Below are positions 1 through 64,000 of a stretch of DNA of 64,000 nt, in pieces. Position 1 is the first letter of the stretch. Each line of letters opens with the position of its first letter. Under the pieces are notes generated by a model. It was not told the origin of the DNA. It did no database searches and saw only the letters and a list, made by a program, of their open reading frames with translations. The DNA is from Phallus indusiatus (taxonomy: Eukaryota; Basidiomycota; Agaricomycetes; Phallales; Phallaceae): positions 806,001-870,000 of the forward strand of contig JAQFWX010000017.1 in assembly GCA_027605045.1 (NCBI GenBank), in the 5' to 3' direction. The position numbers and the translations under genes are program-made.

Positions 1-130
1 ACTGGATTCTATAAAGAACAAAAGAAAAAAGAGCCCAGTGATCTAATGATCGTAATTGATGATAGTGTAAGATAATTTGGTTTTCAATTTGTTATATTAT
101 TATTCCCACACCTTTATTATTTATTAGTAT

Positions 131-1125
131 ATGGAAGCTATCCGGAAAAAACTTTCCGGAAAGGGCTCTGATAGCAGACTTGCTACCATACATGGAAAAG
201 GCAACTGGAAGAAGCTACTAGATTTGGACCTTGGCGCTGACGAGACTTCTAATAATGATAGCATGGTTCCGGATGAAATTGGTGGGAAAAAACTTACTGA
301 AGAAGAATGTAATAATCTTCTTCTTCGAAAGCTATCTTCCTGCGAAAATTGTCCACATGCATCCGGAACCTATTGTCTCAAAACAGAGACTAATGCACAT
401 GTCCGATTCACCACAGTTCAAATCCGGTCATGGGCAAAGTCTTGGGTAAGATCTACTTCTATTTACTTTTATTTTTATTATACTGATAAGTTTTATAGGC
501 TATGGGAACGTTGGGAGTAACTGCTGACAAACCTCCGAACACACCTTTGTATGCACATTATCACACGGCCCCATCGAATGCAAAAGTTGACCCACCGAAA
601 AATCATGTGACGGTTGACAAATCCTTTACCAAAGTTCCCGCAATCTCTTCTACCGAACCTGCATCATCTGTGCCGGCAACATCTAGTCCCGACTTACAAA
701 CACTCTTGATGTCTCAATTGCTTCAGCTTCAGCAAATGCAGATGATGCAGAGCTTTCTCGGATATGGTTCCCAGACTGGTAGTCAAGGTCTCAACCCGAT
801 GGCATTCACCGGTCAAGGCATCAATCCTATGTCATCATTTATGACACAAGCGCTGACTAGTTTCCAAACCTGCAATGCTACTGGCCAAGAGAATGCCATG
901 GAGTTTTCCGAGCTTTTCGAACATATCCAATCCACAAGTTCCGGACCGGTGAAAAGAGACCTCAGCAAAATGATAGTTCAGCTGAAGGATGCCGGAATCT
1001 ATCAAATCAATGAATTAGGGTTATTCAGTGATAAAGAACTTGTGGATGATGTAGGAATGCTTTTGGGTGATGTGAAATGGCTTCGTGTTGAGGTGCAGAA
1101 AGTCCTTCAGAACACACAATCTTAG
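131..1125 (+). CDS. Hypothetical fungal protein with CxxC motif and SAM-like C-terminus
   Basis: Two exons, 131..445 and 499..1125, joined in phase 0 over a 53-nt GT-AG intron (446..498), giving about 313 aa. The N-terminal exon carries a CENC motif followed by a YCL and an H..FT..Q...WA pattern that continues across the intron into G...V...PP. I remember this arrangement from uncharacterised agaricomycete proteins (recall, not a search). The middle is Ser/Thr/Pro and Gln/Met rich. The last ~70 residues (from about 920) look like a small helical SAM-type bundle ending in RVEVQKVLQ. The stop lies 46 bp from the stop of the convergent transposase gene, so the two may share a 3' flank or belong to one mobile unit. 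No function is assigned. Confidence 0.7.
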
Positions 1126-1171
1126 TCTACCACTGTTGAATTTTTTCAATGGAGATATATTACATCTATTT

Positions 1172-2395
1172 TCATACATAATTTGAATGCCTAAACCATC
1201 CTTCTGCATGCTCTGATGAAACTGTAGCTAATGTATCAGAAATGAAGGCTTTCACAGCATCTTCATTCTTGGAGTCAAGCACTGCGCGAAAAGCATCTCC
1301 ATGACGACTAATCATCTTCTTCATATATGAAAAACACTCTTCAATAGGGTTAAAATCCGGTGAATATGGTGGCAGATACAGGAGTTTGATACCCCTGTAA
1401 ATAAGTCAGAAGGTATCCCGGTAATCAAAGGAGATAAAGTGATCAAACCTTTCTGCGCACATTTCTTCTACCCCTTCAACATGATGAATGGCACAATTGT
1501 CCATAACTAATACACTTCGTTCTTCCGGATAAGGATTCATAATATCTAAAAGGTCAGAAAGAAATCCTTGAAAAGATTCACCATCAAAGGACCCTCGTTT
1601 GATGTGAACATGTATGATGCCATCAAGTGTAAGTGCAGGTAAAACTGAGTACCTAAGAAAGTATCAAAAGTAAAATTCAATTAGCAAAAAACTGCGCACC
1701 TTTCTCCCCGTTGAAACCGGGTCTGTTTGGTAGCACGCTGACCCTTCAATGCCCGTCCCATTTGCCTATAACCCGTGTGCACATTGATAGCACTTTCATC
1801 AACAAACACCAGCCGGTCAGCAGTCTCTTCGCCAATGTTGAATAAGAAGTGTTGGCGACGTGTTTCACAACGTTCCAGAGCAATCTTCGACAACTAAAGA
1901 CAGTGGTAATTCAGCCCTGAAACTCAATGTTCGTATCACTTACCTTTTTCGTTGTATAGCCCAAGTTCTTCAGTGTATTATGGACTGTTGATAAAGAACA
2001 CTTTAATCCCAAGTTTTCCGACAGTTCTAAGGCAATTTCATCGAGATACATGTCCGGATTATACTCCAGGAGCTTAGCTATAAACTGCACTGATGAACAC
2101 CGGATAACAGATATAATAATAGGAAAAAACATACACTGCATGCAACATCATTTAGCACAGATGGCCTCCCAAGTTTTTTGTATCCTTTGGGATCCTTCAC
2201 AACATCACCAATCTCTTTATAGATCTGTATTGTCTGCTGGACGACACGGAGAGACATGTTGAGAAGAGTTGCGATTTCGGATGCTGGTTTTTCAAGTGAC
2301 AAGTGTAGATATATGACTCTTTGACGGAGGTCTTTTGAGTAATGTCGACGGTGTATAATGGGGCTGGAAACCGCGTCAGGATCAGTTGCGTTCAT
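1172..2395 (-). CDS. Tc1/mariner-type DD34E transposase, five exons, apparently intact
   Basis: Exons read on the minus strand: 2395..2135, 2084..1944, 1893..1700, 1652..1449, 1394..1172. The introns are 47-54 nt, all GT-AG, and the joined length (1023 nt) is a clean 340 codons plus stop. The N-terminus has a helix-turn-helix (HYSKDLRQRVIYL..., then an S..TV...L second helix pair). The catalytic core shows VFVDES (first D), VMDNCAIHH (second D) and YSPDFNPIEE (E), with 34 residues between second D and E, so a DD34E enzyme of the IS630-Tc1-mariner superfamily. The start was chosen at MNATD because the HTH follows directly; a Met six codons upstream is possible. I saw no terminal inverted repeats nearby, so it could be an old or domesticated copy. 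It converges on the SAM-like gene. Confidence 0.85.
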
Positions 2396-2981
2396 GGTCG
2401 AGAAGAGGAACAATTCATGTCACGTGATCTTAGCCGTGATAACATTTATCTTCTAAGATTCGAGAGATTCGGTATGACGAAGTTATGGAATTCCAAAAGG
2501 TGTGCAATATGATAATAAATACATAGGTTTTTATCCGAAAGACAATCCGATACTAAAATAAAGCTGCACATGAAAAAGAGATGAGAAAAGTGATAATTTG
2601 AGGGATACTAATGGATACTCACCAAATTATGAAACTCCAGCATCACAACTTGCTAATATACACTTCTCTCTTATATTCCCCCACCTCTAATCCATCCTGC
2701 GCCTTGAAAACGACTCGTTTGCTTGCGCAGGAGTTCCATGCCGGCCTGTTTTCTGGCGAACATGGAAAAGCATATTTTCTGAGAATAAAGTTAGCGCATA
2801 TGCTAGAGAACATCAATAGGAAGCTACCGTTAAAATTTTGGGCTGAAATCTTGAGAATTCGTTGAGATATCGTGCGCGCAAGATCGAAGGCGAAATGGGT
2901 CCAGCATGTAAGCGTGCGCATTACATAAGTAAAAGCGCTGTAAGCAAGCGAAATTAACCCTTCCTATTACAGGAGGATTCA
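2396..2981. other. Intergenic stretch before the gypsy element
   Basis: No gene can be supported here. Open frames exist on both strands (2611..2865 plus, 2643..2921 minus) but overlap each other and have no clear family pattern. The 5' LTR expected for the gypsy element (TGTAACGG start) is not visible in this stretch, so the element's left end must lie here or be lost. Confidence 0.5.
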
Positions 2982-4340
2982 ATGGCTCCTACTACCAGGA
3001 GTCAGAGTGCACCAGATCGTGGTACACCTGATTCCAATCAGCCTGACCCACCTGGGCCAGTGCAAACTGAAAATCCCGACCCGTCTAGGGAAGGAACCCT
3101 CGAAGGAGAGTCATCCACATGGGAGAGAGTGGATGCATCAACACAAAATCCCACTCGTCCTGCGTCGCAGACGATGGAACATCAGCCCCAACTTGCTGAA
3201 GAAGATGAGGATGTAAAGTCCGTAGCATCTGGTCGCTCCAGACTTAGCGTTAGGAGCGATAGGTCCATCCGAAGGGATGAGGCCATGAACGCCGTTCACG
3301 CATCGTTGCTCGATGGCGTGAGGAACGGGAATATGTCCCCGTCAGAACTGCAGAGACTAGCTCGATTAATCGAGGACGTCAACGCAGGAGTTGAAAACCC
3401 TGAGCCAGAGCCTGTTACCACGGGCACTGACAGGGACCAGGTCAGGACGACAGACTTGTCTCCTGAAGCAGAGCCTGCACGAGCACGCTCTGACAAAGGA
3501 AAAAGCAGAGCGGTAGATCCGCCTGCATCAGGTACTGGATCTACTCGTACTAGACCAGCAGGGCCGACGAGTCACCTTGCATATCAATTCACAAACCCAG
3601 CCCCACAAGCTAGGTTTGTTACACCGACGGGACCGACATATGCCAGTCCGTCACCAGCAACAGCTGGCAATTCCCAATCCCCTGAGCCTGCACCAACAGG
3701 CACCAGGCAACGTTCCCAGAACGCTACCCCAGGACCGAGTACGCGTCCTGTTAGACCTCCTACCCAAGGAGCTACAGCATATACAGCTCCTAGGAATCCC
3801 GGCCCCGAGATAGAGGCTGGCAGAGAAACAGTGAGACGGATGTACCATTTCACAAGACGACTGCCTCACGAGTCTGACGCGGTTGGTGACTATATTGACA
3901 CCGAGATAGCCACGCGACTGGTGAACCAGTCGCGAAATGGAGCACCCCCACGAGAGGATGCTGAAGTGATCGCTCAAGCTGCCCTCGAATACCAGAGGAT
4001 AGCAGGGCTACTCTCCGACAGAGCAATCTGTACACATGCATGGGCTGTGGAGGCGGCCACTAATGCACTCGAGGAAGCCGTAGCAGGCTCCCTCGAGACT
4101 GACACTCCCAACGAGCAGCAACTGCGGATCATACAAGATAGAATCCGCATCGCGAGGGACGTGCGTATGAACGCGGTCCGCCATGCTCGTGTGTTTGAAG
4201 GTGGCTATAATGCCATCACTGGCGATAGAATCCCATCGCCAGATCCAGCCACAAGCTCTAGTCGTCCAGATGACAGAGCGCCACCACCTGGCAGACAACT
4301 GCCCAGTGCCAAGGCAAAGTGCCGAGCCCAGTGGGCATAG
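2982..4340 (+). CDS. Gypsy ORF1, Pro/Thr/Ser-rich gag-leader protein
   Basis: A 452-aa open frame starting MAPTTRSQS, a start often seen in basidiomycete gypsy proteins (recall). The first ~290 residues are low-complexity, rich in Pro, Thr, Ser and charged residues. Residues about 290-410 are more ordered and helical, with no motif I can name. The frame overlaps the following gag-pol frame by 158 nt (4183..4340), in a different phase, so either the two are joined by ribosomal frameshifting, or an indel split one long gag. It is therefore uncertain whether this is a separate protein or the N-terminus of Gag. Confidence 0.75.
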   Translation: MAPTTRSQSAPDRGTPDSNQPDPPGPVQTENPDPSREGTLEGESSTWERVDASTQNPTRPASQTMEHQPQLAEEDEDVKSVASGRSRLSVRSDRSIRRDEAMNAVHASLLDGVRNGNMSPSELQRLARLIEDVNAGVENPEPEPVTTGTDRDQVRTTDLSPEAEPARARSDKGKSRAVDPPASGTGSTRTRPAGPTSHLAYQFTNPAPQARFVTPTGPTYASPSPATAGNSQSPEPAPTGTRQRSQNATPGPSTRPVRPPTQGATAYTAPRNPGPEIEAGRETVRRMYHFTRRLPHESDAVGDYIDTEIATRLVNQSRNGAPPREDAEVIAQAALEYQRIAGLLSDRAICTHAWAVEAATNALEEAVAGSLETDTPNEQQLRIIQDRIRIARDVRMNAVRHARVFEGGYNAITGDRIPSPDPATSSSRPDDRAPPPGRQLPSAKAKCRAQWA

Positions 4341-6029
4341 GCAACCTTCTGCAAATCCAGCAGAAGCACCGCGTATCGATACATATGATGGATACGCTCG
4401 TCAACCACAGTATGGCGAGGATCTCCACGCCACACCGTTCGACGAAGAACGTGCTGAAAGATTTGATCCTTTCAGCGACGACGCCCCAGTACTCGAGGGC
4501 GTCATAGCCATGGTTCAAGAAGCCCTGATTGCAAACAGGGATATGATGCCAGGCAACTCGCCCCTCGCGAAAGCAGGAGCGAAGATTGGGCTCCCACCCA
4601 CATACAGTGGCTCATCCAGAGCCGAAGACTTCGACAACTTTGTGTCGGGTCTATTACGCTGGCTACGCGTAAACCACCTGCTTGGAGAAGTCAGCCAAGC
4701 AGAGCAAATATCCTTTCTGGGCATGCGCCTAGAAGGGTTGGCCCAGGAATGGTTTACTCAAAACGTGGAGAGAGGCGTTCGCCCCCTCCACAAGTGGACC
4801 CTAGTCCCTGCGCTGCGGAGACTATATGATCGTTTCCTGCCACCCCACTCTAGAAGTGAGGTAGCGATTCAATTTGAACGCGAACGGCAGGGGTCGCACT
4901 CTGTACACGAATACATGAGCGCGCTGCTCACGCTAGCCAACAGACTAGCGCACCCTCCTGATGACTACACATTCAGGAGGAGGTTCCTTGATGGGCTGAA
5001 CCACAGCCTCGCCACTGAAGTAGCGTTCAGAGGCGGCAATCCTGAACAGATGACTGCTAAGGAACTACTTCTACTGACAATTCAAGTAGAAGAGGCGTTC
5101 AAGAAACGCCGCTCGGTAGCGGTGTCTCAAGGAAGCACTACCTGCCCAGCAGGTAACAGTAGCGGAGGCAGTAGTAGCGGTAGTGGCAGCAGTAGCAGCC
5201 ACAACAACTTGGTAAGGCAAGCGCATACCAACAATATGCGCTTGAACCAGAGGAACCACAGTTCCTCCACGCGTCCTCACAAGATGCGTACAAATGGTAA
5301 CTCCCCACGGGGGAACCGCCCCTCGAGTTCGTCAAACTCGAGAAACCATAGCTCGCAGACCACTAGGACTGCCCCAACTAGTACGAACAATCGCACTAGC
5401 ACAACCCCTCCCACGTGTTTCAACTGTGGGCAGGTGGGACACTACAGAAATGCGTGCCCCAGACTGAGACAGGTACGAGCCAATGTGGGTCGTATCGAAG
5501 AGGTTGAAGAGACCTCTGGCGAGACATCGAACGATGTCCCGCAGGAGAACGTGGAAGACCCCACAGCTGAACAAACTGTGGAGGAAGAGGTGGCCCAAGA
5601 CGAGCCCACCAACGACCCCGTCGAAGACAACGAGGGTATTCAATACCAATGGGATGATGATGACAATGGTCCCAGTGCGTATATGCTCCTCACCATTGAC
5701 GATGAGTATGAGGAACGTAGACTGCACTTCGCAGTCCACAAGTCATCCTTATTGGATGATGAAGACTCCTCGCTCGCTACGAGTAAGGAACCACTCTATG
5801 ACCATATGGCTAGAGTGAGCTCTCGTGCTCCGACACGAGACAGAAACACATTGAAACCCATTGAGGGTTTCTGGCCAGTCAATGGCCAATTGGCCCACTG
5901 CCTAGTCGACAGTGGATGCCAGGGGATGATCATGTCCCCTCATTTCTCTCTTGCCACCGGAGCAAGAACCTTCAAGCTCGACAAACCTGTCGTGCTACAG
6001 CTGGCCGTTAAGGGCAGCAAGTCTTCCAT

Positions 6030-6340
6030 TGTTGCGTACGCAAACAGGCTACGCAGAGATTTGTCAGCGCTCGGTATATGCGCCGGTCCGTCAATATTTT
6101 GCAAATTCCAATTATTTTGTACCTTTCACCCGTTCGCAATTAAACTACTAGCCTTTTCCATTGTTTTTAGATTACATTTTAGCACCATTCCAATTTCCTG
6201 GAAACTCCCAAACCATGTATATAAAAATCTTTCTTTAGCTTACAAAATACAAGAACAATGTTTCCCTCCTATTTCTCCCTCTGAGCACACATTCGCTGAT
6301 TCCCTTTCCTTCCCTGTTCGCTCCTGAGGCGCACGTATCA
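6030..6340 (+). repeat. 5' LTR of the nested element
   Basis: 311 bp, TG...CA ends, with a TATATAAAAA stretch near 6219 that can serve as TATA box. It lies in frame with the interrupted protease, so about 100 LTR-derived codons are appended to the broken frame (to 6327). Confidence 0.92.
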
Positions 6341-6523
6341 TTTGGTGACCACCGCAGGGAATCATGTTGTTTTGTGTGTCTCACTCCTCCTAAAAACATC
6401 TTCTACAACCTTTATTCTTGCCTTCCCCACTGTCTACATTGTTTTGCAATCTATACATTTATTCTCTTGCCCATTTCCCTATTCCTTCGACCTCACATTC
6501 ATTCCTTGTAAACCCTATTCATC

Positions 6524-9500
6524 ATGTCGCCCTCGCCAGTACCATTACCTCCTCGACGTTCGCCAGAAGCTCCTCGTTTCGATGTTGACGACCCTCTCTC
6601 GTTGTGGGATTATTTTGTGGATTACGAGCTCCTTGCAAAAGCAGCACAATTAGATGATAAAACAAAGATCAAGTACTCGACTATTTACCTTACTCGTAAT
6701 GATGCCGATTTCTGGGAATGCCTGGACGAGTATGAAGGCAGTGATTGGCAAGCTTTCAAGGACGTCGTTTTATCGCATTATCCTGGTTCTATCCCCACTG
6801 ATCGATGGACTTGTGAAGACCTGTTGGCCATTTGTGACGAGCAACGTACCAAGTTTATTCGAACGAGAGGTGATTTCGCCGATTTTGACCGCCGGTTCTC
6901 CACGATCTCGAGATCCTTGCTAGAGAATGGTTTAATGTGCCAACTGGAGGAGCGCAAGCTTTTCTGGAAAGCTTTGGATCAGTCTTTCAAGAAGGATATT
7001 TTCGACAGAGTACGACTTACCAACCCTGCATATACGTCGCGAACGATTTTGAAGCTATCCGAAATTCGCCATGCTGCTAGTCTAGAATTGGATGGAACGC
7101 CAGCCGAAACCAGTACCGTCGTCGCATCGCCAGCTCCAGTTCCGAATCTTCCCATTGTCGAACCTGTAAAGACCGAGCCATTTAGCATGGAACGTTTTAC
7201 TCAGCAGATGTCAGCGACGATGGCACAAGCAGCCGAGAAAGCGATTTCGAAAGTTCTTGATAGAGAAAGCATGTACTCACCTCCAGTACAGAAGAATGTC
7301 GGTTTTTCGAATCCAGTCCCCGCCCATGTCAGCCCAGCAGTTCCCGTGTATCCTCGAATTGTGTCCCAAACATCGCATGAAGACGAGTTCTCGGATCGTT
7401 TTTCAAATAGAGCCACCGTTGCGCCGTCTACTATCGGAACATCAAGGAAATTAGTCGAAACCGCTAGCATTTATCCAGTCAAAACTCACGTTGAACCAAG
7501 GACGAACCAGGACTCGTGTATTGCAGCTTTGGAGAAGATAGACGCCTACAAAGACGTTAGTGACGAAGCATTGGAGGACGTTTTGGAAATCTTGAAGGCA
7601 CGCATTCGAAAGAAGAAAGAGGCTGGAGAGAGTTTAGCACAAGGTCCCCAGGAGAGCCGAATTGTACCTACCGTTGCAGTGCCCGCTATTCCCGTTCAGG
7701 TCGTAGTTCCGTCGCAGCCAGTTCCTGAGCCAATTCCAGCCATCGTTTCGCCTAGTCGCCAAGTTTTGGACCAACATTTTGCCCCTAGTGAAGTCGCCGT
7801 CGAGCCCGTAGGAATCCCTAGTCATGTTTTGAAGCAGAAGGTTACGCTAAGTGTTGGGAAACTGCTTACCTCATGTTCAGATCTTCGTGCACGAGTCAAC
7901 GAAGCCATAATACACATGGAAAAGAGTTCGAGTAGAGATTCTGAGAAGATGTCGGTGGCGTCATCTATAGCGGCATATTCAGTCAAGGGTAATTCGTGTT
8001 TAGAAAACGTTGTCACTTACCCGAGTAGTCCTCGCGAAGCGCATATACCGTCGTCGAAGTTTGAAGAAGCGTCAGCTGAGGAGTCGTTAGCTGAAGAAGT
8101 CAGCATTGGAGAAGAGAGAAATTTGATTTTGAAGAGTCGTTTTGAAGAATTATCGGATACTGAAGAAGAGTCTAGCCTTGATTGTCAGTTTGTTTCTGAA
8201 GTGTTTGAAGATCGTCCCCCATTGTTTCCCCTATCCTTGCCTTGTGTTTTGAAATCTCCCAGAATTAAAATGTCGCCCATGTATTCACATTTCTCATATG
8301 TAAAGTCGCTACATACAGTCTCATCTATGTGTTGTCCTGCCCCTCATGTATCTGCTTCCCTTGTCACCATCACTAACCATTCTAGAGCCGCTTGCGCCGA
8401 GTCGTCCATTGCCACCGTCGTCCCAGAGGGTTCCGGAATGAAGCGTCGAGTTTTGAAGAAGGTTCCGCGGTTGCTATACGATCCTGGAGGAGAAGAATTA
8501 GCTTGTTTTGGAAGATTTTGGGCTACTGTGCCTACTCACCTGCAGTTAGGATCGCCGTTTCACGAGTCGCTCGTTCCCGTCAGAAATCCAGAATTCGCAT
8601 TCCAGCCTCAGTCCTCGACTTTGCATGCTTCCCTTGTGGGTTCTCTCTTCGTCGCAGCCACGCTATTATCGCCCATCGCCTTGCCCGTACATGTTAGTCA
8701 AGGAATCCAGCTTGAAACGTTTTGGATAGTCGTACCTGATCGTCTGCACCATGCAAAGTTGCCCAGCATAGTCATCTTCGCGAGGTCGTTCGGAAAGAAA
8801 GCGTCTATCCCTATCTCAATCGTTGAGCACGAGAGGACTATCGACTGGGAGAGAAGCATACTCACGATTACATTGGAACCAACTGGCATCAGTCATCGAT
8901 ATTGCCGCAGTCGTCCCATTTACTTGACACTTGCATTTGAGTCTGGAGACTCGATATTCTTGGTAGTCGATTTACTGGCAGATCCGTCTATAGCGTCACG
9001 AGAATTACCAAGTCGACAAAGGAGCGTACCAGCAGTTACGGGAGCCCAGTTCGTTTGCTCAAGCCCAGGTCGAACGTTTACTTTTGAGTCAGAAGGTCTG
9101 CGCTTGGCTTTCATCGATCTTTCCACGTTATTCCCGATAGTGCCGTCCCTGAATGAAGTCCTGAGTTTTAGTGTCATCGCTCAGGAAATAGCAAGAAGCG
9201 CACCTACTCGTTTCGTTCAGCCTCTAAAGTTCCATCTCCATCCGTTATCCACCGTCACGGCCTCTTTATTGCTCTGGATAGTAGGAAGGTTTCAAGGCTG
9301 CATTGCGCGTATCATCGATTTGGAGAGACGAGCCTTGGTCGAGAAACCTTGTATAAGAACAAAGCGGCACGACGAGACGGAGTTTCCTTACCTTGGAGCA
9401 AGAGTTGACAACTGTATCGGAGAAGAACGAAGCATATGTGTCTGTGGAAACAAACGATCTATTCAGCCGCGTCCATGCCAAAGTGTAGCAATACGTACGG

Positions 9501-10243
9501 TGCAAGGCGATCCTTTCCCTATCCACCAATGTTCCCTTATTCGCATTCGCCTCCTACTCCTCCTAGCATTTGCTTTCGAATTCAAAGACCCGCTGTCGTC
9601 ATTTTCGGTAGTCAAAGTGTCGATGGATCGTCCTATGATGTCGTTCGAAGTCGGATCGTTCACGCTGAGTGCCGCAGTTGTGGTCAAAAATGAAGAGTCT
9701 TCATATCAAGAACGGATCGTACCCACCGAGAAAAACGCCATGCATCGATATCCCTGTGTTGAGCCAGTACAGCCTCCGATGCTACCATTCCACCCCGACA
9801 ACTTGCGCATTTCCAATCTCGAATCGTCGTTTCACAGATCTGTACCGAATGTAAAAGTCATTGTCAATTCTCAAGCCATAGCGAATGTAGAGAAGATCAT
9901 ACCGGTAGTCGCTCCAGCTCCCATTTTCAGCTATCCCTTTTCTCCTCCATCGCCAACGTATCCTCCAACGTTCTATTCTTGTCTCGAAATGGTTCCTTCG
10001 ACACTTTTACGATCCGTAGTTTGGTTTAGAAGAAAGAGGAGATGGCGTCGAGACGAGTGTAATGCGAAGAGTACGAAGCGGAGTCCAAATCTAGCTGAGA
10101 TAAGCGTTAACGTCAGTAATCGCCCAATCATAAATTGCCGGTATTTGCCGTACCCCTCGTATTCGCTGGAGATATCATTAGTAGGAACGGATCCGGAAAA
10201 TGAACAAAACGACGCGTGGTCTCTTCCATCTGTTTCTTTTTGA
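6524..10243 (+). CDS. Giant gag-like protein of the nested LTR element (1239 aa)
   Basis: One uninterrupted frame. Residues about 20-190 have the helical pattern of a retrotransposon Gag (...DPLSLWDYFVDYELLAK..., later FDRRFSTISRSLL), followed by a Pro/Val-rich linker, a short coiled segment (about 340-375, KARIRKKKE) and a Ser/Glu-rich zone (about 470-560). Residues about 690-1010 look beta-rich and hydrophobic with no motif I recognise. There is no CCHC knuckle, no D(S/T)G protease and no YxDD. That such a long frame is open implies recent selection or a very recent origin. It may supply Gag while an autonomous relative supplies Pol. Confidence 0.75.
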   Translation: MSPSPVPLPPRRSPEAPRFDVDDPLSLWDYFVDYELLAKAAQLDDKTKIKYSTIYLTRNDADFWECLDEYEGSDWQAFKDVVLSHYPGSIPTDRWTCEDLLAICDEQRTKFIRTRGDFADFDRRFSTISRSLLENGLMCQLEERKLFWKALDQSFKKDIFDRVRLTNPAYTSRTILKLSEIRHAASLELDGTPAETSTVVASPAPVPNLPIVEPVKTEPFSMERFTQQMSATMAQAAEKAISKVLDRESMYSPPVQKNVGFSNPVPAHVSPAVPVYPRIVSQTSHEDEFSDRFSNRATVAPSTIGTSRKLVETASIYPVKTHVEPRTNQDSCIAALEKIDAYKDVSDEALEDVLEILKARIRKKKEAGESLAQGPQESRIVPTVAVPAIPVQVVVPSQPVPEPIPAIVSPSRQVLDQHFAPSEVAVEPVGIPSHVLKQKVTLSVGKLLTSCSDLRARVNEAIIHMEKSSSRDSEKMSVASSIAAYSVKGNSCLENVVTYPSSPREAHIPSSKFEEASAEESLAEEVSIGEERNLILKSRFEELSDTEEESSLDCQFVSEVFEDRPPLFPLSLPCVLKSPRIKMSPMYSHFSYVKSLHTVSSMCCPAPHVSASLVTITNHSRAACAESSIATVVPEGSGMKRRVLKKVPRLLYDPGGEELACFGRFWATVPTHLQLGSPFHESLVPVRNPEFAFQPQSSTLHASLVGSLFVAATLLSPIALPVHVSQGIQLETFWIVVPDRLHHAKLPSIVIFARSFGKKASIPISIVEHERTIDWERSILTITLEPTGISHRYCRSRPIYLTLAFESGDSIFLVVDLLADPSIASRELPSRQRSVPAVTGAQFVCSSPGRTFTFESEGLRLAFIDLSTLFPIVPSLNEVLSFSVIAQEIARSAPTRFVQPLKFHLHPLSTVTASLLLWIVGRFQGCIARIIDLERRALVEKPCIRTKRHDETEFPYLGARVDNCIGEERSICVCGNKRSIQPRPCQSVAIRTVQGDPFPIHQCSLIRIRLLLLLAFAFEFKDPLSSFSVVKVSMDRPMMSFEVGSFTLSAAVVVKNEESSYQERIVPTEKNAMHRYPCVEPVQPPMLPFHPDNLRISNLESSFHRSVPNVKVIVNSQAIANVEKIIPVVAPAPIFSYPFSPPSPTYPPTFYSCLEMVPSTLLRSVVWFRRKRRWRRDECNAKSTKRSPNLAEISVNVSNRPIINCRYLPYPSYSLEISLVGTDPENEQNDAWSLPSVSF

Positions 10244-11374
10244 ATTGTCTGCGTTTTCTCTTCCTTACATTTTCTCTTCCTAAAAATCTCTCAAGTTCTG
10301 TTTTTAAATCTCATGTCGCAATCTCTTTTCTGATTTTCATGTTCTTTGCTCTGTAAAATCATGTTAGCCGTTTCATTTTCTTTCCCTCTTTAAATTCCGT
10401 TTTCTTTTCTTTTATTGGCACACCAGACGACGAGGATACAGGGTTCGGTCCCCGATTATATGCAAGAAAACGTTCCAGCTACTCGCAGTCATTCAGAAAT
10501 CGTCGACGAGCAGTGCAGCATCTATGCCGCCCAAATCCAAAATAGGACGCGATCAGAGTTTCGCCTTTCCATCGAGGACTGTGTGGTAAATCGTATCAAC
10601 TCTTTTCTCTCAAATCGACGCACAGACCAAAGGTTTCCAACTGTAATTCATCTCGGGATTCGTACATTCATCATCGCTTTCGCTTTATCCATCGTGCAAA
10701 TAGGACTGTGTCGCGCCCTTCTCATCGTCTCGCATTCTCCCTTTTATTCTTTCGACTTCCACCACAATCTTCTGCATTTGTACAAGCGTTAGCACTCCCA
10801 ACTCGACAAGATTTCGAACTCATACTGGACCGTACGATCGACTCGTTTCTCTTTCAAAAATCGTCAAGAGCGCACACACTATTTCGAGACAGTAATAAAA
10901 GCTAGCGGCATTTCTCTCCAACAACTTCAACTGTATCAATGAAGGTTCTCAGTCTCGCTTTTCATTCAGTTTATTCATGTCATCGCTCCTTCGCTACTTG
11001 CGGTTTTACTCATACAAATGGGATTGTCGTGTGCCTGCTTTTATTGGTTTTATCTTGCCATCCACTTTTGATGTTGATTTTCGTCTTTTCCGTTCTATTG
11101 TCTCGAGTCTCGTCTTTCCGTCTAGCATCTCTTCCTATTTTATCATCGTCTCCATCCTACGTCTCGCGTTCTCGTCAATATTTCGTCCGTCGTCGTCGTC
11201 GTCGTCTCACTATTTTTCGTCTCGTGTCGAACGTCCGTTGCACATGCTGGATTCCTCGCGTCACTCAATTTCACGGCTCACGGTATGACTTAGAGATGAT
11301 TGGAGATGGTTTTCAGGCGGATTTTTTTTATGTGTCACTAACGACGGAGCGTTAGTATTAAGGTCCCCAGGAGG
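10244..11374 (+). other. Non-coding 3' internal region of the nested element
   Basis: T/C-rich, with several short unrelated open frames (for example 10415..10792 and 10939..11355) that have no family pattern and no shared phase. It is probably 3' UTR or decayed pol. It ends at the polypurine-like AGGAGG before the 3' LTR. Confidence 0.6.
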
Positions 11375-11685
11375 TGTTGCGTACGCAAACAGGCTACGCA
11401 GAGATTTGTCAGCGCTCGGTATATGCGCCGGTCCGTCAATATTTTGCAAATTCCAATTATTTTGTACCTTTCACCCGTTCGCAATTAAACTACTAGCCTT
11501 TTCCATTGTTTTTAGATTACATTTTAGCACCATTCCAATTTCCTGGAAACTCCCAAATCATGTATATAAAAATCTTTCTTTAGCTTACAAAATACAAGAA
11601 CAATGTTTCCCTCCTATTTCTCCCTCTGAGCACACATTCGCTGATTCCCTTTCCTTCCCTGTTCGCTCCTGAGGCGCACGTATCA
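11375..11685 (+). repeat. 3' LTR of the nested element
   Basis: Same length as the 5' LTR, with one substitution seen over 311 bp. It is followed directly by the second CCAT and the continuation of the gypsy protease (…QYGTYTRIQF…). Confidence 0.92.
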
Positions 11686-12452
11686 CCATCCAGTATGGAA
11701 CATACACCCGAATCCAATTCGGAGGTGTCGATGTCCAAGAGTACTTCGACATCGTCAACATCGATCACTATGATGTGATCATTGGCGTCCCATTCCTGAG
11801 ACGCTATAATATCTGCCTGGATTTCAGCAGAGGTACAATCACCCGCGACGGCGAGGTGATTGACACCAATCACCATGTGATTGGACACGCTCCTGAAACA
11901 GGAGCGATGGTGCTAGCCAGCACCCAACATTCCAGCTCCTCTGTCCCTGAGATGACGGAAGAGAATATCCCAGCACTCATCGAGTACTGGAAGAACAAGT
12001 ACAGTGACCTTTTCGGTCCTGTCCCTTCCCGACTTCCCCCGTTTCGGGAAGTGAATCATCAGATTCCTCTTATTGAACCCAATAAGAAGATCCGGTACCA
12101 CCTTCCCAGGTGCCCGGATGCGCTCAAAGCGCTACTCGCTGAGAAGATTCAGCGATACGTAGCTGCAGGTTGGTGGGAACCAACTGTAGCTACACAGGCA
12201 ATCCCCATGCTTTGCCTGCAGAAACGAGCCGTGGTCTTAGCACTACGGACCGTGTTCGATCTGCGCCTGCAGAACGAAAACACAGAGAAGGACGTAACGC
12301 CCTTCCCTGACCAGGAAACCATCCGCCAGAACGTGGTGAGACACAAATACAGATCAAAAATTGATCTGACTGAGGCGTACGAGCAAGTACGCATAGTCCC
12401 AGAGGACGTCCACAAGACAACCTTTGCCACCATCTATGGCACTTTCAAGAGC

Positions 12453-12830
12453 TGTTAGGGCGACTCAGGGCACACCTAGAGGAGGGAAAACCTAAGATCT
12501 ATTGGGGGGCAGCGACTAACTACTCACCTAGAGGAGGGAAAACCTAAGAGAACAAGCTTAGGTATCCCCCTCTAGGGAAAACGCATATAAGTACAGGATA
12601 TGAGGCGCCCGACTGATCCCCATGGGATCTGAGGAGATACAAACAGAAATCGAAAGAAATCGAAGAGATCGGGAAATCGAGAAAACGGTGAAAATAGTGG
12701 AAATGACAAAATACGGGAAATGAAGGAAATCGAAGTGCGAGATGAAATCGAAAGAAATCGAAGTGCGAGATGAAATCGAAAGAAATCGAAGAAATCGAAT
12801 AATAGGGCGAGGCGCTAGCGTACTGTAACA
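12453..12830 (+). mobile_element. Solo LTR A in the RT domain
   Basis: Starts TGTTAGGGCGACTC and ends GTACTGTAACA; 5-bp duplication AGAGC on both sides (12448..12452, 12831..12835). Contains a CATATAAG TATA-like box and two copies of the motif CCTAGAGGAGGGAAAACC. Excision with one AGAGC rejoins the RT as ...GTFKS-HVMQQGD.... Confidence 0.9.
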
Positions 12831-12915
12831 AGAGCCATGTCATGCAGCAAGGAGACTGCAATGCCCCATCGACGTTTCAACGTCTGATGACCCATATTTT
12901 CAGGGACTGCATCAC

Positions 12916-13266
12916 TGTTAGGGCGACTCAGGGCACACACCTAGAGGAGGGAAAACCTAAGATCTATTGAGGGGCATCGACTAACTACTCACCTAGAGGA
13001 GGGAAAACCTAAGAGAACAAGCTTAGGCATCCCCCTCTAGGGAAAACGCATATAAGTACAGAGTCCGAGGCGCCCGACTGATCTCCATGGGATCCGAGGA
13101 GATACAACAGAAATCGGAGTAGATCGAAGAGATCAAAAAATCGAGAAAACGATGAAAATAGTGGAAACGGCGGAATACGGGAAATGAAGGAAATCGAAAC
13201 ACGAAATGAAATCGAAAGAAATCGAAAAGATCGAATAATCGGGCGAGGTGCTAGCGTACCGTAACA
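12916..13266 (+). mobile_element. Solo LTR B in the RT domain
   Basis: Same family as solo LTR A (TGTTAGGGCGACTC...ACCGTAACA), 351 bp. The flanks are ATCAC and ATCGG, so the target duplication is imperfect (3 of 5). The RT catalytic YIDD piece begins right after it. Confidence 0.85.
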
Positions 13267-13353
13267 ATCGGTCGTTCGACGGATGCATACATAGACGACG
13301 TGTTCGTCTATTCAAACACGATAGACCTGCATCAGCAGCATCTAGAGAATGCC

Positions 13354-13750
13354 TGTCAGGGTACGCTACCGCGTCCCCTCATTTTTCCTTATTTATTATC
13401 ATCGGTATATGTCTATTTCTATCTCATTTATATTTCCCATGCATTACTTCTACCTTCCGTTTATTCTCTCCGTCCATATTTCACCTTCTCTACTCGCGCG
13501 CGTTGCGCGCTCGTACACAGCATGATGCCCGTGACATCACGTCGCTTAGGCTCGGCTTAGGCGCCTGGCACTTAGCTGTGTCAGGGCCGCACGCCGCGTC
13601 GTCGTTTTATGTATATAGTAGCTGTACCTAGAGTGAGGGTCCCTAAGCTTGTTCTCTTAGGATCCCCTCCCTCTAGGTGAGTAGTATAGGTATCTTCCAA
13701 TATATTACTTAGGATCCCCTCCCTCTAGTCTGAGCTGAGTAGCCCTAACA
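13354..13750 (-). mobile_element. Solo LTR C, reverse orientation
   Basis: Reads TGTCAGGGTACGC...AGCCCTAACA on the plus strand, the reverse of copy D. Perfect 5-bp duplication ATGCC (13349..13353, 13751..13755). Contains two copies of the CTAGAGGGAGGGGATCC motif and GC-rich palindromes. RT resumes in phase (…ENAFSRLREAQL…). Confidence 0.92.
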
Positions 13751-14815
13751 ATGCCTTCTCGCGTTTGCGAGAAGCACAACTTTACCTAAGTAGTCGTAAA
13801 GTTGACTTGTACTCTAAGCGACTGGAGTGCTTAGGCCACATCATCGACGATGATGGCATCCATCCCGATCACGAGAAGATGGATAAAATACGTGAGTGGA
13901 GAACTCCACGCACGTATAACGATGTCCAGAAATTTTTGGACCTCGTACAATACGTTGCGGCATACCTACCAGGGGTAGCCGCATACACTACACCACTATC
14001 AGGGTGTACGTACAACAACAGACCGTTTGTATGGACGCCGTTGTTGAACAAGTGCTTTGATTCAATCAAAGCACTCACGCAAAAGGCTCCTATCTTGAAG
14101 CCTATTAACGTGGACGACCCAGATCCAATTTGGGTCGTAACCGACGGCTCTAAATGTGGCGTCGGTGCCTATTATGGGCAAGGGCCTACATGGCAGACAT
14201 GTAGGCCAGCAGGGTTTCTCTCGAAGAAATTCACCCCTGCACAGTACAACTACCGCACCCATGAGCATGAGCTCATCGCGGTACTTGAAGCCTTCCTCAA
14301 GTGGGAAGACAAACTACTAGGGCGAAGATTCACCCTAGTAACGGACAATGAGGCCATGGTCCACTTCAAGACCCAGCCTCGCATGTCACCGCGCCAAGCA
14401 CGGTGGTATGAATACCTGTCTCGTTTTGATTACGAGACGATTCATGTCAAGGGCGTCACTAACAATGTCGCCGATGGCCTCTCTCGTTATTACGAAGAGG
14501 ACACTCTGGATGAGGTTCACCCTCCGGAGGTATACATCAATGCTGACGTTAGACTTGATCCCGAAGGGGATCATCTTCCCATCGAAAGAAGGGATGAAGT
14601 GAGAGTGAACATTATTACATGTTCACGAGTACGAGAGGAACCTCGAGTAGAAGGTCCCTCAAATACTATGCCTTCTGATATTACAGAAGTGCAATCCGAT
14701 GAGGATATACTTGCCCTAAGTGCAGAGCAAGACAGCAAGCTTCTTAAAGCCAAAATTGAGGGCTTTGCTGAATTTACCTCGCTGATACAGCAAGGTTATC
14801 ACAAGGACCCAGTAT

Positions 14816-15211
14816 TGTTAGGGCTACTCAGCTCACACTAGAGGGAGGGGATCCTAAGATAATATATTGGAAGGGAAACTAACTACTCACCTAGAGGGAG
14901 GGGATCCTAAGAGAACAAGCTTAGGGACCCTCACTCTAGGTACAGCTACTATATACATAAAACGACGACGCGGCGTGCGGCCCTGACACAGCTAAGTGCC
15001 AGGCGCCCAAACCGAACCTAAGCGACGTGATGTCACGGGCATCACGCCGGGTACGAGCGCGCAACGCGCGCGAGTAGAGAAGGTGAAATAGAGACAGAAC
15101 AAGGAAACGGAGAGTGAAAGTAAAATATGGAAATGATAAATAAAATAGAAAGGAAGTGATGCCGATGATAATAAATAAGAAAATGAGAGACGGCGGTAGC
15201 GTACCCTGACA
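14816..15211 (+). mobile_element. Solo LTR D between RNase H and integrase
   Basis: TGTTAGGGCTACTCAG...GTACCCTGACA, 396 bp, 5-bp duplication AGTAT (14811..14815, 15212..15216). Very similar to copies C and E. The pol frame continues across after removal (HKDPV then FKLVLANPNAH). Confidence 0.92.
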
Positions 15212-16803
15212 AGTATTTAAGCTGGTCCTTGCCAACCCAAACGCTCACAAGGCGTTTGGAATTAAAAACCAACTGATCTTTACCAAGAATCAGTTCCTCC
15301 GTGATGTATTATGCATCCCCCATAACGCATTTTACAAGGGGAGGAGGATCACTGAGATTATAATCAGTGAGGCCCACCAAATTGTTGGGCACTTCGGACG
15401 TTACAAAACGTCTCAGTACGTTAGACAAGCGTACTGGTGGAAATCGATGATTGAAGACATCGATACGTTCTGCAGATCCTGCGGAACGTGCCAGACCAAT
15501 AAAGGGGAGAATAATCACCCCAGTGGTCTGTTAAAACAACTCCCGATTCCCAATAGACCTTGGGAATCAGTTGGAATGGACTTCGTCGGTCCATTACCCG
15601 TTTCAAACGGCCACGACTTCCTATTCGTCGTGATTGACAGACTGACCTCTATGGTTCGTCTGATGCCAACCACCACCAAGCTGACCACCAAGGGCACAGC
15701 CTGGTTATACCTCAGTGAAGTCGTAAGACTCCACGGTGTCCCTGACTCAATCGTGAGTGACAGGGATGCACGATTCACTGCCAGGTTCTGGCAGGAACTA
15801 CAACGCCTAATGGGGACACGATTGCTCATGTCCACGGCGTTCCATCCGCAAACGGACGGATCTACCGAACGAGCCAATCGCTTGATTGGCCAAATACTTC
15901 GTTCTGTGATACAGAACGATCAAAAAGATTGGGCCGAAAGGATCCCAATGGTGGAGTTTGCTATTAATAGCAGCACCAGCGAAACCACTGGTTTCGCGCC
16001 GTTTGAACTCAATTACGGCTATCTTCCCAGATTGGGAAGGAAAATTGAGACGAACACCAAATTCAAAGGTGTTCAACACTTTGCTCAACAGGCAAAGTGG
16101 AATCTCATGATAGCGCATGACGCTATCATAGCCAATCGCGTTAAACAGGCTCACTACGCGAACAACTCACGGCGCGATGCACCGGAGTACAAAGAGGGTG
16201 ACCTCGTCTATCTGTCGACGAGGAATCTCAACCTCCCCAAGGGGAGAGTTAAGAAGTTGATCCCGCGTTATGTGGGACCATACAAAATATTGTCCGTTAA
16301 AGACAATATCACAGTGAAACTTGAGCTCTCTGAGGAGCTCAAGCAACGTCGCATAAATCCCGTATTTCACATGGATTTGATTAAACCTCACATCGCCAAT
16401 GACGATGAGAGATTTCCACGCCGCGATACACTCACGGCGTATGATTTTGGACAGCCAGACGATGCTGAATGGCATGTCGAGGAACTCCTAGCTCATCGCT
16501 GGAGTGGAACTCGCGAGAAAGATCTCGAGTTCCTAGTCCAGTGGACCCTTGGGGATACCACTTGGGAACCTTACAGTAACTGTAAGGACTTGCAAGCTCT
16601 AGACGAGTACTTGCAATTACGAGGCATAAACGAGCCTCAGCAGCTGCCACGACTATCCAATCACGGAGAGTCGCGGACCAGCAACAAGCGCCCAGATCCC
16701 ACTCGGGGATCTGCTTGAAGATCCCACCCACAGGGATCCACTGGCACTTCACTGCTACGCGGTGAGGTAATTTTCACTTGGGCGCTCCATGAGGCCGCCC
16801 AAG

Positions 16804-16810
16804 TATATAA
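16804..16810 (+). promoter_or_regulatory. TATA box candidate for the gypsy third ORF
   Basis: TATATAA lies 42 bp before the ATG at 16852 and 86 bp after the pol stop, followed by a pyrimidine-rich stretch typical of fungal transcription starts. This spacing would let the downstream ORF be transcribed on its own. Confidence 0.4.
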
Positions 16811-16851
16811 CCCAAAAGTCCGTTCACGGCCTTTTCTCCCTCAACACCCCC

Positions 16852-18609
16852 ATGCCTGACAGCAAGGGAAAGCAACGCGAACGATCACGCTCGCGGTCGC
16901 CTACGCCGCAACCTGTTAGTAGGTTCAAAAAAGCAGAGGCTCAACTGGCCCTGCAAAGGTCCGAATGGACCTTAGACGCGATGGATGGATGCATATCCGT
17001 CTATCACAATAATGATAGTTGCACTGCGTGCAACGACTTCGCCAGTCATCTGGCAGGCCCCGCTGGCAGCAGGGCGATCATCCTTGACCATGACGTGGTT
17101 AAGCAGGCCGTTTACAAGGCCTTTCCCTTCATAAAAAGGGAGTACTATCATCTAGACGAACGTCTAGAAGAAGCTGAAAAGGACGTCAAGTCCTTGACAG
17201 ATCACCTCGACGATGCGAATCGTCGTATCTACGAGTTGAAAGCTCGTATTGCTGAACTTGAACGTTCAGCGTCGACGGCAGGCCCGTCGATTTCCCCATC
17301 GACCTCCAAAAAGCGGTCGAGAGACCAGGCCGACAAAGCGCCTGAGCCACCCCAGGCAGCCCCTCTGCCTGATATCTTCAATGACATGTCGTCTGACGAC
17401 GACATGGAAGACATAGTCAATGATAACGACTATGATGATGACGCCTCCATCGCGTCGTCCACCAAACGCAAGCCTCAGCGTACCTACGCTGATGCAACCA
17501 AGGCATCGGGCTCTCGCGATGCTGCCCCGGTTTCTCCAAGGAAGCCCTCTGGTCCGTATCCACGGACCAAGCCAGGATGGGACTCCAATAGGGACCCATG
17601 GCCCTTCTTCGTCAAGGGCTTCGACCCCACTGTTAGTGGGGATCATTCTCTGGTGCCTGGCACCCCCAACCCCACTGCATGGTATAACACCTGCAGCCTC
17701 GACGAACCATTGTTCGTCGAGATTGGAACCCGGGTTTGGACCGACCCCCCGGTGTTCACGTACCCCGATGACAGAGGGGTTCACATGTGTATTTCATATG
17801 CATGGACTCGTTGGCGCAGATCCATGAAGGAGCGCCGCCTAGCGAGGAAAACAGCCAAGCTTGAAGCTATGGAGGCTGCCGCCAACCGTCCACCGGTGGT
17901 GTTCATCTCGGGAGAATTAATTCACCCCGAGATCAAGTATCTAATCAATACTTGGAATGCGGACCCTAACCAGGTCCCTCCCTACATCCGACTAATGTCG
18001 GATGGATCTTTAAACCCTCAGGATGTTGAGGTGTTTGCTTGGCTCAAGAGAGTCACACGTACTCGTGAAGTATGTGCCAAGTTTCTCGAGAAGGCGGCTG
18101 AATGCCTCCTCGACCCCGCACTTACTGTGTGGGAAGAAATTCTCGGTGGTAGGGGTAATTCCTCCACCCACCTACCTTCCACTCTTATGGAAGGCTACAC
18201 TCGTGCCTTCGAGTGTAAATCCCCCTCCTCCATTACCATAGAGGAGGTGATTCGCTCCATGCATGCCAATGGAGCGACGACAAGACGCGTCACTGAGGTG
18301 ATCGCGCCCCTTCTCCAACGTTACGCCAATGGGGAAGATGTCAATCGCATCGCGCATGACTATCGTGTGCGCCGTGGACTGGATCGTCCAACAAAAAAGG
18401 CGCGTACGACTCAGTCGTCCGCCCCCGCCGTCCATGCGTCGGCATCACCTGCCAGTATTGTGGCAGGCCTGCCTAACAAGGTCTACTCCCCGTCCGTCCC
18501 AATTCAGATGACGGACGAGGAATTGTTGAGGCCCCCTGAGGACCTTGACGCGCCGCATCCGAGTGCCTCGGAGAGCATGGAGATTGACTACAGCAATCCC
18601 TCTGACTGA
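16852..18609 (+). CDS. Third ORF of the gypsy element, function unknown
   Basis: About 585 aa from the Met at 16852; the open frame reaches back to 16789 but the TATA-like box at 16804 argues for the later start. The N-terminus is basic (RSRSRSPTP), then an acidic/charged coiled coil of about 60 residues (HLDERLEEAEKDVK ... RIAELERSA), then a Ser/Pro linker with an acidic DDDMEDIVNDNDYDDD run. The C-terminal half (about residues 230-520) is a folded-looking region with conserved-type aromatic residues. It sits in the position of env in retroviruses, but I see no signal peptide or membrane segment, so an env role is not supported. It is as rich in short inverted repeats as gag-pol. Confidence 0.75.
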   Translation: MPDSKGKQRERSRSRSPTPQPVSRFKKAEAQLALQRSEWTLDAMDGCISVYHNNDSCTACNDFASHLAGPAGSRAIILDHDVVKQAVYKAFPFIKREYYHLDERLEEAEKDVKSLTDHLDDANRRIYELKARIAELERSASTAGPSISPSTSKKRSRDQADKAPEPPQAAPLPDIFNDMSSDDDMEDIVNDNDYDDDASIASSTKRKPQRTYADATKASGSRDAAPVSPRKPSGPYPRTKPGWDSNRDPWPFFVKGFDPTVSGDHSLVPGTPNPTAWYNTCSLDEPLFVEIGTRVWTDPPVFTYPDDRGVHMCISYAWTRWRRSMKERRLARKTAKLEAMEAAANRPPVVFISGELIHPEIKYLINTWNADPNQVPPYIRLMSDGSLNPQDVEVFAWLKRVTRTREVCAKFLEKAAECLLDPALTVWEEILGGRGNSSTHLPSTLMEGYTRAFECKSPSSITIEEVIRSMHANGATTRRVTEVIAPLLQRYANGEDVNRIAHDYRVRRGLDRPTKKARTTQSSAPAVHASASPASIVAGLPNKVYSPSVPIQMTDEELLRPPEDLDAPHPSASESMEIDYSNPSD

Positions 18610-18659
18610 TTACAGTCAGATGCCTCCTCTTCGCGATCCTATGACTTGGAGTCCGAGTC

Positions 18660-18671
18660 ACAAGGGGAGGA
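18660..18671 (+). promoter_or_regulatory. Polypurine tract of the gypsy element
   Basis: ACAAGGGGAGGA lies immediately before the LTR start TGTAACGG, the expected place for plus-strand priming. Confidence 0.7.
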
Positions 18672-18984
18672 TGTAACGGATCCACCGCATGCGGTGGATT
18701 GAGTATATGCCACTTAGGCATATGCAGAGGGCTTTGCCCTCTGCAGTAGTTACTATTACTTACTCTAATAACAGAGGCGCTTAACGCCTCTGGCTCGCGG
18801 CGAGCCATTATGTAATAACTATACATTAGTAGTAGCTACGCGCGTGCTGATTCAGCACGCGCAACTTGTTTTACTCCACAAAGAAAATACAGCACTTTGG
18901 TCTGTTACTTGTGGCGTGAAACTACAGCGTGATATAAACTGTGTACCGCAAGCGGTACACTATAAAAAGTAATGAAACGTTACA
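18672..18984 (+). repeat. 3' LTR of the gypsy element, made largely of hairpins
   Basis: 313 bp with matching ends TGTAACG and CGTTACA. It contains at least seven perfect inverted repeats with arms of 7-11 bp (18681-18698, 18705-18723, 18723-18745, 18772-18792, 18791-18807, 18840-18862, 18941-18960). A TATAAAAAG motif at 18961 is a possible promoter. The flank after it is AGAAC; no partner duplication can be tested because the 5' LTR was not found. Confidence 0.85.
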
Positions 18985-19043
18985 AGAACACTCTGATGTC
19001 CAAGTCGTGAAAAAGGGCATTGAAACCGCAACACTCTACAGAG

Positions 19044-19240
19044 GTGCGTTTTCTCCTTGGTATGTTTGAAGCAGGACTGTTTCCAGGAGTCGCGTATCTT
19101 TTCAGCTGGTAAGTGATCCTACGTATCGTGTAGTTGGAGTATCGGTCTAATGCAATTATCACACTGCTGATAGCTGGTACAAAAGTTCAGAATTTGGTTT
19201 TCGAACCGCCATATTTTCCTCCATGGCTATAGTTTTCAAC
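19044..19240 (+). pseudogene. Fragment of an MFS transporter gene (allantoate/nicotinate permease type)
   Basis: Translation gives RFLLGMFEAGLFPGVAY then, over a 65-nt GT-AG intron (19109..19173), SCWYKSSEFGFRTAIFSS. This is the conserved TM3-TM4 region of Dal5/Tna1-like anion:cation symporters of the major facilitator superfamily. Neither the start nor the remaining helices are present. The fragment lies between the gypsy LTR and the inverted duplication, so it is probably a gene broken by those rearrangements. Confidence 0.7.
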
Positions 19241-19249
19241 AGAACTAAA

Positions 19250-20610
19250 TATGTTAAAATGCTCAGCCAAAAATAAATCCAAAATATCTACACAAAACAA
19301 CCGAAATACCGCGGGAACTAAGGATTTTAATGTGAACATCTGCGAGATTTGATCACAAGGTCGAACGTCAAATAACAGCTTCCGTCCTTGTTAATACACC
19401 GATAACTAAAAAAAGATTTAGAATGCTGGATACCATGTAAAGTCAAAGTGACCAACCATTTTTCCACCACAGAACTGGAGAGGTGCCAGCGGGCTTGGGT
19501 CTCGGGCATGCGTCGCTTCTCTGGGAGATCCGATGTCTCTATGTGACACGAATATAATTCAAACCGGGTCGATCTTCGACCAAATATTTTTCTCGTTTCA
19601 TGACGCGATATCTCCAAAGATGCAATGATATTCCCTTCCAAATTGTTTTGAGAAGGTTTCAATACACATAGTGCGACATCCCAACCGAATGGACCGGGTG
19701 AGAGGTATTGAGTTTGGATGTACAATCCCCAAATTAAACCTTGAAAGAGAAATTGTAAATATAATCCATCAAATTCTCAACAAAACGTTGAATAATACCT
19801 TTGGCCACAAATTCCATCCCAAAGGCGGCACCCAACTGCAATTTTGGCAGCATGTCGGGGACAAACCAACTCAATTTGAAACCGCGCGTAGTGTCAACAA
19901 CCGTATAAGTTTCTGAAGGACAATCAGGCAGCTTGAAACTCAGTCTCAAGTCCATATCTATCGCATGAATAAGTTCAGGACGAGTTTGAAGGGATCCTAA
20001 GCTCGCTTGGCGAATTCGGTCAAAGTAGTTGTTATAGCCCTTCTTGGCGCATGCTAAATACAACTCATCTCGAATAGCTGGAGTTGGAGGTATTTCGTCC
20101 AGATATGTTTGTAGCAGAAAGTGCCGCGCGCTGGTCGTCGACTGATCATCCGCCAGAGTTGAATGGAGGATAATCCAGGTTGGGAGCATTTTGCCCCTCT
20201 CCTGATAATCATAAAATTCAATGACGGGACCAATAACTATTTGTGCCCGTTTACAGGCCCTGATGGTTTCACGAAGAGCCTGTATGACGCATGGGGTCAA
20301 AAGCTGCTGCTCAGAGGCATTAAAGATATAGTTAACCTTAAGCAAGAAGAATAATTCAATGAGTTCTGAGTCAAAACCCGCTGGTACTCATTAAAAACTC
20401 ACTATATCTACAACCGCGAGACCAAATTCAAAGCGAGATTTACTAGCCTTGAGATCTAACATTTCCCCGAGGCCATAGAAGTAACAGGTCTCATGACATA
20501 GACATGAGAAATGAAGAACGCGGAACGGATTCACCTTCATCTTAGTGATTCAAAGTTCAATGAATGTGCCACAACGTAAAATTGCGATCATATATACACA
20601 TAGGGGGCAC
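19250..20610 (-). repeat. Inverted segmental duplication, copy 1
   Basis: Matches 44300-45690 in reverse orientation, 24 kb away. One edge is close to 19245, where MFS-transporter sequence starts; the other fades near 20610. Confidence 0.8.
19327..20531 (-). pseudogene. Uncharacterised gene, copy 1 of an inverted duplication
   Basis: Two open frames (20345..19734, 203 aa; 19725..19327, 132 aa) lie end to end and both match frames in the 44.4-45.6 kb copy at roughly 90% by eye. A short upstream frame beginning MKVNPFRVLHFSC (from about 20541) is also shared. The frames are in different phases around IYNFSFKV and the LYIQTQ segment, and the spacing differs by one base between copies, so there is either an unrecognised intron or a frameshift. 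Residues such as GPVIEFYDYQERGKMLPTW and GFKLSWFVPDMLPKL are conserved. I do not recognise the family. Confidence 0.5.
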
Positions 20611-21201
20611 GGTCGGACAAGACACGAAATTGATCACAGACAGGCGCCCGTCACGCGTTACGCGTTACGCGTCACGGCTTTGCACGCAATTTCTCAATAT
20701 AGGCTCGCTTTGAAAAAACCGCGGCCTGTCAAGAGAATCCATTATTATTGGATCTGACGCGAAGTAATCAAATGAAGTAGTTTTAATTCGTATACACAGG
20801 TGTCTGCTGAACATCTACTTCTTTGAAAGTGAATATCTGAAAAAGCTGTGGACAAAATGGGTATTACAGGCTGACTACACTGTGGGAATGCAAAACTTGG
20901 TCAAATTTTAACGTGCAATGGAGTGCAAACATAAGCTGAATGACGAAATAAAAAAAGCCATTTATGCAGAAAGCCGCTTGTAAGAAGGTCCAGGACTTCG
21001 TTTCTAATTGAAAGTATGCTTGGTTCATATCAAACTCGGCTTTTAGCATTAATTGTTCACTCGGAAACTGGATAATTTAAATTTTGGATGCGCGCGCCAG
21101 TGGTAGTACGGCCTGTGATACTTAGCCTGTGATACCACCTATCAACAATCGGGTGGTCCGTGCGCAATGCGCCAGGGATCTATATATACTGGACTCCCCG
21201 C
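20611..21201. other. Non-coding, no supported gene
   Basis: Contains a GTTACGC/GTCACGC tandem at about 20650-20685 and a short direct repeat around GCCTGTGATA at 21110-21135. The open frames are short and unrelated to known families. Confidence 0.5.
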
Positions 21202-21597
21202 TGTCAGGGTACGCTACCGCCGTCTCTCATTTTCTTATTTATTATCATCGGCATCATTTCCTTTCTATCTTATTTATCATTTCCATATTTTACTTTCACT
21301 CTCCGTTTCCTTGTTCTGTCTCTATTTCACTTTCTTTACTCGCGCGCGTCGCGCGCTCGTACCCGGCGTGATGCCCGTGACATCACGTCGCTTAGGTTCG
21401 GTTTGGGCGCCTGGCACTTAGCTGTGTCAGGGCCGCACGCCGCGTCGTTGTTTTATGTATATAGTAGCTGTACCTAGAGTGAGGGTCCCTAAGCTTGTTC
21501 TCTTAGGATCCCCTCCCTCTAGGTGAGTAGTTAGTCTCCCTTCCAATATATTATCTTAGGATCCCCTCCCTCTAGCCTGAGCTGAGTAGCCCTAACA
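21202..21597 (-). mobile_element. Solo LTR E, same family as C and D
   Basis: TGTCAGGGTACGC...AGCCCTAACA, 396 bp, perfect 5-bp duplication CCCGC (21197..21201, 21598..21602). It shows the same GATCCCCTCCCTCTAG repeats and the GCGCGCGTCGCGCGC palindrome as C and D. It lies outside the gypsy element, so the family is generally active. Confidence 0.92.
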
Positions 21598-21602
21598 CCC
21601 GC

Positions 21603-22393
21603 GTTGTCACTTTTCTTCACCACTCTGGCCTTTTGGCTTAGATCAAGTGTAGTATCTGTTCTTTTTAGTTTAACCACTAAAATGACCGCACCGCGGTCAT
21701 CATTGGTTAGCCAATTTTTGCCGCCCTCATCCTTTGACCTCTGCTTGCAAGTCGTTGGATACGATGACCTCGCTATTGCAGTACCGGCTTGTGTCGTCAG
21801 GGGATTTCTCTAACTCTCTCCCTCTCTGCTATCTCACAAATTTGTTTGCATTTTGCAGCACTGCGGACCTAGCAGAAAGAATAAGAGTTTTTTTTAGATA
21901 GCCCGTCAAATTCTATAATATGTAATAATAAATTGATCTTTTTTGTTTTGCCATGAGTTGCGCGGTTTGACTGAAGTCCGGATATTTCTTAGTGTTATTA
22001 AACCTAGTACCATGGCTTCTCTTGGCGCAATGGAATTTATTTCAGGCAATATGGGACTTATACACTGATAGTGTGTTATACTGGGGAAAACCGGAAACAG
22101 CTGCGAAGAAAGCCTCCCACACTGAAGTTGAGTGGGATAGCAATGAAGTTTTTTTCAGCTATTTTTATCACAATAGTAAAATATTATTAGATAGAAATAA
22201 CAAAGAATAGAGGTGGGATAATAAATAATAAGCTTGATAGATCTTGTGATATGAGCATCATGCTTTAATATGTAAGAAGTTGTTATGAGGCAGCGACTCG
22301 GAGTGATTGCAGAATGTTCCTGGATGAGATTCTCAGCGCGGAATTGAATAAATCTCACAATCCCAACACTTTCTTCCCATAACACTCTCATTT
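21603..22393. other. Non-coding, upstream region of the dehydrogenase pseudogene
   Basis: AT-rich with no convincing gene. It would hold the promoter of the downstream dehydrogenase gene when that was active. Confidence 0.4.
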
Positions 22394-24200
22394 ATGTTCT
22401 TTCTAAGCGCAGTAGTCCTCATTGTGTTGCGTATAACTGGCATGCTCAGCAGCAGCACAACAACGTCATTCCAACCCTCAGGAGTACCCTTCCGTAATCC
22501 AGTAATTACCGCACCTGGATTTACTGCCAACGTCATTTTCTCCAATCTTACCACCCCTCGGGGAATAACTTTCGACGGTGCAGGCAACCTTCTAATTGTC
22601 GAAAGGGGTCTAGGCGTCACCGCTTTCATGGAAGTTCAGAATCAAACCGGCTGGGAGCGTACCATCGTCATCTCCAATCCAAACTTCACCCAAGGTATCC
22701 AAATTAGTGGGCACAATCTCTATGTCAGTACCGCCGGGGAGGTTTTGCTTTATGACTATGATGCGCAAACGAAGAGCATTATTGGAAGTCCAGAGATCAT
22801 CATAAATGATATACCCGCAAATGGAGGTTGATGGGCGCGCAACAGGAGTGGTCAGAGATGCGAAAGGGAACCAGTGTTGTGTGCTCAGAGGGAAATCATA
22901 ATGAGGGTATAAAATCTGTTGTTCTTGTAGTCGAAAAGGTTTGTTTTTTTTATACAGTTTGTAAATATATGTTCCAGGGAAATGGAACTAAAGATGATTG
23001 GAAAGATAAAATATAAGAACTGTGAATTTTAAATAAAAGTGAAACGAAGGGGAGACAAAAGGTGAAAAATAGAAAGTATAGCCTTTTAGTATCTCAGAAT
23101 CACCTAGCCGTAAGGAATGGCGCATATAGCCTTCGCTTACTAATCTCCGTGTAGCCTGTTCGCACAACCATCAAGGTTCGGCTTGTGTCCCTAATTTAAG
23201 AATGAAAAATCATGGAGCTTATGCTTTATTTTCAGAACCGAAAACTCACACTCTTCAACTACAGAATCAGGGGGATACCACAAATATACTCATTGCGAGT
23301 GGTGCACTCCAAAATATCGATCCCACTGCTCGTGATCCGTCTTCAGGCCGCTCTCAAATACGTCGTGTAAATATTACCCCACCACAGACAACTCCTCAGT
23401 CTTTTCTGAATGGAGAATTGCTTGCCTTTGGTATCAACAACCCGGCTGGATTTGCCTTCTCTCCCATATCACCATCTAAGATTCTGTACGTTGTCGAAAA
23501 TGGCGCATCCATTGCCAACGCTACCACTGGATTGACGACTGCGTTTGCTAATGACAATCCGGCGGACGAGCTAAATCAAGTGGAATTAGATCTTCCTCCA
23601 AAAACGTTCGGTTTTCCTGACTGCACCACTTTATGGAATCCTTTTGCAGATCCTGTCGGGGATCCACAGTTCACTAAGCTCAAGCGCGGTGCTCAATTCA
23701 GTCTTCATCTAGAACCTGGTAGAGGAAATAAGTTTTGTAACAATAAAACAAACAATGAACCGCCCATCTTGAGCTTTCAGGAAAGTCTTCCGATTGAATT
23801 TTTACTTTTCGTTCTGAATCTTATTACCAGGCGCACTCCGTTCCCTTGGATATAAAATTCTACGAGCCAGAGAATTCTCATATTTCGACGAGTGGATTTC
23901 CCCAAGGTTTCATAGGAGATGCGTTCGTATCGTTTCACGGCTCTGCTGATCGAATACCACCGACAGGCTATGGCGTTGTCCGGTAGGTATAGTCCACAAT
24001 GTAGTTTCGACCTTCGTTGATTTCTGCTACAATAGAGTACCGTTTAATAACAATGGACCGTCTCCTTCCAATACTACGTTTATTGTCCATGTCGCTGATT
24101 TGAATCCGTGTCCTGGGCAGTGTATTAGACCTGTCGGCCTCGCCTTCGGAAAAGACGGTCGGTTATTTGTTAGCAGTGATAGCAGTGGAGAAGTATTGTT
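22394..24200 (+). pseudogene. Decayed secreted sorbosone/pyranose dehydrogenase (six-bladed propeller)
   Basis: The first exon frame (22394..22831) starts with a hydrophobic signal-like N-terminus and continues with TPRGITFDGAGNLLIVERG, the usual blade-1 pattern of soluble quinoprotein glucose/sorbosone dehydrogenases. The frame stops at 22831. The next ~340 bp lack recognisable homology, then ...DPTARDPSSGRSQIRR..., NNPAGFAF, a later segment AHSVPLDIKFYEP ... GFIGDAFVSFHGS (from about 23832, reached through an intron whose donor reads GAAAGT instead of GTAAGT) and RPVGLAFGKDGRLFVSSDSSGE (about 24124) appear in order. The last strand is missing. The disrupted middle, the bad donor and the lost C-terminus indicate a pseudogene. 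Confidence 0.65.
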
Positions 24201-24595
24201 TTATTTTATTTTGAAATTTACAGCACATAAGCTAATAAATCTTCTAGCTCTTCGTTGTTCAAAGAACCTAACGGAAAATGCGCAATGGCGTGCTAGTTCG
24301 ACTTCGGAATAATTGGCAGTATATGTTATACTCCGTATCTGTTGAACACGGCGTGGCACATAAATACATAGAAAGTTTATAGAATAGAATACGCAACTGA
24401 ATCTTTGAAACCACAAGTTTTGAACGCGATCGTATAAACAGGGGTGAAAATATCGTCCTATCTGCGCGACTGCCGAGCTTGAGAGCTGTGCATGTATATG
24501 GATGTTCTCTGTACTTTGTGAAAAGCTCTATTATCACTACTAGCGAGAAGCTGAAAAAACTCAGTTAACTCAGAACTGTCATCCCGTAGGCTGTA
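24201..24595. other. Non-coding gap between dehydrogenase pseudogene and Mutator-like element
   Basis: Short frames only. No repeat or gene recognised. Confidence 0.4.
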
Positions 24596-24674
24596 GCACG
24601 TGTACAGTTGCCGAGGAGTATCAGGTCTATTTTTTTTCGAAAGCAGCAAATTGAAAGTGCCGCGCCTCGGTTAA

Positions 24675-25596
24675 ATGCTGAGAAAAACGCACGTGATCAC
24701 ATTTAGGTCATAGAGAATCAAAAGGGCCATATGAGGAAAGTCTTGATAGCCTAGTGGTTAAAGCCGGTGAAGCTGAGTATGAGTCGCTGGTTCGATTTTT
24801 GGGTGCACCACTTTTTGGACTTGAATGGTTAGCATCTTTCTTATTTCGATTACTCTAAGTTAAATTGTTGATCAATAGCTCTATCACTAATTTTTGATAC
24901 ATATATATTGAAAGGTGATGATAAAACTGCTTGTGGAAATTGAAAAGTGGAAATATTCACTAATATCATTCTCTGGGACAATTATCTTGAAAAAGCATTG
25001 AGAACTGACAAAAAGGGTGTCATGTATAATACTGGGTATCTGTGGATAAATTGATTCATCAGGATTTTATTCACCCCTTCTGGTCCTCAACAACTGAAAT
25101 TACTGAATGGACTCGATGAAAATGATAACAAAAGAGAAAAAGCACTCCAAAATTCATGTTATTTATTTTCTGTACCTCTACACACTCAGATGCGAGGACA
25201 ACGTCATTTTGAGCCTGTTTAGCTTCAAATCAGGTTTGTATTCAGTTGTCGGTGCTAAACCCGAACTACTGAAATAGCACCAATAGGTTGTTTTGTTTCT
25301 ATGTTTTTCTGATTCCTGAATGGCAGCTCAACAAGGTGAAACAATTCCAGCTGGGCATGTAACGTTACTAATCTCTCAATTCTTTTTGATTTAGTAATAG
25401 TGGTTGTACGAAGTGCATGAGGACCGAAATACCGCTTACCAGTCACTTATTCAAAAAAGTAGTGAATGCAAAAAATCGAACCAGCGACTCATACTCAGCT
25501 TCACCGGCTTTAACCACTAGGCTATCAAGACTTTCCTCATATGGCCCTTTTGATTCTCTATGACCTAAATGTGATCACGTGCGTTTTTCTCAGCAT
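24675..25596. mobile_element. 922-bp MITE with 126-bp TIRs containing a tRNA-like segment
   Basis: TIRs 24675..24800 and 25471..25596 are inverted and look identical. TTAA is present on both sides (24671..24674, 25597..25600), but compared with the undisturbed right TIR of the host transposon the right flank lacks about five bases, so the exact duplication is uncertain. The inner ~670 bp has no gene. Each TIR contains an inward-pointing TAGCCTAGTGG (pol III A-box type, 24747..24757) and GGTTCGATTTT (B-box type, 24789..24799) with tRNA-like spacing. Confidence 0.8.
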
Positions 25597-25600
25597 TTAA

Positions 25601-26684
25601 CAACAAGGTCACGGTATTTTTAGTTTTCCCCCTCGACCAGCTTGGTCTGACCAGCATGGTCCGGCGTGGTCTGACCAGACGGTTTTGCCCCACAGGGACC
25701 CATGGCGCGGTGTGACGGAACACAGTCACTCTGTCACCAACGGCGACCTGCTCAGCCTTTTACTACCAGCCGTGTCCGCCGTGTTCGCTACAGTCCACGT
25801 CCAGTGCCGCCATTCATGCATGCTAAGGTGTGTGACGTTACTATACATTTCATAACCGACTGACGTACACTCAGAAAATTTCACGTAGTTGACCCAGGAA
25901 AACGGACAGAGCCTGCCACATCAGCTGGGTCGTATCCATCACCCACACACAACACAGCACTAACCACAGTGAGTTTTCTGTCTGTTGCCCACTTTGTTTC
26001 ACTTCTGCAACTAGCTGACAGTTTACTCTTTTTTCTTCTTTTTAGGATCGACCCCGGAGGTAGTTCTGCAGTTGCACACACTTGCTTTTCATGTGTCGCG
26101 CTGCTTGGTTTATCTATCGCGTCACGCGTTCGTTGCCATCAAAAATTTAGGAGGCAGAAAAACTGTATATGATCAGCTCGAATAATATAAACCTTGTTTG
26201 AGCGAATCTTTTCTTGAGAGCTGCAACAATGTGACGCGACTGACGCGACTGTTTGACCTTTTTTCGGCCGTTGTACTGCGGCCTATTTCTTGAGATCAAT
26301 CGGAAAACAATTCAATTTGGATATCTGGTTTGCTCTCCTTTTTCATTAACAGAGTTTCATATTTATATTAATCATTCAGTTCCTCACCACCACCCACCTG
26401 TCGTGCAAACATAATCATTCACCGCTGAAGGAAACACAGCCGACAAGTCTAAATTTTCAAGGTGTGCCTTTAATCCAGAGTGATTTTCATGACTTCTGTC
26501 AGAGGTTTATTCACACTCACGCTGCCGCTGATGTAAGAACAGAGAGCAACAAAAAAAAATTATCCGTCGGATGCTTTTTCATATAGATGTCTCAGTATAA
26601 GAAGGTCATCTTGAACCACTACCTTCATCAGTTTATACCACACTCATCATCCGCACACCCCTTCGTCTATATCTTGTTTGCAAA
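25601..26684 (+). other. Left subterminal and promoter region of the Mutator-like element
   Basis: No gene. At 25636-25682 there are three related TGGTC-type palindromic units (GGTCTGACCAG twice), a possible transposase-binding array. A CT-rich start region precedes the ATG at 26685. Confidence 0.5.
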
Positions 26685-29600
26685 ATGACCTTCTCGAATG
26701 TCTTTGATCCCATTTCTGTCAGAGCAACGCTGGAGCTCTGTCTGAAAGGACGCGAGCAGAATATACCGGACCATAAAAATTCAAATCAATGGCTAGTCGA
26801 CTGGGACGACTGGTCAGCAGGATCGATCGCAAAGATGGTTCAGAAGTGGAGAAAAAAATCCGTTGAGACTGATGAGCAGCTGGAGTTCACTGCATATGTC
26901 GTCGCATATATGGAAATTTTACACCGTGCAGTTATCGGGCACAAATCAAAGCCAAATGTATTTTTTTTCTGCTATCAGCTGGGACACTACTAACAATCCA
27001 AAAATCATAGCCGCTTCCGAAAGCATTCCCTTTTTATGGACCAGTTTTTTACCCCCCCACTATCTTTTACAGAGAAGCTTGGATGCGAACGTCTGTTGTG
27101 GCCGCTAATCCTTTTTCCGCATCGGCAGATCATTCTCATATTCAAAATACAAGTCCATTATCCAACCCGGCACAGTTTCTCGTAGAGCCTGTTTATGTGC
27201 TCTCTCCAGTTTTTGACATGCATTTGGGACTTGATAAATGCCAGGTCCCTGGATGCGTCGGAATTATCAGCAAACGTGGATTTTCTCCTGCAGGACCTCG
27301 ATCTGCCTATGGCATCTCCTCCAATATCAAGATCATTGGAATGGAATATAATTGCTCTCAGCATAATGTTTTCTTGAACACGAGTCATGAAGGATTTTGG
27401 AAGTATTTGCAGCCATGGCAATGTGGTATGTGTGTATTGACTTTGTGTTCCTTAACAGTGTTTGAATTTTCATAGGAAATGCACCGTATTTTAGAGAGCG
27501 CAGTGCTTGTACAAGGGAACTCTTTGATTTGATCACTGAATTGCGACCGCGGCTTTCGGTAGGAGAAATTACAGAACATATTAAACGTAAGTTGTGAATA
27601 GTCAACGCTTGTATTTCCTTTTTTTCTAAATCCCAATTTCAGAGCTTCACATGCAATATATCCGTCGGCTCGAAAATCAATGGCTCACCGCTGCGTTATC
27701 TGAGAAGAGCAAGCGTCCGAAAAGAAAAAATGAAGAGCTTCCAACCTCATTTTTGTCTGTAAGTTCTGGATCATCAAGCAGAGTCAATCCAGCACCTTCA
27801 GAATCATTTATTCGCGATGTCTGTGAGTTTTTCATGGACCGGCAGCGACGAGAAGAAAGTGCACAGTATATGCGTACATTGGCTGGTGAGTAATGGAACT
27901 TTTTTTTGAACTTCTTTTTCCTTATTTGAATTAGGTATGGCAATTGGGCTAGACTCAACAATTAAAATTGCGAAGAAAGCAAATATTTATATCAAGACAT
28001 CAGGACAGAAAAAAATGAAAGTGATCAATGTTTTCGACGGCGGCTTACTCACTGGCGTAAATGAAGATAAAGAATTGGTGATTTGTGTGAGTTCAATCAA
28101 TGTTGTAGAATTTTCGTCATTATTAGAACCTATTTTTCAGGAATTTCTTGGCACCAGTTCATATGGGGAGATGATCCCGCCTGTCCGTGAATTTGCTGAT
28201 CGATGTGACTCCCACAATGTGCCGTTTCGAGCTGCTGGCCAGATTTGTGTTGATAGGTGTTGTGATTTCAGAAAGACCTTGCAGATTGCAATCCCTGGTA
28301 TCACCGTCACACAGGATTTAGCACATCTCAAGGCACGGATAATGGACACCATCCCAAAGAGAAGTCCCTATCGTGACATTTTGAGCCGTGATATTTCTGA
28401 TGCTCTTATCAGTCAGAAGAGCATGAAAAAAGGCGATCCTCCAATTTATCATCCACGAGAAGAACAAGAGTCACGATTGAGATCTATATGGGAAAAATAT
28501 GCGAATGCAGCAGGTGTTTGGACAAGCGAATCTGAAGCTGTGTTCTTCCGTCAAGTGGCACATGCTGGGAACGGTTGTCTTCAAAATGATGACCCTCATC
28601 GGATGGCAACAACATCTCTTAATGAGAATTGGCATAAAAGGCTAAACCAGTTGTCTGTCGGACGCGCTGGAAGCATAACAATGATTGAAGGACTAGTGAT
28701 GGATGCTATTCTTCGACATAATTTGACGGTTAAAATTGACAATCGCTCTCAATCATTTGACTCACCTTCACGCCAGTTCCGTCTCAAAGCCGAAGGATCC
28801 CATCATTTATTTCTCCTGGAAAGTATTCTCCGTCAGCGGGAAATTTTAACAAGCACTCCACAGCCCAAGTTTCTTAATGTCAGACCAGAGCATAAGATTG
28901 GGCTTGTACCACGCGAAAGGTATCCATTTTCTCACCCTCTTGTGATATTTTATTTATTTATTTTGTGCTTTATGAAGTAGTTCAATTTCAAAGCGCTATA
29001 TTGAATTATCGTCTACCTTGAACACTGAGCTTAAAACAAATGAGGACGATGATAAGGGAAAGGACGCGGAGGGTGATAGTGCAGATGATGATGATAGTCA
29101 GATCATTCTCATGACATCGGAACTTGATTCAACAGTAGCTTCTTTTTATGCGCAGACTTGTTATATAAAATGCTGACTATCTTTCAGGAAAATTCCGAAG
29201 GCGCGTCTACAATTCTCAAGCGGAATAACTCATGCTTGAATGAGTAAGTGACATCAAAATATTCTAGCATATAACTGATAATTTTTCTCTCAAGTGATAC
29301 AAGTTTGCCCAACAAAGTCCAGGTCCTTTGTGACCAGAATATTCTCAAGATTACTGCAACACCGTCATGCCCCTCTGACATTCCGCAACATCAAACACTG
29401 TTGGTCCCTGAGGTGGCACTCTTGTCCGATTCACAACCATTATCATCCGAGCTCCCTTTTTCACCTTCTCTATCGTTTTCACCTTCATCAGCCCAAATAC
29501 AGGAAACAGGTATTTCTTTTTTTCAAAATCCAGTCTTTATTGCTTGCAGATAGCTCTCTGTTAGTTCTGCCAATCCAAAAATGTGAAGACAGTCAACGGG

Positions 29601-30593
29601 AAGTTTTGCCTATGCCTTGTCCGCCGCTGCCGCTAAGTTCAACGCTGCCTCTATGCTCACTACCACTTCCCCTTCCAACATCCACCACCTTTTCTCCCAG
29701 TGCAGCTGCTACTAATACTTCAGCTTCGTCTGTATTCAAGCACTCACGAACAGAACATACAATGTTCAAACTCACCGGGAGAAATGTATCATTGGAGCTT
29801 CTTGAAAACACAGTCCAACTTAAGTCAGATGGCCATTGGCGCTGTTGTGCACTTCGGATGCAAGACAAATGGATCTCTACAATGTCAGATACAGACTGGG
29901 CTAGAGCTTGTGAACGGTATAACAATCCAAATACTCCAATTGATCCTCAGTATTATCGTAAAACATTCCCATATGACTCCATTCGCCGAGATCCTAACAC
30001 ACTTAAAAAGTGGTGTATCGAGTTTGAGGAGACATGCCAAAGATGGCGTGCAACCGGGGACAGCAATCAACAAGGTTAACAAAATTGTATTCTTCCTGAA
30101 ATATTACTGACAGTATACAGGACTGACTCCATGGAAACAAATGCATTTGACGCTTCCTCTCCCAGAACGGCCCACCACAACATCCAAGCAAAATCGTGTG
30201 ACGAAAGTCAAGGTATGCAGCCGCTGCTGCAAAACAAAGGATGGAAAGGGCCTCGGGAAGGGTCATCAACGTGACTGCTGTGATGACGGTTTTCCGATCT
30301 GGAAAAATGTGCCGTATCCGCTCCCTCCACACATGGCATCCCTCCAGAATGGACAGAGTGCTGTGAGTCCCAATATCTGCCTGACAAGGTTTAGAGAAAT
30401 GGCCGAAGCACTCAAGGGCACGTGTGGAGATATATCCCTGCTATCTCAAGAAATGCAAAATGTTTACACATTCGAAAAACTTGCTCGTTTATCAACTGTT
30501 TCCAGGTCTCTTGAAGAAGCTTTAGTTATTGGGATAGCGGCTTACAGGTTTGACCGGGAGTTTATTGAGAAAAAGCGGAATAAAGGGATTTAA
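26685..30593 (+). CDS. DDE transposase-like protein, 11 exons, 1131 aa, intact
   Basis: Exons: 26685..26957, 27011..27425, 27476..27586, 27643..27885, 27935..28086, 28141..28919, 28981..29134, 29188..29243, 29295..29509, 29550..30074, 30121..30593. All introns are GT-AG (40-61 nt; the first has a TACTAAC branch site) and the joined length of 3396 nt is in frame. A Cys/His region (CQVPGC ... YNCSQHNVF ... KYLQPWQCGNAPYF) precedes the core NVFDGGLLTGVNED, ICVDRCCDF, KARIMD and SLNENWHKRLNQL, which I take as the D, D and E regions. The C-terminus has KVCSRCCKTKDGKG...CCDDG, zinc-binding in form. I remember this family from many agaricomycete genomes but cannot name it. Located within TIRs, it is the likely transposase. 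Confidence 0.82.
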
Positions 30594-30756
30594 TTATATA
30601 CATGTATGTACTACATACAATAAACTGAGCCTAGCTTGGTCTGGGCGGGTGTTTGGTAACTTCTGACATTAGAACTTCTGGGGAGAATTTTTACGGGCGC
30701 TTCGCGCCGTAAAGCTCTCATGGTTTGGGGAAATACAGATATATGACCACGTTGCC

Positions 30757-30829
30757 CATTTAACCGAGGCGCGGCACTTTCAATTTGCTGCTTTCGAAAA
30801 AAAATAGACCTGATACTCCTCGGCAACCG
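30757..30829 (-). repeat. Right TIR of the Mutator-like element
   Basis: Inverted copy of 24605..24677. It shows the undisturbed sequence (…GGTTAAATGGGCAAC) at which the left copy carries the MITE, giving a natural empty site. Confidence 0.85.
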
Positions 30830-31129
30830 TAACGTGTATCGTACTCTCCAACAATTTTGAATAGACTGTTTGAGCTGGGTGGAATTAATCAAACGTGGTA
30901 CTGGCTTCATAACTCCTCATAAACTTGATAAGAATTGCCGATGACTTTAGAACCAGTGGTTGTCGCGCGGGAGTTCGACTTGCAAAAACAACATGCAGAG
31001 CTGGCTTCGGCGACTCGGAGCGCCCGAAGCTCAACGTTTAGCCTCGTTTAGCTTCTTCCTCCAAAAATAGTGTATCTCGATGATCTCACGATTTACGAAA
31101 GTTGCACGGTACATCTTTCTTTCACTATC

Positions 31130-32261
31130 ATGTCGCAATTCGATCCTTCAAGCCTGTTCTCTGCCAAAGGTGATCTCTTCACCCACGTTTCTTTTGAATT
31201 TTGACTTAGATATCACACTACTAGGCTTAGTCGCGGTTGTTACTGGCGGTGGTTCAGGGATTGGATTAATGCTCGCCACCGCGCTGGAGAATAATGGTGC
31301 AGTAGTATATATCGTCGGGAGAAGGTATAGAACTCAAGTCTAATAACTCACTGAATGACTTTGATAGCTTTTTCTCTTTAGAAAGGAAGTCATTGAAAAA
31401 GCCGCTAAAGAACACGCCGTAAGCACTTATCTTATTTTGTTGGATTAATACATTACAATAGTTCTCAGAAATATGGGAAAATAATTCCTTTAGTCGGCGA
31501 TGTTTCATCACGGGAATCTCTCGTCTCCGTGGTCAAAACCATTCAAGAACAAGTAGGCTACATAAACCTCCTCATCAACAATGCTGGAATCTTTGGTCCA
31601 GTATTAAAACAGCTTTCACCGAACGCAAACATCAAAGACTTGCAAAATATGCTTTGGGATATACCTGAAACGGAATTCCAACGAACGTTCAATACAAATA
31701 CCACAGCTGTCTTTTATTGCACTGTTGCTTTTTTGGAACTTTTGTCCAAAGGGAACGATCATGGTATTCCCGGTGTTTCGAGTCAGGTCATTACCGTTTC
31801 GTCTATCGCTGGGTATCGAAGAGACGGCAAACAACTCGGAATTGCTTATTCCACTAGCAAAGCAGCAGCGACACATCTCGGAAAGATGATGGCCAATATG
31901 TTGAAAGACTATCGGATTAGGAGTAATGTTATTGCTCCCGGTATATATCCCAGTGGTTAGTTCTCTGATTCTCGATTAAGAATTACTTTAGCTCACCACC
32001 TGATAGAAATGTCCGACTCAGCTGGCTTGACAAACCAAAAGATCTCAAAAGACTACATTCCAGCTGAAAGGGCCGGAACGCCGGAAGATATGGTAAGTAC
32101 AAATGATATAATTGACCATTCAACGTTCATGATTTAGATCCTTACCCATTTCTTAGGCTGGTCTTGTTCTTTACTTAGCAACGAGAGCTGGAGCCTACGT
32201 CAGTGGAAACGTTTCTATCACAGATGGGGGACGGCTTGGTTTATTCTCTGCAACGTACTGA
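31130..32261 (+). CDS. Short-chain dehydrogenase/reductase (SDR), 289 aa
   Basis: Exons 31130..31169, 31210..31324, 31382..31418, 31469..31955, 32007..32092, 32157..32261; all junctions GT-AG and the total of 870 nt is in frame. Classical SDR features: nucleotide-binding TGGGSGIG, NNAG, catalytic Ser in ITVSSIAG, the Y-x3-K pair in AYSTSKAA, then N-x-I-x-PG and a C-terminal SGNVSITDGG. It is therefore an NAD(P)H-dependent oxidoreductase of unknown substrate, cytosolic in the absence of any signal. The length is usual for the family. The gene lies just right of the Mutator-like element and appears functional. Confidence 0.88.
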
Positions 32262-32642
32262 GAATTCGGAAGGTAAAAGATATAATTAGAATAGAAGTAG
32301 AAAGTGAATTTGAATATGTATTTGTAATCGCTTCGCAATCAATGCTGATCATGATAGACTATAACGTTAGTGTTCAAACATACTTAGGATGATAATCCTG
32401 CGGTCATTTTTTCAATCGAGTTGTCATTATCGGTGTGGATATCTGATAAGCTATGGGATAAAGTGGGTATTATACGCTAATTACATTAAGGGATTATGGA
32501 ACATGATCACGCCTCGGTGCATAATAGAATCAAAACATATGCACGATGATTCAAAAGAAAAGAAGGTCATTTGCGCAGAAAATCATTTGTGGAAAGTCCG
32601 AGTAGTTCAAACGGAGTCGAAGCATCTGGGCCTTGCAGCCCG

Positions 32643-35600
32643 CTACTCATCACGATGAGGAAGGGCAGCAAGAAGCCGATCAACCTTAGATTCCATACTA
32701 GCCAGTCGTTCTTCCGCAGTTGGCATCACAACACCTGAGGTCTGCTGTTTGACAAGCACCAGCACATGTTCATCGAGATTGTGTGGAGAATCGTAGTCCT
32801 CTGGAACGACTACTTTACCCGCTTTGTCGCACTCGTAACAGACGCAGGTGATGTCTATCACCGCAGGGTGAAAATTGTAACATGGTATGAAAATGTAAGG
32901 AACCCACCATCGCAGTCAATACAGGCCCAGAACGGGGGCGATACCTTTTTCGGGCAAAAAGTACAGGTCAATCTATTGGTATCGTGCGGACGGCTTGATA
33001 ACATCGAAGCATCATGGAGAAGTCTTTTAACTGTATCTTCAGTCGCCTTCGCATCTTTGACGACTCGCCCTAACATTGTTAAGAAGACCACTTTTCGAGT
33101 TCTGAGGAGAGTATGCGAACGCAGATGCGGTGTAGTTAGCACCCTATCATGCGTTCCTTGAGTGGTGATACAATCATGTCTGTCGCAGAAATCAATGGTG
33201 GCGTAACCATTGGTCTCGACACAGTTTAAGCAGAATGTGCGGGTGCCATAGATTCTCCGATTGCAGTTATCACATGTATACCCGCTAAAAAATCTATTTA
33301 GTACTGATCAAGGTGAATACCAAGTCGAAGTGGTTCACCCATGTCTCGTCAGGGTCAGGAACCTATGATGCACCAAGGCCTCATAGCATTCCTGGTCTTC
33401 GTGCTTGAGTTTCTGTTGAAGAAACCAATACGCATTACATTCTTCGTCCTCTAACGTCTTCCCTAGCTTTCGTTCGGTTAGAATGTCCACAAAGCGCCCC
33501 CTAGCTCCCTTCCTCTGCCGTAACGCCCAGGCCCGGAATCGAATAGCAACAGCAACCAACCTCCATAAGGTCTGTGGTTCCGAATGAATCGACTCTGAAG
33601 GAGAAGCCGGTCGGTATTGATTGTAAGCTGCGTGATGCAAATGCTGTTCCAGCAGGAACGTGCATTCTGCCGTTTTTGTCGGAGAGACTTTGAACGTCAT
33701 TTTTCCTGTTATGATTGTTCGCTCTCTAAACAAAATGCTTCCGCGTAATTGAGATTCTTCATCATCGGTTGATTGGATAGTGATTCCTTCGTCAGTACAT
33801 ATGACTGCACATGTTTTGGATACCGGGTACTCGTGCGCTGGTGTCAAAACGGAACCTTCTAGCGTAACGCCCACATGCTTATCCGTTTGAGATGTATTAT
33901 CCGCGTTGAATGTGAATAGCAATAGCTCTCCATGAAGACTCGAATGGTTACTCTGGAAGAATCCATTCCATTCCCCACACGACAACTTTGAGATCCACTC
34001 GTGGGTAGCAGTGTCGTCTATGTTCACAATGTTCGAGACTTCGGCACCATCTGCATTGCGTGTGTCATCATGTTTGGGGTTTGTATCCGATCTGGCTACT
34101 TCCGTTTTGCTCGAGTAAGCCTTTTTGAACGCATCTTCTAAAGTCCACAATGGTACCACCCTGGTAGGATGGTTGCACACACTCAAATCCGGCCCTTTGT
34201 TCAAGTTGTCTTCTTCGTTGTTGTCAACAGAAAAGTATGAGCGCGAAGGATCGATGCGAAGGAGAACATCTGTGGACCAGAATCTAGTCGGATCGTTCAC
34301 GTAATTGAACTAAAGTACCAGGGACACTTAATTAGGATTGTATAATTGACACGGTAGTTACTTACGATTCCGTTTGCAAACCGCTGAAAATGCTCATCCA
34401 CACGCAGGTTTTGTTGAGCGAAGATAGCTGGAAAGCAAATTGGTCCAAACAATCAGCGGAGGTATTATGGAGCACTTACATTCTAGTCTCCGGACCCGAT
34501 CCGAGACTTCCCCAATCACTACTTTAATCGAGTCTCGTGCTTCCTACATACGTTAATCATACGTTAAGCAATACTGGACGGTGATGCAGCGTTTTTTTGC
34601 TTGCTTACCTTTAGTTCAGAAGGGTGCAGCACCAACCTTTCGGCGACTCTGAAAATATCGAGGTGTCTCTTGAGTAGAAGGTATAGAAGTGGAAAAATTA
34701 TCTGAAAAACAAAAGATTTAGCTTACACCTCTTTCTAAATAGCTCACATACTTTCTCTATTTGCCCAGTGCCAGTTATCAGCTGCACGCTGTCTTTACCA
34801 TTAATCGTGTGACGAACTCCATTCAACGTGTTTTCCAACCGCTGTTCCTCCTGCTCATCATACTCCTTGAACCTAGTGTTCGAAGCTTCATCATCATACT
34901 CGATCGGATTGAGGCCATAAATAAGCGGAAGAACACAGAACAGCATTGTTTCCGTATACTCATCAGCAGCGCTCCTGTTTTCGCGTCGGACCGAAGGCAG
35001 GCGTTGAACAAGTTTTGCTATCAAAGCCTGTATTCCATCTCGATAGCGCCATTGCGAGTGGTGCCATCCTAATGAGTGATATAAAATTCTTCAGTTCAGG
35101 GACTTAACGCGTAACGGACGAAGCAAACCTTTGACCCAATACGCCATCCAAAGGAGAAGACTGGACAAGTCGTCCTTAGCCCAGTTGTGTAAAAAAAATG
35201 AAGAATATAAACACACCTCCATTTTTCAGGTTTTGAGGCTATAAAATCATTCACTTCTCCAACTGAAATATAACCGGAGGCGTCTTCGTCGAAAGCTTCG
35301 CTGAGGGTTTGAGCATTGGCGGGATTGAGTGAGCTAAGCGCTGATAAGTCGATATCTTCCCGCTTCGCCCGAGATGATTTCCCACGCAACTTCTTCAAGC
35401 TGAGAGTAGGATCCCGGTCTTGAAGCTGGAAATCGTGCTCGTCCAGGCCCCATTTATCGGCGAAGTAGTCATGTAAGGCTACTACAAAGTGACGTGCTTT
35501 TACACTTCCTCCCCATTTCTGTTTTAGAGTAAGTGCAGGGAAAATGAGCTTGCCATCGATACAGATAGTCTTACCATAACCTTCCAAACCTTGCGCGCGT

Positions 35601-37338
35601 CCTGATAATAGAAAGATGTGTCAACGTTTTGTCAATATTTTCATATATATCGTACATACCTGGTCAATAATTCTGCTGTGCATACCCGCCGACAAAGTTC
35701 GAATGATCTTGTCACTTGCACTGTCTATGGCTTGTTCGAGTTTTTTCTGCTGTGTATCAAATTTTCTTTGGAATCCTTCCAAATTCATTTGAATAACTTG
35801 GTCTTGGTCAGCTTGTATTGCTTGGCGCAAATCCTCGATCGTATCTTGCTCGCTTTCTTGTTTACCGCCCTCAGGACCCTCTTGCAACCCGCCGTGGTTA
35901 GGGAGCTTTTCTCGCTCATAGTCATTCAACTCCCGTAAGAGAACATCACTTTGCGCGTCGTTTGACTTGATTTTTTGATAAATTTGGACAGTACCGCCCC
36001 TTTTCTTGGCAAAGAGGACGAACTCTTTTTCCGCTGGACTTGCGAGCTTCTCAAGGGAACTCGATACGTTACTCAACTTCTCGTTCATCTGAGAAATACT
36101 CTCCGAGTACTCCTGCTGAAGCTCTACAACTTCTTCGACACGGTTGAAGATGTGTATAGTGAGAGCAAATTCAAGGTCTAGACGGTGCCTTTCGAATTTC
36201 TTCAGATATTTCGTAAATTCACCCTGCCAGTACCCGCTATTGAGTACTTTAACTTTTTTTAGAAGTAGTTATATCAGCTCCATATACATATTGAAATTCA
36301 ATAAAAAGGTGGGCGCTCACCGATGGTGTTTGTCTTTGAATAGACCTCACACATATTACTGCATTTCTTAATATCCTCGATTGCCTTTTCGGAAACGCCC
36401 TCTAACGTGAATCCGCAAATGGTCTCAACCTTGTTATTCTTCGTCTTCGTCTTCTTTTTGGAAACTCCACATAATCTTGCGGTACGAGATGGTGGTCGGT
36501 ATTCATCAAGAAACTGATAATTTATCATACACTCACCTGCCGAAGACGGTCACCATATTTACCATTCTAATGTACAGTGCCATGATTCGTTTATCATTTT
36601 CTTGACGAGCTTTGACAAGCTTCCACGCAGTCTGATGAAATCAAAGGAATCCAAGGAGGCAAGATCACAATCTCAAGAAAATAAAATCCATTCTCAAGAC
36701 TTGCCTCAAAGGCAATGAAAACCGCTAATGAAAACCGTCAAGCTAAAAAAAAAACACGCCTAGAGTTGGACTGACCTGCAGAAATTGGGTGAATCATTGA
36801 GAGCTCTTTGAGAAAAGCCATAATGTGGCTGTTTCCGGAATGTAATTGTTGTATGCCTTCTTGGATAGCATCCGAATCCAGCAGATTTGATAGGAGAGTG
36901 TCTCCCATAACGATCATCCCTTTTACCTTTCCCGGAGTATTTTCAACTTCGCCGGTACCACCTATAGCATTGTGAAACTTTAATGGACTGTATGCGGCGG
37001 ATTTGATGTAACTGTTAGAACTAGCCTTTCGATTTTTTGGATTTTTTAAAAAGAGGCAACAAATTATGCAATCTATGCACAGCGTTTGCAGCCTCGGACA
37101 CCAAGTCGTGGTTATCGCCATTCAAGCTCACAGAGTTACGGTTTGCAGCGTTTGAAGTGCCTGTTCCCAGTGCATCGTGCATTGATTTCTTCTTCTCCGA
37201 TTCATCGTGCCTAGAGTTCACGCTCCCGGCGAAAGGTGGAAGAAAGGGAATCTTTTCAGCTCCTCCCGACGAGTCTTTCGATCCGTTTGGATTCGGAAGG
37301 TGACTGCAACCTAGCACTGGACAGAAGACAGTTTCCAT
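32643..37338 (-). CDS. EF-hand / ZZ-like zinc-finger protein, paralogue A (multi-exon)
   Basis: The start at 37338 (METVFCPVLG) was chosen by comparison with paralogue B. About 20 exons; I give domain positions rather than all junctions. A disordered N-terminus (to about 37020), a helical region (about 36964-36320), a long coiled coil (NSGYWQGEFTKYL... to SDKIIRTLSAG, about 36240-35660), a single canonical EF-hand loop DEDASGYISVGE (about 35285-35250), a helical block (about 35050-34755), a mixed alpha/beta block FWSTDVLLRIDPSR ... FLTLTRHG (34300-33335), a ZZ-like finger CDNC...CLNC...DFC...H (about 33285-33140) with a second FWACIDC motif (about 32930), and a coiled C-terminus (to 32643). 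One internal donor (near 36680) looks degenerate, so activity is uncertain. Ca2+ and protein binding are family-level inference. Confidence 0.65.
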
Positions 37339-38233
37339 GGGACTGGAGGTAATGGTATGACATGACGCTCTCATATCGCTGCTTATATAGTGAACGATTC
37401 CATCTTCCTTTGGCAAAGATTCGGGCATTCTCTGCATGGCGTTCTAAAAGTTCGTTCATAGTGAATCGGTGCCAAATTCACCATGACAATTGTCAAACCT
37501 TGCGTCGCTTCGCACGCCCCATATCCATCTCTCATTGTTTTCTTTGTTTAGTCTGTCATTATAAGTTCTTATTATTTCCGCATCCTCATCCAAATCATTG
37601 TCAAAATCCGGAAATTTCGCGTTGAGAGTGAATTTCGAGGCCAGTGCCGCTCAATTATATTTAGTCGCTGAGCTGTAAGATTTAAGTTTGGTGGACCTTA
37701 ATCATTGTACCACGTGGTTGTAAAGCCAATTGAAATAGACGAGAATCCTCTTTATCTCGTCGCACCAGCAGATGTGGTGATGACAGTCACCGTGAGGCAA
37801 GGGTGTGTCTGCCTCGTAGATGCATTGCCTCTTCCAGCCCCACACAGCGGTGATATTGATAGGGTATTGAAGGGCAAGCTGTATAAGCCCTGCCTTCAGG
37901 ACATTCATCCAGCATAATAGCAGGAGGTTGTTACACCGGGTTAGGGAATACAGTATGCTTTTTTTTTATCGAAGGGCATGGGCCACCGGAGTTTATGGGT
38001 TATGGGTTTAGAGTGCTAGTGCCAGTATGGTGTAAGAAGGGCTGTTCCCGCATGATATTTTTGCGAAATCGTTTCACAACCGTTGTGCATCTTGAAAATA
38101 CCAACAATCAATAGCTATTTAGGTAAAGTTGTTGATGAAATGGGTATAGATTGAGATTACTATATGTACATAAGGCCAAACTTCATCGTGAAAGGAAATG
38201 CAAACATACAACGATAGGAAAATATTGAATGTT
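37339..38233. other. Intergenic region between paralogues A and B
   Basis: No gene supported. It should contain the promoter of paralogue A and the 3' end of B. The plus frame 37705..37917 and its antisense partner show no family pattern. Confidence 0.4.
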
Positions 38234-41200
38234 TCACCCAAACATCTTTGAGAAATCAGACGAAATTCCCTGTAGAGTGCCTGGGCCCCGGAGTTGCAGC
38301 CCGTTGCCCGTCGAGGCGAGCAGAGAGGTAAGAAGCTGATCGACTTTGCGGTTGAGAGAGGCGTCTAACTCAGCCATCCTAGATTCCATCCTCGCCAACC
38401 GTTCTTCCGTAGCCGCCACCGTGACACCTGATGAAGGAGTTGTCTGCCATTTAACAAGCACGTGTTCGTCAAAATTGTGCGGTGTGTTGTAGTCTTCCGG
38501 AATAGCTGCTTTACCCGCTTCATCGCATTTGGAGCAGACGCAGATAATGCCTGTTCAAGGAATGATCGACGTTGGAAAAAGGCCGTAACGGGAAAATAAG
38601 CTTACTGTTGCAGTCAATGCAAGCCCAAAATGGGGACAACACCTTGTCTCGGCAGAAAATGCAAGTCAATCTATCTATCCCTTGCGGTTTCGTCGCACTA
38701 CTGGATACTTTCGAAGCGTCATCCATATGTTTTTTGATCCTCTTTTGGGTCGTCCTCGCATCTCTGATGACTCGTCCCAGCATTGTTTGAAAGACCACCC
38801 GTCGAGCTCTGAGGAGAGTATGTGAAGGCAGATGTGGTGTGATTAACACCCTTTCGTGAGTCTCTTGAGCGGTGACGCAATCATCCCTGTCGCAGAAGTC
38901 AACTGTGTTGTAGCCATTCTGTTCTATACAGGTAAGGCAAAACGTTCGGGTGCCATAGATTGTACGACCGCAGTCATCACATGTATAGCCGCTTGCGAAA
39001 TTAGTTAGTGCTGGTGAAAATAAAAGTGGGTATCAGGTCATTGCGCGTTACTCACCCATGTCTCGTCATGGATAAAAGCTTGTGCTGCACCAAGGCTTCA
39101 TAGCATTCCCTGTCTTCACGCCTGAGGTTCTCCTTAAGAGACGAATATACATCCCATTCTTCATCTTCTAAGGCCCTTCCTAGTTTTCTCTCGGTTAAAA
39201 GGTCAACAAAGCGTTCCCTAGCTCTCTTTCTCTCGTTCCAAAATACACGTGCAAAAGGTTTCTGGGCCGAGACTTGGGCTATGACGGCAGTAATGGCGAA
39301 CTTCCATAGAGCCTTGGATCTTGAGCTTTGAAATTCCAGAAGTGGCGGTCGATATTGATTGTAATAAGCCGTGTCTTGCAAACGTTGCTCCAGAAGGAAG
39401 GTGCACTTTGTCGTTCTTGTCGGTGAAACTCTGACCGTCATCTCTCCTGTTATAGTTTTTTGCTTTTTGGCAGACATGTTTCCGTGAAAAGATTCTTCAT
39501 CATCAGCTGATTTGAGTGTGATGTCTCCATCGATAGATACGACCGCGCATGTCTTGGATATCGAATATTCTTGCGATGGTGTAGAGACGGAACCGACTAG
39601 CATTATGACCAAATGTCCATCTGTTCGAACCAAATTGTCTGCGTTGAATGTGAATGACAGTAGCTGTCCATGGACGTCCGAACTGTCGAAAAATCCGTTC
39701 CACTCCTGACGTGATAACTTCGATATCCAGTCATGCGTAGCAGAATCGCTTACGCTCGCGGTAGCGAACTCTGTAACTTGTGCGGTTTCGACACGATCTG
39801 CTTCTTTATCATTACGCTTCGAATCTGATACTTCCGCTTCCACTTCGTCCGAGTATGCTTTTCTGATGGCATCTTTCAGAGTCCACGATGGTGCGTCGCC
39901 AGGGGTATGGTTGCAAACACTCAAGTCCGGCTCTTTTGTGTCCTCTCCATCATTGCTGAAAGTGGGAAAGGAGTGGGGCCGCGAAGGATCTATGCGAAGG
40001 AGAAACTCTGTGGACCAGAACTTGGACGGATCGTTCACGTAATCAAACTGAAACGCCGGAGACACTGTCAGTCTTGCATCATCGGTATGGTAATCTACTC
40101 ACAATTCCATTCGCAAATCGCTGAAAATGCTCGTTCGCGCGAAGCTTTTGTTGTGTGAATATAGCTGAAAGGTAATTAATCCTGTGCATCTGTGCAAAGT
40201 CGCAAGTAGTTATAGGACACTTACATTCCAGTCTCCAGACCCGATCCGAGACTACCTCCATGATTACTCTAATCGATTCTCTTGCTTCCTACGTACATTG
40301 AATTAAGGCTTAATCGATGTCAACTTACTTACCTCTAGATCGGAAGGATCCAGTACCTTTTTCTCCGCGACTCTGATAATGTCTAGGTGCCTCTTAAGTA
40401 GCAGGTATAGAAGAGGAAAGAGTTTCTAGGGAAAAGGAGAAAATGTTTAGCTAGTTCTCGGTATCTATGGAACACATACCTTCTCTATTTGCCCTGTGCC
40501 AATTATCAGCTTCACGCCGTCTTTACCATCGATCTCGTACTGAACTTCCGCCAACATATGTTCCAATCGCTGTTCCTCTTGTTTATCGTAAACTTTGAAT
40601 TTGACGCTCATGACTTCGTCATATTCAATTTGATTAAGGCTGTAAACAAGTGGGACGATAGAGGACAACATTGTTTCGGTATAGTCGTCCGCAGCACTCC
40701 TGTTTTCGCGGCGGACTGAAGGCAGACATTGAAGAATTTTTCCAATTAGAGATTGTATTTCGTCTCGATAGCATCCTTGAGAATGATGCCATCCTATTTT
40801 CAAGCAAATATAAGCATTTTGCAGTTAAGAATTTGACGGGCGAGGCACACCTATCACCCAGTACGCAATCCAATGAAGAAGACTAAACGAGTCGCTCTAA
40901 GCCTAGTCCAGCGAGAAACTATATGAGAAACATAAAATACCTCCACCCATCAGGCTTCGACGCTATGAATTCATTTACTTCTTTGATCGTAATGAAACCA
41001 GAGGCGTCTTCGTCGAAAGCTTCGCTGAGGGTCTGAGCATTGGCGGGATTGAGGTAGCTAAGCGCCCATGCATCGGCATCTTCCCGCTTTGCTCGAGACT
41101 TGCCACCGTGACGCAATTTGTTGAACGATGGCAAGTTGTCTTTAAGCTGAGAGTCGGGTTCGTCTAAGCCCCATTTCTCAGTAAAATAGTCGTGCAGAGC

Positions 41201-43088
41201 CATTACAAAATGACGCGCTTTTACACTTCCTCCCCATTTCTGTAAAGTGAGTGTCGATTAAATAAATGAGCTTGCAAGGCGAGCTGGTATTTATAGATCT
41301 TACCATAACCTTCCAAATCTCTGCAACATCCTAAGAAGAAAATGAGACAATAATTTCTCATAGGTGAAATAAATTTCATGTAAATAATATACCTTGTCAA
41401 GAATCCGACTGTACAAACCCGCCGTTAAAGTCCGGATAATATTTTCACTCGCCTTCTCTATAACTCGTTCAAGTTCCTTGCGGAATTGTTTTTGCTGTAT
41501 GTCAAATTTTCTTTGAAATACTTCCAAATTCGTTTTTATAATTTGGTCTTGATCAGCTTGGATTGCTTTGCGCAAATCCTCGATAGCCTCTTGCTGGTTT
41601 TTCAGCTTACCAGCCGCTTGCGATCCGCCGTGGTTAGATAAGGAGAGCTTTTCCTGCTCATAATCATTCAACTCTCTCAAGAGAACATCACTTTCTGCGT
41701 CGTTTGACTTGATTTTTTGGAGGACTCCGTCTATGCCGCCTTTGTTCTGGACAAAAAGGACGATATCTTTTTCCGCTGGGCTCGCGAGCTTCTCAAGAAA
41801 ACTCGATATGTTATTGAGCTTTTCGTCGATCTGAGCAATATTTTCCGAATGCTTGTGTAGAAGCTCCACACCCTCTTCGACACGGCCGGCGATATGTATA
41901 GTGAGAGCAAAGTCGAAATCTTGACGATGCTTTGCAAATATCTTCAGGTATTTCGTAAATTCTCCCTGCCAATACCCGCTATTCAATACTTTCGCTTTAT
42001 TTGAGTAGTCATGTCAATATCATATGCATGTTTAGAAAATCGATGGGCACGCACCGGTGGCCCTTGTCTTTGAATAAATTTCGCACATGTTGCCGCATTC
42101 GGTGATATCCTCGACTGCGGCCTTTGAAACACCCTCCAATGTAAATCCAAAAACTCTTTTAACTTGATTACTGTTCGTCTCCGTTTTCTTCCTGGAAATA
42201 CCTTGTAACCTTGCCATCCCAGGTCGTTATAAGCATTTACAGCTGGTGTTAATTTGATATGCGCTCACCTACGAAATACGGCCACCATATCTGACATACT
42301 AACAAACAATGCCATGATCCGCTTATCGTTTTCTTGGCGGGTTTTGACGAACCGCCATGCCGTCTGAGATCATTGAAGTAAAGTAGGAAAATTTCAGTTT
42401 AGAGAAGTAACAGAAACTATTCTCAAGACTAGCCTTAAAAGCAACGACGACCGCTTCAAATCATTCAAGTCAGAAAACCTCATCTATATTATTGCCGAAG
42501 ACTGACCTGCCGCAATTGGGTGAACCCTTGAGACGTCATCGAGAAAACTCATAATCTGACTATCTCCAGATAATAAATGGTTTATTCCTTCCTTAACGGC
42601 ATCCGAGCTCATTAAATTTGAGAAGAAAGTCTCTCCCACAACGATCGTCTCCTCTACTTTATTCTCGGTACCGGCTCCACGACCTGTAACACCATTTGGA
42701 TGTTACACAACACATCAGTGGATTTTGGATGATATTGTGATATCATACCTTTTGACCTTTTCGATATTTTGAAAATAAACAAGCCACGCAGTCTTTCTAT
42801 AACATTTTCCGCTTTGGACACCGTGTTCGTGCTGTGATTATCATCCATCGGGCTCACTCGGTCAAGATTGGCTGTTTGTGGAGAGCGCGATACCAATGCT
42901 TTGTCCGGCGACTTCTCCCGTCTCAGTTCATCGGGTTTTGGGTGCGCTGTCGTGATAGGATGTGGGGGCGGGAGATCCCTTTCATCCCTCCCCGACGAGT
43001 TTGGTGGTTGACTCGGCGAGGTCAAATCTGGGGCATCATCGAAAGTTTCCTTCTTGCCACAACCTAACGGATGAAAGATACTTTCCAT
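38234..43088 (-). CDS. EF-hand / ZZ-like zinc-finger protein, paralogue B (multi-exon)
   Basis: Same layout and exon pattern as paralogue A, which ends 0.9 kb away: a tandem duplication. Clear junctions include exon 1 43088..42749, intron to 42684, exon 2 42683..42507. Domain positions: disordered N-terminus with Pro/Ser runs (MESIFHPLGCGKK...), helical region to about 42060, coiled coil NSGYWQGEFTKYLKIF ... ENIIRTLTAG (41986-41400), EF-hand loop DEDASGFITIKE (about 41015-40980), helical block (40803-40490), alpha/beta block (40065-39052), ZZ-like finger CDDC...CLTC...DFC...H (about 38985-38850) and FWACIDC (about 38620), C-terminal coil ending at 38234. B looks better preserved than A. A cytosolic Ca2+-responsive scaffold is only a guess. 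Confidence 0.7.
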
Positions 43089-43099
43089 GTGACCGGAAT

Positions 43100-43905
43100 A
43101 AATGGTATGGGCGCAATGCTCTCATTGTCGCTTATATAGTGAGCAATTACAGTTTCATCCCCAAATTTGGAGAACCTGTTAAAACGACAGGTTTGACAGG
43201 CATTTTGGAAGTCCGTCACAATTACACATGGCCGAACTCCAACAAACACCACGCCAGTGACAGTTGTTAAACATAGTCCCATCAACTTCTGTTCTTCTCT
43301 ATTTCCATCGCTTCTGGTATAATCAGCACTTCAGTTTTCAAGTCCCGTGAGGTTCCCTGCTGAAAGTCGCGAATACGAGGCTGGTGCTTTCAATCACGAA
43401 TATCCGCAGTACTAGTATTTCAGCGCTGACCACCAATTGGCACAATCAGTATGCGTGTATTTTTCACCTAAGTGATACTTCACTCTATTTGCTTTGCTTT
43501 ATAAACCATGATTTGGCAATTAAAATGGTCTAAATATGTATATAGTTTGACATTTTCCACCCAACCGGCGATTGTCAGTACGAGCCCATCAGAATCGCTC
43601 CGCATTCGCTGTCACCGGTTCGAAGTTATTACTCCAATTCCCATCAAGGATCATGCCAATGTGACGCACCTTGCCATATTCTTCCACGCTTTGGTGTTCA
43701 TTCACACTACTAATAATACTTTTCTTCTAGTTGGAAGCTGGAGCTATACTACATTCTTGATGCAATGTCGGGGGTTTTATGCGCACCAAGGCCGTTGGAG
43801 CTGTGTGAATCAGTCAAACAGCGGATCGAGAAAGTCTCCCCTTATGAATTGAGAATGTGAGAATAGACTTGGACGCCAATACGTCGCATCTAGAAGGGTG
43901 TTGCG
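43100..43905. repeat. Dispersed upstream repeat, copy Z
   Basis: The region directly upstream of paralogue B is similar to 46990-47890 (copy X), and its right part also to 55490-55800 (copy Y, upstream of paralogue C). Shared landmarks are GGAGAACCTGTTAAAACGAC (Z and X only) and a GAGCCCATCAGAAT motif (all three). No gene. Confidence 0.75.
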
Positions 43906-44299
43906 ATCTGCGGTGATATAAGTATATACCAAGAAGAAAGCGTTAGAAAATCCATGAAGCAAAAGATAATTTTGTGATGTACTGGTTGCATTGAAGGACA
44001 AGAGACGAAGATGTTTAAGTCTGGAGGAAATTGTGCCTCGACGCAGAAGCAGGTCTATCAGTAACAGTTTGATCACTTATTGCTGTTTCGGAACGACAAA
44101 CGAACGCGTCCGGAGACGTCGACTACAAGCAGTCTTGTCTTTTTGGTGGAAGAAGCAACACAGGTGCCGTCAATTAGCTAATATCGGCAGTACTCGAATA
44201 AACGCGCGATAGCCAGGTGATGCCGCGTTTACCCGCCGCTGACAAAGCTGCTTGGGCGGACCTCAACGCTACTTTGTCACCGTAGGTCACTGTGCCCCT

Positions 44300-45690
44300 T
44301 CGTGCCTCCTATGATGCTGGGTATATGAGATCGCGATTTCATGTTGTGGCACGTTCATTGAACTTTGAATCACTAAGATGAAGGTGAATCCTTTTCGAGT
44401 TCTTCATTTCTCATGTCTATGTCGTGAAACCTGTTACTTCTATGGTCTCGGGGAAATGTTAGACCTCAAGGCTAGTAAATCTCGCTTTGAACTTGGTCTC
44501 GCGGTTGTAGATATAGTGAGTTTCCAATGACTGCCGGCGGGTTTTGACTCAGAACTCATTGAGCTATTCTTCTTCTTCCTTAAGGTTAACTATATCTTTA
44601 ATGCCTCTGAGCAGCAGTTTTTGACCCCATGCGTCATACAGGCTCTTCGTGAAACCATCAGGGCCTATAAACGGGCACAAATACTTATTGGTCCCGTCAT
44701 TGAATTTTATGATTATCAGGAGAGAGGCAAAATGCTCCCAACCTGGATTATCCTCCATTCGACTCTGGCGGATGATCAGTCGACGACCAGCGCGCGGCAC
44801 TTTCTGCTACAAACATATCTGGACGAAATACCTCCAACCCCAGCTATTCGAGATGAGTTGTATTTAGCGTGCGCAAAGAAGGGCTATAACAACTACTTTG
44901 ACCGAATTCGCCAAGCAAGCTTAGGATCCCTTCAAACTCGTCCTGAACTTATTCATGCGATAGATATGGACCTGAGACTGAGTTTCAAGCTTCCTGATTG
45001 TCCCTCAGAAACTTTTACGGTCGTTAACACTACGCGCGGTTTCAAATTGAGTTGGTTTGTCCCCGACATGCTGCCAAAATTACAGTTGGGTGCCGCCATT
45101 GGGATGGAATTTGTGGCCAAAGGTATTATTCAACGTTTTATTGAGAATTTGATGAATTATATTTACAATTTCCCTTTTAAGGTTTAATCTGGGGTTGTAC
45201 ATCCAAACTCAATGCCTCTCACCCGGTCCATTCGGTTGGGATGTCGCACTATGTGTATTGAAACCTTCTCAAAACAACTTGAACGGGTATATCGTTGCAT
45301 CTTTGGAGATATCGCGTCATGAAACAAGAAAAATATTTAGTCGAAGATCGACCCGGTTTGAATTATATTCATGTCACGTAGAGACATCGGATTTCCCAGA
45401 GAAGCGACGCATGCCCAAGACCCAAGCCCGCTGGCACCTCTCCAGTTCTACGGTGGAAAAATGGTTGGTCACTTTGACTTTACATGGTATCCAGCATTAT
45501 AACTCTTTTTTTAGTTATCGGTGTATTAACAAAGACGGAAGCTGTTATTTGACGTTCGACCTTGTGATCAAATCTCGCAAACCCTCACATTACTAGTAGA
45601 ATCGTCAAGTTCCTGCGGTATTACGGTTGTTTTGTGTGAATATTTTGGTTGATTTTTTGGCTGAGTATTTTAGAATATTTAGTTCTACTG
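44300..45690 (+). repeat. Inverted segmental duplication, copy 2
   Basis: Reverse-orientation match of 19250-20610, ending near TTAGTTCTACTGAAGACC. Divergence seems about 10%. Confidence 0.8.
44377..45596 (+). pseudogene. Uncharacterised gene, copy 2 of the inverted duplication
   Basis: Candidate start ATG at 44377 (MKVNPFRVLHF), then a probable intron ending at ...GACTCAG before the main block (44530-45187, ...LTPCVIQALRETIRAYKRA...) and a second block (45195..45596, YIQTQCLSPGPFGWDVALC...). The phase between the two blocks differs by one base from copy 1, so at least one copy is frameshifted or the true splice is not the one I see. Both blocks stay open in both copies, which suggests recent constraint. 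It encodes about 330-370 aa in total; I do not recognise the family. Confidence 0.5.
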
Positions 45691-45955
45691 AAGACCACGT
45701 TTTTTTTATTATAGCAAGCTTTTTGTTAGAGCTACGACGCGGTCATGGTAGATTGTAATCTTATTATGTTAGAATCTATATTAAAAGTCTATATTACTGT
45801 ATGTACTAGTAATCTGAGACGCCCACAATTCGCCGGTGCTCAAAACTTCACTCAGCTCACAATTAGGACAAGACCATAGCTGCAAATGGCTTCGTGTTCT
45901 AGTCTGGTTCTTGTACTCGTGGAAGCTAATGAAGTAGAACAAGCAAAAGAGACTG

Positions 45956-46985
45956 ATGTCACGCCCATTATGGCGCTAATTAAGCGCATCAAATATTTCC
46001 TGTACCAGGCAGGACTCTTTACAATGCTTTTCTAAATTTCAAACAAATGAAATTATAACGTTTTAGTAGTGAACAATGGGTAAAATGAAAACGTCACTCC
46101 ATCTCAACATCCCCTTCTTCGTCTTCCCAAGCATCATCGTCGTTGTCGTCGTTGATATCTTGTTCTTGGGCCTCTGGTGTCGGTTGTATACCAGCGGCAG
46201 ACAGCTCCGCAGTTAGCTCCTTAGTATGCTGAAGGATCTGTTCGTCTGGGTGTTCTTGTCCTTCATGAAGCTACAAATCAAACACCGTCAGCTGCGAAAC
46301 TCAGTACGAGCGAAGAAGGATCATGACCATTTGACACGTCTGGAGACAATCCATCGAATCCCTAGCCAGGTCAGGATAAGACAGGCCTTCAACCGGCTCA
46401 TTTGTTTCACGGGATTTCTCAGCCATGAGATAGAAACACCATCCTTCCAAGTACCAAGCTTCCACTTCTTGATCGTCGGTTTAATTGCGAGTATCCCCGA
46501 TAGAATTGTAAGGGCGTTGGTATAAGACGAAAGCTCAAGGAATAATCGAACAAGAGAAAGTCGTATAGGTAATGGGGGCATCTTCGGAGAGTCTGATAGT
46601 ATTGGTTACTTCACTGTATTGATATGTAGTGTCGTATTCTTACCAGGATCAAGGTCCTTCCACCGCTCCCATGCTCTCTCAGCAAGTTCTCGGGGTTCGT
46701 CTGGACGCTTTTGAGACATCCTAACGGACGCAAGAGTTTGCATAGCTTCGTAACTCGACGGATCGATGTTCAACGCTATTAGAATGAAGCAAGTTTGTCG
46801 GAAGATGATTCTGCTTCATCTTCAAAGCTACGCAGAACAATACATAAACGTAGATCCTCGTGTGCTGAAAGCCCGTCAAACACGCACCATAAGTCAGACA
46901 TCCATATTTCTACCATGGCAGCAAGGGCTCCTATGATTTTGATTTTAATCTCATCGTCTCTTTCATCGTAAGATGTTCGTCCGTC
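45956..46985 (-). pseudogene. Partial, frameshifted copy of the Acl4-like TPR gene
   Basis: Matches 57390-58408 (last three exons and 3' flank of the gene at 57526..58908). It lacks exon 1 and breaks at about 46985, where it joins upstream-repeat copy X. Two 5-nt insertions relative to the parent (around 46483 and 46790) shift the frame. The C-terminal acidic tail and the stop are still recognisable near 46095. Confidence 0.8.
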
Positions 46986-46989
46986 TCCG

Positions 46990-48375
46990 TATGGTATGAG
47001 CGCAAAGCTTTCATTGTCACTTATATGTATAGTGAGCGATTACACTTTCATCCCCAGATTTGGAGAACCTGTTAAAACGACAGCTTTGACAAGTATTTTT
47101 AAAGTCCATCACAATGCACATGGCCGAACTCCAACAAACACCACGACAATTGTTGAACATAGTCCCATCAACTTCTGTTCTTTTCTAATTCCACCGCTTG
47201 TGGTAAATTCAGCCCTCCAAGTGAGTTTTCAAGCTCCCTAAAGTTCCGTGTCGAAGACATGAATACGAAGCTGGTGGTGTCAGTCGCTGAGTCCCGTGAT
47301 GATGATGATGATTAATCAAGTTTATAGTCTATAGGGTCGCCCCCGGTCAGACATTGTACGTTACATGTAGTCTAGGTTTTAATACAGAGCAGGTCTATTG
47401 AACTAAAACATCTAAAAGAAAGCTGAGTCCCGTACGCATGCGCAGCACTGAGCGCTGACCATCAATCAGTATGTGTGTATTTTTAACCCAAGTGATACTT
47501 AACCCTATTTGCTTGTTTATAAATCATGATTTAGCAATTAATATGGTCAAATTAGATGGTACATATGTATATAGTGGGATATTTGCCACCCGATCTATTG
47601 TCAATACGAGCCCATCAGAATCCCCCTGCATTCGCTGTCGCCGGTTCGAAGTTGGTGCTCCACTTTCCACCAAGGATCATGGCAATATGGCGCACCTTGC
47701 CATATTCTTACACGCTTTCATGTTCATTCAGACTATTAATAATACTCTTCTGCTAGTTGGAAGCTGGAGCTGTACTACACTCTTGATGCGATGTCGGGGG
47801 TTTTATGCGCACCAAGGCCGTTGGAGCTGCGTGAATCGGTCAATTGAATCGAGGAAGTCTCCCCTTATGAATTGAGTGCCGGAATAGACTTGGACAATAT
47901 CATCGCATCAAAGTCACTCACGACAGTTTAACTTGGTGCGCGCAGTTTTGCAGAAAGCGCTACTAGCAGCTCATCAAGTAAAGTTCCTAGATTCAAGTTC
48001 ATGAAATTATTGAATAAGATATACTAGTATATACAATGTACTAATTGATCTATCATTTTAAGGTTTATAAAACCGCTGTTCTGAAAAGTGAGTTCATGAG
48101 GGGTGGGAAATGTGTTGGCTTTCTTTTCTCAACATCAATGCCTGTATGTCACGAAGAAATTGGATAACTTGACATTTTATTGATCTATTCAACACCAGGA
48201 CTCAACACTGAAGTGCATATAGCACCTAAATGTTAAACGACCGAGGCGGTGATCACCACCAGTGGCACTTCGGCAATCCTCTTAATTTTGGAACCTTGAG
48301 TGTCAAACAGAAACCTCCTTGACCAACATCAGCAACACCGATGCCGTCACTTGGATGGTAATGTTTTACAACCTA
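46990..48375. repeat. Dispersed upstream repeat, copy X
   Basis: Similar to copy Z in its left half and to copy Y (55490-56625) in its right half. It has no EF-hand gene next to it; instead it abuts the TPR-gene fragment. It continues after the TA-flanked element at 49513-49640. Confidence 0.75.
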
Positions 48376-48482
48376 CATCAGGGAACAGGTGGTGTGCTAC
48401 GTCGCGCTACGTAGGCTACATAGCGCGTGTAGCCGCGTAGGACATTCCGATGCTTCATAATTCGACGTAGTTGGCCCGGCCA

Positions 48483-48512
48483 ATTTCGTAGAGCTATGTA
48501 GCTCTACGAAAT
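48483..48512. repeat. 30-bp near-perfect palindrome
   Basis: Arms of 14 bp (ATTTCGTAGAGCTA and its complement) with a 2-nt centre TG, inside the TA-flanked element. Confidence 0.95.
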
Positions 48513-48937
48513 GCGCTTCCTGCGCTGTAGTCGCAACCTTTATCCGTCACTGCCGTTGTTCTTCTGTAGTTATTCCTTCCAATGTAGAATCCGTAGAAAT
48601 GTTTTCATTGTGTAACTATATTCACTCTTTTCCCTTTACGGGTTTGATTTTTATGAACTTCAAATTTATTGAATATAGTCAGTACAACTTGAAGGTGCAT
48701 CTACAATTTCTAACTCTAACGTCCATGGAGTGATTGCTACTACATAATATGGTACTTAGGAAAATTCAAAATCGAGTCCGAGTGATAGTTAAGGGGGAAA
48801 AAGAGATAGATGGAAAAGCAGGAGTACGAACCTTTATATAGACAATCCCGTTAGCAGGCGCTCGTGGAGCCGTGGAGCAGCAACGCACCAATCATCGTGC
48901 TCAGTTGCTCCACCTTAAACGTCACTGTGTGGAGCGT

Positions 48938-49066
48938 TGGAAGACGGGAGAAGACGGGGACGAAGACGGGGACGAAGACAGAGACGAAGACGGAGACGAA
49001 GACGGGGACGAAGACGGAGACGAAGACGGAGACGAAGACGGGGACGAAGACGAAGACGAAGATGGA
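48938..49066 (+). repeat. 12-bp minisatellite, unit GAAGACGGGGAC
   Basis: About ten units, varying at two or three positions (GGGGAC, GGAGAC, AGAGAC). All three plus frames stay largely open through it (for example poly Asp-Glu-Gly in 48872..49255), which reflects the repeat and is not evidence of a gene. Confidence 0.9.
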
Positions 49067-49640
49067 AGTGTGGGCGAAGACAAAGAGAACAATCATAGGG
49101 AAGCACGAAATCTGCTCTTGCCTATCTTCTGTCTACTTCTTGATCAGCTTCCGCCAAACACTTGCGACTATTTAGATCTCTGGCCAGTGAAGTCATTGAA
49201 GATTCTGCTGCTGATGTGGTTGGAGAATGTTATAGATAGCAGATGGCGAAATTGACCGTGACTCAGATGTAGATTTAGCACCATGTGGATAACCAGAAAA
49301 TACCTAAAGGTTTGTACTCACCTTGAGAACACAAATCTCTACATATTGTACGATGAACTACATTTTGCTACATTTCCCGACGGCCTGACTGTGGAGCATT
49401 ACACGATTCCGGTGAGATTACGTGGGCTTCATAGAGGTTCGTATCAAGCGCTAATTTTGTAGGTGTGTGTAAATTTGCTCCAATTACGAGCGCCGGAACC
49501 GGTTTCCTGATGTAGGTTCAAAGGACGTCAACGGAGATCGACAAAACACGACAAAATGGCATCATGTCGTAGACTTAGGAGAATGTTTCGATTTTGTACA
49601 TTAGAGCGGAGTTTTTTTTTTTTTTTTGAATAACAAGGTG

Positions 49641-51067
49641 AGTAATCATGTAATAATGTTGTTTGAATGAAGAAAGAAGAAAGGGCTTGAGTTTGACTGT
49701 GTTTACTATATGCATCCACTATCCGCCGACCCTTCAAGCTTCAAGCTTCATGGCTAAGTGGCAACGGAAACACATGTTGATTCTTCTTAATAACGACCGT
49801 TCTAGTTCCACTTGAAATTTAATAGATAAATTGAGACAACTTAAGCACTCAAAGTATTTGTCGCAAAAATCCAAGGAGATTATAAACTCAATCAAGTTTA
49901 TTTATTCAATAGGTCGTTTATTTTGTATTTATAATTCAATATCTCACAACGCACAGAGATTATTTTTCTCACCAATGAGTGTGCTCAGCTTCGCTTGAGT
50001 TGTGATCGGGTAAAAACCATTCACCGGCTAATCGCTAAGCGTCTCATACACCAAAAAAAGGAGGATGGTCTGTGCGCAAGCTCAGGCTCCTATATAGACT
50101 CGAGACTCTGTCGCATTCGCGTTGCGCCCACTTAGTAGTAGTCTTAGTATTCTAATAGTAGTTCTAATAGTAGTTTGATAGTAATCTAATAGCAAACCTA
50201 GTAGTTAGCAGCGTAGTAATTTAAATAGTACATTAATAGTTGTGTTTTTTCGTAGTGCCAGTGTAGACTATACATGTACATATAATACTCAATATAATGT
50301 TTTAATGACTACTCTAACTTGTGATTTGACATTAAGAGAAACAATCAAATTGTTACTTATAAAAAAGGACTTAAGAAAAAAAATCTGCTCATTTGATTTA
50401 TAAACCCAACCTGACAAATTTTTATTGCCTTGAAAAGTTTATAAATAGTTTATAAACCACCTCGACGCCTCTCGATTTATAATTGATTATAAATCCCATT
50501 TCGGTTTTTGCGACAATTTCTAATATATAAAGATGTCCTCGCACACAAGCAATCCATCCTTCGTCTTTCATGCATCTATGTACCACCACATTCGTTCATT
50601 CACTGGAAAAGAAAAACCATACTTGTCACGAAATCATTTATGATAATCTCTTAAGCCTTGCGTGAGCCTTTGATGAACATCTTTTAGCATTTTGCCTGAT
50701 CTCTTTCAATAGCCAAAACCCAAAACACAACGCTATATATACCCTATTAGGTCAGTTGCGCTTTTTAAGCGGACCAGGTAGTTCCCAAATTTCACTTCGC
50801 GAAGTTGGTTTTACATCAAATAATCTGATTATGAATTATGTCAGGGCAACTACGCTTTTATTATAATGGTAAATTCTTTGTATACTACTAGTAACACATT
50901 GCACTGGCAACCGCAAATGCATAAACGGTCCACTCACAACTGAGACAGTGATGAACGCGAATATGAGCCACTAATCCGGACAAACCTCGCGATCAGCAAT
51001 AATTGAAATCATGAACACGTAACGATATCATACGAAACCCCAGTATACCCACTTATATGCTGTTAGG
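49641..51067. other. AT-rich non-coding stretch
   Basis: Contains an irregular array of TAATAGTAGTT-like units at about 50140-50245. No supported gene; the downstream part is the 3' flank of paralogue C. Confidence 0.5.
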
Positions 51068-54000
51068 TTACTGAGCCTTCCTTTGTGATACATTTATGAG
51101 CTGTTGCAACATGTCTTCCAACCGCTGCAGCTGTTTCCTAGTTTCTCCAACGCTGTCTTGAATCCCCTCGAACCTCTCTTCTAGATTCTTCAGTCTCTCT
51201 TCGACTGACAATGATTTCTTTGGAGGTTCCGGGTTTGAGACGAGAACGAGGTCATGCGACCAATGATGTGGCCTTGAAATCAACCGGTCTGCATTATCGT
51301 TGTGTTCTCCCGAATCGTCTGCGTTCTTGTCTTGAACATTTTTTACCTCAAATAGCCATGGCTGATCCTTTTCGACTTTCAAATTACACGGTTTGCAAAC
51401 AAAGATGTCTTCAAAAGGATGAGTCATGCAGTGTCAAAAATTTTGAACTCATAGCACTTTACCATGGCAAGTACAGCAACTCCAATACGGTCTTTCTTTG
51501 ATGGGTTCCTTGCATATATTGCACACAATTCCTGTGGATTCCTCCCTGGATGCGTAATCCACTGTCGATTTAGCATTTTTCCTTGTACTATAATGATCGC
51601 GCAACGAAAGAGGTCGACGAATCTGAAGCAGCGTATGAGAAGGAACATGCTTCAATTCCTGTTTGCTGTTGTTCCGGTAAATAGTGAATTCTTTATCAAC
51701 GCAGTCTCCGCAAATATCCACAGTTTCAATACAACGTCCTTCCGAGCATGTAAGACACATGTATGCGGTCATTGAAATAGGGAAGTTAAAACAAGAGTCG
51801 CAGCCAGCTCTAAAAAAAAAGGAAATGACGCCGGAACATCAGAAAAAAAACAGGATGAAGAAATTTAAGAATAGAACGAACTGGTGCTGAACTACTCTTG
51901 ACCGAAAAATCTGACCTAATAATCGATACAAGCGAACCTCCACAGAAGAAAGCCGTCTCTGTAGAGCCTGATATTCTTCGCTCTCTTTATCTTGTAAACC
52001 ACGGTCCCCATATTTCGTCCACAAATAAATATATCTGCGCCTGTCATCTCGACGTTTTTTGAGATTCGACCATGTAAGAACATGTTGAGAGACTGAGTCC
52101 ATAACGGCATTCAGCGCAAATTTCCACAAAGCGCGGGGTTTATTTTTTTTAAACTCATCATCTGACGGACGAAAGCGAAAGAATTCCTCAGGTTTCTTTT
52201 GGACAGTGAATCTACCCCCAAATTTCTGGGTATTCTCGGAATCGTCATTTTTATCATCCAAGTCTTCGCTGTTGTTATTGCCGTTAACCCGTTCGTTTTC
52301 CGCTAACGATGGGTCTCCCCATTTTCCGGTAATGACATCGAACGAGCTGTTGATTTTACCGGAATAGAACCAACGTGTTTTCATTTTGTTTACAAACCTG
52401 TCCTCAAAGTAGGAAATTCTGCGTCCATTGAGCTTCCCTGTAATTGTAAAACCCGAGAGCGAGTCACTGCCTCCACCAACGAAAGTACCGTCTTCATTGA
52501 TGGTATCAATGCGGAATCCCATGACACCATCAGTAACAGACCCATGGAAACCATAGTAATCAAAACCATGCCATACGCCAACCGCTGAACTTGTCACAGA
52601 CTGATCAATGACTGAGGTTTCCAATTTCGCAGATACATTCAGGACCGATTCTATATCATCTTCGTCCTCCTGGTAGACGACATTTTGATTGTCGTTGTTG
52701 TCCACTGCATCAACTTCCAACCCAGCATCCTTGGAAGGTTCTTCGTCAGCTTCACTATTTAGGTCACCGACCGGAGCGTCGTAATAGCCATTCGGCAAGT
52801 TGTAATAACTCGTTGCAGTATCAAGTCCTTCAAGTGTGTGTAGGACAGAAACGTAATAATACTAAACACAAGTTAATCTCGAACCATTTGGCATTGACAC
52901 CGGTAATTTGAAACACACCAACGCGTAGCAGTATCTTCGTAGTTCCTCATTGAAGGCCAAATTCCTCAATTTGAATATTCCTGTCCGTGATATGAGTCGT
53001 TTAAAAAGCTTATGGCGCGAAAACACTTCACCTTTCAAAACCACGGTACGCTCAAAAATAGCTGTTCGAATTGTGTCCAGAGATGTAAGAGGTTTACGAA
53101 AATCAGCATCCGTCAGAACTCGGGTCTTTCCCTCTTCAAGGATGGATAGAATGCGCCGCAATATAAGATATGTCAAAGGAAGTGCATACTCTTCTAAATT
53201 GCCATCGCCGATGACCAGCGAAAGCGTATTCCGTTCATCGATGAAATAGTCCAGAGATTTCCATCGTTTTTCAATGCGTCTCTCTACTTTTGCAGCGTAT
53301 TCTCGGAATTTGCTATGCGGGTATTCTTCGGCTAGATCGTCTAACGAGGAGGTATGTATTCCAGCAACGATCAGGTCAATGTCGTACATAGAATGAGACA
53401 TCATTAGTCTTGAGAATGCACCAGCATTTCCGGGAACCAGAGATTGGTAGATAGAAGACATGTCGTACAAGACAGATCGGATACGGAATGTGTATTGTCG
53501 AAGCGTTACCTCAAAACCTATATAGCCAAGGACGGTTTATTGTAGTTAAATAGATGATAAGACATGAACGAACCACTTGTCCAATATGCTAGCCATAAGG
53601 GAAGACTACACAAAATGTGTTAGTGAAGAGAATAAATGAACATTATGTCGGAGTTCATCACCTCCAATCAGTAGGACGAGCAGCTGTGAACTGGTTAAGT
53701 TCATGAATAGTGACAAAATCGGAGCAATCAGGGTCCAATGCTTCTTGAAGAGGCCTAAGCCGAACACTATTGATACACCCAATGGCCCAAATATCATCCT
53801 CAGTAAGAGGGAGGAGGTCCAAGAGTAAATCCCGCGTTTTCGTGTGCTTTTCTTCCAAATCTATCTCCGCGACAGGTGTTTGAACGACCGTCAATTCGTG
53901 ATCCTTTTTATCCTTGGTTACATGAAGGAACAGATGTGTGTAAAAGTCGCGGATTGCGAGGACTACATGTCGAGATTTAGCACTCCCTTTCCAACCCTAC

Positions 54001-55451
54001 AAAATGTTGTCACATTAGGGCATGTTTCTGCTTGCGCAGCCAATTCACTTGACGAACCATTTCTACCCACATAGCGTACATTGCCTTTAAGCGATAAAAT
54101 TCCTTGAAATTCATGAGATAAAGAATATCATTTACCTTGTCCCGGATTCGGTCCTTTGGACCAGACATGATCTTAAGGATGATCCTGTCGCTCTCATGTC
54201 GCACGACTGCCTCCACTTCCGAAATCTGGTTTTTCTGCTCTTCAAATTTCTGGTTGAAAAATGCTTGACTCTCCGCCAATGATTTATCAAAGCTGGTTTT
54301 CAAGTCAGATTTGATATCCGTGAAATTCGTCGTTCTGGCTGTCTTTCCTGAGACGCTCGCTAAACCAACGGATACCGGTGCACCAGCACCGCTGCGTGAG
54401 ACTTGATCGTCTCTTTTACGGATCAGTTCTCGCAAAAGTTCATCGTCATCGAAGAATTTCTCGGGTCCTCCCTTCGCATCAATGAATTTGTTCAATTCCT
54501 GCTCCTCAGGAGAAACAAGGTTTTCGAACACCAACTTCATGAGTTTATCGAGTTTTCCGTCCAAACGCTCTGTGATCCGATGTATAGTTTGTACTCCAAC
54601 TCCCGTATAAAGTGCGAGAATGGTATTGAAATCGCTTGCAAGACTGGCAAATGTAGATGTGAAACCAGTAAATTTACCCTCCCAGCTGTTGCTTCTCAAC
54701 AATTTGACTGAAGGGACCGAATGAAAAATAAGGATAAAGGATGAACTTGAGATCATACCTATGAATTTTGACTTATAATAGTCATCTGTTATATGAGAAC
54801 ACTCCTGAATGTCTGAAGCAGCCTTTTCCAGCTGTTCACTCATACGATCAGCAATCTTAATGCCTTCTTTGCCTAATTCGTCTGGTTTGATCGTTTCAAG
54901 TCTATAAACAACTTCTCAATAAATGTACGCTGGCCTTCGTCTTTGGAAAAACTTACGAACGCAGGTTGGACATCATGTCACTCATTTGGACAAATAAAGC
55001 TAGGACCTTTTTATCGTTGTCGAGGCGTTTGAGCTCTAGCGCTAGCGCAGCTTTGAACGGGATAACAGCAACTGATTTTGTAGAGATTGCATTGAGATTG
55101 CATGAATAAGATTGACTTATAGTACCAACCTTGGATGAACGGATGAATCTTGCCCACTTCTTCGAGAACTCGCATTAAACCTTCACTTGATTGAACGAAG
55201 GTCCCGATTTGAGATTTGAGAGCTGAACAAACTTGCAAGGTGACATCCTTATCGGCGGATACTTCGGGAGACTGAAAGGTCTCAACTAGGAAAGAAAAAG
55301 CTATAAACGATACAAAAGAGCATTGAAGCACGAAAAACTTACAAACTTTATCGATCTTTTGCTCCCTGCGCTCGTCCGCGCGGCGCTTGGCAGAGGTCAA
55401 CGCTATCTGTGCAAGGTCGAGAGGGGAAATTCCAGTTTCTGAACGAGACAT
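51068..55451 (-). CDS. EF-hand / zinc-finger protein, paralogue C (multi-exon)
   Basis: A more distant member of the A/B family in the same orientation. The start at 55451 (MSRSETGISPLDL) was preferred to the Met seven codons upstream because it gives the conserved short acidic start. Domains: N-terminal helices (55451-54970), a coiled coil (about 54843-54140, with SKFIGM and KSDLKTSFDKSL), an EF-hand-like loop DPDCSDFVTIHE (about 53735-53700), a helical block (53470-52862), a beta-rich block with GSVTDGVMGFRID and GGGSDSLSGFTITGKL (52798-51870), a Cys-rich finger CLTC...CGDC...CNICKEPIKERPYWSCCTC (about 51770-51460) and a C-terminal coiled coil (51427-51068). Shared order with A and B supports common descent; function unknown. 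Confidence 0.65.
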
Positions 55452-55489
55452 TGTAGAAACGTAACTTTGCACCCTCCGTGGTGATTTGA

Positions 55490-56760
55490 ATCTACAACTA
55501 TGAGTGTATTTTCAGTCCAAGTGATATTTCACTCTATTTGCCTGTTTATAAACCATGATTTAGCAATTAAAATGGTCAAATAACATGTATGTGGTGGGAT
55601 ATTTGCCACCCAATCGGCTATTGTCAATACGAGCCCATCAGAATTGCTCTGCGTTCGCTGTCGCCGGTTTGAAGTCGAAACGTTGATGCCCTACTTTCCA
55701 TCAAGGATCATGTCAATATGACACACTTTGCCATATTCTTCCACGCCTTCGTGTCCATTCAAAATACTCTTCTGCTAATTGGAATCTGGAGCTGTACTAT
55801 ATTCTTTTTTTTTCGGAGCTAAAGTCAGTAAAGTATTTGGACATAGTCCAGCACTCACGGACAGCTTGTGAATCACGCGTGGTGACCTGGGTGTAGGCCG
55901 TGGGTGTTCCGATTTCTCTATGCGCCAGTGACGTACGAACAGGGGAAAAATGCATCTACGCACACCTCATATTAAGGTAGTGTGGGACTCAGGGCGAACG
56001 CTCTAGTGAAATACCCACTAAAAAACCCCTGAGAGCTGTACTATATTCTTGATGCGATGTCGGGGTTTTATGCGCACCAACGCCGTTGGAGCTGCGTGAA
56101 TCAATCAAGTGGGTCGAGGAAGTCTCCCCTTATCAATTGAGTATGCGAGAATAAACTTGGACGACAGTGTCGTCGCATCAAAGTCACTCAAAAAACCGAC
56201 GACGCGCGCGACACATTTCAATGCAGACAGTTTTGCAGAAAGCGCTACTAGTAACTCACCAAGTAAAGTTCCCAAACTTATGAAATTATTGAACAAGATA
56301 TACTGATATAATGTACTAATCATTTTCAAGCCTATAAACCGCCGTTCTGAAAAGTCAAATAATCCAATTTCGATTTTTGCGACTAATACAAGCATTGATG
56401 TTAGAGAAAGAAAGCCAACCACATTTCCTACCCCTCATGAACTCAACCCCTTTTCTTGATCCATTTGACACCGGACTCAACACAGAAGCGCATATAGCAC
56501 CTATACGGCCGATAGCCACTGGCAATTCGACAGTCGTCTTAATTTTGGAACCTTGAGCGTCAAACAGAAACCTCCTTGACCAACATCGACACAGGTGCCG
56601 TCACTTAGATTGTTAATGGTTTACAACCTATTTTCAACAGACTTCAGCGGAGATCAACAAAACACGACAAAATGGCGTCATGTCGAGGACTCGGGAGAAT
56701 GTTTTGATTTTGTACATTAGAACGAAGGAGTTTTTTTTTTTTCGAATAGCAAAGTGAGCT
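55490..56760. repeat. Dispersed upstream repeat, copy Y
   Basis: Upstream of paralogue C; similar to copies X and Z. It carries the SINE-like insertion (55807-56032) that X and Z lack, and lacks the TA-flanked element that X carries. Confidence 0.75.
55807..56032 (-). mobile_element. SINE-like retroposon with 18-bp target duplication
   Basis: The 18-bp sequence GAGCTGTACTATATTCTT stands on both sides (55789..55806 and 56033..56050). Read on the minus strand the 226-bp insert ends in an A-run, as target-primed retroposons do. Copies X and Z are uninterrupted here. No ORF; A/B boxes are not convincing, so it may be tRNA-unrelated or a truncated LINE 3' end. Confidence 0.8.
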
Positions 56761-57525
56761 ACCCCAAATTGATCTCAGGAAGAGAAGAGCCTATCATCGA
56801 AGCTTGGGTTCACGTTTGCCTGTGTCGTTGACATCATCTACTAAGGTCGTTGTGGTCATTGGGATTTGGTATATTTGCTGGTGGCGGGGTAGGGTTGCCG
56901 TTGTTCGACAGGCGAGCGCCAAGAGGCATCTCTGTTTTGCAAGGAAGGAACAACTTTCTTAATGCTAATCAGTGCGAATAATTAGTTATGCTATTGCTAT
57001 TGATGATGGTGAAGAAGAGGAAACCAACCAGAATTTCTTTGATATTATATGAAAGAGAAACCTAGAACAGTCTGTCTTCTGCTTCCGACAACCAACTCCG
57101 ACAACCAGCTACCACGTAGCAAAGATTAGAATGATAGTCGCGCTATTTAAGCGGACCCAGCCAATCAGGTCCTGTTGAAATCGGGAAATTAGGCTCGATG
57201 TTGCATAATGGTAGTTATAGACTTATAGTATTGTTGATGGTCTACTGAGATTAGACCAGATATGACAATATAAATGCGTTAATGGCTCGCCCATCGTTTG
57301 AAGGATTGTTAGTAGAGAGAGAATATCGTAGTCGCTGTCGAGTTGTGATATTTCTTGGTATGTAGTAGTAATTGCTCACATAATACAAAATATGTCACGC
57401 CCATTACATATCGCGCTATTTAAGCGCGACACACATTTCAAGCAGGGTTCTTTACAATGCTTTCCTAGATTCCAAACAGATGAAATTATAACGTTTTAGT
57501 AGTAAACAACGGGTAAATGAAAGCA
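56761..57525. other. Non-coding, 3' flank of the TPR gene
   Basis: No gene recognised. A GCGCTATTTAAGCG palindromic motif occurs at about 57410-57425 and a related one at 57138-57150. Confidence 0.4.
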
Positions 57526-58908
57526 TCATTCCATCTCAACATCCCCTTCTTCGTCTTCCCAAGCATCGTCGTCGTCGTCGTCGTTTATATCTTGTTCTTG
57601 GACCTCTGGTGTCGGTTGTATACCAGCGGCTGATAGCTCCGCAGTTAGCTCCTTAGCGTGCTGAAGGATCTGTTCATCCGAGTGTTCCTGTCCTTCATGA
57701 AGCTATAAATCAAACCCTGTCAGCTGCGAAACTCAATACGAGCGAAGAAGGATCATGACCATTTGACATGTCTGGAGACAATCCATAGCATCCCTAGCCA
57801 AGTCAGAATAAGACAGGCCTTCAACCGGCTCATTTGTTTCACGGGATTTTTCAGCCATGAGATAGAAACACCATCCTTCCAAGTACCACGCTTCCACTTC
57901 TTGATCGTCGGTTGCGAGTATCCCCGATAGAATTGTAAGGGCGTTGGTATAGGACGAAAGCTCAAGGAATAATCGAACAAGAGAAAGTCGTATGGGTAAT
58001 GGAGGCATCTTCGGAGAGTCTGATAGTATTGGTTACTTCACTGTATTGATATGTAGTGTCGTAATACTTCTTACCAGGATCAAGGTCCTTCCACCGTTCC
58101 CATGCTCTCTCAGCGAGTTGTCGGGCTTCATCTGGCCGTTTTTGAGACATCCTAACGGATGCAAGAGTTTGCATAGCTTCGTAACTCGACGGATCGATGT
58201 TCAACGCTAGTGAAGCAAGTTTGTCGGAAGATGATTCCGCTTCATCTTCAAAGCTACGGAGAACAACAAATAAACGTACATCCTCGTGCACTGAGAGTCC
58301 GTCAAACACGCACCATAAATCCGACATCCATATTTCTACCATAGCAGCAAGGGCTCCTATGATCTTGATTTTGATCTCATCGTCTCCATCATAAGATGTT
58401 CGTCCGTCTCCGTCTCCGTGCTCTTGATCTTTTCCTTTGAGCTGAGCGACAAGAGCATCTACAGCCGCTTGGTAATGTTCTAAACATTGTCTAGGGTCTT
58501 GATTTAGTTGGGCGAGATTCAGATGGGCATTAGCAGATCTTGTGATTGGGGCGTAAGGCGATGGGGGTAACAGCGATTCAAACGTCTTGAGTATATGATA
58601 AGCCGCGACATTAATACCAAGAGATCATCTACATCGCTACATACCTGCTTAGCAGCATCAATATCACCCAACTCAAGCTGTACCTCTCCTAGAAGCTCTC
58701 TGGCATTCGTGAAATTAGCATCTTGTTCCAGTGTCCGCCGAAGGAATTTGAGAGCTAGTTCGTAATTGCATTGGGTTACGAGCTGTAAAGATTTTTCGTA
58801 CAGAGATGATGGAGACGGTGCAGTCTTCGTTGGCGAAGTGGGTACTTCAATTTTTCGTTGGGTTGTTGTCGAGGTACGGAGGAGCTTTTTGGCTTTGGTC
58901 CTCCCCAT
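57526..58908 (-). CDS. TPR protein, Acl4-like ribosomal-protein chaperone candidate
   Basis: Exons 58908..58645, 58585..58075, 58019..57760, 57702..57526; GT-AG introns of 56-60 nt and 1212 nt in frame (403 aa). The start MGRTKAKKLL was preferred over the upstream Met at 58998. The protein has an N-terminal TPR pair (YEKSLQLVTQCNYELALKFLRRTLEQD, NARELLGEVQLELGDIDAAKQ), further TPR-type helices including SSYEAMQTLASVRMSQKRPDEA and EVEAWYLEGWCFYLMAE, and a strongly acidic tail ending DDDAWEDEEGDVEME. This order matches Acl4, the dedicated Rpl4 assembly chaperone, as I know it; other TPR proteins remain possible. A broken partial copy lies at 45956-46985. Confidence 0.75.
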
Positions 58909-59381
58909 GAGGCCGATTTGAGCAATTAGGTAAGCTCGTTTGGTCATCCATGTCTGCCGCCCAAAAAACTTCATCGCTTCCTCATTCGTTCGACCCATTG
59001 AGAAGCACGAACAATGAAAAGTACTGAGAATATTTGAAATGCTCTATTCTCAAAAGATTGCGTTTGTAACCTAGTTTTACAATTACAAGAACCGTTACTC
59101 TTTAAATAAGATTCTTCTACTATACTTCTAGTAAGTTGTGGCCAATATTTTCCAGCACAGTTTCTACGCCTGAACATTATCCAACACCCTTTCAGCCCCT
59201 TGGTTGTACAATTCATCGAATACTGTTCGGAAGTTTGGACTGTGATCCACGAGCGCTAAGCTTTCATTGACCATTAAACGTGTCCATGAAGACCGGGAGA
59301 ATGGCGCTTGTCACAGTCTGGTTCCCCCGTGCTCCCAACCACCATCATCTTAACCGTAATTAACCTCCAGGGACGGCTCGA

Positions 59382-59633
59382 ATGAGCGAATCACATTTCA
59401 TTGAATCAAACTCTTCTCAAGATAATGAATTGCAATTTTTGACCGACTCCGCGTTTTCTTTTTTATTTGATGACACCGGTTCTAATAACATCTCAAAGAG
59501 TAAATGGGGTGCGGACGGTTTATTTATGGAACGACTGGAGAGTTTTATCGAGGGGCAACTGAAAGATATTGAGAACTTTGCTAATAGGGAGCAGGTTCCT
59601 TTGGATGAGGTGTTTATGCTTTATTTATTGTAA
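59382..59633 (+). CDS. Small hypothetical ORF, 83 aa
   Basis: Open frame MSESHFIESNSSQDNEL... with a plausible acidic, helical composition. It lies in the divergent space between the TPR gene and the next plus-strand gene. No motif. It may be a small gene or chance. Confidence 0.3.
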   Translation: MSESHFIESNSSQDNELQFLTDSAFSFLFDDTGSNNISKSKWGADGLFMERLESFIEGQLKDIENFANREQVPLDEVFMLYLL

Positions 59634-59828
59634 AGCAGCATACATTTAGATTGATAGGATTTTTCTTAGATACGAAAATTAGTCGCGATACCTCATGCGA
59701 AATATATGCTGTCCCTGGATTTGACTTTCCCTTCGATGAATGAAGCGTCATCATTTTCTAATGAAAAAAGTAAAGTATTTGATTGATTGATTTTTCTGAT
59801 TCAATCTCATCGTCACATCAAAGAACCC

Positions 59829-60719
59829 ATGAGCGGCCTTTACACAGTAAAATCGACGTTAGCTCGACTGAGCAACGTTCTGCAATCAATATACAGTGCC
59901 ACAGGACTAGATTCCTTGCTTTTGGTGGTTTCCCCTCATAATACTCAAAATCAAACCAAGAACACAATGTCGGAAGCCAGTTGGATTGGAGGTACCGAAG
60001 TAGGAAAAGAATTCTGGATGAGCCTCAAAGGAGGCGGTGTCAACGGTGCACGAGCCTTTCGCTTGAAATCCCAAATGCGCTATCAAGAAGAACTCCCAAA
60101 AAGTCCCGGTAATGATGATATGGGCTCCTTCGTCAATATACCAAACAACACACCTACAAATTTGAAATCCCCTTCAACAGGTGTCGGTTTAAAAAGCGGG
60201 GACATCAAGACCGAATTGAATGCTGCAGTAAGACAGGCACTTCGGTAAGTATTACAGGCGCTTCCTTGAGGTAAATATTGACTCTACTTTCTTAGTGTTG
60301 CAAGCGGTAATCCCTCCGCTGAAATGCGTTGGACTAAACCCGCTGCTCTGGAAGAACTCTATGGTGTTCATTTAGTGGGCTGGCCGACGACCGTGAAAAC
60401 CCGGAATCCGTCAAACAATTCAGTCAAAGAAAATCGGTTATTACTGGATCTTTTGCGAAGCAACCAAATGAAATTCGTGCCCGCAGTCTCGTCTCGGACG
60501 TCGGCTGAACAATCTGTCCCTTCGAGCTCAACGGCATCTACACCCGTCGCTTCAACCTCCAAAAACCATGCACCGGAAAAAGCAATTAATCCCGAACTCA
60601 GTGAACTAGATATCTCCATGAGCCATTCCTTCGAGTCGGAGACGACTGATACAAGTAGTGATTCAATGACGCCACCCAATGCCGAGAGGCCTCCAAAGCG
60701 GATGCGTATTACAAAGTAA
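59829..60719 (+). CDS. Hypothetical two-exon protein, 279 aa
   Basis: Exons 59829..60244 and 60296..60719 joined over a 51-nt GT-AG intron (phase 2; 840 nt in frame). The start MSGLYTVKS was chosen because the upstream Met at 59787 adds only a short, unlike leader. The conserved-looking core spans the splice: TELNAAVRQALR then VASGNPSAEMRWT and LYGVHLVGWP. The C-terminal third is Ser/Thr-rich with a basic end (RPPKRMRITK) that could be a nuclear localisation signal. Family not recognised. The 3' end converges on the RING gene. Confidence 0.65.
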
Positions 60720-60875
60720 TAATGCGACGCTGCCCTTACTAGTGTATACTAATTTTGTATTTTTATGGTAGTGGATTCATAATCGGACATGAGATATGGG
60801 TTACAATGTAAATAATACACATAGTACATGTTTAGCGGAGCGATGCTGAATATGGGACTTGAAACGCATGAAATG

Positions 60876-61586
60876 TTATAATGCAGTGATTGTTCGTATT
60901 TTAAGAGGTATAACACCTGCTCCTTTGCCATCCCAGCCTTTCAGATGGGCTCGACAAACTGGACACCTAAAAGACCGTTAAAAGGATATAAACCTACGAC
61001 GTTTGATCAAACCATACCTTGGCGTTGTTCCCTCGCGTCCAAGTGGAATACCTAATTCTAAGCCACGCTTAATCCCACTCCTAACAGCGGAAAACAGACA
61101 AAGTCCACAGAGTACATGACCGCATGGAGTTAGACACGCGTTCGTCACTGTGGAGAAACAGATCGGACAAGAGTATGAAGAAAGAGGATTTTCTGGGAGG
61201 GTTGGAGGGTTATGACTGCCAGCGTCGGCTGCAGAGGGTTCTGCTAATTCTACCGCCTTCCCTTTTCCTTTGTCCTTGCGCGTTGGTGGTATGTCTTCAT
61301 CTGGTATGATCATCACGTCGTCGTTATCGATGTCGTCTTCAATCTTCATGACCGTTGATGGATCCGCCTCCGTTTTAGGCTGTAATGGTGATGAAGACAT
61401 TTCCCTGATCGAGATCACTTCCATCGCCTCATTTCGATTTACGTCGCTAATTTGTATGTGAGAATCAGCCATGGGATTGGAGCTGGAGAGTGTGGACGCT
61501 GACGGAGCCGGACCCGGAGAATTCGTGCAAACATCGGGTGGACGGCTTGTGAGAGAATCTTGCAGGTCCGCAGTCGAGTTGCTCAT
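60876..61586 (-). CDS. RING-finger E3 ubiquitin ligase with SUMO-interacting-type motif (STUbL-like)
   Basis: Exons 61586..61018 and 60966..60876 (intron 51 nt; 660 nt in frame, 219 aa). The C3HC4 RING is split by the intron: CPICFSTVTNACLTPCGHVLCGLC then CPVCRAHL, followed by GWDGKGAGVIPLKI, a tail I associate with Slx8/RNF4-type RING proteins. The N-terminal half is disordered, with a DDVMIIPDEDI stretch of the form hydrophobic core plus acidic flank expected for a SUMO-interacting motif, and a KDKGKGKAV basic patch. Inference: nuclear SUMO-targeted ubiquitin ligase. Other nuclear RING proteins with similar tails are not excluded. Confidence 0.78.
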
Positions 61587-61831
61587 TGTGTCCTTTTTCT
61601 CATCGACGTCGACGTGGCTTCAAACGCAATAGGTCAGCCTGGGAGGCTTTTCTCCGGAGAAGGGGGCAGAATAGCTGCTGAGGTAATCAGGTCACGTTGT
61701 GGGTCACCAGTCGCCCTGCTGGCAAATACGTAGCAAACTACTAAAAGGCATAATCGTCAACGTGGAAGGTACGTCCCGTATATTGACACTTTCCCTGCTT
61801 CTCTTTTTCTGTTTTTTCTTTCTTTTTTTCA

Positions 61832-63625
61832 ATGGGTGAACTGAAAGTTATTAGACCAGAGGCCATGCGTCAATTCGACGCTTTTCCAAAACTTCCGTCG
61901 ACATACAAAACTCGTTCGAGAGGTGGAGGCTTTATTACGGTCTTCGTCGTCCTTGTCTCCCTCTTTCTAGTCGTAAACGACATTGCAGAATATATATGGG
62001 GATGGCCAGATTACGAATTTAATGTCGATAAGGATGGAGAAAGCTTCATGAACATTAATGTTGATCTGGTGGTGAATACCCCATGTCGGTGTACGTGGCA
62101 AGCGAGCAATCATCTTTTCGTATCACTGATACCCCATATTACTCCAGTTTTGAGTGTAGATCTTCGAGATGCAGTTGGCGATCGACTTCACCTTAGCGAA
62201 GGCTTCAAACGAGATGGTGTATGTGTCATTTGGGCGACTCCCACTTACCTGCACCCAGAACGCTGACCGAGTCATGATAGGTTTCTTTTGACACGGGACA
62301 AGCAACAAAATTAAAGTGCGTTTCTTGACCCTGAATTATTTATTCGCGTAGATTAATGCTGTAGACAGGCAATACTCCTCTATGCTGTCAGCTCAGCAAG
62401 CTGTCGCCATGTCACGGAGTTCAAGAGGACTGTTTGACTTTATGAGATCATCAAAACCACAGTTTAAACCTACTGTCAACTATCAGCCAGATGGAGCTGC
62501 TTGTCGAATATACGGAAGTTTGGAAGTTAAGAAAGTTAACGGTAGGCTCTAGTGCTCTTTCGTAGGCATCCTTAGTTTACAACGGACACTAGCAAACCTC
62601 CATATCACTACTTTGGGACACGGCTATGCAAGCCACACACATACAGACCATAGTTGTAAGTATTTAACTCTAAATACTCTCTCCAATAAGAACACTTACA
62701 GGGACGTATAGTAATGAACATGTCGCACGTCATCACCGAGTTTTCATTTGGTCCCTATTTCCCTGATATCACCCAGCCACTTGATTATTCATTCGAAGTT
62801 ACTGAAGAACGTGCGCAACGTCTTTTGAATACCTGTGCATGGATGCAAAACTAACAACTTTGATCAGACTTTATGGCATACCAATACTTCTTGACCGTCG
62901 TCCCGACTACTTATATCGCACCCCGCCAAAGACCACTAAATACCCATCAATACAGCGTTACCCACTACGAACGTGTTTTGGAGCATAACAAAGGATCCCC
63001 CGGGATCTTTTTCAAGTTCGACCTTGAACCGCTTACTTTGAGCATACACCAACGCACTACGACACTCGTCCAGCTACTGATAAGGTAAAATTGCTGCACA
63101 GCTTTGCGTTGTATTCATAGGCTAAATTGATATAGATGTGTCGGCGTTATCGGAGGAGTATGGGTCTGCACAGGATGGTCCATCAAAGTCGGAGGAAAAG
63201 TTATTGAAGTTGTTGCGGGACCAGACAAGACTCAAGGCATAGTTGCGGCCGAGGCCACGGGTGTCAAAAAGCGCTGGGGAACCAGTGAAATTCGCTCTCG
63301 TCCAAACGCAGGGGCATCTTCACCATATGGTACACCATACGGAACGACGCCAGTTAGCGCAACGTTCCCACAATCAGCCCCATTCGGAAGTTATTATGCG
63401 GGACCGAACAGTCCTGCACACTCTGCGGGATATGGACCATCGTCTCCGTACAGTGTGCCTCCTTCGCCATACTTCGCGAGCACACCTTCTGTTCCAAATG
63501 GTTTCCAGCCTCCTTCGCCCAGTGTACCTCCACGATCTTCGGTTCCTCCTTCTCCATCACATTCTAGGAACACGAGCGGGGTCAGAAGTGTGAATGGATC
63601 AGGAGACCCAAAGAAGAGTGATTGA
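61832..63625 (+). CDS. ERV41: Erv41/ERGIC2-type ER-Golgi cargo receptor, eight exons
   Basis: Exons 61832..62090, 62148..62218, 62281..62315, 62369..62541, 62593..62655, 62712..62810, 62868..63084, 63136..63625; 1407 nt in frame (468 aa). Family marks: FDAFPKLPSTYKTRSRGG near the N-terminus, a first membrane segment (FITVFVVLVSLFLVVNDIAEY), then LSVDLRDAVGD, GCRI-type ACRIYGSLEVKKV, MNMSHVITEFSFGPYFPDI, MAYQYFLTVVPT, FFKFDLEPL and a second membrane segment (CVGVIGGVWVCTGW). Erv41 acts with Erv46 to retrieve ER proteins via COPI/COPII vesicles. The C-terminal cytosolic tail here is long (about 130 residues) and Ser/Pro/Tyr-rich, which is unlike yeast Erv41 as I recall it. Confidence 0.88.
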
Positions 63626-63798
63626 GAAGGTAGTCGGTCAATCAAGTCGAGGATTTATTCTGTTGTCGAGCTGCATATGTGTAAAAAAGCTATCTGCTTA
63701 TTTAGAACTTGTATGGAAGTCATATATATTTAATAATTCAACTCAATCTTCATCATGAACATATGGTTACAGATAAACTAAATCCGGGTTACATGAAA

Positions 63799-64000
63799 TT
63801 AATTTGCTAGCGTTCTACAAATTATGCCTTCAATCTTATCTCGAAGTTCGACCATCTTAGGATAAAAGAAAGGTGTTAATTGTGCCCCAAGCATCGATCC
63901 GACGCCTGTTGTAGGATCTACGAAGTAATAGATATTCGGCAATCCTCCCCAGCCAAATGAACCAGCTGGGCGACCAGACACCGTCTGAAATGGGGATTCA
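63799..64000 (-). CDS. Beta-lactamase-fold serine hydrolase, C-terminal end (partial)
   Basis: The frame is open to the window edge. The residues PAGSFGWGGLPNIYYFVDPTTGVGSMLGAQ correspond to the C-terminal strand with the GWGG(L/A)..T.F..DP......V...Q pattern of class C beta-lactamase/transesterase-like proteins. The catalytic SxxK lies outside the window. Confidence 0.7.
   Translation of the reverse strand, partial: ESPFQTVSGRPAGSFGWGGLPNIYYFVDPTTGVGSMLGAQLTPFFYPKMVELRDKIEGIICRTLAN

Follow-up and report, generated by a model that had tools for sequence, protein, structure and literature searches.

A Ty3/gypsy-type LTR retrotransposon in Phallus indusiatus carries short, perfect hairpins (arms of 7-12 bp) at intervals of about 60-85 bases over its whole length, LTRs included, in its coding and non-coding parts alike, and at roughly ten times the number found in codon-preserving shuffles of its open reading frames. 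The excess is strong in a single clade of elements, and its hairpins have persisted through divergence beyond a substitution-matched null. Our preferred reading, which we hold tentatively and at a little short of an even chance, is that the array is maintained by selection for a strand that folds upon itself, and that such folding is predicted to shield the RNA of the element and its complement from pairing with small RNAs of the host.

Anatomy of the element

Throughout this text, ‘the window’ denotes the whole 64,000-nucleotide stretch of DNA that was analysed. The element that it contains belongs to a family (F1) that was detected at 40 places, and is laid out as follows.

2941..6029, +, internal region, first segment (ORF1 and gag), hairpin-rich; alignment to other copies, gag and zinc-knuckle Pfam matches
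2982..4340, +, ORF1, 452 aa, without a Pfam match
4183..6029, +, gag-like ORF (PF03732, PF00098), overlapping ORF1 by about 160 bp
6030..11674, +, nested LTR element inserted in the window copy, not hairpin-rich and used as an internal control; identical 300-nt LTR pair at 6030 and 11375
11686..12452, +, second segment (start of pol); 95-98% to copies
12453..13749, no strand assigned, inserted DNA; less interrupted copies have about 157 bp at the same place
13750..14816, +, third segment (end of RT, and RNase H; PF17917, PF17919); 97-98% to copies
14817..15211, -, inserted repeat of about 395 bp, related to 13352-13751 and 21201-21597
15212..18671, +, fourth segment (integrase, chromodomain, ORF3; PF00665, PF24626, PF00385); alignment to copies
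16789..18609, +, ORF3, 606 aa
18672..18984, +, 3' LTR (TGTAAC...GTTACA), the densest hairpin stretch; of ten other copies, nine carry the same sequence ahead of position 2941, one of them being cut by the locus end

The frame of the gag-like ORF continues into the nested LTR up to 6327. Judged from its sequence, the hairpin-bearing element is a Ty3/gypsy chromodomain LTR retrotransposon, with the order of domains (gag, RT, RNase H, integrase and a C-terminal chromodomain) that defines this class, and with scores that for two of the domains fall just below the Pfam cut-off (Chromo, 24.8 and 22.0 against 25.1 bits; rve, 29.4 and 28.5 against 32.6). A full-length 5' LTR was not found in the window copy; LTR sequence stands at both ends of other copies. 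No homologue of ORF3 was found among the 7993 database candidates scored.

Excess of hairpins in the window

The original prediction held that the coding sequence of this element is saturated with perfect inverted repeats, and that the nested element and the host genes are free of any such excess. All 28 of the inverted repeats that it named proved to be perfect, with the arm length given for each. When arms of at least 7 bp and loops of up to 12 nt are counted, 19 hairpins are present in 2982-6029 (1.8 expected from base composition), 46 in 11690-16718 (2.9 expected) and 21 in 16852-18609 (1.1 expected), whereas the nested element (6341-11374) holds 3 against 3.1 expected, host genes at 61832-63625 hold 1 against 1.2, and the remainder of the window (19000-64000) holds 41 against 31.5. 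The inserted DNA at 12453-13749 contains two hairpins with arms of at least 7 bp and the insert at 14817-15211 contains one; neither insert is DNA of the element.

Codon-preserving shuffles (300 per ORF, with hairpins defined by arms of at least 7 bp and loops of at most 13 nt) give the same picture. Six ORFs in the window contain 86 hairpins in total against about 7.6 in the shuffles, an approximately tenfold excess in which a hairpin within the overlap of ORF1 and gag may be counted twice, because the two frames share DNA there. Individually, the counts are 8 against a shuffle mean of 0.84 for ORF1, 16 against 1.21 for the gag-like ORF, 10 against 0.79 for the ORF at the start of pol (11775-12458), 11 against 1.10 and 19 against 1.09 for the two that follow, and 22 against 2.54 for ORF3; none of the shuffles of these six gave more than 7. 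The ORF of the nested element contains 2, against a shuffle mean of 2.14. Dinucleotide shuffles concur. Thus the density was neither at the level of shuffled sequence nor equal in the controls, the two outcomes that had been named in advance as refuting the claim. Chance, base composition and codon usage were each considered as the cause, and were ruled out by the composition expectation and the codon shuffles.

The hairpins are local, spanning mostly 17-30 nt, and their number drops beyond a loop of 13; arm length and loop length are inversely related (rho -0.47). The predicted spacing of 30-60 bp was too tight, since centres in another copy (L011) lie 84 nt apart on average, with a median of 61 nt. 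The prediction was right to call the gypsy coding region hairpin-rich, but did not single out the LTR, which contains seven hairpins (arms of at least 7 bp) in 313 bp and is denser than the rest of the element. Four of its hairpins are as follows.

18680..18699, +, arm 10, loop 0
18723..18745, +, arm 10, loop 3
18840..18862, +, arm 11, loop 1
18941..18960, +, arm 9, loop 2; the inner part differs between subtypes

Other copies and other gypsy elements

The trait is common to other copies, to both LTR subtypes and to near lineages. Density ranges from 10.95 to 12.45 hairpins per kb across nine copies (the window copy and eight of the ten fetched), and the four ORFs of L011 contain 83 hairpins against 8.2 in codon shuffles, these 83 being about three quarters of the 108 found in that copy. 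A sister family (75% protein identity) displays the same trait more weakly, and in distant gypsies it is weak or absent: four in the same genome and 14 from elsewhere all have densities below the F1 level. A slight excess is nevertheless visible in two of the four and in several of the outside elements. In the same genome, and for one arm class, L032 surpasses the highest of 100 shuffles and L034 ties with it; the 14 outside elements together hold 50 hairpins (arms of at least 7 bp), where their shuffles give about 24, and a few of them beat all 40 of their own shuffles. At the strength seen in F1, the controls in the genome and the other gypsies rule out a trait shared by the genome at large or by gypsies as a group.

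Protein relatives of the Ty3/gypsy type, from Agaricomycetes and metagenomes, have the same pol domains as the element and are 48-60% identical to it among the best 120 of 846 hits; the four that carry an organism name come from Phanerochaete and Trametes. A pattern scan of viral contigs gave 82 matching stretches, of which none was a relative.

Pairing, strand and predicted folding

The stems are almost purely Watson-Crick. In predicted folds, G.U pairs make up 3.5-7.0% on the plus strand against 8.6-11.1% in shuffles, and they are reduced on both strands, less so on the minus than on the plus strand. Near-pure Watson-Crick stems are also compatible with a copying process.

The folding energy predicted in 350-nt windows exceeds that of codon-preserving shuffles by 33-41% in three F1 ORFs and by 14% in F2 pol, against -9.6% in the nested ORF, with no strand preference, the two strands being equal. 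Pairs within 30 nt account for 0.82-0.84 of all those predicted for the plus strand of F1 ORFs, against 0.56-0.60 in shuffles, and the predicted fold of F1 is the strongest among the nine sequences tested.

Single mismatches within stems are not evenly distributed. On the coding strand, A.C outnumbers G.T by 21 to 2 in the ORFs of L011 (p=0.001) and by 22 to 6 in those of the window (p=0.03), a set that shares ancestry with the former. A.C is over-represented, and the enrichment of G.T does not surpass that of the remaining mismatches; mutation supplies the two kinds roughly equally (12 A.C to 13 G.T; 71 to 52). The asymmetry is weak in F2 (25:11, with 9.9:6.2 expected by chance) and absent in F1b (6:6), and hints at a role for the minus strand.

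Persistence and change of stems

Between the pol genes of F1 and F2, which differ by 29.6%, 51 and 36 hairpins (arms of at least 6 bp) are found where about 8 are expected under a substitution-matched null, in which the observed substitutions are re-placed at random. Thirteen hairpins coincide, against 1.3-1.9 expected (null maximum 5-6 in 400 runs). Persistence above this null was also seen at 6.6%, 8.9% and 13.8% divergence, and so at every distance tested. Positions are partly kept and partly renewed: 14 of the 36 hairpin centres in F2 are shared with F1 (3.4 expected), and the remainder lie elsewhere.

Reliance is placed on this null because stems were picked as intact in one copy, so that a lower divergence of stems is partly an artefact; pairwise stem divergence as a sign of purifying selection was partly withdrawn, as ascertainment alone can about halve it. 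Silent sites in F2 stems with arms of at least 7 bp differ at 18/55, against 305/583 outside (p=0.007), and F1 stems compared with F2 gave no clear constraint at silent sites (p=0.08 for arms of at least 6, 0.44 for arms of at least 7). Among F1 copies that spanned 93% or more of every aligned piece, stem columns are as variable as the rest (144/1685 against 415/5360, with two divergent rows and a piece represented by under six rows set aside), a result that decay after insertion would also produce. Fixed columns in ORF1/gag that distinguish the window lineage from the main lineage are likewise not rarer in stems (43/722 against 119/2246).

Compensated double changes are few. F1b against F1 gave 5/174 and 7/274 pairs, compared with 0-1 for slid partners; in two closer comparisons they stayed at the level of the slid control (1 and 2 against 0-1 for L050; 1 and 2 against 0-2 for ORF1/gag). 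Individual stems illustrate the changes observed.

14605..14626, +, one pair A-T in the window, G-C in nine copies and A.C in one
15414..15436, +, kept in F2 with two compensated pairs
16287..16309, +, compensated pair, seen among F1 copies as well as in F2

The LTR stems are nearly frozen: in matches of more than 270 bp, fixed differences occupy 1/103 positions in outer stems against 29/171 in spacers (p=1e-5), and 5/45 in hairpin centres.

What maintains the hairpins

Quasi-palindrome correction, or template-switch mutagenesis, yields perfect inverted repeats with short loops. A reverse transcriptase that perfects imperfect hairpins by such correction or by snap-back synthesis could dispense with selection altogether, and several observations are in its favour: the near-pure Watson-Crick stems and low G.U content in the predicted folds of both strands, the short spans with few loops past 13 and the trade-off of arm against loop, the emergence of lineage-specific hairpins (in one of which a cluster of changes falls largely within a single arm), and the greater number of differences in left than in right arms (73 against 56) when F1 stems of at least 7 bp are compared with F2. 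Shared derived changes in stems comprise 8 gains, 6 losses and 2 doubles, with 4 of the 8 gains possibly mis-polarised. However, correction should rewrite one arm, leave the rate per site unchanged and generate abundant compensated doubles, whereas changes are correlated between arms (0.24-0.86), stems with one unchanged arm and at least three changes in the other number only 3/51 in F1 and 1/36 in F2 (arms of at least 6 bp), doubles are few, LTR stems are frozen, and A.C mismatches are over-represented within stems. We regard correction as rather unlikely. Both it and selection for RNA structure had been offered in the original prediction; persistence above the null supports the latter, and the scarcity of one-armed and double changes disfavours the former.

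Among readings that invoke structure, it is somewhat less improbable, though still unlikely, that the hairpins serve to compact or mark genomic RNA of the plus strand for its packaging into Gag particles, or that they tune its translation. Structure over the whole length, through all ORFs and LTRs, and the strength of the predicted fold would fit; but plus-strand G.U, which an RNA fold permits, is reduced, in-stem G.T is not specially enriched, and distant gypsies with a similar pol lack the trait. The functions named by the original prediction (packaging, frameshifting, small RNAs) agree with selection on structure, but form too narrow a list, because structure spans the whole element and no shared motif was seen by eye. 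That the minus strand alone must fold, most simply as first-strand cDNA in need of protection as single-stranded DNA or of organisation for second-strand synthesis, seems a slimmer prospect than either. It would account for the preponderance of plus-strand A.C (seen from the minus strand, G.U or G.T wobbles) over an even mutational input, and for the lesser reduction of minus-strand G.U; yet folding energy has no strand preference, and the mismatch asymmetry was noticed post hoc and fades in F2 and F1b. It is very improbable that the repeats are protein-binding, cis-regulatory palindromes, as PMC10760457 describes for plant (Sirevirus) LTRs: the LTR arms are indeed more conserved than their centres, but the sequence varies from one hairpin to the next, and some three quarters of the hairpins are within ORFs.

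Selection for a folded strand is favoured over snap-back correction on account of persistence above the null, near-frozen LTR stems and few compensated pairs, and selection rather than biased mutation would keep the hairpins; the pairing of longer arms with shorter loops, opposite to the trend of a simple stability threshold, counts against it. Such selection may favour folding along the whole element and not any specific signal, a reading suggested by the local spans, the lack of any motif seen, the partial renewal of positions and the near-pure Watson-Crick pairing. Because Watson-Crick pairs, unlike G.U, hold on both strands, we propose that folding must be preserved in the transcript and equally in the complementary strand, whether antisense, siRNA or first-strand cDNA, and such strands are predicted to escape pairing with host small RNAs. 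The host genome carries Argonaute (Piwi), RdRP and RNase III domains, and the function would be shielding from RNAi. The more specific proposal, that the array over LTRs and ORFs keeps both RNA and first-strand cDNA or antisense folded and evolved as a counter-defence against RNAi, is doubtful.

If selection for a folded strand is correct, a natural experiment is at hand (F1 strong, its sister family weak, distant cousins in the same genome nearly without the trait), and the purpose of genome-wide structure becomes directly testable in a host whose obvious sensor is RNAi rather than interferon. Were the mutational alternative true, it would mean a reverse transcriptase that writes palindromes.

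Comparison with known systems

No title or abstract opening in the literature searched reports an element with such a hairpin array, and to that extent the original prediction's statement that no described element has this property is uncontradicted, though RNA viruses provide a close analogue. Sireviruses (Copia elements of maize) have conserved palindromes with structures concentrated in their LTRs, and Ty3 elements are generally without an obvious peak, according to PMC10760457; conserved LTR palindromes are thus a point of likeness, and hairpins in every ORF tested a point of difference.

The analogue is the genome-scale ordered RNA structure (GORS) of positive-strand RNA viruses, in which, as set out in PMC7642675, hundreds of consecutive stem-loops occupy coding sequence, folding energy goes well past shuffles, and pairing positions are poorly conserved among relatives; PMC3950689 adds that innate sensors are poor at recognising structured transcripts. 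The element resembles them in a folding energy beyond shuffles along its whole length and in structure spread through coding sequence. It differs in that its LTRs are structured too, in spans mostly of up to 30 nt with few G.U pairs, and in an excess of 33-41% in three ORFs, against whole-genome viral means of about 7-17.5% with a top of 23.4% (single genes exceed 50%) in PMC7642675, figures that are not strictly comparable as the shuffles differ. Pervasive genome structure, if the preferred reading holds, would be a strategy available to retroelements as well, and no peculiarity of RNA viruses; the element is GORS-like, and stands outside the described set because its bearer is an LTR retrotransposon rather than a positive-strand RNA virus.

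Anatomy of the element

The element, about 9 kb long and bounded by LTRs of 313-322 bp, is a chromodomain retrotransposon of the Ty3/gypsy group. Its window copy is damaged: a full-length 5' LTR could not be found, and the copy is interrupted at three places:

6030-11674, nested LTR element, LTRs identical over 300 nt
12453-13749, insertion
14817-15211, inserted 395-bp repeat

The inserted DNA at 12453-13270 contains a unit of ~465 bp present twice, and occurs too in three other copies (L017, L018 and L022). A dispersed repeat of ~395 bp, perhaps a solo LTR, lies in or near the element at 13352-13751, 14817-15211 and 21201-21597, and in several other copies. Across the genome (67 Mb, 206 contigs), at least 40 places, including that of the window, match at least one 816-bp stretch at 97-100% (40 of 1364 candidates scored). 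Outside it, the nearest pol proteins among the best 120 matches listed are 48-60% identical, and the four that carry organism names come from Phanerochaete and Trametes, which makes an Agaricomycete the probable host.

After pol lies ORF3 (16789-18609, 606 aa), for which no match was found among 7993 database candidates scored; it is ~31% identical to the ORF3 (L028 3395-4855) of the sister family F2. Its shuffle means are 2.5 hairpins in codon shuffles against 1.3 in dinucleotide shuffles, and its amino-acid order itself favours hairpins.

Hairpin excess and its distribution

The original prediction, that the coding sequence of this element is saturated with perfect inverted repeats (arm at least 7, loop up to 12), was borne out: all 28 hairpins that it listed are exact, 19, 46 and 21 such repeats lie in the three element regions, where base composition predicts 1.8, 2.9 and 1.1, and six window ORFs (ORF1 and gag overlapping slightly) total 86 at loops up to 13 against a summed mean of 7.6 in codon-preserving shuffles. 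Four ORFs of another copy, L011, hold 83 against 8.2 in such shuffles. As had also been proposed, the nested element is not enriched (3 hairpins against 3.1 from base composition; its ORF, 2 against 2.1 in codon-preserving shuffles). Window 19000-64000 has 41 against 31.5 from base composition. The long nested ORF (6524-10243) falls below its own codon shuffles in structure, the opposite of the host element, with folding z of +5.1 and +4.4 in 40-nt windows and an excess of -9.6% in 350-nt windows.

Within the hairpin-rich family (F1), density at arm ≥7 is 10.95-12.45 per kb in nine copies (the window copy and eight of the ten fetched). The signal drops at the LTRs: in five copies, the elements hold 108-121 hairpins, the upstream flanks (2.0-2.6 kb) 3, 3, 3, 14 and 1, and the downstream 800 bp 4, 4, 1, 0 and 3; the flank with 14, that of L017, contains another piece of the family. 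In F2, no hairpin of arm ≥6 lies within the first 1200 bp upstream, and the LTR has seven.

Hairpins in pol at arm ≥6, ≥7 and ≥8, with shuffle means

F1: 54, 32, 18; shuffles 10.4, 3.3, 1.1
F2 (75% aa): 37, 13, 1; shuffles 9.3, 2.7, 0.6
Four same-genome gypsies (35-47% aa to F1 pol): 17, 9, 1; 8, 6, 1; 15, 5, 2; 9, 1, 0; shuffles 7.6-10.0, 2.0-2.7, 0.6-0.9

At arm ≥7, the first of these four gypsies has 9 hairpins, one more than the highest of 100 shuffles (8), and the third equals the top of 100 at arm ≥6 and ≥8. A further 14 gypsies hold 2-6 hairpins at arm ≥7, where shuffles give 1.2-2.4; summed, the excess is about twofold. Their contigs (L036-L049) come from records labelled as bacterial assemblies, likely through eukaryotic contamination.

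Geometry, composition and strand

Nine hairpins of the window copy have a loop of 13 and one a loop of 14; L011 has seven at 13, one at 14, three at 15 and five at 16, and mostly 0-1 at each length beyond. Most F1 hairpins span 17-30 nt in total, and most of those in F2 span 16-21 nt. Because longer arms go with shorter loops (in L011, mean loops of 7.5, 6.3, 5.1 and 2.6 for arms of 7, 8, 9 and 10; rho -0.47), span seems to be the quantity bounded in F1; the correlation is absent from F2 (rho 0.05) and slight in background (-0.11). No common motif was seen by eye. Left arms of L011 stems are C-rich (0.33 C, 0.23 G), right arms G-rich and loops A-rich.

When the folding of six F1 ORFs is predicted (four from L011 and two from the window), G.U pairs make up 3.5-7.0% on the plus strand against 8.6-11.1% in shuffles, and 9.3-12.9% on the minus strand against 14.9-17.8%; folding energy gave no strand preference. 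Single mismatches in otherwise perfect stems are A.C in 21 cases and G.T in 2 in the L011 ORFs (expected A.C share 0.60, p=0.001); for the window ORFs the numbers are 22 and 6 (p=0.03). An A.C on the plus strand is a wobble pair on the minus strand, and the excess, seen after several classes had been inspected, hints at the latter. The same lean is found in F2 and is absent in F1b, a related lineage; recent changes are about even.

Persistence of the hairpins: selection or copying

Persistence was compared with a substitution-matched null, in which the observed differences between real copies were re-placed at random same-base sites (400 runs; for F1-F2, codon position was also kept). At arm ≥6, descendants retain 45 hairpins against 27.8 at 6.6% divergence, 47 against 26.5 at 8.9%, and 26 against 12.3 at 13.8%; between F1 and F2 (29.6%) the counts are 51 and 36 against ~8, with 13 coincident hairpins against 1.3-1.9. 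At arm ≥7, the weakest results come from the step from L011 to the copy L050 (19 against 13.4, P 0.04) and from that to F1b (10 against 5.2, P 0.02). New hairpins arise as well: those of F1 lie mostly off F2 positions.

In the LTRs (window 18672-18984 and those of other copies), two subtypes, represented by 11 and 6 rows, diverge chiefly in spacers and loops, at 29/171 spacer, 5/45 inner and 1/103 outer-stem columns; two of eight substitution-matched LTR runs, each at arm ≥6, were not significant for hairpin number (P 0.05 and 0.23). The hairpin at 18791-18807 is an 8-nt shorter form of one with 12-bp arms in other copies.

Copying of one arm from the other would make hairpins, and predicts one-armed change, or double changes at the neutral rate. 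Changes are correlated between arms (0.24-0.86), F1 left arms changing somewhat more than right (73 against 56). Compensated doubles number 5/174 and 7/274 pairs for F1b against F1 (slid controls 0-1) and 8/880 among F1 copies (controls 1-4), but do not exceed slid controls in two closer pairwise comparisons. In F2 stems, silent-site divergence is below that outside at both arm thresholds (≥7, p=0.007; ≥6, p=0.03); F1 stems have no clear reduction (p=0.44 and 0.08). The reading that hairpins are kept by selection is therefore favoured, and copying is disfavoured. Counter to selection, stems within F1 copies vary like the remaining sequence, and in ORF1/gag the stems carry fixed differences no less often than the rest.

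Folding strength and comparison with structured RNA viruses

In 350-nt windows, folding excess over codon shuffles is 33, 41 and 38.5% in three F1 ORFs, 14% in F2 pol, 8 and 2% in two distant gypsies, and 6 and 11% in two outside controls. Piwi, RdRP and RNase III domains occur in the genome, so that the prerequisites are present for a putative role of F1 hairpins as an RNAi shield. According to PMC7642675, RNA viruses called structured have an excess of ~7-17.5%; 23.4% is given there as the record, and individual genes surpass 50%. The virus shuffle method differs from the codon shuffles used here. The closest kind to the F1 structure is the pervasive genome structure of RNA viruses (GORS), whose presumed function, according to PMC3950689, is protection against recognition by the host.
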